Source: Turnera subulata (Eukaryota > Streptophyta > Magnoliopsida > Malpighiales > Passifloraceae). From it: a DNA stretch of 64,000 nt. Position 1 is the stretch's first letter. Each line of letters begins with the position of its first letter. Location: positions 51,180 to 115,179 of the forward strand of contig JAKUCV010002532.1 of assembly GCA_028386065.3 (NCBI GenBank). The letters run 5' to 3'. The position numbers and the translations under genes are program-made. Positions 1 to 64,000 of this stretch are shown piece by piece. The notes beneath the pieces were generated by a model. The model worked only from the letters and a program-made list of their open reading frames with translations, did no database searches and was not told the DNA's origin.

Positions 1-17
1 AATACAGAATATGTCAC

Positions 18-184
18 TGGGCCAGCCATAGTTCAATGGGCCACATCGAAATACATTATTTACCCACGAGCAAAACAACGCTGATCCGCAATGGACAGGT
101 TATCGAAAGGCCCAGCCCATTTATATCTACGAATAAACGGGTTAGGCATAGCAAAATATCCAAAGCCTAGCTTTCTTAGGCCCA
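18..184. promoter_or_regulatory. Site II-like TGGGCC elements upstream of RAD51D
   Basis: TGGGCC occurs at 18-23 and 37-42, and its complement GGCCCA at 109-114 and 179-184. All lie within 250 bp upstream of the RAD51D start codon. TGGGCY (site II) motifs are known in promoters of plant housekeeping and proliferation genes. The regulatory role here is inferred from motif and position only. Confidence 0.45.
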
Positions 185-262
185 ACCTATATACACATTT
201 ACTCTTCGTCTTCTTCACTCTCTCTCAGTGGACGAGGGAAAAGCTTCGTCTCGAAAACAAAA

Positions 263-3200
263 ATGGCGCCATTGAAGTCGCTGGAGAAAGAGTACCCAGT
301 CATAGATTCCAATTTCCAGTCCTTCTGTGCCCGTCACGGCATTTTCACAGGTCCATTCCATTCTTTCCTCCTCATCTGTTTTTAGTTTATTTTTCTTCTC
401 ATTATTTCTTTTCTCCTTTAAAAAAAACTGATATAATTGTCATCAATTCAGTCCCTAAAAAGCTAATAACTCCATTGCAGTCCAAGATTTCCTTCTTCAT
501 GACCTCTACGTCCTCGCCGCTTTCGCCCAACAACACCCCTCCTCCTCCTCTGACCATCTAAAACAGGTCCTCTCCCTTCCCTTCCTCTTTTTTTTTTTTT
601 TAAAAAAAATTGTTCTTACCGTTTTTTAATCTCATATACGTGAATTTTCACTTACTGTGCTGTTAAAAAAAATAGGGTATCACCCAGATGCTGTCCATTG
701 TGGACGAGCAGTACCACAAACCCTGGGTCAATGGTGTGCAGCTGTTGGATGATTTTCAACGGAATAAACATGTTTTATCTACTGGAATCCACGAGTAATT
801 CCCAGTTTCTAGTTTTAAAAAACAACCCATAATTTGTTTTTAAAAAAAGATTGATGCTTTCTTTTTTTTTTTTTTTTTTAACCTTAGTATGTATAATCTG
901 TGGCTATGGATGTATCAGGATCGATTCCCTTCTTCAGGGTGGGTTCCGGGAGGGGCAGTTGAATGAAATCGCCGGCCCTTCCTCCTCTGGTAAAACACAG
1001 GTAAGTACAAGAAAAAAACTCCTCAATTGGACACATTTCTTTACTTGTTAATTGAATATGCCTGAAGGGTTTCTCGGAGAATGACATATTTACTAGCATT
1101 GTGCATTTCTTGAGAGCTTAATTGACTTCTGTGCTCTGTGTACCTCTACATTCATGGTCATTGCCATCTTGTTCAGGTTTGCCTACAAGTTGCTGCAAGT
1201 GTTGCAACAAAGTGTATAGGCAGCGTTGTATATGTTGATACAGGCAACTCGTTTTCATCCCAACGGATTCGACATTTTGTCAGCCGGATATCTGGTCCTA
1301 CTTTTAATCAGGTTAAATACATACTGTGGTTGGTGGAGTGAGCTTGGATTAGTTTAATGTGCTATCTTTGTCATTTCAAATTTCTGGAATCTATTTTTTT
1401 TTTTGTTGCAGGAAAGAGACCTCACAATTCAAAAAGTGATGAGTGGCATCTTGTGCCACTCGGTGTTTGACATCTTTGCCATGTTTGATGTGCTTCACCA
1501 ACTACAGAGCAGTTTGAGATCCCAGGTTTCCGTTAAAATGAAGTAATTGCATGGGATGTGGTCAAAGTTCTTGTTCCTTTTCCCTTTATCTGTTGCTTCT
1601 GGTTTAGGTGGACAGAGCTGATCAGAATGTGCGGTTGCTTGTTGTTGATTCATTGTCATCTTTGATTACTCCGATCCTTGGAGGCGGTGGCTCACAGGGT
1701 ATAGTACTTGTTCCTATGTCTCTGTTTCCTTAAAAGCATTAGAATTTTTGTTTTGCTCTCTACTTATTCCAAGTGTTATAAGTTTTCCCGAAATAATGGA
1801 GCATGTAACATAAACATCAATCTTTACAAAAGAGACTATGAAAAAAGAGCTTTTATTCTTTTGCGAAAAATGTGTTTTGAAGTGAGAAAAAAGCGTCTAC
1901 AAGAATCATCAGTCTAGATTGTAAATAAGCACTATCTGATCGACAAGATGCTTTACATTTGCAGAACTGATAAACGTCTGTACTTAGGCAGACTTTATCG
2001 CTGAGAGGATTATTGGCCGCTGATAATTCTCTAATTTAGAGATGGACTTTCAATACTTGGTTTTGAGAAAATTCTTGGGCTCTACTTTCTTGTTTTGATA
2101 GTGGTCTATCTCTATATCTTGCATTCCATACTTGGTTTTGAGAAAATTCTTGGGCTCTACTTTCTTGTTTTGATAGTGGTCTTTCTCTATATCTTGCATT
2201 CCGTACTTGGTTTTGAGAAAATTCTTGGGCTTTACTTTCTTGTTTTGATAGTGATCTATCTCTATATCTTGCATTCCATACTTGCTTTTGAGAAAATTCT
2301 TGGGCTCTACTTTCTTGATTTGATAGTGGTGTGTCTATATCTTGCAGCTCATTATAATCCTAATCTTTCATATCTATAGAAGAGAAAAGCTTGTTTCTTC
2401 TTCCCTGCAAAATTTGACATATTGAATAACAGAAACTTATAGGCTTGTGCTCTATGGATTAATATAGGACATGCTTTGATGACATATACTGGATTTTTGC
2501 TAAAGAAGTTAGCAAACGAGCATAATCTAGCCGTGCTGGTAAGTGTTGCTCTTATAAATTTGAGAGATTGGCTGCATTTAATTGTTAAGGTGCCTATGAT
2601 TTATTTTTATTTTTCTGCTTACCCGCTTCCAGCTTGTCCATTTCACTTTTATAGCCAGTCTGCCAGAATGAAGTATGAATAATATTGGGTTTTTGGAGAA
2701 TTTTTGAATGAAATGACTTCTTCATGATCCTCGCTTCCCTTATAAATTAGTCAGTATAAGGATTTGCCTTTGCCTCAGACAGAAGACCGACAGATTGAAC
2801 AGGACAGGATCCTTGTTCCCTTAGAAATTAGTCTTAGTTTTTCTACTTGCTTATGTTTTGGCTTAAAAAATTCATTTATCGAATGATGTAGCTGATAATT
2901 AGATCTTGTTGTCCTTGAATAATATTCTTCATAAACATTGTTATAGGTTACAAATCACATGGTGGGTGGAGATGGAGGTCATCTTAAACCAGCTCTTGGA
3001 GAGAGTTGGAAGAGCATCCCACATGTGAGGCTTCTACTCTCTCGTGATCTGCAAAGCAATATCTGCAACATTTCAATACTAAAGCACTCCTATTTGGTAT
3101 ATTTCCTTCTTTTTTAAGCATTAAATTTGTTGGTTTGGAGCTGGATTTCTAACCAGTCCTGACTTTGCCTTGTTTTTAAGAAGTTATTTTCTTACTTTTC

Positions 3201-3342
3201 CAGTTTCCACATTAGAGCAGCCTGTTGCTATGATGCAAAATCTTCAAAAAGTATTTGTATCTGTCAGCCAATGTTATTTATCTTGATATGGTTGTCTTTT
3301 CAGGCTTCTGGTAAGGCTGGAAGATTTACACTTGACGATTGA
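263..3342 (+). CDS. RAD51D: DNA repair protein RAD51D (RecA/RAD51 paralog), 10 exons
   Basis: Nuclear RAD51 paralog acting in homologous recombination repair; in the family it belongs to the BCDX2 complex. Exons by GT-AG junctions and unbroken frame: 263-350, 481-566, 676-794, 919-1000, 1177-1311, 1412-1525, 1608-1698, 2468-2538, 2947-3096, 3304-3342. They total 975 nt and give 324 aa, close to the roughly 320 aa usual for plant RAD51D. The N-terminus [15 protein letters not shown] and [12 protein letters not shown] is characteristic. Walker A GPSSSGKT lies at residues 117-124, split from the rest of the ATPase core by intron 4; Walker B LLVVDS is at 218-223. The ATG at 263 is the first in the transcript that gives the family N-terminus. 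Intron 7 is enlarged by a 75-bp tandem repeat. Nothing suggests inactivation. Exon calls were made by eye; family assignment is confident. Confidence 0.93.
2056..2345 (+). repeat. 75-bp tandem repeat, about 4 copies, in RAD51D intron 7
   Basis: The unit beginning CTTGGTTTTGAGAAAATTC starts at 2056, 2131, 2206 and 2281, an exact 75-bp period with few mismatches. It lies wholly inside the intron between 1699 and 2467. The period is a multiple of three, so open frames run through it on both strands, but these are intronic and not genes. Confidence 0.92.
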
Positions 3343-3449
3343 TAACAACATTGTAACTTTCGTCCTAGTGTCAAATTCGAAGATGATGCCATGTAAATAT
3401 TAGGGTTTTCGGGTTTTTTTGCGTTGTAAATGTTATTTATCTTGATATG
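3270..3449. repeat. 21-bp direct duplication flanking the last RAD51D exon
   Basis: AATGTTATTTATCTTGATATG occurs at 3270-3290 (intron 9) and again, identical, at 3429-3449 (3' flank). Exon 10 and the 3' UTR lie between. There is no A tail or terminal inverted repeat in between, so a retroposition origin is not supported. Confidence 0.7.
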
Positions 3450-3464
3450 CCATGTAACTCACTT

Positions 3465-3785
3465 AAAACGACGTCGTTTTGCTACAGTAACACGCGCAAA
3501 TACCCGGGCAGCCTCCACGTCAGCAGGTGCCTGACCAGGGGTATACGTTTGGCCTGCCCATGCAATCTCGGAGTATATACTTGGCCAAAAAAAATGTCGG
3601 GGTACCAAATTAGCCAAACCTACCCGGGCAGCCTCCACGTCAGCAGGTGCCTGACCAGGGGTATACGTTTGGCCTGCCCATGCAATCTCGGAGTATATAC
3701 TTGGCCAAAAAAAATGTCGGGGTACCAAATTAGCCAAACCATTAAACACGGAGGCCCAAAAAACCCAAAAACCCTAAATATTATG
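3465..3785 (-). repeat. Dispersed repeat with AAAACGACGTCGTTTT palindrome and an exact 120-bp tandem duplication
   Basis: A 16-bp perfect palindrome AAAACGACGTCGTTTT is at 3465-3480. It is followed by two identical 120-bp units, 3501-3620 and 3621-3740. The block ends in A/C-rich sequence ending ACCCAAAAACCCTAAA. A diverged copy in opposite orientation is at about 47060-47255: same palindrome core, same GGTCAGGCACCTGC and GACGTGGC blocks, same GGGTTTTTGGGTTTT end. It is therefore a mobile or formerly mobile non-coding element, superfamily unknown. The reading frames across it are incidental. Confidence 0.65.
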
Positions 3786-5825
3786 AAAGTGTAAAAGCGC
3801 CAAGGTGGATAAGTCTTTCAAGAGAATTTTTTTTTTATTCTGTTGCCTATGAGTTATGGACAACTGAATTGCACTGTTGAACATATTAATGAAGAAAGAT
3901 CCCCCGAAAAAAGTGGAAAAATATTTTCATACAATAGTTCACCACTTGGTGTAGATGTCATGTTAAAAAGAAATAGTAGCCTAGTGGTTGTCAAGAATCA
4001 TATGTGGGATTTAGCAACCGGCTAACGACATTATAAAACTGGCAAAGGTGGTTGTCGAAATCAGCGTAACTAAACAAGCTTTACCAAAACTTTGGCTCCA
4101 ATTTCATTTAACCATTAAATTCCATTTGAGATTTTGTTAATTCAACCAAATTTTTCTCTTTCTACAGTAAGGTTGAAGCCTTTGAGTTTGGAAAAATTAT
4201 AAGATGGAACAGGTCTTCTAGCTAGCCCATTCCGTGGGAAACGATAACAAAAGTATCATTAGGCAAATTGTAGGCATCCTCCATCCCTCTCCCGAGTGTG
4301 ACTGTATTTACTCCTGATGCAAGAAAATGACAACAAGAGTGTGAAGAGGAGGAGGTGAAGCGTGATCCCCGCCATTGTATCTATTCATTGAATACAAACA
4401 TGAGCATTTAAGAATAAAAAAGAAAACGTTGGATTAGTTCAAAGTGGTAATCGACTTGGTTTTGTTTGAGTATTCGAGAATTCTTGTATCCATAAAAATT
4501 CGGTACGAAAACTCACCTAGCCAATTGAGTAAATTGGATTGGATCTAGATTAATCTGACGAAGCTCTCATAGGCAAACAAAAAAAAATGAATACACATAG
4601 AAACAAAAATAAAGGCAATAAAAGCAGGACTGATATACGAGTTAATTAAAAGTTGGATCATCATCAACAACAACCAGGGTTCTACGTTGCAGTTTAATAG
4701 ACAGGGGGTAGGTGTGTGCAACCAGTGGCTAGCAATAGAGCAGTCATGTGGTGCCTTTTGCACCGTGGAATGACGCCAACAGAAATGCAGGATAACTGAA
4801 ATATTTATTGCAGGCCAGTGCATGCTTCTGGAAAGAATGAAAAAAAGCTAGGTAAGCCATCCTCAATGAAAAGACAATCCTTTAATTTTTTTCAACATTG
4901 AAAAGAGTATTCCTAATTACTTTAAGTGCTAACTAACCACTAATAATAATAGTGTGAAAATACCATGGCCCAACGATAAAATTTAATGCTCAATCATTCT
5001 CTAATTAAGTTTCAATCTTTGCCTGCCGCATTAAAATATTCTCCTATTAGATCCTGAAATCTTTTTCCACTAGTTCAACTGTTCAAGTATATCTTTCTAT
5101 TAATATTATCAATAAATTATTCCTAGTTTGATTCCGACCTTCATAAAACCAGATTGTTTAAGCGAATCTTCATAAAATAAGAAGAGAATAAAATGCTTAC
5201 TCTCAAGAATTGGATTCTTTTCCCTAAAACATAAAAAGTTCCGCATTGTTAAGAAACAAAAAAAAAACAGATTCTTATAAAAAAAAAAAGAAACAAAAAA
5301 AATAATTATTCATCAAAATAAAAAATAACTCGTATCACATATTATTAAGTCAGAATCATGGGACAACGAGTCTCATGGCTTTTACTTAGGTGTGCTCAAT
5401 GTGAATTGCTAACATTCCTAAGGTTGGGAAGAAAGTAAAAAAAGAAAGAAAAAAGGTTACTAATTGTTTGCAATTGCAGACTGCAGCTTGTACAATTTCG
5501 TGTCAACAGGTACAACTTTACTAACGTCGTTTATTTTAAAAGATTTAAACTCACTATTGGTCTAGTCCCTCCTTTCTCTACCATCTATTATCTATATATA
5601 TATAATTGTGCTTACAAGCGAGCATATATCATAAAATATAGTTTGTGTTTTGGGGATGACAAATCCTTCATCCTAGAACACTCTGTTTGTGTGTTCATTC
5701 AAAGAAATAAAAAAAAAAGAGAAGAAAAAACAAAGAGAGAAATCCATCTTTCTTAGAAGTGGAGTAACTAGTGAGTGCCTATACCAATCTGCCTTTTCTT
5801 GTTGGCACAAGAACATCACAAAACC
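3786..5825. other. Intergenic: RAD51D to first P450; ancestral P450 promoter block
   Basis: No gene seen. From about 4200 to 4760 the sequence is similar to 37840-38160, upstream of the last P450 before the LINE insertion, so this is a duplicated P450 upstream region. It includes GGTAGGTG at 4708-4715, followed by GTGCAACCAGTGGCTAGCA. A TATATATATATA stretch at 5593-5604 is the likely TATA region of the gene at 5826. The rest is AT-rich. Confidence 0.55.
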
Positions 5826-7998
5826 ATGATATTCGAGCTCTTATCGGTGATCTCTGCTTTCCTCTTTTACATAATCCATAGGTTTTCCTTTGTTACCTTT
5901 GTTGAAGGAGGTCCGGGTTAACCGAACGGTTAATATCCGGTGGAGGTGGAAGAACCGGGGGATTAGGTGGCAAGGAAGATATCGTACATGTGGGCAATGC
6001 CGGGGCAAAAAATGGATTCCGATCCGAGGCAGGGGACGCACCAGTAAAGGAGGGGTCTTTATCGATTTCTCGAGCAGAAAACCCAGGAGCTCGCATTCGC
6101 CTGCCGTATGCGTTCCCTGGCAGTAGAGCGCCTCACCTACAACTCCACCTTGGCCTTCTCTCCCTACGGACCTTACTGGAGGTTCATGAAGAAGCTGAGC
6201 ACATCGGAGCTGCTGGGTACCCGGATGCTCAACCAGTTCCTCCCCATAAGAACCCAAGAGCTCCGCCAGCTCCTTCTGGTTCTTCATCGAACCCGAAAAC
6301 CCATCAGCGTAACGCAGGAGCTGCTCAAGATGACCAACAACGTTATCTCCCAGATGATGCTGGGGATCAGGCCCTCGCAGAGCGACGGCCAGGCCGAGGT
6401 TGCAAGAACCGTGGTCCGCGAGGTGACGAAGATATTCGGGCAGTTTAATGTGTCGGATTTCATATGGGGGTGCAAGAACTTGGACCTGCAGGGGTTTGGT
6501 AAGAGAATCGAGAACATACATGAAATGTATGATGGGTTGCTTGAGACCATCATCAGTCAACGCCAAGAAGAGAGGCACAAGATCAAGGACACCAGTAGTA
6601 GTAGTGGAGCTGGGACGACGAAGTATGAGGCTAAAGATTTTCTGGATTTGATATTTGATGTCATGGAGGATGATACAGCGGAGGTAAAATTAACCAGAGA
6701 TGATGCTAAAGGGATGGTTATGGTAAGTACACCTTTTTTACTCACCTTTTTTTTTTCTTTTTTTTGCTTTTCGTAGTTTTTTTTTTTCATATACCTGGGC
6801 TAGTTGATTGAAGTCCATCAAATTAAATTACCCTGGTTACTACTCTTTTTGGCCTATATCATTTAAAATTGGAGTGGTGTGTCCCCTACTAATGTGAAAG
6901 AGACAAGTTTATTTGTTGCACTCTCTTTTTTCTTTGTTTTTTTTTTGTTTCTTGTGGAAACTTGATGCAAAAGCCTTTAACCTTCCAGATTAAAAAACCC
7001 ACCGAGTCCGCAAGAAACAAAGTAGACGTGTAAAAATGAAGCTCATATGTTTTAATAGCAAACAATTTTGGCTCGGGTGTGAGCTATTATTTGAGCAATT
7101 TTTTTTTCTCTGAAAAAATTGGAAAAACCGAACTGTAAGTGTTTTACTATGATAAATGTTTTACTATATTGTATTGATGTGGTTGTGACCCTTCACTGCT
7201 TTTAGAGTAACACTCGAACACTGGTAAAAAAAATTAAAAAAAGACTCAAACTTTGATTGTTTCACGTCGTTTAACAACTTAGATCATCGCTACACAATTC
7301 GTGAAATGGGTCTAAATCACTCAATTAGCCTTATTGATCCAATGCAGGATTTCTTCACAGCGGGCACTGACACGACTGCCATTACTGTCGAATGGGCACT
7401 TGTTGAGCTCATCAACCGTCCAAAGATCCTAGAGAAGGCACGAGAGGAAATAAAGCAAGTTATAGGAGAAGACAGGGTTGTCCAAGAATCCGATGGTCCA
7501 AATCTTCCCTACATTCAGGCCATAATAAAAGAGACTTTCAGGTTCCACCCACCAGTTCCAACGGTTGCAAGAAAAACCACCCAAGAAACCAAGATTGCTG
7601 ACTACACATTGCCTCCAAACACATTATTATTTATCAACGCCTGGACCATTGGGAGGGATCCAAAGTATTGGGAAAACCCTCTAGAATTCCAACCCGAGAG
7701 GTTCTTAGATGGGTTGGCAAGCTCCATGGACGTTAAAGGCCAACATTTCCAGTTGTTACCTTTTGGCACAGGGAGGAGGATTTGCCCTGGTATTCCTTTG
7801 GCCATGCAATTGGTGCCCACCACATTGGCTGCTTTGATTCAATGCTTTGATTTTAGGGTGGTAGACGCAAATGGGAAGGAAATTAATGGTGATCATGCAC
7901 TAGACTTGACTGAGCTCCCTGGCTTGACAGCGCCAAGGGCTCAGGAACTTGTGTGCATTCCTGTGGAACGAGTGCCCATAAACGTTCTTCATCCATAA
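5826..7998 (+). CDS. Cytochrome P450, CYP93 family (flavone synthase II-like); N-terminal segment 5883-6074 appears complemented
   Basis: ER-anchored haem monooxygenase of the CYP93 family; CYP93B members convert flavanones to flavones or 2-hydroxyflavanones with NADPH-P450 reductase. Exon 1 is 5826-6722 and exon 2 is 7348-7998 (GT-AG, phase 0). ATG 5826 gives [19 protein letters not shown], matching the neighbours' membrane anchor. As written, the frame stops at 5919. Bases 5883-6074 give P450 sequence only if each base is complemented without reversal; that restores LPPGP, GPLIHRSF and RLGSVPCVV in frame. From 6075 the normal strand resumes (QKTQE, then [11 protein letters not shown]). Exon 2 has AGTDTT, ETFR, PERF and [11 protein letters not shown], with haem Cys at about residue 445. 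Total length would be 515 aa, as in its paralogs. Exon lengths and splice sites are intact, so the gene is probably real and the segment an error; I cannot exclude a true lesion. Substrate unknown. Confidence 0.8.
5883..6074. other. 192-bp un-reversed complement segment inside a P450 exon
   Basis: Read as given, or as reverse complement, this stretch has no P450 similarity, and the given strand hits TAA at 5919. Its plain complement, kept left to right, gives 64 stop-free codons with the proline hinge, the [14 protein letters not shown] region, [16 protein letters not shown] and SSPEIAKEL. It is in frame with ATG 5826 on the left and CAGAAAACCCAG at 6075 on the right. The best nucleotide match is to 12373-12560 of the paralog. 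The right edge could be off by one codon because CTCGAG lies at the junction. Confidence 0.9.
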
Positions 7999-9464
7999 TG
8001 TGTGAGGCTGAGGCAGCCTCTTCTTTTCATTTGTAGTTAATGGATAAGAAATGAGCCAATTCTTGGCTAAATTAGTATGGAGTTTAATTCTGATGTATTT
8101 ATTATGTTTTGCTTTGATGTGCTCGGTTAGTTTATTGTATGCGTTCCCATTTTTTTCAGATAAAAAAGCAAAAGCTTTGGTTTTATGTTGCAAAACCAAA
8201 AAAAAAATGAGAATGAAGAAGGAAGAAAGAGGAGGTAACATCAGCACCAACATAATCATTTCTCTACTTGAATTATAGACACATCAAAATCAAATTACGT
8301 TGCAGAATTCTATTACCACCCAAAGTCTTATTCAAGTTCCATCAAATTCAAAAAGAAAACGGATTCCAATGACCCATGAGTTGTATATATCCGTGTCCAC
8401 ACAAACATACAAAGTTGACCCATTTTCATTCGCCATCCGAAATTTAGCCGGACTAATTTGGATCCGTCGGAGTCGCGTAGTGAGTTGGTCTCTAATGACG
8501 ATCTTTTGCATGCAAGAGGATTCAAATCCGAGAACTCACTTGAGCGGATCAAATCAATCCAGATTAATTTATCTATAGTAACTCTTATCCACGATTTGAT
8601 TGCCTCTAAATTTCCAGTGACATTTTAGACAATGTATGGAAAACAACTTTCTTCCATTTACATGGTTGCTCCTATCCTATGTATAGAAAGATAAAATCGG
8701 AAAGCCCATACCAATCAACCTCATAACCATTGAAGATTCCAAGATAAGCCTATCTCTAACCAGCCAAATGGACCGCAAAGTTAAAGACACAAATAATCAT
8801 TAAGCAGGACTTTCTAGAAACGTAGTACTTGGTGGCAGCGGCCATTAATTCAAGGAACATCGACCCATACCATATAGTTGAGTGACACTCCACTTGATAA
8901 CGACGGCCATTACTTGGACCAGTATAAGGAACATTTGTAGGGTATAAACTATAAGAAGGTTCGTTGTTAGCGGGGTGAAGTGCAGGCCTGGCTAGAGATT
9001 GTAGTGGGCTTTTCTTTGGGCCGTGTTCCTACCATGAAATGCCAAGCAGGCCCAAAACAGCGCTGGGCTGGTTCTTGGAATGAGTTGAAAAGCTTGGGTT
9101 GGGTGTACAAGGAAGTGATACTGTCATTATTCGTTTCCCTTGGGTGGCCCACGACCATTTCTCTACATTAATTAAATCCTAAACTTTGTTCGAAATTTCA
9201 AGATAATTGACCCAAAAAAAAAAAATGAAAGTTTGAAACATCACTGTCTGTCACTAAGGCAAGGTTTTTTTTCTTAAATCTGGTCAAATGGTCAGATTAA
9301 ACTTATAAAAATACATGTAAATGTCTAAATACTTCGCTACCAACCGTGGAACATAAGCGTTGACTAAAACAATTCGTTTATAGTTACTAGCTGGCCAGAA
9401 ACTACTGAATATATGAGAGCTAGTAACTAGTATCGTCATACCCAATCTAGAAACTCACAAAAAG
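7999..9464. other. Intergenic between first and second P450 genes
   Basis: It holds the 3' UTR of the upstream P450 (to about 8280) and AT-rich spacer. No gene was recognised. At 8960-9170 there is a more GC-rich patch containing GGGCTTTTCTTTGGGCC and GGCCCAAAACAGCGCTGGGC. The short frames on both strands there show no known domain. Confidence 0.4.
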
Positions 9465-11095
9465 ATGATCCTTGAGCTCATAGCATTGATCATTGCTCTC
9501 CTCTCTTTTATTATCACCCTCTTCCAAATAAGAAAACGACGTCGCCGGCTTCCTCCAGGCCCTATTGGGTTGCCAATAGTGGGTCACATCCACCTCCTTC
9601 AACCTTTACTTCACCGTTCTTTTCAAGACTTCACATCCCGCTATGGCCCTTTAGTGTACCTCCGCCTTGGCTCCGTCCCTTGCCTGGTGGTTTCCTCCCC
9701 GGAACTCGTCAAAGAACTCCTGAGAACCCAGGAGACCAATTTCTCTTCTCGAATGGCAACTTCAGCCGTTGAGCTCATCACCAAGAACCTCACCTCATCC
9801 TTTGCTCCCTACGGACCTTACTATAAATTCATGAGAAGACTCGCCACTACTCAGCTACTAGGAAGCCGAGTCCTCGACCAGCTTCTTCCGATTAGAAGAG
9901 CCGAGTTGCGTGATCTTCTCCTGCTTCTGCACCACAGCTCTCAAGTTGGGGAGCCTGTAAATGTCACTCAGGGTTTGCATAAGATGACAAACAACATATT
10001 GTCTCAAATGGTTATGGGGATAAAGTCTTCGGGGACTGATCGCCAGGCGGAGTTCATCAGAAGTGTGGTCCGCGAACTGGAGAAGATCTTTGGGGAGTTT
10101 AATGTTTCGGATTTCATTTGGTTCCTTAAGAGCTGGGATTTGCAGGGTATTGGGAAGAGGAGCCGGAAGGTGGCGGATAAAGCTTCCAAGTTTATGGAAC
10201 CGATCATCACAGAGCGCCAACAGTTGAGGCAGAAGATCAAGGGAAGTGGAGACCACTATGAGTCCAAAGATTTCTTGGATTTGTTGTTGGATGTTATGGG
10301 GGACGACACAGCGGAGATCAAAATAAATAAAGATCATGTTACACAAATGGCTTTTGTAAGTCAATATTGCTTTTCTCCAAACTAGTTAATTAGCTTAAGA
10401 AAGACTAATTATAGATGCAGGAACTTAATTTTTATCTATTGCAGGATTTCTTCATAGCCGGGACCGATACTACTGCCATTTCAGTGGAATGGGTACTTGT
10501 TGAACTCATCAACCATCCAAGAATTCTGAAGAAGGCACAGGAAGAAATAAAGAAAGTGGTAGGAGAAGGAAGACTTGTTCAGGAATCGGACGTCCCAAAT
10601 CTTCCATACATGCAGGCCATCCTAAAAGAAGCTCTTCGCCTGCACCCGGCTGTCTCAACAGTTGCAAGAAAATCAGAGAAAGAGTTCAAGATTGGTGGCT
10701 ACACATTGCCTGCAGATACACTACTAATAGTGAACTCTTGGGCCATTGCAAGGGATCCTAAGTACTGGGAAAATCCTTTGGAGTTCCAGCCCGAAAGGTT
10801 CTTGGAGGGAGAAGGAAAGTTTCTGGACGTGAGAGGCCAATTTTTTGAGTTGTTACCCTTTGGCACAGGTAGGAGGATTTGCCCTGGAATTCCTTTGGCC
10901 ATGCAAGTGGTGCCAGCTACCGTGGCTGCTCTGATTCAGTGCTTTGATTGGAAGGTGATAGGCCCAAATGGGAAGGAAATTGGTGGAGAAAATGTTCTGG
11001 ATTTGACTGAGCTCCCTGGCTTGACAGCACCTAGAGCACAGGAGCTTGTGTGCATCCCTGTGGCTCGAACGCCCATTAGTATTATTGGACTGTAA
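9465..11095 (+). CDS. Cytochrome P450, CYP93 family (flavone synthase II-like)
   Basis: Complete two-exon P450: 9465-10355 and 10445-11095, with a short 89-bp phase-0 intron, 513 aa. An N-terminal hydrophobic anchor (about residues 2-22) is followed by basic RKRRRR and the hinge [13 protein letters not shown]. The I-helix AGTDTT at 302-307 carries the Asp-Thr oxygen-activation pair; KEALR (ExxR) is at about 358-362, PERF at 413-416, and the haem loop [11 protein letters not shown] at 435-445 with Cys443. It groups with the genes at 5826 and 12307 by [15 protein letters not shown] and the C-terminal [20 protein letters not shown]. Family CYP93 is confident and subfamily B likely; the central [18 protein letters not shown] is diverged from canonical CYP93B, so the substrate may differ. 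All catalytic residues are present. Confidence 0.9.
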
Positions 11096-12306
11096 TTATG
11101 ACATTTGCTTTTTGAACGGATGGTAATTATGGCATGACTAGAAGTTGGATCCTTTTCATTGTACAATAAACAGTACAAAAACGGAGTATCTGTATGATTT
11201 GTTCAAGTGATTTCGTGCTTCTTTTGTCCCAATAATGTCTAAAAAAAGGAAGAGGAAGAAATTTACAAAATTAATATTAGTTTTCAAAGAAGCAGCTCAT
11301 TTCTGAACAAAATTAATTAATATAAAGTGGAGAGAGAAAAATGTTATCATGAATAAGTTGTAAGTGGTGTTCAGATTAAAGGTTATGAGTTTGACTCACA
11401 TTACTGAATATCTATATTTATAAAATAAATAAATATAAGAATAATATTATTATTTATTGCACTATCTTAAGTAAGATTTTCAATTCCCACCATCTCTTTT
11501 TATTGACTTTGAAGGACTTCCAAGTCGCACTTGCTTTCTTTTATTTTTCTCTCTTCCCCTATTTCTTCTACTCTCAAGTCTCCATTCACTAACAAAATAA
11601 AAGGGAGATAAAAACAAATATTCAAAGAGACAAGGGTAGTTAGTATACATCAGTTTCAAACTTTGAACACGTAAAAACCTAAATAATATTTGTCTCCTAA
11701 TCACTTTAACGTGAAAAGAAATAATAACAATATCTTATTTTCGATTCCACTTAATCTCTCAGCTCTACACTTTTATTTTTCCCCTTCGATCCTTCCTCGA
11801 TTGACAAGTATGAGTTGCGTAATTGTGTTATGCTTTTAGCATCAAAAAAAAAAATTGTGTTTTGCTTTCAAGTCATTTTCAGCTATTCAAATGGTTGGAC
11901 CATTAATATTCAACAGACCTGAGTTGGTGGTCAAATTTGGGTACGCAGTTGCAGATTATATATATTCAACAGACTTCAGCAACGACAAGGAGTGTAGATA
12001 ATAATAATATGAAATCCTGCGTTCCTTAAATACCATTTCAAACCTGGACTCCAGCAAACCCAACTAACCCCGACCCCGATTAACACTTTCTTTATGAACT
12101 AGTTGGTTGAACCGGGGTTTAACCACAAACCCGGTGGCTTGACCGAGTTGATGTCCGGTCCACGTTTAACAATCTTGCCTTCATCTTCAAACCAAGTTCA
12201 GTTCCAAAACGGATAAATTCATCAACAGCTCATGAGTAACAAAAGGGACTATAGCAGCTCCTCATCGTCCAAGTTTCTGTGCTAATAATTTAGAAAATCA
12301 AAGAAG
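11096..12306. other. Intergenic between second and third P450 genes
   Basis: AT-rich spacer with the 3' UTR of the preceding gene and the promoter of the next. No gene was recognised. It contains one of the very short A-tailed insertions (11821-11869). The stretch 12080-12170 has repeated CCCCGACCCCGATT and AACCGGGGTTTAACCACAAACCCGGTGG motifs that could form small hairpins. Confidence 0.4.
11821..11869 (+). mobile_element. Ultra-short L1-like insertion with target-site duplication
   Basis: AATTGTGTTATGCTTT (11821-11836) is repeated with one mismatch as AATTGTGTTTTGCTTT (11853-11868). Between lies TAGCATCAAAAAAAAAA. TTAGCATCAAAAAA is also the 3' end of the LINE at 38261-44441. This fits a 5'-truncated L1 event leaving only a few bases plus the A tail. 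Confidence 0.65.
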
Positions 12307-14551
12307 ATGATACTTGAGCTCTTATCATTATTTGCCGCTTTTCTCTTTATCCTCATCAGAATCAAACAACGTCGCAAACTTCCTCCAGGTCCCATTGGCC
12401 TCCCAATCGTGGGTCACCTCCACCTCATAGGACCCATAATCCACCGTTCCTTCCAAAAATTCACCTCCCGCCACGGTCCCTTAGTCTACCTCCGGCTTGG
12501 TTCTGTTCCATGCGTGGTTGTTTCCTCCCCAGAACTGGCCAAACAAGTCTACAAAACCCAGGAGATAAACTTCGCCTCTCGCTTCCGTACTATAGCCGTT
12601 GACCGCACCACCTACGACGCCACCATAGCCTTTGCCCCCTACGAATCACCATACTGGGGATTCATGAAGAAGCTGACCACCCAGGAGCTCTTAGGGACCC
12701 GAATGCTCGACCATTTCCATCCCATCAGGACCCGAGAGCTCCACGAGTTCCTTACAGTTTTGTTTCAGAATTCTACACTCGGTGGACGTGTGAACATGGC
12801 AGAGGAGTTGGTGAAGATGACTTTCAACAACATTACTCAGATGATGATCGGGATTAGGGCATCGGAGCAAGATGGGAGAGCCGAGGTTGCCAAATCGGTT
12901 GTCCGGGACCTGACAAAGATCTATGGAGACTTTAATATGTCGGATTTTATATGGTTGTTCAAGAACTTTGATCTGCAAGGGTTTGGGAAGAGATTCGAGC
13001 AGATATTGCAGAAGGGTGATAGTTTGCTGGAACCAATCATCACAGAGCACCAAGAGGAGAGACAAAAGATTAAGAGTAGTGGAGAGAAGTACGAGGCAAG
13101 GAATTTCCTGGATTTAATGTTTGATTGTATGGAGGATGAGACATCGGAGATTAAAGTTACTAGAGATCATATCAAAGGCTTGGTTATGGTAAGTAGTAAT
13201 TAATTAACACACATCTGCATAATAGCTTTTGATTACCTTTTCTTTATGTGCTGTGAGGAAGTTACAAAACATTTTTGAGGTGGCCAAAAATAAATAATAT
13301 AACCTAGTAATTAGTTAAAAATAAATTAAACTTGGTGTGGTTGGAATTGTGATTTATAAGTATAATTTAGTAATATAACTCGAGTATTTTTAATAATTGG
13401 GTTGGAATACTACTGTGACAGAAGGAGGAGTGTTGAATTAATGTGAAACTATATATAAAACACAAATATCATTTGTTATATATGAACTATACCTGATGTC
13501 ACTCACCCACCCCATGATTAAGACTCTGCAAAATAAAATAATAACAGTAAAATCAACAACAAATTAGCATTAGACATCATACTGATCTAGACGTTATTGT
13601 TTCAGTTTAATTGGTTGTTGCGGCACTTGCTTCTCTGTCCAATTAAACAACTAGTTCTTGACGTAGGATTGATCAAAATTCCCCAGTCTGGACGGCAAAT
13701 AATTAGTTAAATAAGTCAATTGCTATCAAAAAGAGTTGACAAAAGGTCAAGTATTTTGGAGTTTTTTCTTTCTCCTGAAAAGAAATTTTAAGAATCATTG
13801 ATTCTAATGTGAAATAAAGTCTTTACTTTTTCACATCTTATAATATACCAATCAAAAAGAATCTACGAGATTTATGTACTTTTTCAATTTTGATGATCTA
13901 TTGCAGGAAATCTTCCTAGAGGCAACAGAAACTTCTTCCATTGCAGTGGAATGGGCACTAGCCGAACTCATCAACAATCCAAAAGCTCTAGAGAAGGCAC
14001 AAGAGGAAATAAAGAGAGTGGTAGGAGACAACAGGGTTGTTAAAGAATCAGACATTCTAAATCTTCCTTACATCCAGGCTATCATAAAAGAAACTCTTCG
14101 ATTGCACCCACCTGTCCCATTGGTTGGAAGACAGGCAAAACAAGAATGCAAGGTTAACGGCTATACAATACCTGCAAGAACACTGCTATTTGTTAATGCT
14201 TGGGCCATGGGAAGAGATCCAAAGTATTGGGCAAATGCTTCAGAGTTTCAGCCCGAGAGATTCATAAGTGGGGAAGTGAACCACATAGACGTTAGAGGCC
14301 AACATTTTGAGTTGTTACCCTTTGGCACTGGAAGGAGGATTTGCCCTGGAATTTCTCTGGCCTTGCAATTGGTGACAACTACATTGGCTGCCCTGCTTCA
14401 GTGCTTTGAACTGAAGCCTGTGGATCATAATGGAAAAGAAATTATTGGAAAACTAGACATGGCCGAGCTCCCTGGGTCATCAGCCCCAAAAGCCCAAGAG
14501 CTTTTGTGCATTCCTGTGGCTAGGGTGCCCATTGATATTCTTGGTCCATAA
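12307..14551 (+). CDS. Cytochrome P450, CYP93 family, with aberrant I-helix motif
   Basis: Complete two-exon gene: 12307-13188 and 13907-14551, 508 aa. N-terminal anchor MILELLSLFAAFLFILI, hinge [22 protein letters not shown] (about 411-414) and haem loop [11 protein letters not shown] (Cys about 440) are all intact. The odd part is the I-helix start. Where the neighbours have [10 protein letters not shown], this gene has EIFLEATETS (residues 295-304). The conserved A/G-G pair is replaced by Glu-Ala, although an acid-Thr pair (Glu302-Thr303) is kept. It also has YESPYWGF where relatives have YGPYWKF. The frame is open and the splice sites are good, so it is probably expressed, but oxygen activation or substrate may be altered. 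CYP93 family confident, CYP93B-like tentative. Confidence 0.88.
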
Positions 14552-14920
14552 TATATGGATTACCTCTTTCTTTAATCTTCTAGCCCACTTTATCATTTTC
14601 TATAATGTCTGGATCTTGGATGTAACCTTAGTTTTTATATGTGATGAAGCACAAACAGCGTCCTTTCCCCAAAGCTTCAAATAAATAGAATAGAAAGAAT
14701 CTTTTCCATCAATGCTTTGCTCTCTTTTTTTTTGTATCGTAAAATAGAGAGATGATTAAATCTCCTTTGATTTTTCACTTAAAGAAGAAAGTGTTGGGCG
14801 AAAGAAAATAATAAACATCATTGTCTTTAATAAAAATCTTCCTTACTTACATTATACAATTGGGCAGACGAGAAAGACATACTCATGTGTTGTGTTGCGC
14901 CGCCCAATCCACTATCACTA
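14552..14920. other. 3' flank of the P450 gene at 12307, duplicated at 15596-15965
   Basis: The stretch 14560-14920 (3' UTR and flank, including TAATAAACATC and AATTGGGCAGACGAGAAAGACA) has a clear copy at about 15600-15965. This shows that the end of this gene and its flank were duplicated in tandem. No gene here. Confidence 0.6.
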
Positions 14921-15309
14921 CAACATACCTGCAAACTCTTTACTGTTTGTAAACATGTGGTCTATTTTGAGGGATCCCAAGTACTGGGAAAACCCTCTAG
15001 AGTTTCAGCCCGAAAGATTCTTACCTTGCAACCAAGAAAGCAAAACTGGTAGCTCTCTGGACATTAATTAAAGGCCAGCATTTTGAGCTGTTGCCTTTTG
15101 GAACTGGAAGGAGGAGCTGCCCTGGTATTTCTTTAGCGATGCAACAAGTTCCCATTACAGTGGCTGCTATGATTCAGTGCTTTGATTGGAAGATTCCTGG
15201 TGATAATGCATTGGACATGACTGAGGGCCCTGGATTGTCATCTCCTAGGGCTCATGATCTTGTATGCGTTCCTGTGGCCATGGAAAGCATGCGTAATGTT
15301 CTTGGTTAA
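14921..15309 (+). pseudogene. P450 fragment (C-terminal third, second-subgroup CYP93)
   Basis: Similarity begins at the equivalent of [12 protein letters not shown] and runs to the stop after RNVLG, so only the last roughly 125 residues of exon 2 survive. Breaks: SIGRDP is changed by ATTTTGAGG, and GACATTAATTAAAGGCCAG carries an insertion that shifts the frame and adds a stop just before [18 protein letters not shown]. There is no exon 1, intron or I-helix. It resembles the genes at 19448 and 23598. Confidence 0.85.
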
Positions 15310-15469
15310 TATCGTTTTACTTTGCATGCACTTGAGGTGTCCTTTGTTTAAAATTTCACACAAGACCCACGTCCCTCCCAGAGTAAAATGAGTGGTGAAT
15401 TGTTTTTTTTTTTGAGTTACTTCCATTGTGTTTTCTAATGGCGGGTTCTTTGGAAGCCGTTAGTGTTTT

Positions 15470-15600
15470 TTTGAATTGAAGCCGGTGGATCATGAGCTAG
15501 ACATGGCCGCTCGAGCTCACTGGATCATCAGCTCCAGAAGCTCAAGAGCTTCTCTGCATTGCTGTGGTTAGGGTGTCCATAAAAATTCTTGGTCCATAAT
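15470..15600 (+). pseudogene. C-terminal fragment of a P450 resembling the 12307 gene
   Basis: From TTGAATTGAAGCCGGTGGAT to TTCTTGGTCCATAATTTATG the sequence matches the last 45 codons and stop of the gene at 12307 (14405-14551), with small indels around CATGGCCGCTCGAGCTC. It follows directly after the fragment at 14921-15309. A sister fragment lies at 21531-21696. Confidence 0.75.
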
Positions 15601-16543
15601 TTATGAGGTACCTCTTTCTTGTGGACGACAAATGGATTATCTTCCAGCCCACTTTATCATTTTCAATAATGTATGGATCTTGGATGTACTTTAATTTTTA
15701 TATGTGATGAAGCATAAACGGCTTCCTTTACTCAAAACTTCAAAGAAATAGAGAAAAAAGCTACTTAATTCCATCAATACTTTGCCATTTTATTGTAAGA
15801 TGGAGATGATTAAATATTTTTTAAATTTTTTACTTAAAGAAAAAAGAAGGAAAATAATAAATAAATATGGACCCAATCATACTTACACTTTTTGTTTCTA
15901 ATAAAAATCATCCTTTCATTATAAAACTGGGCAGAGGACTGACACACTCATGGCTGGGCCTTCCATCCCACTCCTTTCTCAAATTAAAATGTATTGACTA
16001 AGCTATAACAGTTCAATCTGACTGATTTAACCTCTGCCACGGGTTTATATAATAATCATTACATTCTTAATGTGCAAAAATACATACTAACTGCGAAACG
16101 AAGTCATACGTACTAAGGTGATTGACCATATGAGTTAGGTTTATCATGTAAATTTGGGTGTAAAACTGGAAAAGAAAAACCCAACGAAGTACATGCATGC
16201 TGGTAATATTATAACAAAGTTGGGTTATAATTGACACATTATGTCAAACATATATAATCATGCCATTTTTTAACCTAATTGCAGTAGATGGCAGATCCTT
16301 TAAGCCAAAGGTGGGAGACATGTCATTAGATTTGATTCCACCATGATTATGGTTTTGTCTAAGTCACTCAAATTTAGATATCGCCAAGTTTTTCTTCTTA
16401 TGGTGGTATATCGATTATATTAAAAGAGAAAACGGCAGTTCATTTATGAAGGAAGAAACGTACCAATTTCAAACTTGAAAGAAAGAATAGAAAACAATTT
16501 TCCAAGAAGTTTGGTGGTGGAGTTTGCCGGATTGAGAAAACTC

Positions 16544-16590
16544 AACTTATACTTATTGAAGTTGATCAAAAAAAACTTATACTTATTGAA
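16544..16590 (+). mobile_element. Ultra-short L1-like insertion with 17-bp target-site duplication
   Basis: AACTTATACTTATTGAA occurs identically at 16544-16560 and 16574-16590. The 13 bases between are GTTGATCAAAAAA. The structure is that of a retroposed insertion reduced to a few bases and an A tail. Confidence 0.7.
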
Positions 16591-18203
16591 GACTTCCTTT
16601 TGGTGAAAAATGCATAACATCACTGTGGAGGACGACCTCCCCTCTTTCTCTAATAAAATTGACACGTTTTATGCCAATTAGCCAAGTACATTGCAGGGGT
16701 AGCTTCACCTGTTCTTGCTCATTAAAGCCGTAGTAGTTGCAAAAACAATATTAGTTATTTGTTTTTTAAAATTAAACCCATAAGAAGCATTAAAATATAA
16801 ATAGGATAAGAATCATTCGCATCTTTTTGACATAATGAAGAGTTAGATCATTTCGCAAGAATGTTTCTTTGTTTGTGACCATCGAATTGATTGTACGACT
16901 TCTTCCTTAGGGAGTCTAAGATAAATTGACAATAACAATGATAACATTTCTACCACCAACTAATTCTTCATAAGACAAAATATTAGTAAAACACGTTTTG
17001 AACATACTCTTTGAATACGTTATACATCCTATATTCATGAACAACAATTTTTTTTTGTTTTTTTAAATATAATCTAGATATAAAAAGTTATTTTTTTTTC
17101 TCTTTTAAAAAAATTTATCTAAAATACATGAGTGGATGTAGATAGTTTTTTAAAAAATAAAATGCCAAATCGATATTATCATCAAACTGGACGAATATAT
17201 AGATAATTTAAGCCAAGGGAATAGATAATTTCGGACTCGAGATTTATAGTGACATCCGACACAAAATTACATCCACACCATTCGAGGAATCCTTGTTAAG
17301 ATTTCTAAACTTTCAATAACTTTGATTTTTCACATAATCAACCAATAATGTTGTATAAATTTTTAGATTCTAACCTATCACCCACCATAAAACTAACTCA
17401 AGCTTTGCTACACAGAACCCCCAACAAGACTAACACTTAACCCTTACCAAGGACCAAACCATGATTTCACTCTATCTTCCATGACTGACTTACTCTCTTG
17501 ATTTACACTTAAATGCAATTCAAGAATGTCACTCTTCTAAGGACAATTGAGAAGAAAGATTGTAAAATAAGTACTGAACTGTTTTCTCAGTTCCGTTGTG
17601 TTTTCTAAGGCAGCCTCTTTGGGCCCATAAATTCCGGGTCATATCTGCGGGCCTAGTTTTCTAGAACAATGGGCTCAGTAAGTAATTTTTACTCTACACT
17701 ACCGCTCTAGAAAAAGAAAAAAAATTAACATTTTAAAACATAAAATGCAATTAAACCACGTGATAGCTATTTGCATTTCAGCAAAAATTAACGCTGATTA
17801 CCATCCGTATGTATCATCAAATTCACCCGATCACCCGCAGCGGCTCACTGCCCCATCAACAAGCAGTTTGGAGAACTTACCTTTAATGCCTTGCAAATCC
17901 TTACTGACATGTTTTCTTTTTTGGAGAGAATGAATGAAGTTTCATTTATCAAACTAATTAAACCAGGTCTAAAAATCAATACAAATCAAAAGAGACTAAT
18001 TACAAAATCAACAGTTGCTACAAATTAAGTTGGTTGTTTACCTCTAATCTCATCCCAGGCAGTATGAGCAATGAAATTATCATGAGTAAGTCTCATTTGA
18101 GGGAAGTTGTATAAGGACAGCTTGTATCTCAACAAGCGCATCAGATCTAGCAGGAGGCCAGTTCCAGTTACCTAGAATGACATCTGAAACTGATGCATGA
18201 ATA

Positions 18204-18390
18204 GAAATTGACGCATCATAGACAGACTTTTGCATTATTGAGATGTTGCATATATAGACTTTAGGCAATTGCCATTAACCATGTGTAGTGGGAAGGAAAT
18301 TGACGCATCATAGATAGAGTTTTGCATTATTGAGATGTTGCATAGACTTTAGACGATTGCCATCAACCATGTGTAGTGAGAAGGAAATTT
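18204..18390 (+). repeat. 92-bp tandem repeat, 2 copies
   Basis: GAAATTGACGCATCATAGA begins at 18204 and 18296, each followed by TTTTGCATTATTGAGATG and CCATGTGTAGTG. The same repeat has three copies in the paralogous spacer at 23225-23484. Confidence 0.8.
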
Positions 18391-19203
18391 TGAAGTTGAT
18401 GCGCTTGTAAAATATGTCCTCACGATGAAAAATTTAATTAGGATCCTCGCTAGTATTAGCCCGACCTCACAATTGCCATTAATCATGTTTACTGAGAATG
18501 AAAATTTGCAGTTGGTGCCCTTGTAAAATATCTCTTCCTAGATGAAGAATTTTGTTAAAAAAAGTTGTGGCTTTGAATTAATGGAGTAAATAAGTCTAAA
18601 AAAATATAGTGCCATCACGTATGCAGCAATTTTGGACTTCGTCTGGGGTGCATTAAATGAAGCATAGCACATTTAAGATCACATGAAGTAGCTGAGAAAA
18701 ACAGCTCTTATTTGTATAGTTTAGGCTATAAGGTTGTGCTATAAAGCGTGAATGGTTAGTGTGTACATGCCCCAAGCTTGTCTATACATAAAAGGCCACT
18801 GCGCAAAGCCATTCATGCAAGCTTTAAAGGCAGAAACACAATATAATGTGATGTTCCAATTTCACTGCTGAAAGAGTTTTGTGAGTATTTGTTGAGAGCT
18901 TCTAATTGGGTATATTGGGAGCTTGGGATAAGAATTAGAGAGAATCATTTGTATACATGTTCTCCAAATTTTCTGGGTTTATAAAGAGAGACTGAGACTC
19001 AAACATCATACTTTCAGCCTGCATACCATGTTTTCCATTTAATTACAGTAAAATAATAAGCGCCAACACCGTAAATATTGTGTCCTTATATGTATCTTTT
19101 TATTAGCTAGAAGAAGAATTCACGACCACATACTAACATTACCCTGCCTCATGGATCTATCAGTGCCAAGCCATCGGCTGCAAATGTTCCTGTCCAGGGC
19201 AGG

Positions 19204-19224
19204 GGTAGGTGCGTGCAACCAGTG
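19204..19224 (+). promoter_or_regulatory. Conserved upstream block with AC-element core (GGTAGGTG)
   Basis: GGTAGGTGCGTGCAACCAG at 19204-19222 recurs as GGTAGGTGTGTGCAACCAG at 4708-4726 and GGTAGGTGCGTCCAACCAG at 38137-38155. The reverse complement of GGTAGGT is ACCTACC, the AC-I core known to bind MYB factors in phenylpropanoid promoters. Conservation is seen; function is inferred. Confidence 0.5.
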
Positions 19225-19345
19225 GCTTGCACTAGCCCGACCTCACCCATCATCTCTCGTACTAGTTATGTGCATTTATGTTACCAACGTATGACCATAA
19301 ACTTTTTCTTTTCTTTTCTTTTCTATTGCCCATACGTTCTTTCAG

Positions 19346-19353
19346 TATATATG
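19346..19353 (+). promoter_or_regulatory. TATA box of the P450 gene at 19448
   Basis: CAGTATATATGAATC lies about 100 bp before the ATG. It corresponds to TATATAAATC(C/T)AAC in the paralogs at 23486, 27459, 35036 and 44465, which share the downstream leader. Confidence 0.6.
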
Positions 19354-19447
19354 AATCTAACTCATGAAGACCAGGAAAAGACTTTGTTAATAAGAACATC
19401 CTTCTTGTCCCAAACCAACCACCTTGTTCTTAATTTCCACTACAAAA

Positions 19448-21511
19448 ATGACACTTGAGCTCTTATGCTTCGCTACGTTAATACTCTTTTTGCATGCATT
19501 GTACCGCAAAAGGAAACAATATTTGCGTCCCCTTCCTCCAGGCCCCATTGCCTTACCAGTAATCGGTCACCTTCATCTAATTGGACCCTTAATTCATCAA
19601 TCCTTTCGTGACTTGTCATCTATTTACGGGCCATTAATTCACCTGAAGCTTAGTTCTGTCTCCTGTGTTGTTGCTTCCACACCAGAACTTGCCAAAGAAC
19701 TCCTCAAAACCCATGAGCTCACCTTCTCTTCCCGCAATCAAACTCTAGCCACTGATCGCCTTACCTCTCACTCATCTTTCACATTTGCACCTTACGGTCC
19801 TTATTGGAAACTTATCAAGAAAATGAGCACATGTGAGCTATTGAGCAACCGAATGCTTAGCCAGTTTGTTCCCATTAGGACCAATGAGTTACATCGGTTT
19901 CTTCAAGTTTTATCTAGCAAATCTAAAGTTGGTGAGAGTGTTAATGTCACCCAAGAGTTGATAAAGTTGTCTAACAATATAATATCTCGAATGATGCTCG
20001 GTATTAGGTCTTCAGGGACGGATAGCCAATCCGAGGTTGCTAGAACTTTGGTGAGGCAGGTGACACAGATCATAGGGGAATTTAATGTCTCCGATTATAT
20101 TTGGTTTTGTAAGAATCTGGATTTGCAGGGATTCAGGAAGAGAATTGAAGGCATACACTGCAGGTACGATGGGTTGCTTGAGGAGATCATTAGAGATAGG
20201 GAACAAGTGAGGAAGCAAAATAAGAGCAAAGGAGAAGCAAACGAGGTTAAGGACTTTCTGGATGTAATGCTGGATGTGATGGAGAATGAAGACGATGAGT
20301 TGAAACTGAAAAGAAAGAATGTCAAGGCCCTGATTTTGGTAAGCAATTATTCAGTATTAAAAACAAAAAACAAACTTATTCTAGCATTAAATAAAAAAAC
20401 TTACTTATTTAGCGTTCTTCACTTACATTTATTTCTGTGGGGGGAAGGGTATTTATGACTTCGTACACAACAAAAAAAGAAGAAAAAAAGCTTCCCTAAA
20501 GGAAATTATCTTATAAATGGATAACATATTAGGTATCTACCTATTTTGTGACCGCTATGTTTACTGGGTAGTTAAAAAAAAAATGTTTTAAAAATATGTG
20601 GATGATATGTCACGCCAAAACTTGATAAATGATTAAATGTCAAGATTGCTCATAGAGTTGAATTAAGTCATGTTAGCCTTTGCATAAAAAAAAAGTCATG
20701 TTAGCCAATAAGAAGTTGACATGTATCCACTCATAATTGACCCAATTAAAATTCAAGGACAAATTGACTAAAATATTTAGCTTTCTCATTCTTTTTAACT
20801 TTGAAGTAACCATGTTCCTATACCCATTTGCATTTTTTTTTTTTTGGCTAAACATCAAAGCTTTTGTAGGAATTCTTCACTGCCGGAACAGATACAATGG
20901 CAATTTCAGTAGAATGGGCATTGGCAGAACTGATAAACCACTCAGAGGTGCTTGAGAAAGCAAGAAGGGAGATCAAAGAAGTTGTTGGGAATAAGGGTAG
21001 ACTTATTCAAGAATCTGATGGTCCAAATCTTCCATACATTCAGGCCATAATAAAAGAAACTTTACGGCTTCACCCACCAATCCCTATGCTCCCAAGGAAG
21101 TCAAGCCAAGATTGCAAGATTGCCGGCTATACTATACCTGCAAACTCTCTGCTGTTTGTAAACATATGGTCTATTGGGAGAGATCCCAGGTACTGGGAAA
21201 ACCCTCTAGAGTTTCTACCCGAAAGATTCTTACCATGCAACCAAGATAGCAAAACAAGCTTTATGGACATTAGAGGCCAGCATTTTGAGCTGTTGCCTTT
21301 TGGAACTGGAAGGAGGAGCTGCCCTGGTATCTCTTTAGCGATGCTACAAGTTCCCATTACAGTGGCTGCGATGATTCAGTGCTTTGATTGGAAGATTCCT
21401 GGTGATAATGCATTGGACATGACTGAGGGGCCTGGATTGTCAGCCCCTAGGGCTCATGATCTTGTATGCGTTCCTGTGGCCATGGAAAGCATGCCTAATG
21501 TTCTTGGTTAA
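19448..21511 (+). CDS. Cytochrome P450, CYP93B-like (flavone synthase II-like)
   Basis: Complete two-exon P450: 19448-20338 and 20870-21511, 510 aa. MTLELL starts the anchor, followed by RKRKQYL and [13 protein letters not shown]. The linker [23 protein letters not shown] matches the CYP93B pattern (KRxExxHxRYDxLLExII), so flavanone oxidation to flavone or 2-hydroxyflavanone is the best guess. The I-helix is AGTDTM: the Asp-Thr pair is kept but the next Thr/Ser is Met. KETLR, FLPERF (Leu where relatives have Gln/Arg) and [11 protein letters not shown] follow, with Cys about 448. ATG 19448 is preferred because every paralog starts at this context; an upstream in-frame ATG at 19424 exists. It closely resembles the gene at 23598. 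Confidence 0.92.
20665..20706 (+). mobile_element. Ultra-short A-tailed insertion with 14-bp target-site duplication
   Basis: AAGTCATGTTAGCC is at 20665-20678 and 20693-20706, with TTTGCATAAAAAAA between. It lies in the intron of the P450 gene at 19448. Confidence 0.65.
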
Positions 21512-21530
21512 TATCTTGTATGAGTTAGTA

Positions 21531-21696
21531 TCTTTTGGATTTAAGCCGGTGGATCATGATGAGAAGAAATTAATCAAATTATTGGAGAGCTAGTAGACAT
21601 GGCCGCTCGAGCACCCTGGATCATCAGCTCCAAAAGCCCAAGAGCTTCTACGCATTCCTGTGGCTAGGATGCCCATAGACATTCTTGGTCCATAAT
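21531..21696 (+). pseudogene. C-terminal fragment of a P450 resembling the 12307 gene (second copy)
   Basis: From TTTAAGCCGGTGGATCATGA to TTCTTGGTCCATAATTTTTT the sequence matches the last roughly 45 codons of the gene at 12307, with insertions before GCTAGTAGACATGG. It sits 20 bp after the stop of the 19448 gene, as the sister fragment at 15470-15600 sits after its P450 fragment. The pair marks one duplicated unit. Confidence 0.75.
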
Positions 21697-23485
21697 TTTT
21701 TTTTTTTCAGATTGGTCCATAAAGTCATACTAAGGTGATTGAGACCATACGAGTTAGGTTTATTATGTAAATTTGGATGGTAAAACTGAAAAAGAAAAAA
21801 CCCCACGAAGTACATAAAATGCTGGTATTATTATAATAAAGTTGGATTATAATTGGCACATTATGTCAAACATAATCATGACTTTTTTAAACCTAATAAT
21901 TGTAGTAGAGGGCGGATCCTTTAGGCCAAAGGTATGAGACTTGTCAATAGATTTGATTCCACCATGATAATGGTTTTGTCTAAGTCACTGAGATTTAGAT
22001 ATCGCCACGTTTTTCTTCCTTATGGTAGTATATCGATTATATTAAAAGAGAAAACGACAGTTCATTTTTGAAGAAACGCACCCAGTACTGTTAAGGGAAT
22101 CCATCATTACCTACAAAATGGTTAGTGTGACTCCAGTTTCAAATTACTTGAACGAAATGTAATCAATTCCGAGACTCCAATTTCAAACTTGAAAGAAAGA
22201 ATAGAAAACACGACCTCCCCTCTTTTTCTAAAAAAATTGACACGTTTTATGCCAATTAGCCATGTACATTGCAAGGTAGCTTCACCTGTTCTTGCTCATT
22301 AAAGCCGTAGTAGTTGCATAACAATATTAATTATTTGTTTTTTAAATTAAACCCATATGAAACATTAAAAGTTTTCTATAAATAGGATAAAGAGTCATTC
22401 TACCAAGGACCAAACCATAATTTCACTCTATATATCTTCTATGAGTGACTTACTCTCTTGATTTACACTTAAACACAATCCAAGAACAATTGAGAAGAAA
22501 GATTGTAAGCTTAATAAATATCTTAAGTTAAGTAGTATAAAAAATGTCCTCAAGTAAAATAAGTACTGAATTGTTTTCTCAGCTAGTTCCGTTGTGTTTT
22601 CTGAGGCAGCCTCTTTGGGCCCATATATTCCGGGTCATATCTGCGGGCCTAGTTTTCTAGAATAATGGGCTCAGTAAGTAATTTTTACTTTATCACTACC
22701 GCTCTAAAAAAAGAAATGAAAAAAATAACATTTTAAAAAATAAAATGTAATTAAACCACGCGACAGCTATTTACATTTCAGGAAAAAATTAACACTGATT
22801 ACCATCCGTAAGTAGCATCAATTCACCCAATCAACCCAGCTGCTCACTGCCCCATATCAACAAGCAGTTTGGAGAACTTACCTTTAATGCCTTGCGAATC
22901 CGTACGGACAGGTTTTCTTTTTTTGGAGGATGAATGAAGTTTTATTAATCAAACTAAACCAGGTTTAAACAAACCTGTTTTAGACTAAATCAATACAAAT
23001 CAAAAGAGTCTAATTACAAAATCAACATATTGCTACAAATTAAGTTGGTTGTTTATACCTCTAATCTCATCCCAAGCAGTGTGAGCAATGAAATTATCAT
23101 GATTAAGTGATCATTTGAGGGAGTTGAATAAGGCAGCTTGTATCTCATCAAGACGCATCAGATCTAGCAGGAGGCCAATTCCAGTTACGTACCTAGAATC
23201 ACATCTGAAACTTATGCATGAATAGAAATTGACGCATCATAGATAGAGTTTTGCATTCTTGAGATGTTGCAAAGACTTAAGACAATTGCAATAAACCATG
23301 TGTAGTGGGAAGGAAATTGACACATCATAGATAGCGTTTTGCATTATAGATGTTGCAAAGATTTTAGGCAATTGCCATGAACCATGTGTAGTGGGAAAGA
23401 AATTGACGCATCATAGATAGAATTTTGCATTATTGAGACGCTGCATAGACTTTAGACAATTGCCATTAACCATGTGTAGTGGGAC
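21697..23485. other. Intergenic spacer, duplicated unit copy B
   Basis: No gene. 21725-23484 is a direct copy of 16100-18390 with indels. Its 3' end is a three-copy repeat (23225-23484) that runs into the TATA box of the next gene. Confidence 0.6.
23225..23484 (+). repeat. 86-88 bp tandem repeat, 3 copies, abutting a promoter
   Basis: Units beginning GAAATTGACRCATCATAGATAG start at 23225, 23313 and 23399. The third ends in CCATGTGTAGTGGGA immediately before CTATATAAATC, the core promoter of the gene at 23598. The sister spacer has two copies. Confidence 0.8.
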
Positions 23486-23493
23486 TATATAAA
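23486..23493 (+). promoter_or_regulatory. TATA box of the P450 gene at 23598
   Basis: TATATAAA is followed by the leader TCTAACTCATGAAGACCAG shared with the paralogs, about 105 bp before the ATG. Confidence 0.65.
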
Positions 23494-23597
23494 TCTAACT
23501 CATGAAGACCAGTAAGGCCGCAACCCAGGATAAGACTTTGTTAATGCGAATTTCCTTCTTGTCCCAAACCAACCTTGTTCTTAATTTCCACTACAAA

Positions 23598-25295
23598 ATG
23601 ACACTAGAGCTCTTAAGCTTCGCTACGTTAATACTCTTTTTGCATGCAATGTACCGTAAAAGGAAACAATATTTGCACCCCCTTCCACCAGGCCCCATTC
23701 CCTTACCAATAATCGGCCACCTTCATCTCATTGGACCCTTAATTCATCAATCCTTTCGTGACTTGTCATCTATTTACGGGCCATTAATTCACCTGAAGCT
23801 TGGTTCTGTCTCCTGTGTTGTGGCTTCCACACCAGAACTTGCAAAAGAACTCCTCAAAACCCATGAGCTCACCTTCTCTTCCCGCAATCAAACTCTAGCC
23901 ATTGATCGCCTTACCTATCACTCATCTTTCGCATTTGCACCTTACGGTCCTTATTGGAAATTCATCAAGAAAATGAGCACATTTGAGCTACTAAGCAACC
24001 GAATGCTTAGGCAACTTGTTCCCATTAGGACCACTGAGTTACACCGGTTTCTTCAAGTTTTATATAGCAAATCTAAAGTTGGTGAGAGTGTTAATGTCAC
24101 CCAAGAGTTGATAAAATTGTCTAACAATATAATCTCTCAAATGATGCTCGGTATTAGGTCTTCAGGGACAGAAAGCCAATCCGAGTTAGCTGGAACTTTG
24201 GTGAGGCAGGTGATGCAAATCTTCGGGGAACTTAACGTCTCGGATTATATTTGGTTTTGTAAGAATTTGGATTTGCAGGGATTCAAAAAGAGAATTGAGG
24301 AAATACACAGCAGGTACGATAGGTTGCTTGAGGAGATCATTGGAGATAGGGAACAAGTGAGGGAGCAAAATAAGAGCAAAGGAGAAGCAAATGAGGTTAA
24401 GGACTTTCTGGATGTAATGCTAGATGCGATGGAGAATGAAGATGTTGAGTTGAAACTGAAAAGAGAAAATGTCAAGGCCTTGATTTTGGTAAGCAATTAT
24501 TCATATATATAAAATTACTTATTTTGCATTCACTTACATTTTGTTTGTGGCCTTGTGGGCGAAGGTTACATATGTACAGAAACGAGAAGGAAAAAAAAAA
24601 AAAAAACTCTACTACTAATTTTTTCTTTAACGAAACATAAAATAATTTTGCAGGATTTCTTCACTGCCGGAACAGATACAATGGCAATTTCAGTAGAATG
24701 GGCATTGGCAGAACTCATAAACCACCCAGAGGTGCTTGAGAAAGCAAGAAAGGAGATCAAAGAAGTTATGGGCAATAATAATAGGCTTATTCAAGAATCT
24801 GATGGTCCAAATCTTCCATACATTCAGGCCATAACAAAGGAAACTTTACGGCTTCACCCACCTGTCCCTATGCTCCCAAGAAAGTCAAGCCAAGATTGCA
24901 AGATTGCTGGCTACACCATACCTGCAAACTCTTTACTGTTTGTAAACATTTGGTCTATCGGGAGAGATCCCAGGTACTGGAAAAACCCTCTAGAGTTTCG
25001 ACCCGAAAGATTTTTACCATGTAACCAAGAAAGCAAAAGTAGCTCTATGGACATCAGAGGGCAGCATTTTGAGCTGTTGCCTTTTGGATCTGGAAGGAGG
25101 AGTTGCCCTGGTATTTCTTTGGCGATGCAACATGTGCCCATTACAGTGGCTGCTATGATTCAGTGCTTTGATTGGAAGATTTCTGATGATAATGTATTGG
25201 ACATGGCTGAGCGGCCTGGATTGACAGCCCCAAGGCTTCATGATCTTGTATGCATTCCTGTGGCCATGGAAAGCATGCTTAATGTTTTTGGTTAA
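23598..25295 (+). CDS. Cytochrome P450, CYP93B-like (flavone synthase II-like)
   Basis: Complete two-exon P450: 23598-24488 and 24654-25295 (165-bp intron), 510 aa. It shares [24 protein letters not shown] and [13 protein letters not shown] with the 19448 gene, and also the AGTDTM I-helix, so this change predates their duplication. KETLR, FRPERF and [11 protein letters not shown] (Cys about 448) are intact. YWKNPLEF replaces the usual [11 protein letters not shown] 23598 is chosen from paralogs; the upstream ATG at 23502 lies in the leader and would add 32 residues not seen in the others. An ER P450 acting on a flavonoid substrate is the family inference. Confidence 0.92.
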
Positions 25296-25784
25296 TTAAT
25301 AGTTTATAATAAAAACGGCCCTATTAAGTCATTGGGAGAGACCAGTATGGATAGTCTTCTAATATACTCAAAATGATTTTTTTAAAATTTTTTTGTCTTT
25401 TATCCCACTAGATAATTAATTACGTATATTTTATTTATTTTGATAAAAAAATTAAAAATAAATAATTTAAATTACTCTAACCTAATAGTAATAACTACGA
25501 ATTTGGATTCGAACGTTAATTATTTAATTACTGAGCAATTTCGAACCTTTGTAGGTTTTGTGTATTGTCAAATTGTCATCCTGTGAGATGAATGGGAGAA
25601 GACGACCTCCCCCTCTTTCTCTAAATAAAATTGACACGTTCTAAGCGAATTAGGCAGGATACGTCCGGTCCACGTGATATTGCCCATTAAAGGGGTAGTA
25701 CCGTAGTAGTAGTTGCCAAAAAAATATTATTAATTTGTTTATTAAAATTAAACCTATACCAAATATTATAAATAGGAGACGGAT

Positions 25785-26040
25785 CACGCAGAGGCGGAAA
25801 AAAATTTAAAGGGGCCAAATTATTAAACTATTTAAGTTAATAGGGACTTAATTGAATGTACGAGAAAATATGAAAAAAAAAATAAAGGAAAAATGTCACC
25901 CCATGGGTTCAAACCTGTACCAACATCCTAACCACTAAGCTAGACAATAGCCTTATTATAATAAGGCTTTAAAGAATGATCTTGGGGTAGAGTGATGGGG
26001 GCTGGCCCTTACTCCCCCTAGATTAGCAGCTGGTATCATT
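25785..26040 (-). mobile_element. tRNA-related repeat remnant (minus strand)
   Basis: On the minus strand TAGCTTAGTGGTTA (25942-25929) resembles a pol III A box, and GGTTTGAACCC (25915-25905) a B box. They are only 27 bp apart, shorter than in an intact tRNA. The flanks GCAGAGGCGGA and GGGGGCTGGCCCTTACTCCCCC look like common plant repeat ends. Class uncertain. Confidence 0.35.
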
Positions 26041-26082
26041 TCTATAAGTTAAAATAAAAATAATTAGTATTTGTCTATGGAT

Positions 26083-26242
26083 AGAACTCCCTAGTTGTCA
26101 AAACTACTTGTAGCTGGGTGGTATTTTCCTTGATTGGATTCTAAGAGGTCATGGGTTCGATCCCAGTAGGATCGAGGGTATTATAGGAAGTTTGGGATTG
26201 AGTATTTATGTAATTCCACTGTAAAAAAAGAACTCCCTAGTT
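26083..26242 (+). mobile_element. tRNA-derived SINE with 14-bp target-site duplication
   Basis: AGAACTCCCTAGTT flanks the insertion at 26083-26096 and 26229-26242. The body (26097-26228) has a pol III A box (TAGCTGGGTGGT, 26111-26122) and a B box (GGTTCGATCCC, 26154-26164) 43 bp apart, as in a tRNA. It ends in GTAAAAAAAG. This is a SINE rather than a functional tRNA gene because the rest does not fold as a cloverleaf by inspection. Confidence 0.8.
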
Positions 26243-27139
26243 TGCGTTGAAGGAACAATAAGAGTTAGTAAGGTAAGCAAGGTCAATTGTGTGTTTGTTT
26301 AACGAGTCAGCAATTTGATGGCTCCTTTTGTATGTAACAACGGGTGCCGAATCACGTTTGAGATGAAGACTATGGACTAGGTGAAAAACCTTATTACGGG
26401 GCAGTCTAAGATTTTCAGGATCTAAGCCCAAGATGCGAAATTTTGGCCCAGAGGCGTTATAAAAATTCGTACGTAAAATAATAACAAATACAGAAAATGC
26501 AAGTAAACGACGTAACCAATATTTTCATTTCAGCAAAAATAACACGGATCACTATTGGCAGGAAAAATATGTTAGACAATTGCCATTACTCATGTGTATC
26601 AAGAAGGAAATTTTGCATTGTAAAATATGTCCACTTTGTTGATGAAAAATTTAAATAGAACCATTGCTAGCATGAGCCCGACCTCACCTAGATGAAGAAT
26701 TCAAGATCCTTACTAGCATTAGCCCGACTAAAAAATGCCATTAATCATGTGTGGTGAGAAGGAAATTTTGTAGTTTTTTCTTATACTCATTGATGACAGT
26801 GAGACTCGCACTTGTTTTGTGTTACACAACAATAGCACTGAGCTACAATATGTCCCAATTGAGGACCAGCAGTGGAACTAGGGTAAATTTTTAAGGCTAC
26901 CAAAATATAAATATTAATCCCAATTGCTAAAATTATAATGGTGTAAGATAAATCAATGCTGATATATTTAATTTTTAGTGTCAAAAAGAATAGTACAGTA
27001 AGTAATCTCTAGTTCATTATACGAAAAAAGTCTAACTAAAAAGAATTTATCGAAAGATTCATGATGTAAAATACAAAACTATAAAAATACCCTTCATCTA
27101 AAGATTCTAGGCACCTGGCACTGATTAGGAATCTTGATA

Positions 27140-27395
27140 GCATTAGCCCGACCTCACGTGGACGAAGAATTCAGGATCCTTGATAGCATTAGCCCGACCT
27201 CACAATTGCCATTAATCATGTACTGATGAGAGAAGGAAATTCTGCTGCAGATACCCTTATAAAACTTGTCCTCTTTCTAAATCTGAAGAATTTAATTAGG
27301 ACCCTTGCTACCATTAGCCGCCAAACCTCACCCAGATGGAGAGTTCAGGACCCTTACTAGCATTAACCCCGACCTCACCAATCATCAGTCCCATA
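27140..27395 (+). repeat. Interspersed ~50-bp module upstream of P450 genes
   Basis: Repeats of GAAGAATTCAGGATCCTTGATAGCATTAGCCCGACCTCAC type occur here several times. Related copies lie at about 18450, 19231, 26670-26740, 30608-30670, 30750-30790 and 34935-34975. All lie within 2 kb upstream of second-subgroup P450 genes or remnants. Confidence 0.6.
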
Positions 27396-27458
27396 CTAGC
27401 TAGGTGCATTTATATTACCAGACGTAAGACCATTGATTGCGCGTATGTTCTTTCAGTA

Positions 27459-27466
27459 TATATAAA
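27459..27466 (+). promoter_or_regulatory. TATA box of the P450 gene at 27538
   Basis: TATATAAA in TTTCAGTATATATAAATCCA is followed by the shared leader AACTCATGAAGAACAG, about 80 bp before the ATG. Confidence 0.65.
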
Positions 27467-27537
27467 TCCAACTCATGAAGAACAGAAAGGCAACCCAGGA
27501 TAAGACTTTGTTAGTGTCAATTTCCTTCTTTTACTAA

Positions 27538-29510
27538 ATGACGCTAGAGCTGATCATATGCTTCGCTATGACAATACTCTTTTTGCGTGCATTGTACCGC
27601 AAAAGGAAACAACATTTGCACCCCCTTCCTCCCAGCCCCATTGCCTTACCAATAATCGGTCACCTTCATCTCATTGGAACCCCAACTCAACACTCCTTTC
27701 ATGATTTGTCATCTAGATACGGGCCAATAATTCGCCTGAAGCTTGGTTCTGTCTCCTGTGTTGTGGTTTCCGCTTTTGAACTTGCCAAAGAAGTCCTGAA
27801 AACCCATGAGCACACCTTCTCTTCTCGCAGGCAATCACAAGCCATTGATCACCTTACCTATCACACAACTTTCGCATTTGGACCCTACGGTCCTTATTGG
27901 AAATTTATCAGAAAAATGAGCGCACTTGAGCTATTAGGCAACCGAACGCTTAACCAGTTTGTTTCCACTAGGACCAAGGAGTTGCACCGTTTTCTGCAAG
28001 ATTTAAATGCCAAATCTAAAGTTGGTGAGAGCGTTAATGTAACCCATGAGTTGATAAAGTTGTCTAACAATATAATCTCTCAAATGATGTTCAGTATTAG
28101 GACTTCAGGAACGGATAGCCAATCAAAGGTTGCTAGAACTTTGGTGAGGCAGGTGATGCAAATCTTGGGAGAATCTAACGTCTCGGACTATATTTGGTTT
28201 TGTAAGAATTTGGATTTGCAGGGAATTCGGAAGAGAACTGAGGACATACACTGCAGGTACGATGGGTTGCTGGAGAAGATCATCACAGATAGGGAACAAG
28301 TGAGGAAGCAAAATAAGAGCAAAGGAGAAGCAAATGAGGTTAAGGACTTTCTGGGTGTAATGCTAGACTTGATGGAGAATGAAGATGCAGAGTTTAAACT
28401 GAACAGAGAAAATGTCAAGGCCTTGATTTTGGTAAGCAATATATTATTCATATTTTGAGTTTTAGAAAAAAAAAAAAAACTTACCTTGCATTCACTTACA
28501 TTTATTTGTGTGGGCGAAGGTTATTATGATATGCCGTACACAACCAAATCTTCACTAAAAGAAATTATCTAGAATTTCTCCCTAGACAATACTTAGCCAT
28601 TTATTTACTCTGGGACTGGAAGAAATTAGCAAATCATGGGACAAGATATTTTGTTAGTGTACTTTTCTTTTGTTATAATTGAACTATATAATTTGATTTT
28701 ATTTCGTGATTATATATAGAACAAACATTAAATAAAAAAAAAACATGCTCAAGGAATGGCGAAAGTAATTTTGTATAGCTTTTTACATTTTCTTTAAAGT
28801 CAACCGATCCGCATTAAAAAAAAAAAAAACTCTTCATTATTAACTACACATAAAATTTTTTGTAGGAATTCTTCACTACCGGAACAGACACAACGGCAAT
28901 TACAGTAGAATGGGCATTGGCAGAACTCATAAACCATCCAGAGGTGCTTGAGAAAGCAAGAAAGGAGATCAAAGAAGTTGTCGGGAATAATAACAGGGTT
29001 GTTCAAGAATCTGATGGTCCAAATCTTCCATACATCCAGGCCATAATAAAAGAAACTCTACGGCTCCACCCACCATTCCCTATCATCACAAGAACGTCAA
29101 TTCAAGATTGCAAGATCGCCGGCTACACCATACCTGCAAACACTTTACTGTTTATAAACATATGGGCCATTGGGAGGGATCCCAAGTACTGGGAAAGTCC
29201 TCTAGAATTTCAACCTGAACGATTCTTATCATGCAACCAAGAAAGCAAAACTGGTAGCTCTATGGACATTAGAGGCCAACATTTTGAGCTGCTGCCTTTT
29301 GGCACTGGAAAGAGGAGCTGCCCAGGTACTTCTTTAGCGATGCTACAAGCTCCCATCACACTGGCTGCCATGATTCAGTGCTTTGATTGGAAGATTGCTG
29401 ATGATAATGCATTGGACATGACTGAGGGGCCGGGACTGTCAGCCCCTAGGGCTCATGATCTTGTGTGCATTCCTGTGGCCAAGGAAAACATGCCTGACGT
29501 TCTCGGTTAA
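27538..29510 (+). CDS. Cytochrome P450, CYP93B-like (flavone synthase II-like)
   Basis: Complete two-exon P450: 27538-28431 and 28866-29510, 512 aa. The anchor [16 protein letters not shown] is followed by RKRKQHL, and the hinge is [13 protein letters not shown] (Ser in place of Gly). The linker [20 protein letters not shown] is of CYP93B type. The I-helix reads TGTDTT: Thr replaces the small A/G at its first position, with the Asp-Thr pair kept. KETLR, FQPERF and [11 protein letters not shown] (Cys about 450) are intact. It is more diverged than its neighbours ([15 protein letters not shown]), so it may be subfunctionalised. Start and intron are fixed by alignment with paralogs. Confidence 0.91.
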
Positions 29511-30796
29511 GATAATATTAATGTTTAGAAAATCACACAAGTCCTCGAGGGTTAAAAAATCGTGAGAGATTAGTATGGATACTCTTCTAGTATAATATAA
29601 GGTAAAATCCTCGAGCAAAATAAGTGATGTATTTGTTTTCCGAGTTAGTTCCGTTGTGTTTTCTTAGACGGATTCTTTGGGCTTGTAGAATCCGGGTCTT
29701 ATCTTCAGTATCACAATCACAAGCATTCTGTAAAATAAATAAACAAACCATTATAAAGAAGTGGGTGAAGACGACCTATTAGCCAAGTACATTGAAATAG
29801 GCCCAATTGATGTTGTTGCTCATTAAAGCGATAGTAGTTAGTTGCAAAACAATATTAGTTATTTGTTTATTAAACTTAAACCAAAACGAAACATTATAAA
29901 TAGGAATATAGGATAAATATCACTCTTATCAGTGTAATATAATCCGCTTATATATTATTGGATTAAATCGATCGAATCCGGATTAGAAGATACAGAATCC
30001 GGATTAGAAGATACAGAACAAAAAATAAAACTTAATCCATTAGGTTCTCTAGGTGATTTTCACATTTAATTAATACTAAATTTACAAGTTAGCAAACAAA
30101 GTTGTGAAGTTCAATGTGTAGTTATTTATCGGGATGCTCTCTAACAACCGGTTGGTGAAGAAGATCAGTCCAGTTTCATCTTCTATATCTTCTAATCTCC
30201 GTATTAAATATTCGACCAAAAAAGTAGTAAGCCTAATACAAATAATTAGTATATAGCGATTGAGTGCTATGAAACCCTTAAAAAGCTACTCTCTTTCCCC
30301 TGAAACTAAGTCTTTTTGTGTATATTGGGACATCAGATTCCCTAATTAGTCTACCTTGTTTTAGTATCAAAAAAAATTAGTCTACCTTGTTTCTTGGGAG
30401 TTGTATCTGCTCCATTTCTTCTCTTTGTTATTGTTCTCTACTGTCACAGCTCAGCTGTTGTCACTAGAGTGTTATTGACTTTGATTCTCAAAAAAAAAAA
30501 AAAATTAGTATATATATATTCAATTATGCAGTAAGTAGGAAAAGTAATAAGAAATAAATAATCAATCATTCTTAAAAATATAATGTATGTAAGCAACGGT
30601 GTGCTAGCATTAGCCCGATCTCATCTGGATGAATTCAGGATCCTTGCTAGTATTAGCTAGCCCGACCTCACAATTGCCGTAAATCAAGTAATTTCTCCAG
30701 ATGATGCCCTTATACCGTATGTACGTACTGAGAAGTAATTGCTAGATGAAGAATTTAATTAGGATCCTTGCTACCATTAGCCGCCTAACCTCACTT
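29511..30796. other. Intergenic: P450 3' flank, retroposon and spacer modules
   Basis: No gene. It includes the CCGTTGTGTTTTCTTAGACGG module also seen downstream of other copies (17590, 22590), a 22-bp direct repeat GAATCCGGATTAGAAGATACA at 29974-30016, an A-tailed retroposon (30244-30514), and AGCATTAGCCCGATCTCA modules up to the LINE boundary at 30797. Confidence 0.5.
30244..30514 (+). mobile_element. A-tailed retroposon (~245 bp) with 12-bp TSD and a nested micro-insertion
   Basis: AATTAGTATATA is present at 30244-30255 and 30503-30514; the body ends in TTCTC followed by about 14 A. Inside it AATTAGTCTACCTTGTTT (18 bp) is duplicated at 30344-30361 and 30375-30392 around TAGTATCAAAAAA, a second, tiny A-tailed insertion nested in the first. 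The body has no recognised gene or tRNA promoter. Confidence 0.6.
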
Positions 30797-30939
30797 TTTT
30801 TTTTTTGATGAAACGATGATTCTTTATTGAAGGTATGAATAGAAATGAGTAAAGTCAAGTCATCAAAGAGATGGCTATAACCAGATGTTACAGTAGAAGC
30901 AAAAACAACATACTCGCAGGTATTATAGCCTAAGCCTAG

Positions 30940-33900
30940 TTATACATATTCCAAACTACATTTCGGACCACACCATGCCTTGATACTATCTGAATTTTGA
31001 ACAACAGCTGAGAGATCATATGGGTAGCTTGGTTGTGTCGCTTTGAACCAGGTAAGAGATCTGTAGTATATCAATTCAAGTAACCTTCCCCAATCGACCT
31101 CAACGGCTTCAAAGATCAATTTATTCCTTGCAAGCCAAACAGACCAAATAAAGTTGAAAAACACTACCATCCAAGGAGCCCTTGTATGTATAGAACCTGT
31201 TAAACCCCACCATTGGGTAAACAACTCATCTAGCCTACGAGGTGTGCACCACTTGACCCCCCACCACTCACATAGCTTACTCAAAGTAACCCATATACCA
31301 CGGCAATGAATAAAAAGATGATCTCTTGATTCAATCTCTTCACCACAAAGAGGGCAAAGAGCATTCTCATGTGAGATTACATTGTTCCTGAGCAATATAG
31401 ACCTTACCGCGATTCCATTATTTATTGCCATCCATAGAAAACATTCCGCTTTAAATGGAGCACACCCCATCCACACCCAAGGCAGAGGAATATTTGAGCG
31501 TAAACCTCTACACATGCTTTCATAACCAGATTTCACCGAGTAGGTTCCTTTTGTACATTCGATCCACCTTCATCTATCAGACCCCTTCGAATGCAGAACC
31601 ACATTATCCACAACTCTTCTAAGTCTATCCACCTCCTCCACCTCCCATGAATAGAGACTTCTCCTCCATGAAAACTCCCACCTACCGCTATCACGTCCTG
31701 AAGCAAGCACCTCTGCCACAGTGGTATGCTGGAAGGATGATAGAACGAAGAGAGTAGGAAACTTCTCCTTTAACACTCCATCTGAAATCCATCTATCAAA
31801 CCAGAATTTGCAAGAAGATCCATCCCTTAGCTCCAATTGAATACCCTGCCTTAAGCACACAACACCATCGCAAGACTCCTCTCCTGACTTAACAATGTTT
31901 CTCCAATTAGCAGACAAACCTGACTCTTTAAATAAAGGCCATGATGAATCGGATTCCCCAACATATCTGCTACTAACAATTGTAGCCCATGAGGGCTTCT
32001 GTGAGGAAGAGTGATGGAAATTAACAAACCTCCAAAGCCATTTGAATAGCAAGCATTGATTTTTGATCATCATATTTTCAATCCCTAGACCCCCCCGGTT
32101 TCTTGGTCTGGCAATCTTACTCCACGCCACTAAACACATCCTCTTCTTATCACCTTTCCCACTCCACAAAAAATTCCTTTGCAGCCGTACAATTCTGTTC
32201 GCCACACCTATAGGCATCTTAAACATAGATAGGTAGTAAATGGGTAGATTACTCAAGACAGATTTAATTAGAGTTACTCTACCTCTAAGAGATAGAAGTC
32301 TTCCTCTCCATGTGGTCAATCGCGATCTGATCCTTGCAATTACCGGCTCCCATGCTTTGATTCTATTCATATTCGATCCAAGAGGTAAACCCAAGTATGT
32401 GATTGGCAGGAACTCAACCTTACTCTTCAATAAATCTGCAAGGTAGTTCATCCTTTGACATGACAGATTAACACCAATTAAACTGCTCTTGTGGAAATTT
32501 ATGCTAAGCCCAGAAAGATTCTCAAAGCATCTCAAACAACGTTTTAAGTTTAGTAGAGAGGTTTCATCATCTGGTTGGAAAAAACCCGTATCGTCGGCAA
32601 ACTGTAATACAACTGTCGCTGCCTCCTCTTGTCTGATCTCACGAATAATCTCTTTTGAGACATCTTGCTTTATTAAACAAGTGAGGCCCTTTGCCACGAT
32701 GTTAAAGAGGAAAGGTGACAGAGGGTCACCTTGTTTTAATCCTCTATGAGCTGTGAAATCATTGGACGGGCTGCCATTCAGTAAAACCGCCATTTTAGGA
32801 GACCCAACACACCCCCAAATCCACCGTATCCATCTCTTCCCAAAGCCCATTGCTCTCAAAATTTCCAATAAGAATTCCCAAGAAACTGAATCATAAGCCT
32901 TCCTGAAATCAATCTTCCAAATCACAGCCCTTTCCTTGCTTTTCTTTAACTGGTGAATAGTTTCAGAAGCAGACATCACGCATTTCAGGATCTGTTTGTC
33001 TTCCATGAAAGCATGCTGGTTCTCACTGATCACACATGACATGACTTTTTTCAATCTCTTTGCTAGAACCTTTGCCACAATCTTGTAAATACCATGAATG
33101 AGGCAGATTGGCCTGAAGTCTTCAAAAGTCTTCGCATCTGTTTTATTAGGAATCAGACAAATGAATCCCCTATTAACCCCATTGGGCATTTTACCATACT
33201 CGTAGAAGTCATTAAAGAGGTCCATTAAATCCCCACTAATTAAGTCCCATGCCTCCTTATAAAAATTTAGATTAAAACCGTCTGGGACCGGTGATTTATT
33301 ACCATCACAGTCCTAGATGGCCTCTTTGACTTCTTCAATAGAGAAAGGCCTTTCCATAATCTGCACTTGATCACTGGAGATTTTGTTGACCGGTGTATCA
33401 CCCCAAATAAAGTGAGTCTTTGAGTTGGACTTAAATAGATCAGCAAAATAGTCTCTGGCCGCTTGCTTCACTTCCTCCGGTTCACTAAGCACCGATCCCC
33501 CTACCTCAATTTCCCAGATAGAATTTCTCCTTCCAGGATTGCATGCATTAACATGGAAAAACCTATTATTTCTATCTCCAAGCCTAAGCCAATTAATTCT
33601 AGACTTTTGCCTCTAAATGCTTTCATGATATTTCTGCCTCCTTTTTAGATCAGCCTTCCACTCGAAAACTTGTTTCCTCTCATCTTCACACAAGACACGG
33701 CGATCAGCTTCCCTGTCCATGTTTGCTATCTGATTTTTCAGCTCCTTTATGGCCACGTCCACGTTCCCAAACACTTCTTTGTTCCATACTCTCAAAGATT
33801 GCTTTACTGAGCCCAGTTTCCTAATCAAGTTAAACTTTCCAGGATATCGCAAACCAGCAGCCCTCCACATATCTTTCAAGGATGACCCAAAGCTCTCATG

Positions 33901-34641
33901 AGATATCCAACAATTGAGGAATTTAAAAGGTTTAAAAACCCAATCCTTCTGTTCTTGCGATAGTATAATAGGGCAATTATCTGAGTCCTCCCTATCTTCA
34001 GCCCAAAGCTTGATAGAAGGAAACATGGAAAACCAGCTGGGGTCAAAAAAGGCCCTGTCTATTCTACTCGCCGACCTATAGTTCCACCATGTGAAATTTC
34101 TCCCCTGCAATTCAACTTCGCATAGGTTGGCTTGAGAGATAAATTCCGTTAGGGCCCGGGTTCCTCTGTTACAAATTCTGCCACTGAGCCTCTCTGAAGC
34201 CATCAATACCTCGTTGAAGTCACCTATTATCAGCCATGGAATATTCGATTCTTGGATAAAATTCAGTAATTCCACCCATTGTCCATTCCTCTCCTCCAGG
34301 GAGCAAGGTCCATACAGGCCACAGACACCAATGTGTTTACCCCCTGGGACAGTACCATCTACCATAATCCAATTCCTCCCATAACTTCTATTCAAGCAGT
34401 TAAAGAAGGTTGTTTCCCACAATAATGATAGCCCACCCAAACCTCCTTCCGCACCTACCTCTACAAAGTCAAAGGTTCCCCCACCCCATAATCTGCCATA
34501 CTCCACAAAACTCCAACCATGACACTTCGTTTCACACAGAAAAACCATTTTCGCCTGGACCTTACTTATTAAGGTCTTAATACTACTGCACTTCTTTGTA
34601 GAGCCAAGGCCCCTAATGTTCCAAGACAACATACAAAACAT
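30940..34641 (-). pseudogene. LINE ORF2 (endonuclease-reverse transcriptase) with three Trp-to-stop codons
   Basis: One frame of 1234 codons covers the APE-like endonuclease (MLSWNIRGLG, GDFNEVL, then AEDREDSDNCPI), the RT (FRPICLIHGIYKIVAK, FRKAYDSV, GLKQGDPLSPFLFN, catalytic FADD) and the C-terminal zf-RVT domain (CPLCGEEIESRDHLFIHC). The frame has stops only at 33615-33613, 33315-33313 and 31572-31570. In the relative at 38579-42277 the first falls at Trp (SIWRQK) and the second at AIWSCD; the third stands at DRxRWIE where Trp fits. There are no frameshifts. The element cannot make full ORF2 as it stands, but decay is light. It also suits the chromosomal relic of a formerly active copy. 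Confidence 0.85.
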
Positions 34642-34682
34642 AATAGATAGGAAGATACGCAGAAACTCACCAGAGTTACATA

Positions 34683-34922
34683 TCAGGCGAGATCATTCCT
34701 CCCCCTCTCAAAGCCTACATTTTCCTTTTCGATAAGTTGCTCCACCGATCGTGCAACCTCCTCTGGCTTGCCATTTATAGATAATCCCAAAAGCATCCCT
34801 ACCCCCATCGTTCTTTCCACCTCATCTGCAACATTGAGAGTCGGCGTGCTATCCACAGCCATGGCTCGAAGGTTGCCCGCCCGAATCTCCCCATCCTGTG
34901 TTGAACTATCACCAGAGACCAT
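34683..34922 (-). pseudogene. LINE ORF1 C-terminal remnant
   Basis: 79 codons ending just upstream of ORF2 in the same element, with no recognisable domain. By position it is the tail of the ORF1 (RNA-binding) protein, cut off by 5' truncation of the element at about 34924. Confidence 0.5.
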
Positions 34923-35035
34923 AGACCTCGTTAGATGAAGAATTCAGGAACCTTACTAGCATTAACCCCACCTCAACGATCAGTACCGCCTAACTTTTTC
35001 TTTTCTTTTCTTTTTGATTGCCCGATTCTCATGTA

Positions 35036-35043
35036 TATATAAA
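35036..35043 (+). promoter_or_regulatory. TATA box of the P450 remnant at 35120
   Basis: TATATAAA followed by TCCAACTC and the shared leader, about 85 bp before the remnant ATG and 110 bp from the LINE boundary. Confidence 0.55.
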
Positions 35044-35119
35044 TCCAACTCAAAGAACGGAAAGGCAACACGGGAAATAAGACTTTGTTAATGTCAAATT
35101 CCCTTTTCACAACAAAAAA

Positions 35120-37294
35120 ATGACACTTGAGCTCTTATGCTTTCCTACAATAATACTCTTTTTTGCAGTAAACAATATTTGCACCCCGTTCCTCCAGGCC
35201 CCATTGCCTTACCAATAATCGGTCACCTTCATCTCATTGGACCCTTAATTCATCAATCCTTCCATGACTTGTCATCTATTTACGGGCCATTAATTCACCT
35301 AAAGCTTGGTTCTGTCTCTAGTCTCTCTCACTCGTCACTCCCTAAATCTCTCTCTCGATTTCCTCTTTCGTTTCTTCTTCCACGCTGTTGGGAACACCAC
35401 CATCACAACTGCAACCTCGCGTCTTCCCTCTCTCCCGTGTCTGCCTCCGCCCCTGAAACCTCTTCCTTCCATCTTCCCTCTCTCCGGTGTCCACCTCCGC
35501 CCCTGCAACCTCTTCATCCCACCGTCACAAGCTAGCATAGACGCGCTCGGCTTGTTGCAGCGAGGTGGTTTCCTTCCCTTCCTTTCTCTTTTTTCGTTCA
35601 AGTCCACTCTACTAACGCCTTCGACAACCACTCCTTAATCGGCTACGCCTCTGCTGATGTCTCCGGCTTTCCCTCCCTCTCCCTCCTCTTTCATCGTCAA
35701 ACATGTTTGACTCTACTAAGCTTATCCCTTATTTGTTCTTACTTTTTTCATGTAACAGTTAAAATTATGGTCTGGTTTGTGAAAATAATAGTTCAGGCAT
35801 GGGTAATCGAATCCTACATTTCTGCTGGAGGTAGGTGATGGAAGCGGCTCCGTTAAGCACTACATCTTGTAAAGGGAGTGATTAAAGTAAGTGGTTTTGG
35901 GTAGGGTGCCTTGCCGAAGAGGAGGAATGCCATGTATTGAGAAAATACTCATCAACAACTAAGTCAAATCAAATGAAAAGTCAAACTTGGCTTGTTCGCT
36001 AAAACTAAAACAAAACAACACTCAAAACACTTAACAAAGAGACTAACATACATACATGATACTCCTATGAACGGTGTGAGCAGACTGGAGAAGCTTTCCC
36101 GGAGGCCTCTTCCTCAAGATGTAGCGCTTAATGGAGCCGCTTTCATCACCGACCTCCAGCAGAAGCATAGGATTCGATTGCCCGTGCGTGAACTGATATT
36201 TTCACAAACCAGACCATAATTTTAACTGTTACATAAAAAAAGTAAGAACAAATAAAGGATAAGCTTAGTAGAGTCAAACCTATTTGACGATGAAAGAGGA
36301 GGGAGAGGGAGGGAAAGCTGGGGACATCAGCGGAGGCGTAGCCGATTAAGGAGTGGTTGTTGAAGGTGTTAGTAGAGTGGACTTGAATGGAAAAAGAGAA
36401 AGGAAGGGAAGGAAACCGCCTCACTGCAACAAGCCGAGCGCGTCTGTACTAGCTTGTGACGGTGGGATGAAGAGGTTGCAGAGGCAGAGGTGGACACCGG
36501 AGAGAGGGAAGATGCAAGGAAGAGGTTTGAGGGGCGGAGGCGGACACCAGAGAGAGGGAACATGCGAGGTTGCAGTTGTGATGGTGGTGTTCCTAATGGC
36601 GTAGAAGAAGAAATGAAAGAGGAAATCGAGAGAGAGATTTAGGGAGTGACGAGTGAGAGAGATTTAGGGATTTAGGGATTCAATTTCATTGATATTGTGA
36701 GAGAGATTTTGAGTCGGTTAGGGTTCAAGACAGATAGAAATGTGAGGCTAACCGAAAGAAGAGGGAGAGTCTTTTTTTAGTTAGTGTTTTTTTGAGAAAG
36801 GTGCTTTTTAAAAAAAAAAAATTGAAGAACATATAGTGGGGGTTGGAGGTTTGCCACAGTTTCACACTAAAATCGAGTCAAAAATAACAAAACAAATTGC
36901 GGGGGTTTGAACTCCTCAAAACGAAACATAGTCCTTTGTAATTTGAATCTTTTTGTGGCGCTTGCCCAACCACTACTATATGTAACAATTTGCGGAGGTT
37001 AATTACGACCCCACAATAAAATGGCCGCAATTACCCCTTTTTTAGTGAGTTTCGACCGGAAAGATTCGTACAATTTAACCATGAAAGCAAAAATAGCTCT
37101 ATGGACATCAGAGGCCAGCATTTTGAGCTGTCCATTTGGAACTGGGAGGAGGAGCTGCCCAGGTATTTCTTTAGCGATGCAACAATTTCCCATTACAGTG
37201 GCTGCTATGATTCAGTGGATTGTCATCTCCTAGGGCTCATGATCTTATATGCGTTCCTGCGGGCATGGAAAGCATGCTTAATGTTCTTGGTTAA
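35120..37294 (+). pseudogene. P450 (CYP93B-like) remnant split by a fold-back insertion
   Basis: The 5' piece (35120-35318) holds MTLELLCF, then a deletion of about 21 bp around TTTTGCAG shifts the frame, and it continues through [18 protein letters not shown] to LKLGSVS. Similarity stops at 35318 and resumes at 37047 (GAGTTTCGACCGGAAAG, equivalent of EFRPERF). It then runs to the stop after NVLG at 37294, with haem-loop damage (ELSIWNWEEELP in the ORF frame) and an internal deletion after ATTCAGT. Most of exon 1, the intron and the I-helix are absent. Not functional. Confidence 0.85.
35319..37046. mobile_element. Fold-back (long inverted repeat) element inside the P450 remnant
   Basis: An arm at about 35319-35872 is repeated in inverted orientation at about 36113-36675. 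For example CTCACTCGTCACTCCCTAAA pairs with TTTAGGGAGTGACGAGTGAG, and AGGTGATGGAAGCGGCTCC pairs with the stretch near 36140. The spacer is about 240 bp; a further roughly 370 bp follows the right arm. No transposase is seen. The frames in the arms are low-complexity (Pro/Ser/Arg) and not convincing genes. Target-site duplications were not found. Confidence 0.7.
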
Positions 37295-38260
37295 TATAAT
37301 TTTATTATGCATTTCTTTATGCTAAATTTTGCTATTCACTTCAGGATTCCTATGTTTAAAATGTCATATTAGTAAAATTACAATATTTATATATTTGAGC
37401 AATGATTAAAATTACACAATCTCGAAAATTATTACCCAATTGTAGCAGAAAACAACATATATAATGGTGATAAAACTAATGTGATAAACTAAAAAAAACT
37501 ATCCCTAAATGTTTAATTTTTAAACTTTATGGAAAAACTTAGTTCCCAAAATATTAATACACTAAATAATTAAATGTTACTTTATTTTTTAGTAGAAAAT
37601 GGTTTGTAGGGATTGATAAAATAAAGAGCGAAATTGTAGATGAGAATTAGGAATGGCAGAGGAAACATAGCTAACTGTGAGATTGGAGGAGTTTTGACCT
37701 TTTAATGGGAAGAAGGAAGTGGGAACAATTGTTTTATTTTAATTAACCAATAGATAAAATAAAGTTTTAAAATGGAGTATATGAATTTATCCAAGAGAAT
37801 TACCAGCCTCTCTTCTCTCCCTTCAGGGATCCAAAATTGTAAGACGGATCTGGTCTGCTAGCCTGGTCCAGTGAAATAAAAACGAAACTTGCTTACAATA
37901 TTAGTATATCCTATCCATCCCTCTCAATCTCCTGAGTACGTATGACTCTTCATCTAACGCATGAGCATTTAAGATACCGAATAAGACAAATGAAAGCAGC
38001 ACCGAGATATATAGCGACCGAGTGAAAAGTTGGATTAACAAACAAGGGTCCTACGTTGCAATATATAGTACCCTGTCCTTGGCAAGGGTAGGTGCGTCTA
38101 TTACATCAAAAGAAAATTGTTGTATAAAAAAGAAAGGGTAGGTGCGTCCAACCAGTGGCTAGCATTAATCGCCGGATCGTATTTGCATTTATATTTCGAA
38201 ACGTAAAGAGCACACACTTGTTTTTCTTTTTTTCTTTTTTTTTGGATTGCCCGTATTCTT
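37295..38260. other. Intergenic: former promoter region of the last P450 gene
   Basis: 37840-38243 resembles 4200-4760 upstream of the first P450: GATCTGGTCTGCTAGCC, CATCCCTCTC, GCATTTAAGA, TCCTACGTTGCA, and the AC-element block at 38137. It ends in GGATTGCCCGTATTCTT, the target site of the LINE. In the pre-insertion state this joined directly to the TATA box now at 44465. Confidence 0.65.
38084..38148 (+). mobile_element. Short A-rich insertion with 15-bp target-site duplication in the AC-element block
   Basis: AAGGGTAGGTGCGTC is present at 38084-38098 and 38134-38148. The 35 bases between begin TATTACATC and end GTATAAAAAAGA. The duplication doubles the GGTAGGTG motif. Confidence 0.6.
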
Positions 38261-38578
38261 TTTTTTTGATGCTAACGATGTTACTTTATTTATTAAGAAA
38301 CAGAACATATACAGTAGATAGACCATGCAGAGCATGCATGATGTAATCACAAGAATGTCCTGTTACAGAAAGTATGAAAACACGCATGAGCTAAAAAGCA
38401 AAGACATTACAGCTAAAGATCTATACTGTGGCACAAGAGGATGAAAACAGCGCTTGGATCCCCTGCAGAATTTCAGGGTCTCATCCTGGTACCAGTACTG
38501 GTCTTGTGTGGTAAGAGCCAAGTGCGTCAAAGCTTGTTGCCTCATTAGGAGACGCATGAGCTGTGTTGATAGGAGGCC

Positions 38579-41500
38579 TCAAACCACTTGAAGTTTGCTG
38601 AAACATCTCTTAGGACCCTTCCAACTTCTTATTGATTCAGAATTTGATATGACAAAGGAAGCACTATAAGGAAAATCGTGTTGGAGTGCTTTGATCCATG
38701 ATGTGACGTGGACAAGGATGATATCCATGAGTTTATTAGCATCGGCAGCTGCGTTCTTAAAAATTTTATTATTCCTTTCCAACCACAGGGTTCTAAGGGC
38801 AGCCAAACCAATGATGAACCACCACGAACGGCTTGAATTGAATGGTGAAAGGTACGTCCATTGCAAGATAAATTCTTCAAGCCTTGCGGGGCATGTCCAG
38901 GAAACGCCCCACCATTTGCATAGCTTACACCAGACACTCCAAGAAAATGGACAAACAAGGAGAAGGTGGTCTCTGGACTCCGGGTGATCGTTGCACATAC
39001 AACAAGTTGATTCGGTTGAGGGTAAAATATCCCTGGAACATAGAACATCTTTGGTAGGGATGCCATTATTAAAGGCCAGCCATAACCAACACTCAACTTT
39101 AAAAGGAGCTAAGCCAAACCATACGTGGGGAATATAACGACGTGATCCCAACTGTTGGTAGATGAAGTTCCTCCCCACACTAACTGAATACTCGCCACCC
39201 CGATCTTGTAGCCAGTACCTTTGGTCCTTCTTGAAAGGATGGAGATTAAAATGGGATATGTCAGCATAAATCTGATCCACTTCCATTAGCTCCCACTCCC
39301 TAAGAGGTCTCCTCCACATAGAAATCCACTGCGGTTGGGAGTCAACCATTCTAAGACACTTTGAAACACAGAAGTCCTTACATGTAGATAAAGAAAAAAT
39401 GCGTGGATGTAACTCCTTTAAAGAACCGCGTCCAGTCCAATTGTCATTCCAAAAAAGGACCTTCTCCCCATTACCAGCCTTAATACTTGATCCCTCCAAT
39501 AGAGCCACACCGGATTGACTAAAGGAACTGCCAGACCGAACAATATCTCGCCAGGGGATAGAAGCCTTATCCAATGAAAATTGAGGACTCAAATCGGTTG
39601 ATTGAAAACCACATTTGTTTTTAATTAAGGCGCACCAATCCTTCTGTACACCCTGAGTAAAGCTCCAAAGCCACTTGAACAATAGGCATTGATTCATATA
39701 GGCCACATCAATTATACCCATTCCGCCAAATTCTTTAGGCAAAGCAATGTTTTTCCATGCGACTAGACAAGCTTTCCTGTGATTATCCAAACCATTCCAA
39801 AAAAACTCCCTCTGAATGCGAATTAACTTCTTAGCAACAGCAACTGGAAGTTGAAACACTGACATAAAATAGGTAGGCAATCCACTCAGAACAGACTTGA
39901 TTAAGGTGACCCTCCCTCCAATAGACAAAAACTTGCCTTTCCATGCTTTCAGCTTACCTCTAAACTTATCCAATACAGGACTCCAAGAAGCAACTCGTTT
40001 CATATTGGCACCCAAAGGATAACCAAGATATTTAAAAGGAAAGTTTTCTACTCTACTATGGAGCATACCTGCGATCTCCATCACCTTCTCTTGCTTCAAA
40101 CCAATCCCCACTACACTGCTCTTATAAAAATTAATGCACAAACCGGATAAAGCTTCAAACACACGAAGGCACCTTTTGAGGTTTAGCAAGGAGTGAATAT
40201 CTGCTGGAGAAAAAAGTATAGTATCATCGGCATACTGAAGGATTGAGACGTCAATGTTGTTCACTCTGACTTGTTTAATTAAACCCGTAGAGACTGCCCC
40301 AGAAAGGATGCATGGTAAACCTTCTGCAGCAAGGTTAAATAAAAAAGGAGAGAGAGGATCTCCTTGCTTCAAACCTCTACCCATCATGAATTCCTCGGTG
40401 GGAGATCCATTCACCAGCACTGCAAGGGAGGAAGAAGAAAGACATTCAAGGATCCATGCACGCCACTTGACTCCAAAACCCATAGCCTCTAACACTTGCA
40501 ATAGATATGACCAATCAACAGAATCATATGCTTTTTTAAAATCTAGCTTCCAAACAATGCACTCATCTTTGGCTTTCCTTAGACTGTGGACAATTTCACT
40601 GGCAAAGAAGGCACTATCCATGATGTTTCGTCCCTCAATAAACGCAGACTGCTGATTACCCACCAAAGATGGCAATACCTGCTTGATTCTTTGAGCTAAA
40701 ATCTTGGTGATTATCTTATATAACCCGTTGACAAGGGTAATAGGCCTGTAATCATCCAATGACAAGGAACCAGCTTTCTTGGCAATAAGAGATATATATC
40801 CAGAATTGGCACCCTTGGGAAATTTTGCTGTTTCAAAAAACTGCGAAGCCATATCAAAAATATCAGTTTTAATCAAATGCCAACATTTTTTATAAAAAGA
40901 GAAGTTGAAGCCGTCGGGTCCGGGGGCTTTAGAGCTATCACAGCTCCAAATTGCTTCTTTCAACTCGTCCATTGTAAGTGGTCTTTCAAGATTGGCAGCA
41001 TGGTCATGGCTCATTCTTCTAAACCCAATGGAACCAATACGTGGTCTTGGGTTACTACAACCAGCAAAAAGTTTAGAGAAATGCTCCTTACACTCCTTCT
41101 TGATGGAAACAGGTTCATGCACTTCACATCCATTAACCATGATATGATCAATGCTATTTTTGCGCCCCCGATTACACGCACTAATGTGAAAAAATCTGGT
41201 GTTTCGATCACCCAGTTTACACCATTTCAATCTAGCTTTCTGACGCCAAATAGACTCCTGTTGTTTGTTCTTAACTGACAATTCCACCTTGAGGTCGTTG
41301 AGTCTCATGCGTTCAGTAGGGGATAAAATTTTTACCTCAGCCATCTTGTCGAGCTCATCAATCTCTAATTGGATAAGACCAATCTTTGCATTCACGTCCC
41401 CAAAAACTTCTTTATTCCACTTGGACAAAGACTTCCTAAGCCAGCTCAACTTCTTCAGCAACTTGAACTTTCCAGGGAACATATGGCATGCGTCCTCCCA

Positions 41501-42277
41501 CATCCCTGTGATTGTCTCCAAGAATTTTGGATGTTCCCACCAAATTGATAAGAACCGAAATGGTCTTCTACCCCAAACCAATAAGTCCTGGGATAAGAGC
41601 AATGGGCAATGGTCCGAGCTCATCTTGCTGCCAGACTTCATACATAGGGAAGGAAACCAAATGCACCAATCTCCTTCAGCCAGAATTCTATCAATTCGAC
41701 TTCCTGACTTTATATTGCCCCAAGTAAAGAGTCTATCTGTCAGATCGAACTCAATCAAGCAAATTCTCTGAATGAAATTTCGGAAAGCAGCAGCCCCTCT
41801 ATTACAAACCCAACCACTCTTCCTCTCATCGGGAGCTAAGGTTTCATTGAAATCACCTGCCACCAGCCATGGAGCAGGGAAAGAAGTTTTAAGGCAAACC
41901 AAATCATCGAACATCTGAATGCGTTGATCAAGGTCAGAAGCACCATAGACACCACAAAGGGTAACACACTGTCGACCATGCAAAAGTTCGCCTTCAAGAA
42001 TAATCCAATGTGCTGACACATTAGTTTGACTTATTTTAAAAAAATCGCAGTCCCAAATAAACAACAAACCCCCAGCCAATCCTTGAGCATCAACAGCAAC
42101 AAAATCTATATTCCCTGGTCCCCAAACCTTGTGACAAAACTGAAGGTTTACGTTACAACACTTAGTTTCACAGAGAAACAAAAACTTTGCCTGTAACCTT
42201 GCCACTAAACTGCGAATATGTTCATGTTTTTTTGAAGCACTGACTCCTCTAATATTCCATGAGATAAGACTTAGCAT
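38579..42277 (-). CDS. LINE ORF2: endonuclease, reverse transcriptase, zinc-binding domain (intact)
   Basis: Protein for target-primed reverse transcription. The likely start is 42277 (MLSLISWNIRGVS, the usual ORF2 beginning); the open frame reaches back to 42391 without family similarity. The N-terminal APE endonuclease shows ISWNIRG, LFLCETKC, AGDFNETL and SSDHCPLLL. The RT core shows DDYRPITLVNGLYKI, LDFKKAYDSVDW, RGLKQGDPLSPFLFN and catalytic YADD. The C-terminal zf-RVT shows CCMCNDHPESRDHLLLVCP. About 1232 aa with no stop, so potentially functional protein, though the copy lacks a full 5' end. It is antisense to the P450 genes. Confidence 0.92.
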   Translation of the reverse strand: MLSLISWNIRGVSASKKHEHIRSLVARLQAKFLFLCETKCCNVNLQFCHKVWGPGNIDFVAVDAQGLAGGLLFIWDCDFFKISQTNVSAHWIILEGELLHGRQCVTLCGVYGASDLDQRIQMFDDLVCLKTSFPAPWLVAGDFNETLAPDERKSGWVCNRGAAAFRNFIQRICLIEFDLTDRLFTWGNIKSGSRIDRILAEGDWCIWFPSLCMKSGSKMSSDHCPLLLSQDLLVWGRRPFRFLSIWWEHPKFLETITGMWEDACHMFPGKFKLLKKLSWLRKSLSKWNKEVFGDVNAKIGLIQLEIDELDKMAEVKILSPTERMRLNDLKVELSVKNKQQESIWRQKARLKWCKLGDRNTRFFHISACNRGRKNSIDHIMVNGCEVHEPVSIKKECKEHFSKLFAGCSNPRPRIGSIGFRRMSHDHAANLERPLTMDELKEAIWSCDSSKAPGPDGFNFSFYKKCWHLIKTDIFDMASQFFETAKFPKGANSGYISLIAKKAGSLSLDDYRPITLVNGLYKIITKILAQRIKQVLPSLVGNQQSAFIEGRNIMDSAFFASEIVHSLRKAKDECIVWKLDFKKAYDSVDWSYLLQVLEAMGFGVKWRAWILECLSSSSLAVLVNGSPTEEFMMGRGLKQGDPLSPFLFNLAAEGLPCILSGAVSTGLIKQVRVNNIDVSILQYADDTILFSPADIHSLLNLKRCLRVFEALSGLCINFYKSSVVGIGLKQEKVMEIAGMLHSRVENFPFKYLGYPLGANMKRVASWSPVLDKFRGKLKAWKGKFLSIGGRVTLIKSVLSGLPTYFMSVFQLPVAVAKKLIRIQREFFWNGLDNHRKACLVAWKNIALPKEFGGMGIIDVAYMNQCLLFKWLWSFTQGVQKDWCALIKNKCGFQSTDLSPQFSLDKASIPWRDIVRSGSSFSQSGVALLEGSSIKAGNGEKVLFWNDNWTGRGSLKELHPRIFSLSTCKDFCVSKCLRMVDSQPQWISMWRRPLREWELMEVDQIYADISHFNLHPFKKDQRYWLQDRGGEYSVSVGRNFIYQQLGSRRYIPHVWFGLAPFKVECWLWLAFNNGIPTKDVLCSRDILPSTESTCCMCNDHPESRDHLLLVCPFSWSVWCKLCKWWGVSWTCPARLEEFILQWTYLSPFNSSRSWWFIIGLAALRTLWLERNNKIFKNAAADANKLMDIILVHVTSWIKALQHDFPYSASFVISNSESIRSWKGPKRCFSKLQVV

Positions 42278-42392
42278 AATAAAGAAACAGAAACTCCAAC
42301 GACATGTATCAGAGAAGATCAGGCGAAAATCAGGCGACAGTCCTAGACTGCACCCAATCAAAAGCTTCCTTATCAACGAGATTCTCAACAAG

Positions 42393-44441
42393 TCAGTCTG
42401 TACCCTCCGGATTCAGTGACCTGTCCCAACCAATTATGTCTCCAACTCTATTAGTCTCGTGCACCTCAATAGAACTGAAAGAAACTGGAACAGACGAACT
42501 AGAGCACTCATCAATCTCTAACCGATGGTTACCCCGTTGAAAAGCCGAGTCAGAAACAGCCTCTAGGTCCTCAGGGACTGACACAACACTGCCATGGGAG
42601 GTGAGGAATTTAACTCTATTTTTCTTTCTAACATCCATATTCTGGAGTACTGCAATCACTTTCCTTTCAACAGCTTTGTCGAAATGATAGGAATTGTTTT
42701 CGCTAGCAATGGACCGGTTAGAGTTGCACCACAAAGGTGATGAAGAAGAGCTCATAGACAGACAAGGTGATACTTCACTATTTGAAAAAAGTGGCTTATA
42801 GGGAGAAGGACTTAAAAACGCAGAGTTTTGTATAGACGGAGAAAGAGGGTATGGAACTAGGGGTAGAAGTTGTGGATATTCATCACTGGATTGGGCTACG
42901 AGTTGGGTTGGGTTTGATTTAAAAGACACCTGATGGGTAAGTGAACAAGGTGGGGACTTAGAAAAAGACACTAAGGGTGACACGTGAGAAGATTGGTGTT
43001 GATGTGGCAAAGAGGGGTTAAAGGCCTGACACGAAGGTATGGTTTCAGCATTAGGAATAATACTTGATAACTCTGAAGGTATCGACTTTGAAGAGAGTGA
43101 AATGGGAGGCGTGACTGACTTGGTTGGAAGCTCAATACTTTTGCTGGCATTATTAATAATGGGGCGCAAGTTGAAAGGGTCATTGGATAAGGTGATAACT
43201 TTAGATGCTGGTTGGTCAGGGTTGGCCAGTGTGGTGGCAGTGTGACTTTTGAGACCTGGGAAGTTACCTGGTTGGGAAGTGTTACACGCGCCACCGCCGA
43301 TGGTTGTGCAAGGGGTTTGGGGGGAAGACCAATCCCAGTCAATAGTATCATACTGTGTCTCCGTGATACTAATCTCGAAATTCTTGCCACCAGTCTTAGC
43401 TTTGACAACGCCATTGATAAAACCTTTGCAAGGTGTCAAAAGTAGAATCTCGGCGACGTCCATTCTATCCTTGGATTTTGTCTCTCCACTCCAATCTACT
43501 GCTGATCCAAACTTGGCTAGCACTGCTTGAAAGAACTCCCAAGACCAGGTGTGTGGTGGAGCACCTCTAACAAGAACCCAGCACAGACGATTTACCGCGG
43601 CATCACCCATCTTCCATGGCCTGAATTCACTGCATAACTGGTCAACACATTGAGGATGGTTACTAGTATAGCGGATCATATCATCCGAAGTCTGAAATTT
43701 TAGCAAGAAAGAAACGCCACCCAAAGGCACTATTTTGAAACCATTCTGCTTATCATCAGAAAAAGCATCCCTGAGCCTATTGAAAGGCATTGGGGCTTTG
43801 AGAGATGCAAAAACACATCTGTTAAGCCATGACAAAGACTCATCTCTGGGAATGAAAAGTTGGGATTGACTGTTTTGGGGCAGTTCCTGGTACTGGTGGT
43901 TATTTCCAACAGCATCCACGAACGATTTGTCTTTGAGACCCCCAAGGCTCACTGAAGGGAAATGGAGTTGAGTCTTTGCCAGACCATTCGAGTTCACCCC
44001 GCCAGAGTTTGCAGATTTCCGATTCCTAGCAACACTAGCCTCAAGCTCTGAGCCATCCACGTTCATCGAGTTGATTTTGCGTATAAGAGATTGAACATCA
44101 ATATTATTCTTAAATCTGACAAACGCGAAACGGCGGCCACACTTATTCATCTTCTGAGGGACAAAAACATCCATGACGTCTCCATACTTAGACATGACCA
44201 AATGAATATCGGTTGGGGTCCATCGAAGAGGCAAATTCTCAACATAAACACTAACAACACCGTTATTCTCAATAGCGTTCTGCACGAATTTACGGCTCCA
44301 CTTTGAGAAGTAGAGGGGGATAGGTTTGGTTGGGATTGTTGTGTTTAAAGGTAAAGGTGTAGGTTCTAGTTCAGTTTGATTTTTGGAGTTTGGTTGGGCA
44401 CGAGTAGATGCTATTGCAAAAGGTGGTGGTAAGATGCCTGA
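42393..44441 (-). CDS. LINE ORF1 (RRM-containing RNA-binding protein), 5'-truncated
   Basis: An open frame of about 682 codons runs from the element edge to a stop at 42393, about 115 bp before ORF2. An RRM-like domain is near the N-terminus (VSVYVENLPLRW, then RRFAFVRFKN), followed by a DUF4283-like region (DDMIRYTSNHPQCVDQLC, RPWKMGDAAVNRLCWVLVRG) and a Ser/Pro-rich tail. No Met occurs between the element edge and the RRM, so the native start is missing. The frame runs on into the antisense of the P450 gene to 44606, which is incidental. Confidence 0.8.
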   Translation of the reverse strand, partial: SGILPPPFAIASTRAQPNSKNQTELEPTPLPLNTTIPTKPIPLYFSKWSRKFVQNAIENNGVVSVYVENLPLRWTPTDIHLVMSKYGDVMDVFVPQKMNKCGRRFAFVRFKNNIDVQSLIRKINSMNVDGSELEASVARNRKSANSGGVNSNGLAKTQLHFPSVSLGGLKDKSFVDAVGNNHQYQELPQNSQSQLFIPRDESLSWLNRCVFASLKAPMPFNRLRDAFSDDKQNGFKIVPLGGVSFLLKFQTSDDMIRYTSNHPQCVDQLCSEFRPWKMGDAAVNRLCWVLVRGAPPHTWSWEFFQAVLAKFGSAVDWSGETKSKDRMDVAEILLLTPCKGFINGVVKAKTGGKNFEISITETQYDTIDWDWSSPQTPCTTIGGGACNTSQPGNFPGLKSHTATTLANPDQPASKVITLSNDPFNLRPIINNASKSIELPTKSVTPPISLSSKSIPSELSSIIPNAETIPSCQAFNPSLPHQHQSSHVSPLVSFSKSPPCSLTHQVSFKSNPTQLVAQSSDEYPQLLPLVPYPLSPSIQNSAFLSPSPYKPLFSNSEVSPCLSMSSSSSPLWCNSNRSIASENNSYHFDKAVERKVIAVLQNMDVRKKNRVKFLTSHGSVVSVPEDLEAVSDSAFQRGNHRLEIDECSSSSVPVSFSSIEVHETNRVGDIIGWDRSLNPEGTD

Positions 44442-44464
44442 GGATTGCCCGTATTCTTTCAGTA

Positions 44465-44472
44465 TATATAAA
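44465..44472 (+). promoter_or_regulatory. TATA box of the P450 gene at 44539, adjacent to LINE
   Basis: TATATAAA in TCAGTATATATAAATCCAAC with the shared leader. The LINE target-site duplication ends at 44458, 6 bp upstream, so the original upstream promoter is now 6.2 kb away. Confidence 0.7.
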
Positions 44473-44538
44473 TCCAACTCCTGATGAAAAGAAAGGCAAC
44501 CCAAGATATTAACCAACTTTGTTCTTTTTCTTTTGCAC

Positions 44539-46469
44539 ATGAAAATGATAGTTGAGCTCTTATGCTTCGCTACGTTGGCCCTCCTTTTGCATGCATTGCG
44601 TCGCAAAAGGAAACAATATTTGCACCCCCTTCCTCCTGGCCCTATTGCCTTACCAATAATCGGTCACCTACATCTCCTTGGCCCCTTAATTCATCACACT
44701 TTTCGTGATTTTTCGTCTCTTTATGGGCCATTAATCCACCTCAAGCTTGGTTATGTCTCCTGTGTTGTTGCTTCCACGCCAGAGCTTGCCCAAGAACTCC
44801 TCAAAACCCATGAGCTCACCTTCTCTTCCCGCAAGCACTCCCTAGCCATTGATCGCCTTACCTATCACTCATCTTTTGCATTTGCACCCTACGGTCCTTA
44901 TTGGAAATTTATCAAGAAAATGAGCGCATTTGAGCTACTAAGCAACCGAATGCTTACCCAATCTGTTCCCATCAGGACCAATGAGTTGCACCGGTTTCTT
45001 CAAGATTTGTACTGCAAATCTAAAGTTGGTGAGACTGTTAATGTCACCCAAGAGTTGATAAAGTTGTCTAACAATATAATCTCTCGAATGATGCTCGGTA
45101 TTAGGTCTTCGGGGACCGATAGCCAATCCGAGGTTGCTAGAACTGTGGTGAGGCAGGTGACACAGATCTTCGGGGAATTTAATGTCTCGGATTATATTTG
45201 GTTTTGTAAGAATTTGGATTTGCAGGGATTCCGGAAGAGAATTGAGGACATACACTGCAGGTACGATGGGTTGCTTGAGGAGATCATTAGAGATAGGGAA
45301 CAAGTGAGGAAGCAAAATAAGAGCAAAGGAGAAGCAAACCAGGTCAAGGACTTTCTGGATGTAATGCTAGATGTGATGGAGAATGAAGACGCTGAGTTCA
45401 AACTGAAAAGAGAGAATGTGAAGGCCTTGATCTTGGTAAGCAATTATTCAAGATAAACTTTACTTATTTTGCATCCAAATTTATTTCTGTGGGGGAAGGG
45501 TGTTTATGACGCGGTACACAATGGAAAAGAGAGGAAAAAAAGCTTAAGTAGAAGGATCGGAAATTATCTTTATAAATGGGTAATATATTAGGTATCTACT
45601 ATCTACCCATTTTGTCACCACTACTGTATGTTTACAGGGTACTAAAGAAAAAATGTTTACAAAAATGTGATCACTCTGATTTAAAAATGTTTACAAAATA
45701 AATTTAGAAAAAAATAAATAAATGGCTAGCTACCTTCCTCATTCATTTTGAACTTAAAAAGAATAGGCATGCTTGCATACCGTTTCCACTTTTCTTTAAC
45801 GAGGCATCAAATGTTTTGTAGGATTTCTTCACTGCCGGAACAGACACAACGGCAATTACAGTAGAATGGGCATTGGCAGAACTCATAAACCATCCAGAGG
45901 TGCTTGAGAAAGCAAGAAAGGAGATCAAAGAAGTTGCGGGCAACAACAATAGGCTTATTCAAGAATCTGATGGTCCAAATCTTCCATACATCCATGCCAT
46001 CATAAAAGAAACTTTCCGGCTCCACCCACCCATCCCTATGATCTCAAGGAAGTCAATCGAAGATTGCAAGGTTGCCGGCTACACCATACCTGCAAACTCT
46101 TTATTGTTTGTAAACATTTGGTCCATTGGGAGGGACCCCAAGTACTGGGAAAGTCCTCTAGAATTTCGACCCGAAAGATTCTTATCATGCAACCAAGAAA
46201 GCAGAACTGGCGGTAGCTCTATGGACATTAGAGGCCAGCATTTTGAGCTGCTGCCTTTTGGCACGGGAAGGAGGAGCTGCCCAGGTATTTCTTTGGCGAT
46301 GCAACAAGTTCCCAACACAGTGGCTGCCATGATTCAGTGCTTTGATTGGAAGATTGCTGATGATAATGGACTGGACATGACTGAGCGGCCTGGATTGACA
46401 GCCCCTAGGGCTCATGATCTTGTATGCGTTCCTGTGGCCATGGAAAGCATGCTTAGTGTTCTTGGTTAA
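44539..46469 (+). CDS. Cytochrome P450, CYP93B-like (flavone synthase II-like)
   Basis: Complete two-exon P450: 44539-45435 and 45822-46469, 514 aa. The first ATG gives [13 protein letters not shown] 44545 aligns better with the MTLELL starts of paralogs, so either may be used. [22 protein letters not shown], the CYP93B linker [19 protein letters not shown], canonical I-helix AGTDTT, KETFR, FRPERF and [11 protein letters not shown] (Cys about 452) are all present. This is the copy with the most canonical motifs in the second subgroup and the best candidate for a working flavone synthase II-like enzyme. Its transcription may be altered by the LINE directly upstream of its TATA box. Confidence 0.93.
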
Positions 46470-48329
46470 CACAATTTATACTTTGGGTCAGTATGGTTTT
46501 CTAGAAAATAAGAAAGTCTTTAAAGATGAAGTGACTGACTAAGCGTCTCTCTTCAATTTGGCACTGCGGTTTGTGCCCTTGGCTTGTTTGATTGTGTGAG
46601 TTTCTGTAAACGCTGAATCTTTTTCTTATCAATTCAAAATAAGTATTTCCTTCTCTAAATATGCACTTGGGTATGTTATAGATCATAAAATCATTGGTGT
46701 AGCATCATCCATTATAACCAAAACACTTGGTTCCTCGAATCAAATCACAGCACCTCACTAAAATAAGTGATGGATTGATATATATGATCATAGGTAGTTG
46801 GATTTTGTTTAATATATATACTTAATCGTCCGACTACTCCTTACTCCATCCAACTCGTTCAAAGGCAAAAAAAAAAAAAAAATCTAGAAGGCAGCCATTA
46901 ATAATAAGAGAATGACGGTCTGTCAGAAATTATACACAGACTGAATCTCCTCATAAGAATTAATTAAGCCCCACCAGATAGCGATTATTAACCTCGTAGT
47001 CGTACAACCGGGTCCATCTGATCCTCTCAAAAGACGCAGATGCAAACAAACAACACAAGTTAAAGGGTTTTTGGGTTTTACAGTACCCCATGTTTAACGT
47101 TTTAGCCAATTTGGGTCCCTGATTTTCTGTTTGGACGGTCACGTACCCCGACTTTAAGTGGGCAGGCCAGTCATAGTCCCTCGGTCAGGCACCTGCCGAC
47201 GTGGCGGGCTGCCCGATTCTGGGCTCTCTGAGCCGCGCCAAAACGACGTCGTTTCGAGTTGAGACTACACTGTTTTGATGATGTGTGTTGACACGGTAGA
47301 TTAGTGGGCCCCATAGTCTGCCCAGGCCTGGTACAGTACCATACCGACCCGAAAATCCGCCCGTTACCCGAAAACCCGCCCGGTATGCACCAGTGAACCC
47401 GCCCACCCTTCTCATCTTTTCTTCTTTTTTTAAAAATAACTAAATGATGTAATTTAACTTTTATTTTATTAATTTTTTATTTTCAATTTTATAATAAAAT
47501 AAAATTATATTTATTATATTTTAAATTTAATATCAAAAATAAGTTTTAAAAAAATTATTTTTCTAATTTTATCTTTTTTTATACTTTCTTTTTTTCTTTT
47601 TTTCTTCTTCAGTCTTCTTTCTTTTATTTTTTCCTTTTTCTTTTTTTTTCTTCTTCAGCAACAATCCCCACCCCTTCCTACCCTCACCGTCGACCATCCA
47701 AATTCCTGAACCCATAAAAAAGAAACCACCAACACTCACGCCTCCACCATCCCCACCAATTACGAAGAAGACATCAAAAGAGTAGTAGTTGAACTCCCCC
47801 TCTCACCTGCAAATCGTACGTTCGTCACATATTCGTCGCCGATTCACGCCACCGCTCCCACCCAAGCTCCTACCTGTGACACCCACACGCGAGGAAGGGA
47901 GAGAGAGAGGGAGATTCTCGTGGCCCTCCAGCGCCACCTACGAGGGGGAGTTCAGATCGAGCCGGAACGACATGGGTGACGAGTGGGTCGGCGATGATGA
48001 AAAATAATATTTCTGGAAAGAGGACATGGGGTTTTTGCTTGGTTTGGGTTATGAATATTTTGGGTTTTAGCTTTCTGGGCAATGGTTGTGGCGGAGATTG
48101 GGTGGGTGGCGGCGACAGTGGTGGTGGTGGTGGCAGCGGCGGCGCTGGTGGTGTTAGTCTTTGGTTGTCGGTGGCTTTTTAAGGATGGGGGTATCGAATT
48201 GTTTTTTTTTTTGAACCAAACTGAATTTGGGGTATCGAATTGTCAGATGTTTTAATTTTTTCAAAGTAATGTTCATAAGAAAAGAATAAAAGAGAAGATA
48301 TTGTCTCTTTTTATTTACTTTATACTAGT

Positions 48330-48362
<33 letters not shown>
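46470..48362. other. Intergenic: P450 flank, dispersed repeat, low-complexity and G-rich DNA
   Basis: No confident gene. 47060-47255 is a diverged plus-oriented copy of the repeat at 3465-3785, with AAAACGACGTCGTTT at 47240-47254. It is followed by GACCCGAAAATCCGCCC-type sequence, AT-rich DNA, pyrimidine tracts, and a GC-rich stretch at 47640-48180 whose frames are Pro/Arg/Gly-rich with no domain. An (AAT)n microsatellite at about 48332-48362 leads into the gap. Confidence 0.45.
48188..48243 (-). mobile_element. Ultra-short insertion (minus orientation) with 15-bp target-site duplication
   Basis: GGGGTATCGAATTGT occurs at 48188-48202 and 48229-48243. Between is TTTTTTTTT followed by GAACCAAACTGAATTT, which is an A tail on the minus strand. 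Confidence 0.65.
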
Positions 48363-48827
48363 NNNNNNNNNNNNNNNNNNNNNNNNNNNNNNNNNNNNNN
48401 NNNNNNNNNNNNNNNNNNNNNNNNNNNNNNNNNNNNNNNNNNNNNNNNNNNNNNNNNNNNNNNNNNNNNNNNNNNNNNNNNNNNNNNNNNNNNNNNNNNN
48501 NNNNNNNNNNNNNNNNNNNNNNNNNNNNNNNNNNNNNNNNNNNNNNNNNNNNNNNNNNNNNNNNNNNNNNNNNNNNNNNNNNNNNNNNNNNNNNNNNNNN
48601 NNNNNNNNNNNNNNNNNNNNNNNNNNNNNNNNNNNNNNNNNNNNNNNNNNNNNNNNNNNNNNNNNNNNNNNNNNNNNNNNNNNNNNNNNNNNNNNNNNNN
48701 NNNNNNNNNNNNNNNNNNNNNNNNNNNNNNNNNNNNNNNNNNNNNNNNNNNNNNNNNNNNNNNNNNNNNNNNNNNNNNNNNNNNNNNNNNNNNNNNNNNN
48801 NNNNNNNNNNNNNNNNNNNNNNNNNNN
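48363..48827. other. Assembly gap (465 N)
   Basis: A run of N that directly follows an AAT microsatellite. The frame translated across it is meaningless. Confidence 0.99.
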
Positions 48828-49112
48828 AAAATAAATTTTTTCTTTTAGTGGGCCGCGACCGGATTAGAGTGATCTAGACCTAGGCCGAAAACTTTAAAGT
48901 GGGCCGGGCTCGGGCTCACCATCAACAATCAAATTTCAAAAATGGGCCTCGCACCATTGGTTTAGGCCTCTCATGTATATGATATACGCTCACATGTTTT
49001 TAAACTTCCGAGGAGGGAAGCTCTTATGAATTAGTATTTGATCCGACAACATCCTTGTAACAAATCGAAAGCCAATGTGAAAAAGGAAAGCATTCCTCCA
49101 TTTCCAGCTCCC

Positions 49113-50498
49113 ATGATTCTCTCTAGATTCAAATCAATCGCCACCCGCCACTACACAAATCCCACAACTTACCGGAAATACAAAACCCTCCGTTTCGACA
49201 AATCCGTGAAGAAACCCAGAACCACCCAAAACCCTCGAGGATCAGCTCCAAAGAAACGCAAGCCCTCGCCTTTTATGATCAATCTAAAGGAAACAGAGGA
49301 CCCAGAAAAGGCCCTGCCTCTCTTCCACCAGTACCACGAAATGGGTTTCAAGCATGACTACGCTTCCTACTCTGCCCTCATATACAAGCTCGCTCGGTCC
49401 CGCGATTTCGAAGCGGTTGAGACCGTACTGGGTTATGTAGAGGACAATAATGTCCGGTGCAACGAAACCCTTTTCATGGCTTTGTTTCAACATTACGGGA
49501 AAGCCCAGATGGTGGATAAGGCCGTTGAGCTTTTCCATAGGATGACAAGTTTTAACTGTGAACGTACACATCAGTGTTTCAATACTCTGCTTAATGTTCT
49601 TGTAGATAATGGTCGGTTTTCTGATGCGGATGAGTTGTTTGGTGGGTCGCGGAAAATGGGTTTTCGTTTGAATTCGGTTCCGTTTAATATAATGATCAAA
49701 GGGTGGTTGGAAAGAGGCGAGTGGGATAAGGCGTGCGAGGTGTTTGATGAAATGCTTGAGAGGAAAGTGCAGCCGACTGTTGTGACTTATAATAGTCTTA
49801 TTGGGTATTTGTGTAGGAGAGGTGAACTGAAGAGAGCGGAAGAGGTGTTTGAGGACATGATTGAGAAAGGGAAAAAGCCAAATGCCTCGACGTATGCGTT
49901 GTTGATGGAAGGTTTGTGCGGCAAGGGCAAGCACAATGACGCTAAGAAGTTAATGTTCGATATGGAGTATCGTGGGTGTAATCCGGGATTGGTAAATTTT
50001 GGTGTGTTGATGAGTGATCTTGGGAAGAGAGGGCAGATTGAGGAAGCAAAAGCGTTGCTTCTTGATATGAAGAAGAGGCGGCTTAAACCAGATGTTGTAA
50101 CTTATAACATACTGATAAATTATCTTTGTAAAGAGGGTAGAGTAACAGAGGCATATAAATTTTTGATCGAGATGCAAATTGGAGGTTGTGTGGCTAATGC
50201 GGCTACTTATAGGATGTTGGCAGATGGTTTTTGTCAGGTTGGGGATTTTGAGGGAGGTCTTAGGATTCTGAATGCTATGTTGGCAAGTAGGCATTTTCCA
50301 CGGATTCAGACGCTCAGTTGTCTGTTTATTGGCCTGGTGAAGTCGGGCAATATAGAAGGTGCTTGCTTTGTCTTGGAGGAGATGGAGAAAAGGAAGATGA
50401 TATTTGATTTGGACTGTTGGGAAGAGCTAGTCAGGGATTCTTGTGGTGGGAGCAGCGGAGCAAGTGAGCTTTTGACTGGTTTGATCTCGGTGATGTAA
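49113..50498 (+). CDS. Pentatricopeptide repeat (PPR) protein, P-type, probably mitochondrial
   Basis: Intronless 461-aa protein that binds organelle RNA in a sequence-specific way (family knowledge). The N-terminus MILSRFKSIATRHYTN is basic and Ser/Arg-rich without acidic residues, like a mitochondrial presequence. From about residue 60 to 440 there are roughly ten 35-residue PPR motifs, e.g. PTVVTYNSLIGYLCRRGELKR and PDVVTYNILINYLCKEGRVTE. No E, DYW or SMR domain follows, so it is a P-class PPR. The ATG at 49113 is the first in frame after several codons lacking ATG. It resembles the At1g07740 type from memory of the family; orthology is not proven. Confidence 0.9.
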   Translation: MILSRFKSIATRHYTNPTTYRKYKTLRFDKSVKKPRTTQNPRGSAPKKRKPSPFMINLKETEDPEKALPLFHQYHEMGFKHDYASYSALIYKLARSRDFEAVETVLGYVEDNNVRCNETLFMALFQHYGKAQMVDKAVELFHRMTSFNCERTHQCFNTLLNVLVDNGRFSDADELFGGSRKMGFRLNSVPFNIMIKGWLERGEWDKACEVFDEMLERKVQPTVVTYNSLIGYLCRRGELKRAEEVFEDMIEKGKKPNASTYALLMEGLCGKGKHNDAKKLMFDMEYRGCNPGLVNFGVLMSDLGKRGQIEEAKALLLDMKKRRLKPDVVTYNILINYLCKEGRVTEAYKFLIEMQIGGCVANAATYRMLADGFCQVGDFEGGLRILNAMLASRHFPRIQTLSCLFIGLVKSGNIEGACFVLEEMEKRKMIFDLDCWEELVRDSCGGSSGASELLTGLISVM

Positions 50499-51511
50499 CA
50501 GTCTTTAGCATTGGACATTTTCTGCAAGATCCAACTTCAACTGCAAAAAAATTTTACATGAAGTTCATGCTTCCAATTTTGGGGATACAGTGAAGGTTTT
50601 CACTTCCGAGGCAATCTGTAATTATGTCATAGATAAGACACGGTTGGGTTGTGGTCTTGACCTAATACAAACAGGTTGGATTACATCCAATATGCTGAAA
50701 GAAGCATGGCCCCTTCTCTATGTAGAAGCTTTCAGAAGGCGATACCAAGCTTGGAAGAAACCTCTTTTCAATTCAAGGCATGAGGACGTAGAAGGTGGTC
50801 AAGTGTTTGAAGCTTTAAAAGAATGAATGCTTGTAGTCAAAGCTCTCATGTACGTTTTGTTCTGTAACCACGGCATTTTTGGGCAATTCACGGCAAAAAT
50901 AGATAGAGAGTAGTGCTGTAAGCGTTTCCATTTACTTGGCAGTTTTGCACTATCACCAGCCTCAGCCTTGATCCCTGGGGAGGTGAGTTTTTGACGATAT
51001 TAATAGTCACAGAAACCGTTTGTTAGCTTGGAACAGACTTGATATGTAATTCAATGCACTAGGGGTAAAGGATAGCCCAATTGTGTCGAAAGCCATTCAT
51101 GCTGGAGTCATTGGCCTACCAATTTTGGACGCAGTGGTCAAGGTACTATATCTAAAGCAGCTGGCTATATGGATCCATTTGTACCTGGGTTACAGTGGAA
51201 CACGAATGCTTGACATTAGTTGAAAGTGCAATTAGTTGCTAGCTTCCTGTTCTGTTATTCTGCATAAATTTGGATTTACCTAAAACAAAATGAAATGAAC
51301 ATTGAAGAAGAATCTTCGCTCAAGCTTCACCTTTTCTTGCAATGGATTTGAGAATCTAATAGGAGATTAAATTTCTGAACCCCGCAGATTTAGACCAACT
51401 GTGAAGGTCATTCTGAATCTTGAGATATTAAAATGAAGATTTGGCCAAGTTATGCTGATTACTATAAAAGCCTTAACAGTCATAAAAACAGAAAGAAAAG
51501 GGAAAGAAAAG
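50499..51511. other. 3' flank of PPR gene
   Basis: No gene recognised. An open frame at 50590-50826 lacks an ATG start and any known domain; it may be a relic or part of the PPR 3' UTR. The rest is AT-rich. Confidence 0.4.
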
Positions 51512-52671
51512 AAAACTACTAAGAAACTAAATTACCACGAACTATGAAATCAAAAGCTCCCAACGGCTAGTTTCTAGAGTAAGAAAATCCTCTCCCTTCT
51601 CTCTAGAGTTTTCAACCTCAAATTTTCTTCTTTGTGCAAAACCATTGTGAACTTGGCCATGGGGATGAATTAACCAAAGAGATTTGAGTCTTCTTCCTCC
51701 ACCATCTATCACATCTTCATGACCTCATTATCCAACCACTCATATTCTCGCCCTCTTCCTCCTTATTGAGCAAGCACACCAAGTGTTCGATAAAATGTTC
51801 AAGAAGTGTTTGGATGTTACCGCATCCAATTCAAGTTAGAGGATTCGTTTGTGGTCGATTACGATCTTTGAATCCAATCTTTTTCTGTTCCGGTTATCCG
51901 GATTTAGGGTCCTTGACCCCAAGTTTATCAAGCTTACCATAGTCTTCAAGCTTCGATTTTAGAAGCTTGGTGTTGTTGTTGGATGGAATTCCGAAGCAAT
52001 AGTCGCATGGGTAGAGGAGTTATCGCCGGCGACGGCAGCGGTGGTGACGATGGCGATGGTGACGGGGGTGCAGCTGATGCTGGTTGTTCTTCTAGCGCGG
52101 TTGGGACACAGCTCCTGCCCGGCGAATTTTGGCGTAGGGGTTTTTCCCCGGTAGCTCTGGCTATAAAACGGGGAGCCTTAGTAGTACAGATCTTGGCTCG
52201 TCATAGTGGTGCATCCGATGAAGGGGATGACAAAGAAGATGAGCAGGATCGGATTTTGAATGAGTATAAAGAATGCCGATTCCCATTGCAACGAGATGGT
52301 CACTACATCGCCATTAGCTCCACAACTTCAAAAATGTCGATTTCCAAAGACATAGAAGAGTGCTCGACCTCCCGGAAGGATCGCCTGGTACTAACCAGGG
52401 ACATGCCGTTCTAATTGTGTAAGCAAGAAGGGGAAACCATCACAGTGAGAGCTAACAGAGGATGTGGTCTCGATCAACCAAGCAACCAGGAATTCCGGTT
52501 CCGCTTTCTACTCGGATATGCTATGTTATTATTTTGGCCAAGTATGACATTCATGTTTCTGCTGGTTTGTAATTTTTAGGATTAGGATTCGATGATTATG
52601 ATTGTATAAAACTATTTCTATCAATATACTTATCGATGCTTGCTGACAAAAAAAAAAAAAACTACTAAGAA
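51512..52671 (+). mobile_element. Poly-A retroposed insertion (~1.1 kb) with 14-bp TSD
   Basis: AAAACTACTAAGAA is at 51512-51525 and 52658-52671, and the inserted DNA ends in about 14 A at 52648-52661. It contains an ATG frame at 51983-52414 (143 aa, Gly/Asp-rich start, no known domain) with a long leader. It could be a retrocopy of an mRNA or an internally deleted LINE; its 3' end (ATCGATGCTTGCTGAC plus A tail) vaguely resembles the LINE ends in this window. Confidence 0.6.
51983..52414 (+). CDS. Hypothetical 143-aa frame inside the retroposed insertion
   Basis: It starts MEFRSNSRMGRGVIAGDGSG, with a Gly/Asp-rich run (GDDGDGDGG) at residues 20-30 and a polar C-terminus. No known domain and no paralog in the window. 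It sits entirely between the target-site duplications of the insertion, so it was carried in; coding status is doubtful. Confidence 0.25.
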   Translation: MEFRSNSRMGRGVIAGDGSGGDDGDGDGGAADAGCSSSAVGTQLLPGEFWRRGFSPVALAIKRGALVVQILARHSGASDEGDDKEDEQDRILNEYKECRFPLQRDGHYIAISSTTSKMSISKDIEECSTSRKDRLVLTRDMPF

Positions 52672-53160
52672 GACCTCACCTGATATTCAGTATATGTCAC
52701 GTTTTGGACCAGCATTAGAATACTACTAATTGCCATGATCATTTACTTTCAGTGTGAATGATCATTGATATATATAGCATTGGCCAAACTCAATTTCAAC
52801 AGTAGGCAAGGAACCAAATTAATTGCAACCAGAGAGTCGACAGTATCACTACACAAACCAAAAGCTGGAAACTTTTAGCACCTCCTAGAAAATCTTTTGT
52901 TCTCCTCCAATCCAGGCTCCAACTCTCTTGCTCTCCACCACTCCCCCTCTCAGGTATTATGCTTCCCATCCCTCTGCTTCCTTTCCCCATTCATCAATCC
53001 AATGGAAAAAAGAAAAGGAGAGCAAAGAATAGAAGTAAATAAGCTTTGGAGCCACAACAAATCAAAATAGTGTCTGTCGAAAAAACAATATTCTTGCCAT
53101 TCTACATTGGAATACCATAAGCATCAGGATGGAAGATCACATATAAAACGATGGAAAATC

Positions 53161-54630
53161 TTAGGAAGGCACTGGAAGAATTGGTGTTGGCCACGGTGGG
53201 AGTACAACCGGGAAGACTATGTCAGAATTATTGGTGTCGATGTTGCTCGGGGTTTGGCTAACGATTTCCCAGGCTCCGGTTTGCAAGTTACAATAGATTA
53301 TATCATGGTTCTCCTTAAAGTAGACGATATTGGGGTCAGTTGGGTGGCAAGAGAGCCCAAAAGAGGATATATGCGTAGATTTCTTGTTCATAAGTAGATC
53401 TAGATTGACATTGTGCTCCAAGCTCCAATTCCCTGACCTACCATCCTTGAGTTCCCAAACCATCATCACAGTGCCTCGGCGATAATAGGGAATATAGATC
53501 TTCATCAACCGCAGAAAGCCTCGACAGACACTGAGATAGCAATGGGGAGGGAAAATATCGGGGTTTTCCCTGAGATCAGGAGAGTCCTGAATGAAGTAAG
53601 TCTTGTGAGGATCAAAGGGGTCAAAGGCGACGATATCTTCCCCACTGTGCCAATGCAACTTACCATTCCAATTAACGACATTACTACTGCATTTAAGTCT
53701 AGATCCTCGGTGAAACACATCTACAAGTGGAAATGCACACCACTTGCCGGTCTCAGAACTGTAAATGTCAACACAAAGGTTCTTATCACCACGGAAAGCA
53801 TGCTCAATGAAGACTACCCTGTACCGAAACTGGTAATTTATCGTGTACTCAACTCCTCCTCGAGCATCTAAAACACAATGGGGTTCACACACCAACCCTG
53901 CGACCATGCCCCCTACATGTAGGGGACGGGGACAGCGAGGAAGGGCAACCCATTGCTTGGTAAACAGGTTACACAAATACACCTCGTAAGCTCCATTTGG
54001 GTTTCGAGTTTCACACAAAAGCAAATCATTGAACACTGCTAGAATTCGAAAGTCTTCTTCTTTTCTCCCCACGGAGACAAAGCCAAAATCAAGCCCCAGT
54101 TTCTTAAACAAGGGAGGGTACTGATTGGAGAGCACATATTTACAATAGTGTCTGTGGCGGAACCGTAAAATCAGATGTCCCTCACTCCTAAAGAATGCCT
54201 CCTCAGAGACTGTGTAACCAAATATCAAAAGAAAAGGGTTGTTGGGATAATCACTACTGCCCAAAACAATATTGCCTTCTTCTTCTTCTTTAGTATCGTC
54301 ACCGTCGTGGGCGGCGGCGGAATTATTGATATTGATATGGTGGTTTATAAAGCGACGAACCAAGAAGTGGGTGGAGATGATACGGTACCATGATTTGCAG
54401 ACGCGCTTGCATTGACCCAGAAACTGGATGGACGGCAGCCGACAAAAGACCTCCACTAGCATGTAATCGTCCACCGTGAAATCGGATAGATCCGACGACG
54501 GCGGAGGAAACCAGGATGATGGCGATGATCGGGTTCCGGCGGCAATACTGGACGGAGGAGGAGGAATGCTATCAGATGAGGAAGAACATGGAACCAGTTC
54601 CTTGTGTCTCTTATTACTATCACCGGACAT
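53161..54630 (-). CDS. F-box protein with F-box-associated C-terminal region
   Basis: Intronless 489-aa protein. Such proteins serve as substrate receptors of SCF ubiquitin ligases. The Ser/Pro-rich N-terminus (residues 14-49) precedes the F-box at about 52-92 (TVDDYMLVEVFCRLPSIQFLGQ, then CKRVCKSWYRIIS). The C-terminal 350 residues show the F-box-associated pattern (LLLCETRNPNGAYEVYLCNLFTKQW, VDIYSSETGKW, NWNGKLHWH, VAFDPFDPHKT, MMVWELKDGRSGNWSLEH). ATG 54630 is the first in frame, and the 5' leader lies at 54631-54720. Target unknown. Confidence 0.88.
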   Translation of the reverse strand: MSGDSNKRHKELVPCSSSSDSIPPPPSSIAAGTRSSPSSWFPPPSSDLSDFTVDDYMLVEVFCRLPSIQFLGQCKRVCKSWYRIISTHFLVRRFINHHININNSAAAHDGDDTKEEEEGNIVLGSSDYPNNPFLLIFGYTVSEEAFFRSEGHLILRFRHRHYCKYVLSNQYPPLFKKLGLDFGFVSVGRKEEDFRILAVFNDLLLCETRNPNGAYEVYLCNLFTKQWVALPRCPRPLHVGGMVAGLVCEPHCVLDARGGVEYTINYQFRYRVVFIEHAFRGDKNLCVDIYSSETGKWCAFPLVDVFHRGSRLKCSSNVVNWNGKLHWHSGEDIVAFDPFDPHKTYFIQDSPDLRENPDIFPPHCYLSVCRGFLRLMKIYIPYYRRGTVMMVWELKDGRSGNWSLEHNVNLDLLMNKKSTHISSFGLSCHPTDPNIVYFKENHDIIYCNLQTGAWEIVSQTPSNIDTNNSDIVFPVVLPPWPTPILPVPS

Positions 54631-57009
54631 GGCTCCAAATTACAAGAAATGATCTAGTAGAGGCAGAGGGTAACTTGCTATCTTGCAGAGATTTGTAATG
54701 AACAGAGTGTGTCTTGTTACTCTTGTACGTACTAGGATAAAAGGACAACCTCTGTGTGTGATAAAGAGCCCTATTCTCGTGAAATCATTAATCCGAGTGG
54801 ATTAAGGACAAGGATTAAGGATAAACCGAGAATAGGACAATCTGGGCCCATGGCTCCTGTCTATCTATCCCCCTCCTCCAAGTCCAAGGAGAGGATGGCA
54901 AAGCTCGATCTTTGGAGCCCAAACAATGATGATATGACGGCTCAGTGTGCAAGATACATTGTGGGCCTTGAAAGCCCAAATCTAAATGCTACCCATTCGT
55001 TTGAATTGGATCATTTAAAATTGTTGGTTTACCTACTAGTTAATTGTCATCTTCTTGATGGCATTTCGTTGCAATGGTAAAGATGGCCATGGTGTGGTGG
55101 TAGTGGAGGAGCCTATGTTGACATGAGTGAGTGAACATGTTTGTACCTCCCTTGATTTGAAATTCTTTTTCATATTTCTTAATTTACTTCCTAATAAACT
55201 CTTAAGTGAGAAATCAATCACTTAAGTTGAGCCTAATCCTTGTCTCTATACCGATTAAGATCATGGAGAGGAATTTAGTGATCTATCCTTATATTATGTA
55301 TGAAAAATATAATGTTAGAACGAGTTGGATATAAAGAAAATTGAAAAGAATATAATAGTAAGCCCATAATTAATACTTATTTTTTCCGTTCCGGTGGTAG
55401 GGAAAGGAATCAGTTTTTGAATTTTTAATAATCCAAATTTTGTTCTACTCTTGGAATTAAGTACCTATATTTAGAATATTCATCAAGTAGTCGACAAAAA
55501 CTTATTCCCAAACAGAAGCTCTTTTTCTTCCTACAGCAGCAGCCGTGGGCCAAACACATAGCAGTGCTAAATGATCTATTACCTAGGCTATGTAATAACT
55601 GACATGACTTTTTCTTGCATGTTTTGTTTTGGTGGTTTGATTTGATAAGTTAGTTTCAACTACTAGTGTTGGATGTTCTTAGAATGATGGTCATAATAAG
55701 GATATGATTTCAAAGTTTTCCACCCGCATGCAACATTGAATAGAACTTCATGTCTCAAAAAGAGAGAAACCAAATAAAGACATTTTATAGATGATAAAAC
55801 TAAAAGTTCAATGACACCCCACCATTTTAGGCCTCCTGCTTCCTACCGATCTCGTCCATCATTTTCAACTTTCTTCATTTCAAGAGCTCCTTTTGAAGTA
55901 AACTAGCACTATCTAGACTCTTAGTGCTGGCCACATTGTGTGATCTATTTGTTTGGATTTAAAGCTTGATCTTTACTACTAGTTTTTATAAATAATTCAC
56001 CTTTAGATAGTCCCTTCATGATTATGTTTTAACTTTCAAACACCTTGGATCCCAACCCAGTAATGTAATTTTATAATTTGCCCTATTATGGTAGTTATTT
56101 TAATATTCGTGCACTCCTTTTCTTTTCGTGACTCTCACTTCTTGGCAGAATCATTTGAAAAACCATTCTGTTGATATAATTACTTTGCAGTTTTTACTGT
56201 GAAAATTTGAGCAAAGTTTTTCTCTATCAAATATTTGGTCAAATATAGGCCTGATCATGAGGCATAAGTTTATGATTAACAACTATAGCACAAGATTAGA
56301 AGTCAAACATTCTTAAGCATTTTGTGCACGCAAGCATAGAACAGAATGAATACCTTCTAGCAAAGTCTAGCTACAAGAAGGAAATATGAATTATCCATGG
56401 CAGAGAGATTTGGTGCGCCGACCAAAATAGCAAAATCAACAAAATTTTCTGCCCGAAATTATTACAATAACCCCTTTTCTTTGTTGACACAATATCATAA
56501 TAATAATCCCTTGATGGGTGGCCCTCTTTGTTGCTTTAATTTTTATGGTCTTTCGCTTTGCAGCCGTCCATGCTTAGTCAATGAAATTAAAGTTGGAAAA
56601 AAAACATCCGGCGGCAGAGGAAATTAGTTCACAATCATAAGACATAAGGTTTGGATAGAGCATGGAGTTTCCTTTGCTTGTACACATAATGATATTCTAA
56701 TAACCCCTTTTGTCTTCACTAATAACTAATACTACTACCAGTGGACAGCAATCCTAAAGTTTCAAAAAGCAAAATTTAGAGGGGGAAACAAACAACAAGA
56801 GGTAGCCGATCCAGCCCCATCCCTCTTGCCTTTAGAAAATTTTGAAATTGACCAGCAACTTAAAAGTGTACATTGGTGTCATCATTTGAGCTTTTTCGTC
56901 GGGGGTGGGTTCACTACCAGACCACACAAAAAAAAAGGAAAATACTAGTAATTAGAAACCTGGTCATCACTATTAGGTAGTATAAGTTAATAAGCTTAAC
57001 AAAATGTTA
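54631..57009. other. Intergenic between F-box gene and MITE
   Basis: F-box promoter and leader, then AT-rich DNA. Short frames at 54754-55080 and 56397-56627 have no recognisable domain, and composition does not favour coding. Nothing else seen. Confidence 0.4.
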
Positions 57010-57444
57010 TAGTCCGTTTGGTATAAATTTAAAATTGGAATTGAATTCAAATCATTAAAAATTTAGAATTTGAATTCATTATGAAATCAATTCTCATGTT
57101 TGGTATACTTTTTAATAATGAAGAATTGAATTCAATTCCAATGTTTGGTATAAATCAAATCATCAATTGAATTGCTAAAATTACCTAAGTTGTCCTTTTA
57201 CAAAAAAAAATTAAAATAAGAGTATAGGGTCATTTTTGTCATTTAGACATACCAATACTTTTCCAATAGAATTGAATTCCAAATCCGATAGGTTTTGCTT
57301 GAATTTGAAATATTACCAAAATATTGATGTAAAAATAAAAATTAGAATTCAATTCCTATTTTAAGTTAAGTAGAATTATACCAAACTAAGGAATTGATTT
57401 CAATTCTTGGAATTGAATTCAATTCCATGATACCAAACGGACTG
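57010..57444. mobile_element. Tourist/PIF-Harbinger-like MITE with TTA target-site duplication
   Basis: Terminal inverted repeats AGTCCGTTTGGTAT (57011-57024) and ATACCAAACGGACT (57430-57443) bound a 435-bp AT-rich element. It is flanked by TTA at 57007-57009 and 57445-57447. The interior is full of GAATTGAATTC-type motifs and has no ORF. The TCCGTTTGGTA terminus and 3-bp TTA duplication are typical of PIF/Harbinger MITEs. Confidence 0.85.
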
Positions 57445-57447
57445 TTA

Positions 57448-59096
57448 AAAATACAGTACTGACCAATTTTAGAAGTAGTACAGTACTGACCACCGTTTTA
57501 GAAGTAGTGTCAGGGTACATGTTGCTAAAATGTTTGGAGACAGGCGTGATCTCAGATTCATAATTCAGCTTCTATTACTACTATTGTGAGCCTTGAAAGT
57601 CGTAGACCTAATTAGCGGTAATTCATTGTAAAATTTGCTGGTCAACAACTGAAACTTTCTTCATAATGATGATTAATTTATATGTACCCTCTCATGAGAA
57701 CCTAGCTATGAAAACCATGTTCCAAGAAGAAAAGAACATGGATTGCTAATTAGGCAGGATATTGGCCAACAAATTTTACACAAATCTACTTTACTCTTGG
57801 ATTGCTAGCTAGGAAGTCTCCTGATGATCATGATAATCTTTACAAAAAGGAAGAACAACCCATTAGTTCATGGTAGAATGGGACGAACCAGGAAATGAAG
57901 GAAAGCGAAAAGAAGGAAAGTTCATTATCTGTCCATTTGTGAAAAAAACCTCTCCTGTCCTTGAGTGCCCACCTTTGACAACGCATGTCTTCTCATGTCT
58001 GGGACACAGGTTAATGATGATCCATGTATAGTGCTATTGCCTCTTATTTTTATAATGCAGCACCAACAGCAGAAATGCATCAGGTGCGCCTGGGGACCAT
58101 AATGGGTCTTATCAGACCAGAGCTCTCTTACTTAAAGTTAAAGATTTGCCCTATTCTAATGTTATATCCTGCTAATTCACAGTCAGTAATCTGCATATAG
58201 TATATGGAATCACACTAAAATCTCTGACTGTTACTCCCCCTGTGACTTGCAGGGAATAGTATATACTACATATATACCAGTCTGCTGGTTATAATTACTC
58301 AATTTATGTAAGAAAATGTAACCACATGATTTGGATCAAATTCAATTACAATACTTCTGCGCTTCCTTTTAAGTACTATATGGTATCATACAATTCCCTT
58401 TTCAGACAACTTTTCAGTCTTTTCAAGGAGAAGGGAATTTGTGAGCTAAGTTCAGTCTAGATAGACCCTAGCTTCTTACTTAGAAATGCTGCATAGAAAG
58501 ATTTTGCTAGTCTTGGCCTGAATATGCCCCAGGCAGCTTTCAGTTAACTGGTGAAATGGTACAAGTTCTTTTTGTTAATACATAAACGATCTCCTATAAC
58601 TTTACAATGGCGGGCTCTGAATTTACAAAATCTTTTGATTGCCTTCGAGTTTGAATTTCTATTGTGCTGTTGAATAGTATAATTGGAATTTGTAAACAAA
58701 GAGGACGTGTTCAGTTTCCTCGGTTGCTTAAATTCAAAAGTACAAGGAACATTTGGGAAGACACCCTTGTCTATTCCAAGAAAATATATTATCAGGATCA
58801 TTGATCACGAAGCACAAGAATACCAGACCACATATTTTACTGCCTTTTCGAACAACAAAGATCATGATACTGATATAGAAAAGAGGGTGTTTTTATAGAA
58901 ACCAAAAGAAGAGAAAAAACGAAAAAAAGAGTTCACATATACACTGGATATAAGTCATGATTGATTACTGACTAGATGGCTTAATTATCATAAGATAAAC
59001 AAACACAACAGTTAAGGCTATTTCACTCTGGTATATTAATGAACAGAAGCCAAGAAAATTAGCAGATTTTTAGCTTGTAACATCATAGGCCAAGAC
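57448..59096. other. Intergenic downstream of MITE
   Basis: No gene recognised. A short imperfect direct repeat, ACAGTACTGACCA followed by TTTTAGAAGTAGT, occurs twice at 57453-57508. The rest is AT-rich; an open frame at 58544-58801 (minus) lacks any known domain. Confidence 0.4.
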
Positions 59097-60285
59097 TCAG
59101 GTTGACCATCGAGGAGCTGGAGATGGCAAAGATGCTGATGGTGTTGCAGGAGATGGCCATAGCTGTGCATTCTTCACTTTCGACAAGCTTGCAAGCACGC
59201 CTAGAGGAGTGACATCCCCGATGACTGTAACTTTCTTTGTGGCCAAATCTATGCTAAATGAGGTCACTCCTGCACATATTTTCCAAAAACACTATCCTTA
59301 AAATGTGCTGGAGGATATTATTTTAAAAAGAACATCTACTAATCAAACTAATTGCACCTCAAAGTACTATAACTAATTAATATAAACCATCAAAGTTTAA
59401 CTGCTAGCTGTAGGTATCATATTTAAAACATTTTCATGGTTATAAAATATGCGTTTTCTCTCTGCACAAAGCTTACCTTCCATTTTGGAGATATGTTTCC
59501 TTACTTTCCCTTCACATCCTTTACAGTGGATTGAAACCCTCAAAACCACAACCTGCAAAAAGCAATATGGGGTGATATATTCTATTTTTTTTATCATTTT
59601 TTTCATTAACAAAGTGATCGAAACAAGAAAAGAATACCTGGTCACGAGAGCGAGCTGATGAAGAAGATATCAAAGCAGGAGAATCATTTGAGATTCTACG
59701 CCTAACTGGCTTTGTTGTTTGAGTTGGAACCAGGGCAGTGACTTGATGATCAGACTCGTGAACCAATCTGCTCCTGCAACCCGAGGAAGAAGAAGAAGAA
59801 GAAGATTTCTTCAAAGCAGGAGACTCATTTGATGAGTCTTTATGCCTTAGCTTTTCATGTTGAACAGGAACTAATGCAGAGGAGTAGTGGTAGTGATGAT
59901 CATATTCTGAGATCAAATCAATATAGGGTATATCACTCAAAAGATACCTAGAGGAACTAGAAGGACTGCGTAGGTCACTTATATCAGCAGAACTTTTTCT
60001 ACGTAGAGTACTGCTTTGCCTGGAAGTACTCTCCCTACTATCTGCAGCAAAGCTTTTTCTATACAAGCCATCACTTTCCTTGGCTGATGAACTCTTTCTG
60101 CTCCTCTCATGGTAAGGCTTTGGACTATGAGGTAATATATGGGAAGAACAAGGTGCATAAGGTTTTGATGAATTCTGGCGGCTAAGTGGTCTAGTGCTTC
60201 CATGGCGGACCATTGAACGATGATCAAGGCTAGAACAAATGGCTGTTGAAGCTGGAGAAGCACAGAAAAAATCCATCCTTTTCAT
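59097..60285 (-). CDS. Heavy-metal-associated (HMA) domain protein, NaKR (SODIUM POTASSIUM ROOT DEFECTIVE)-like
   Basis: Three exons on the minus strand: 60285-59638, 59552-59477, 59269-59097. They total 897 nt and 298 aa, with GT-AG junctions. The N-terminus MKRMDFFCASPASTAICSS is characteristic of the NaKR group. A long Ser/Arg-rich low-complexity region (residues 25-210) follows, then the C-terminal HMA domain (217-279) with VVLRVSIHCKGCEGKVRKHI. The metal-binding CxxC is Cys226/Cys229. The protein ends in a Pro/Ser tail. NaKR proteins are phloem-expressed metal-binding proteins linked to sodium/potassium balance and long-distance signalling; that role is family knowledge. Intron positions around the CxxC helix and after KMEG are as common in this family. 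Confident on domain and group, less on exact ortholog. Confidence 0.9.
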
Positions 60286-61834
60286 TTTCGGACTTGGAAA
60301 ATGCTACTACAAGTAGTGAAACTAAGATAACTAGTGGTGCTGCTGTGTAGGAAGACAAAGCATGAGAGAATGCAAAAAAAATCTTGCTAATGAGACTAAC
60401 TAATCTTGCTCTTAAAGTTGGTGAGGACGGATATATGGAGGAGGGAAAAGAGAAGAAAAGAAGCATATTGGTCCCACCTAAAAGACATGATGTTATGTCA
60501 TGGAAGGTATGTGATTAGTCTGGATCCTGGACCTTCAAAATTGTGGTTAACTTTCAATAATTTACACTTAAAAATGGTTGAGGTGGGGTTAACATCCCTT
60601 GCTTGTCATGATTACTACCACTTGCTAAAGTAGTAGTAGCACCGGACAAGGGTTAAATGTATACTCCCATATACCTACTGGCTACTGTTATTATTATCAC
60701 ATGATTGTGCTATTTGAGAGGTGAGGAAGGTATAGCATAAAGTGAGAGAGGTTGGGTTAGGCTATCGAATGATCTGTAAGATCAAATATTATCAAGTTTT
60801 TTGCAATTAGGTTGAAATGCATTTCCAATATGCACTATCCTTTTAGGACCATCAAAGAAAAAGACTGATTTTATTGTCTTTTTTAATTCAGTGGTCAGAA
60901 ATGTCGTCCCAATCTGATCAAAAGTAAGTGATTCACATACTAAAGAAATCAAATGTTTTTCCTTCTATCTAAAAAGCAATTGAATTTCAGTTTTTCCCCA
61001 AACGAATATACACAAGTTTAGAGTATCTATTTTCCATATAAAATATTCTAGAATTAAAGTAACGTTAAAACAAATTATCAACTTCCACCAATTTCAGTTT
61101 TCCATGATTAAAAATATATATTTATCGGCACAAAAAAAAAACTTGTAGAAAGCTAGTTGGGCCCTGCGTCTGTGCGCCCACATCAAGAATACTGGATCCA
61201 TCCTTCAATATAGTTGGGTCGAAATAACGTCATATTTGGATTTCATGAGTAACGGGCCTCGTCAAATTTTTTTATCAGTAGTGGCTCATTAAACGGAATT
61301 TAGTTAATAGATTTTAATGTGCCAAGCCAAGCCCATAATCGATTTACTATGAAGGCCGACCGGGATTGGAGTCAAACCCGCGATCCCGTCGATCCAAAAT
61401 CAAACGGCCTAGACCAATGTCGTTATTCACCCAAAACCAAAAAGAAACCTCTAAAAAAAACCGTTATACCCAAAAAAAAATTATCAAAACCGTTGGCATC
61501 TTAAGATTGATTCTTAACGCAGCTGCAATGCTTTCCTTAAATCACTAAAATCCTATCCTGATACATGAAATTATCAAACTAAGACCTAAAAAGCACAAAT
61601 GAGTCCAAATCTAGGCCCAGGTCCGGGTTTAGGATAAGATTTTAGGCCCAATTCCAGGAAGACCTGAGAGGAGAGTCTTTGGGAATCACAAATCCTAGAC
61701 TTTTCCTGGGTTATTCTCTTTGCTAGTTTTGTAGGTCCATCGAGCATCAAGAACTAGCTAAGAATGATCATCTATATACATATAAATCCAGAATTTATCA
61801 TATAATTTGTGGAATCCTAGTGTTATAATTCTTT
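60286..61834. other. NaKR-like promoter and intergenic DNA
   Basis: The 5' leader and promoter of the HMA gene extend left to right from 60286. No gene recognised. 61660-61730 (GAATCACAAATCC, then TTCTCTTTGCTAGTTTTG) resembles the start of the LTR at 63292 and may be an old fragment. Confidence 0.4.
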
Positions 61835-62639
61835 GGCAAAATTTCAATTCACTAACCTTAATTTTAGCTCAATACTACTTGGCAATTTAACTTTTTGGTA
61901 TAACAAATTAGTAGCTTAACTTTCTAAAAGTAACAAATCAGTAACTCTGTAGTAACACGTTAACACCAGCTCTTAGAATCAGCGCCTCTGCATGCATTTA
62001 GGCTTGATTTTCTTCTTTTTTTCACACTTTTTCCACATAATAGTTCTTTACTTCTGACACAATTATAAAAAATTTATATAAATTTATTTTTTTTATTTAT
62101 TTAGATTTTAAATTTTTTATAATTATTTTCTATAGCATTGTCTTACTTCCAATTGTTTTCTTGTATAAAAAATTTATTTTATAATATTCATCTAAATTAA
62201 TAAATTTCTTAAATAATATTTTTTTACTTCTTTATTTGACACAATTTATAAAAATTTGTATAAATTTTTTTTTATAATTATTCTCTACATCAATATCTTA
62301 CTTATAATTTTTTTTCTTATATAAGGAGGGGTGTGGCTTTGTTGTTTTTGATTTGATTAGTACCCCACAAGTCACGACATCGTTTAGTTAGGGATTTTTT
62401 TTAAAAAAAATAATTTTAAAGAAATAGAAGAAAAAAGTGTGAAAAAACGTGAAAAAAAGAAAATCAAGTCTAAATGGACGCACAGACATTGAGTCTAGGA
62501 GTTAATGTTAACGGTGTTATAATGGAGTTACTGATTTGTTATTTTTTAAAAAGTTAAATTACTAATTTGTTACACCAAAAAGTTATGTTGCGAGAGTGGT
62601 ATTGAGCTTAAGTTAAAGTTAGTGAATTGAAATGTAGCC
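61835..62639. mobile_element. Long-TIR MITE, Mutator-like, with 9-bp target-site duplication
   Basis: The termini GGCAAAATTTCAATTCACTA (61835) and TAGTGAATTGAAATGTAGCC (62639) are inverted copies. The inverted similarity extends about 200 bp inward; AATCAAG and TTTTTTTCACACTTTTTCCAC pair near 62010 and 62440. The core is AT-rich. TAATTCTTT flanks both ends at 61826-61834 and 62640-62648. A 9-bp duplication and long TIR point to a non-autonomous MULE. Confidence 0.85.
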
Positions 62640-62648
62640 TAATTCTTT

Positions 62649-63291
62649 TATCTTGGGATATTATAAGTTAGCATGGCAGGCAAGTCTACTCGTTAGTTTT
62701 ATGTTGTAACGCGGTACAAACAGTTGTGGACACAAATGCTTGAGTTGCTGATCAGTTGCTTTCAGGGATTGCTTTTTTGTTTTTGTTTCTCTGCCTGAAA
62801 GTTGCTTTTCATTTTTCAATAGGGTATTGACATTACATGACACGGACGACGACCTTATATATATTCTTGCTAGGAAACAACTATATGTATGTGAGGTTGA
62901 GCCATCAAAGTTATCTAGGGTTGCAACCTTGGATAATGACATGCAGATCCTTTTACTTGTGCAATTGGCAGTTTCTACGCTCAAATTAGAAACTCTTGAC
63001 TCCGCGTATATGTCCGTGATACGCGAAGCGTTAATATTGTCAAAGTTGATTGTAATTATGAATTGATATTTCGTCCATTAGCTAGTGTGGATATGATTAT
63101 ATGATTGGAGAATTACAAGCCAGAGGACCTCATTTTGATAGTTATCCCAGTAATTGTACGCTGATTGATGACTAATCCTCTCATCGTTTTCACTTTTCAC
63201 ACTTAGACTTGGGTTAGATTCCTCTGTTTCAGACATATCTGCAATCGAGCAGTACGATGTAACATATGTCAAGTGTGGAGCCATGAATTTG
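62649..63291. other. Intergenic between MITE and LTR
   Basis: No gene recognised. The open frames at 62827-63066 (plus) and 63078-63284 (minus) show no known domain. Confidence 0.35.
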
Positions 63292-63804
63292 TGTCATCCC
63301 CTGTTCGGAGGTCACAAATTCCGAACTTCCTCGGGTCAATCTCTTTACTAGTTTTTTCATGTTTATAATGTAAGAATATTTCCTTTTATGTGGCCCATAT
63401 AATATTGTGTTTTATTTAATGACGTGGCAAAATCCTATTGGTCAACTATTAGGGTTTTCTAATAGAAACTTGATGGGGTGTATAAATACAATATTATGGA
63501 ATAGGTCCTCTCTCTCCAGTCGCTTAACGTTCTGATATACCATCTGACAAACGTTAGAAAGAAAGACAGAGGCAAGAGAGAGAAATCTATTCCTCATGAA
63601 GGCATCAAGACAAATCAAGAGGAGATCAACAGAATTTAGAAGACAACATAATCGATTTACCAGGTATGTCTTCAACCTTATATTATTAGTGGGAGATAAT
63701 TAGTTCTAAGATCTAATGGATATTATGTTAATGTTTGAATTAGGAATTAAATTATTGTTTCTTGATTCCTTATTATTATGATTGTTCATGTTAATTATCT
63801 AACA
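63292..63804 (+). mobile_element. Probable 5' LTR of a retrotransposon running off the window
   Basis: A 513-bp stretch starts TGTCATCCCC and ends CTAACA. It contains a promoter-like TATAAATACAA (63481-63491) followed by a transcribed-leader-like region. It is followed at 63807-63819 by TGGTAGCGGAGCC, close to TGGTATCAGAGCC, the initiator-Met tRNA primer-binding site of plant LTR elements. The matching 3' LTR and coding region would be beyond the window end, so this cannot be confirmed here. Confidence 0.5.
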
Positions 63805-63806
63805 TG

Positions 63807-63819
63807 TGGTAGCGGAGCC
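63807..63819 (+). other. Primer-binding site of the LTR element
   Basis: TGGTAGCGGAGCC starts 2 bp after the presumed LTR end and differs at two positions from the usual plant iMet-tRNA PBS. Confidence 0.45.
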
Positions 63820-64000
63820 ATAGTTTAAGAACAGTTATCTCCCCCTTATATGTTATGGATTGTAGTTTAGAACACAAAATTAATTATTATAGTAATCGTT
63901 TGACCGATTGTAAGGATTGATTTCGTTGTTCATCAAAACTAATGAAAATATGTGCAACAGTAGTTGGCTCCTTTTGTGTTTTGTCGATTAAAAAAAAAAA

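What the first reader, a model, noticed from the sequence alone, without database searches (positions are those of the whole stretch)
5883..6074. A 192-bp coding segment is the complement of the expected P450 sequence without reversal
Taking each base's complement and keeping left-to-right order gives 64 stop-free codons that match the CYP93 N-terminal region: hinge [13 protein letters not shown], then GPLIHRSF, then RLGSVPCVV, then SSPEIAKEL. They are in frame with MIFELL...IIHR on the left and QKTQEL on the right. With this segment the exon has 299 codons, in line with 294-299 in the paralogs. As written the frame stops at 5919, and the reverse complement shows no P450 similarity. DNA inversion always gives the reverse complement, so no known rearrangement yields this parallel-complement state. 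The likely cause is a processing or assembly error or a deliberate edit; if raw reads really show it, it would be unprecedented.
Basis: partly seen in the sequence, partly recalled or inferred. Interest (0 to 1): 0.95.

Follow-up and report, generated by a model that had tools for sequence, protein, structure and literature searches.

The report
Mis-complemented patch in a plant gene
About 192 letters near the start of a plant cytochrome P450 gene are written as the complement in the same left-to-right direction, which normal DNA rearrangement cannot do, so this is most likely a data-handling error in a draft genome rather than biology.

Summary
The un-reversed complement of window 5883-6074 encodes a P450 N-terminal region in frame with both sides. 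Of 48 versions of the segment (24 letter permutations, two directions) only this one matches the paralogs: 117 bits, next 31.9. Edges fit best at 5881-5883 and 6074-6077. No other such patch was found in its 115-kb contig or in 36.6 kb from four other contigs.

The held assembly has the same letters here (601 of 601). The rest of the gene is open.

Best explanation: an in-silico slip, complement without reversal or reversal without complement, on one piece. "Unprecedented" needs qualifying: Seligmann reported the same A<->T + C<->G state as "swinger DNA" (passages). No reads could be examined, so a real event is unlikely but not excluded; genome-wide recurrence could not be tested.

The parts
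5883..6074 (.). Parallel-complement patch: un-reversed complement encodes P450 residues 20-83
5881..5883 (.).
6074..6077 (.). Right edge, uncertain by up to 3 nt; codon 6075-6077 reads Q where 116 of 116 outside homologs used have L (paralog A has Y)
5826..6722 (+). Exon 1 of CYP93B-like P450 gene (299 codons once the patch is read as complement); GT donor at 6723
6723..7347 (+). Intron, GT...AG
7348..7998 (+). Exon 2, open, with [10 protein letters not shown] haem-binding stretch; stop at 7996-7998
12307..14551 (+). Paralog A, normal; its 12377-12543 matches the patch complement at 75%
9465..11095 (+). Paralog B, normal; 9549-9719 matches the patch complement at 74%
19448..21511 (+). Paralog C, normal
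23598..25295 (+). Paralog D, normal
27538..29510 (+). Paralog F, normal
44542..46469 (+). Paralog E, normal

Best explanation
In-silico artefact in what is, by inference, the Turnera subulata draft assembly. The plant very probably has an ordinary CYP93B-type (flavone synthase II / licodione synthase-like) gene here. During assembly, gap filling or scaffolding, one piece of about 192 nt was complemented but not reversed, or reversed but not complemented inside a contig that was being reverse-complemented; both give this state. Two concrete routes fit: a reverse-complement routine that skips part of the letters, or a two-bit-packed block (A=00, C=01, G=10, T=11) that was bit-inverted without its order being turned. 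Shown: the state, its edges to 1-3 nt, no second patch seen in 151.8 kb, and an open remainder of the gene. Inferred: that it is an error, and at which step (gap filling or the scaffolding around it, about even odds).
For: Exact letter rule, no indel, length kept, both sides in frame. The rest of the gene is open over both exons. It differs from 12 of 149 conserved columns, as does P0002, an uninterrupted relative. Inside the patch 17 of 18 conserved columns match, and dN to each of six paralogs is lower in the patch than in the flanks. No near-identical second copy of the locus, normal or altered, was listed in the held assembly (that search scores only its best candidates). The published pipeline is short-read: DISCOVAR contigs, SSPACE, GapCloser with maximum read length 155 although two of three libraries were PE250, then a further scaffolding round (section 4.1 read whole), so the assembly holds software-filled and software-turned pieces. 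No established biochemistry copies DNA in parallel orientation (general knowledge).
Against: No read, transcript or second assembly was seen. I found no description of such a bug: searches for the wording of this error gave nothing on point among the papers listed (5 of 5, 20 of 96), and two for software or gap-closing faults held no paper at their term minimum. A filler that joins by overlaps should not make these junctions. A systematic bug should hit many places, yet only one was seen in 151.8 kb, 4.5 kb of it N. The right-edge codon is Q where 116 of 116 homologs used have L, which could be a junction scar or plain divergence. The 12 differing columns lie above the homologs' upper quartile of 6, so some loosening of the gene is not excluded.
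Confidence: 0.9

Rival explanations
1. Real event: a DNA polymerase put in the same base as the template, instead of its partner, for about 192 nt ('swinger' replication, rule A<->T + C<->G), leaving a recently broken gene.
For: Seligmann describes swinger DNA in database records, seen so far only under this rule, and 16S rDNA of this kind inside an otherwise regular insect mitogenome (passages; citation). Decay data allow a real event: 1 of 18 conserved patch columns changed, which with a recalled neutral rate of 7e-9 per site per year and an assumed 2.3 nonsynonymous sites per codon limits its age only to under about 16 My.
Against: About 192 consecutive identity insertions with no other error have no known enzymatic basis (general knowledge). 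That only the complement rule is seen in DNA is what strand-handling mistakes would give. The rest of the gene is open.
Confidence: 0.04
2. Deliberate or accidental alteration of the record after assembly (a planted test or a curation slip).
For: A single clean patch in a place where it can be recognised; codon-aligned edges are allowed.
Against: The held assembly carries the same 601 nt with no difference. Edges are not fixed well enough to show codon alignment.
Confidence: 0.05
3. Ordinary inversion, gene conversion or divergent exon.
For: Tandem P450 array, where conversion is plausible.
Against: Inversion gives the reverse complement; that version and the plain mirror image are not among the 14 best of 48 and so score 25.6 bits or less, and the reverse-complement frame tested has no Pfam match. 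The best paralog is only 75% identical.
Confidence: 0.005
4. Chance resemblance.
For: None.
Against: E 8e-29 with 47 other versions as controls. In the whole-window comparison each hit involves the patch except one 34-bp match at 53578-53611; a second comparison in that call, without low-complexity masking, also gave two weak minus-strand hits of the purine-rich stretch 5701-5742.
Confidence: 0.001

Closest known systems
'Swinger DNA', rule A<->T + C<->G (H. Seligmann; e.g. 16S rDNA of Kamimuria wangi)
   Same: Identical letter rule, un-reversed, inside otherwise normal sequence (passages; citation).
   Different: Reported for nuclear and mitochondrial genes, rRNA genes above all; in the passages I saw, no protein-coding nuclear exon with the frame kept. 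Reality of those cases not established; the Kamimuria swinger paper itself was not seen.
CYP93B P450s (flavone synthase II, licodione synthase / flavanone 2-hydroxylase)
   Same: Complement-corrected protein: 75% identity to unnamed P0002, 63% to a Hevea protein named flavone synthase II (P0004), 61% to Ricinus licodione synthase (P0006); Pfam p450 E 8.4e-101.
   Different: As written, the reading frame stops after 12 codons of the patch.
Strand-handling errors in sequence processing
   Same: Produce complement-only or reverse-only sequence with sharp edges and kept length (reasoned, not from a source).
   Different: No documented case in GapCloser or SSPACE found.

Membership tests
CYP93B-type P450 gene | P450 domain along the protein, with PPGP hinge | tested here: met
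   Met only if 5883-6074 is read as un-reversed complement: Pfam p450 28-476, 338 bits
CYP93B-type P450 gene | Haem-binding FxxGxRxCxG | tested here: met
   [10 protein letters not shown] in exon 2; motif form recalled
CYP93B-type P450 gene | Open frame in the DNA as written | tested here: not met
   Stops at 5919 and further on
CYP93B-type P450 gene | Flavone synthase II / flavanone 2-hydroxylase activity | not testable with these tools
   Names come from homologs only
Swinger DNA A<->T + C<->G | Sequence equals template after that exchange without reversal | tested here: met
   Only 1 of 48 versions fits; judged against paralogs, the plant's own template is not known
Swinger DNA A<->T + C<->G | Abrupt edges with normal sequence on both sides | tested here: met
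   Edges resolved to 1-3 nt
Swinger DNA A<->T + C<->G | Present in the physical molecule | not testable with these tools
   No reads or DNA available
DNA inversion | Segment equals reverse complement of expected | tested here: not met
Assembly or processing artefact | Independent data from the same plant show normal sequence | not tested
Assembly or processing artefact | Similar patches elsewhere in the same assembly | tested here: inconclusive
   None seen in 151.8 kb, and only sequence with a relative in that set can show one; genome-wide repeat test unanswered

The most novel reading that the evidence does not exclude
The patch is in the plant's DNA: for about 192 nt a replication or repair polymerase inserted template-identical bases, making a heritable parallel complement in a nuclear coding exon, with normal synthesis resuming in register.
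Probability: 0.04. Interest if true: 0.97.

Novelty: not a real feature. Interest (0 to 1): 0.33.

Why it matters
If it were real, it would break the rule that DNA is copied by antiparallel pairing. As an artefact it still matters: it would show that an assembled genome can hold locally complemented pieces that ordinary both-strand searches cannot see, that gene models can be lost to them, and that 'swinger DNA' cases found by scanning database records need read-level proof. The check is simple: search each assembly against its own repeats and proteins after complementing without reversing.

Tried and rejected
Rejected on evidence: chance, inversion, mirror image and other letter exchanges; gene conversion from a paralog of the window (best only 75% identical); a near-identical normal copy elsewhere (none listed). 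The as-written patch has no match in the plasmid collection and the window no Rfam family at gathering score. At 5700-6300 there are no direct repeats and three short inverted pairs; one has its second arm at 6061-6071, just inside the right edge (11 nt, 91%, partner 5737-5747), which I take for chance.

Led nowhere or weak: a 6-mer direction scan gave the patch LLR -24.7, but 33 of 2632 windows were as low or lower, so it cannot find patches in non-coding DNA. A base-rate probe with the un-reversed complement of one 22-nt 16S rRNA site gave 0 exact matches in the prokaryote genome collection and in viral contigs; one site, exact matches only, and some records may be left out, so weak. The idea that 192 = 6 x 32 bases marks packed words cannot be tested because the edges float. 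Paper searches for such an error found nothing on point. A protein search with the window's PPR gene, meant to show whether the plant's own proteins are in the database, listed no close match and no Turnera protein among its 120 best of 924.

Full report
What is there. The 192 bases at 5883-6074, complemented letter by letter in the same left-to-right order, read as 64 open codons of a P450 N-terminal region: [13 protein letters not shown], then GPLIHRSF, RLGSVPCVV and SSPEIAKEL. On the left they continue [19 protein letters not shown]; on the right they run into [20 protein letters not shown]. Exon 1 then has 897 nt, ends at a GT donor at 6723, and joins an open exon 2 at 7348-7998, for 515 residues in all. 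Pfam finds p450 in the 64 residues alone (E 3.2e-9) and nothing in the as-written frame or in the one reverse-complement frame tested.

Is it more than chance. I made the 24 letter permutations of the patch in both directions and searched each, plus strand, against the window with 5801-6700 masked. The un-reversed complement scored 117 bits (75% over 167 nt of paralog 12377-12543); the next of the 48 scored 31.9. Searching the whole window's un-reversed complement against the window returned this patch with its paralogs plus one 34-bp match at 53578-53611. A second comparison in the same call, of 5601-6750 without low-complexity masking, also gave two weak minus-strand hits of the purine-rich stretch 5701-5742. 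Plant P450s from outside match the complemented window here, e.g. P0006 102 bits and P0016 98 bits (list printed to P0052). Some of those alignments run on to 6125-6152, past the edge, by extension. An antisense frame across the patch likewise matches antisense frames of the complemented paralogs; that is the same signal read on the other strand.

Edges. A column comparison with six paralogs put the best patch at 5882-6074 (471 bits, overstated because paralogs are related). Starts at 5881-5883 and ends at 6074, 6076 or 6077 are within about 3 bits, so the length is 192-197 nt and codon alignment of both edges is not proven. P0002 has KRKQW at the place where the patch begins, which supports a start no later than 5883. 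The codon at the right edge, 6075-6077, reads Q; 116 of 116 outside homologs used (of 120 listed, 4 dropped by length) have L there. Paralog A has Y, so this may be plain divergence of the subgroup.

Age and decay. Within the patch 17 of 18 columns conserved in at least 90% of homologs match; outside it 121 of 132 do. Over the gene 12 of 149 conserved columns differ, the same number as in P0002. That is above the homologs' upper quartile (range 0-15, quartiles 2, 4, 6) and inside the range of the six paralogs (3-25). Of 32 columns invariant in the homologs the gene departs at one, the Q codon; paralogs A, B, C and F depart at one each, D and E at none. dN from the patch to the six paralogs is 0.22-0.28 against 0.26-0.35 for the flanks. 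The patch/flank ratio, 0.72-0.85, is above that of the nine pairs with paralog A or B (0.34-0.71) and within the range of the six pairs among C-F (0.5-1.7) (ratios worked out), so it says little. There is no clear sign that the stretch has been non-coding for long, but the bound is loose: under about 16 My from the patch alone, on a recalled rate.

Where it comes from. The held assembly places the window at contig C2302:51180-115179 of a 518.7-Mb, 7125-contig genome and has the same letters over 601 nt; no second near-identical place is listed. A search with the corrected 192 nt gives 7 matches, six on this contig and one on C6420, the best at 75%. C6420 is 84,592 bases long, the contig length given for the Turnera subulata protein P0026; that protein matches C6420 at 100% over 217 residues and 98% over 306. 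The genome is thus, by inference, the Turnera subulata draft (Passifloraceae, Malpighiales). The paper gives 7877 scaffolds (passage) against 7125 contigs held, a difference I did not resolve. Its assembly section, read whole, says: PCR-free PE250 shotgun reads assembled with DISCOVAR de novo; scaffolding with ~5-kb mate pairs by SSPACE; gap filling by GapCloser 1.12 with maximum read length 155; then another scaffolding round (PMC9862265). The window also holds a 465-base N run.

Is it alone. In the 115,179-base contig plus 10 kb of C6928, 452 as-written reading frames of 60 aa or more searched against the complement gave 14 hits, each involving this patch; for the window alone it was 254 frames and 16 hits, each involving it. 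DNA comparison of the contig and 36.6 kb from four other contigs, 151.8 kb in all, gave no other patch beyond the 34-bp match named above. These tests see only sequence with a relative in the set. A genome-wide test with a complemented repeat was prepared, but the search machine did not answer.

What it most likely is. Any strand-handling slip that does one half of 'reverse-complement' on one piece gives exactly this: right place, right length, right frame, wrong letters. Bit-inversion of a two-bit-packed block would do the same. Either is simpler than some 192 successive identity insertions by a polymerase. Gap filling followed by renewed scaffolding is the stage at which separate pieces are turned and pasted, so I place the fault there, with about even odds for that detail; no bug report was found.

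What is known. Seligmann's 'swinger' papers describe systematic letter exchanges in RNA and DNA. For DNA they report only A<->T + C<->G, in nuclear and mitochondrial genes and rRNA genes above all, and cite the 16S gene of Kamimuria wangi (passages of PMC4942731, PMC6532905 and PMC7027195; the Kamimuria swinger paper itself was not seen). The original mitogenome paper lists that gene on the N strand and describes a structure consistent with other insects (passages of PMC3900512), which to me suggests a strand-handling slip there too; that is inference. So the state is not unprecedented in databases; it is unproven in molecules.

Verdict. The real-event reading keeps a small probability because no reads could be examined.

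Noticed in passing
window 35137-35535 (+): A P450 fragment whose CYP93-like N-terminus breaks off after about 60 residues into other sequence (by eye); a fragment or pseudogene on the normal strand.
   Followed up: no
window 31570-34641 and 38579-44606 (-): Two LINE-like retrotransposon blocks (named by eye from the frames), one with a 1270-aa open frame, inside the P450 array; their frames are open as written.
   Followed up: no
window 25345-25872, 29473-29712, 46969-47520: Stretches at or downstream of the ends of three P450 paralogs whose 6-mer make-up looks more like reversed than forward sequence; other low windows lie at 11977, 53737-53809, 56857 and 57433. Probably composition.
   Followed up: no
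L005 1-4062 (contig C2302 start): The contig begins with 4062 N, odd for a contig end; a withheld stretch or a scaffold trimmed inside a gap.
   Followed up: no
window 6075-6077: Codon at the right edge of the patch gives Q where 116 of 116 homologs used have L; possible junction scar, though paralog A has Y.
   Followed up: partly
L013 4699-6398, L012 4960-6735, L015 4571-6474: Further P450 genes on contigs C2301, C6928 and C6420 (frames, named by eye; that on C6420 also by P0026).
   Followed up: no
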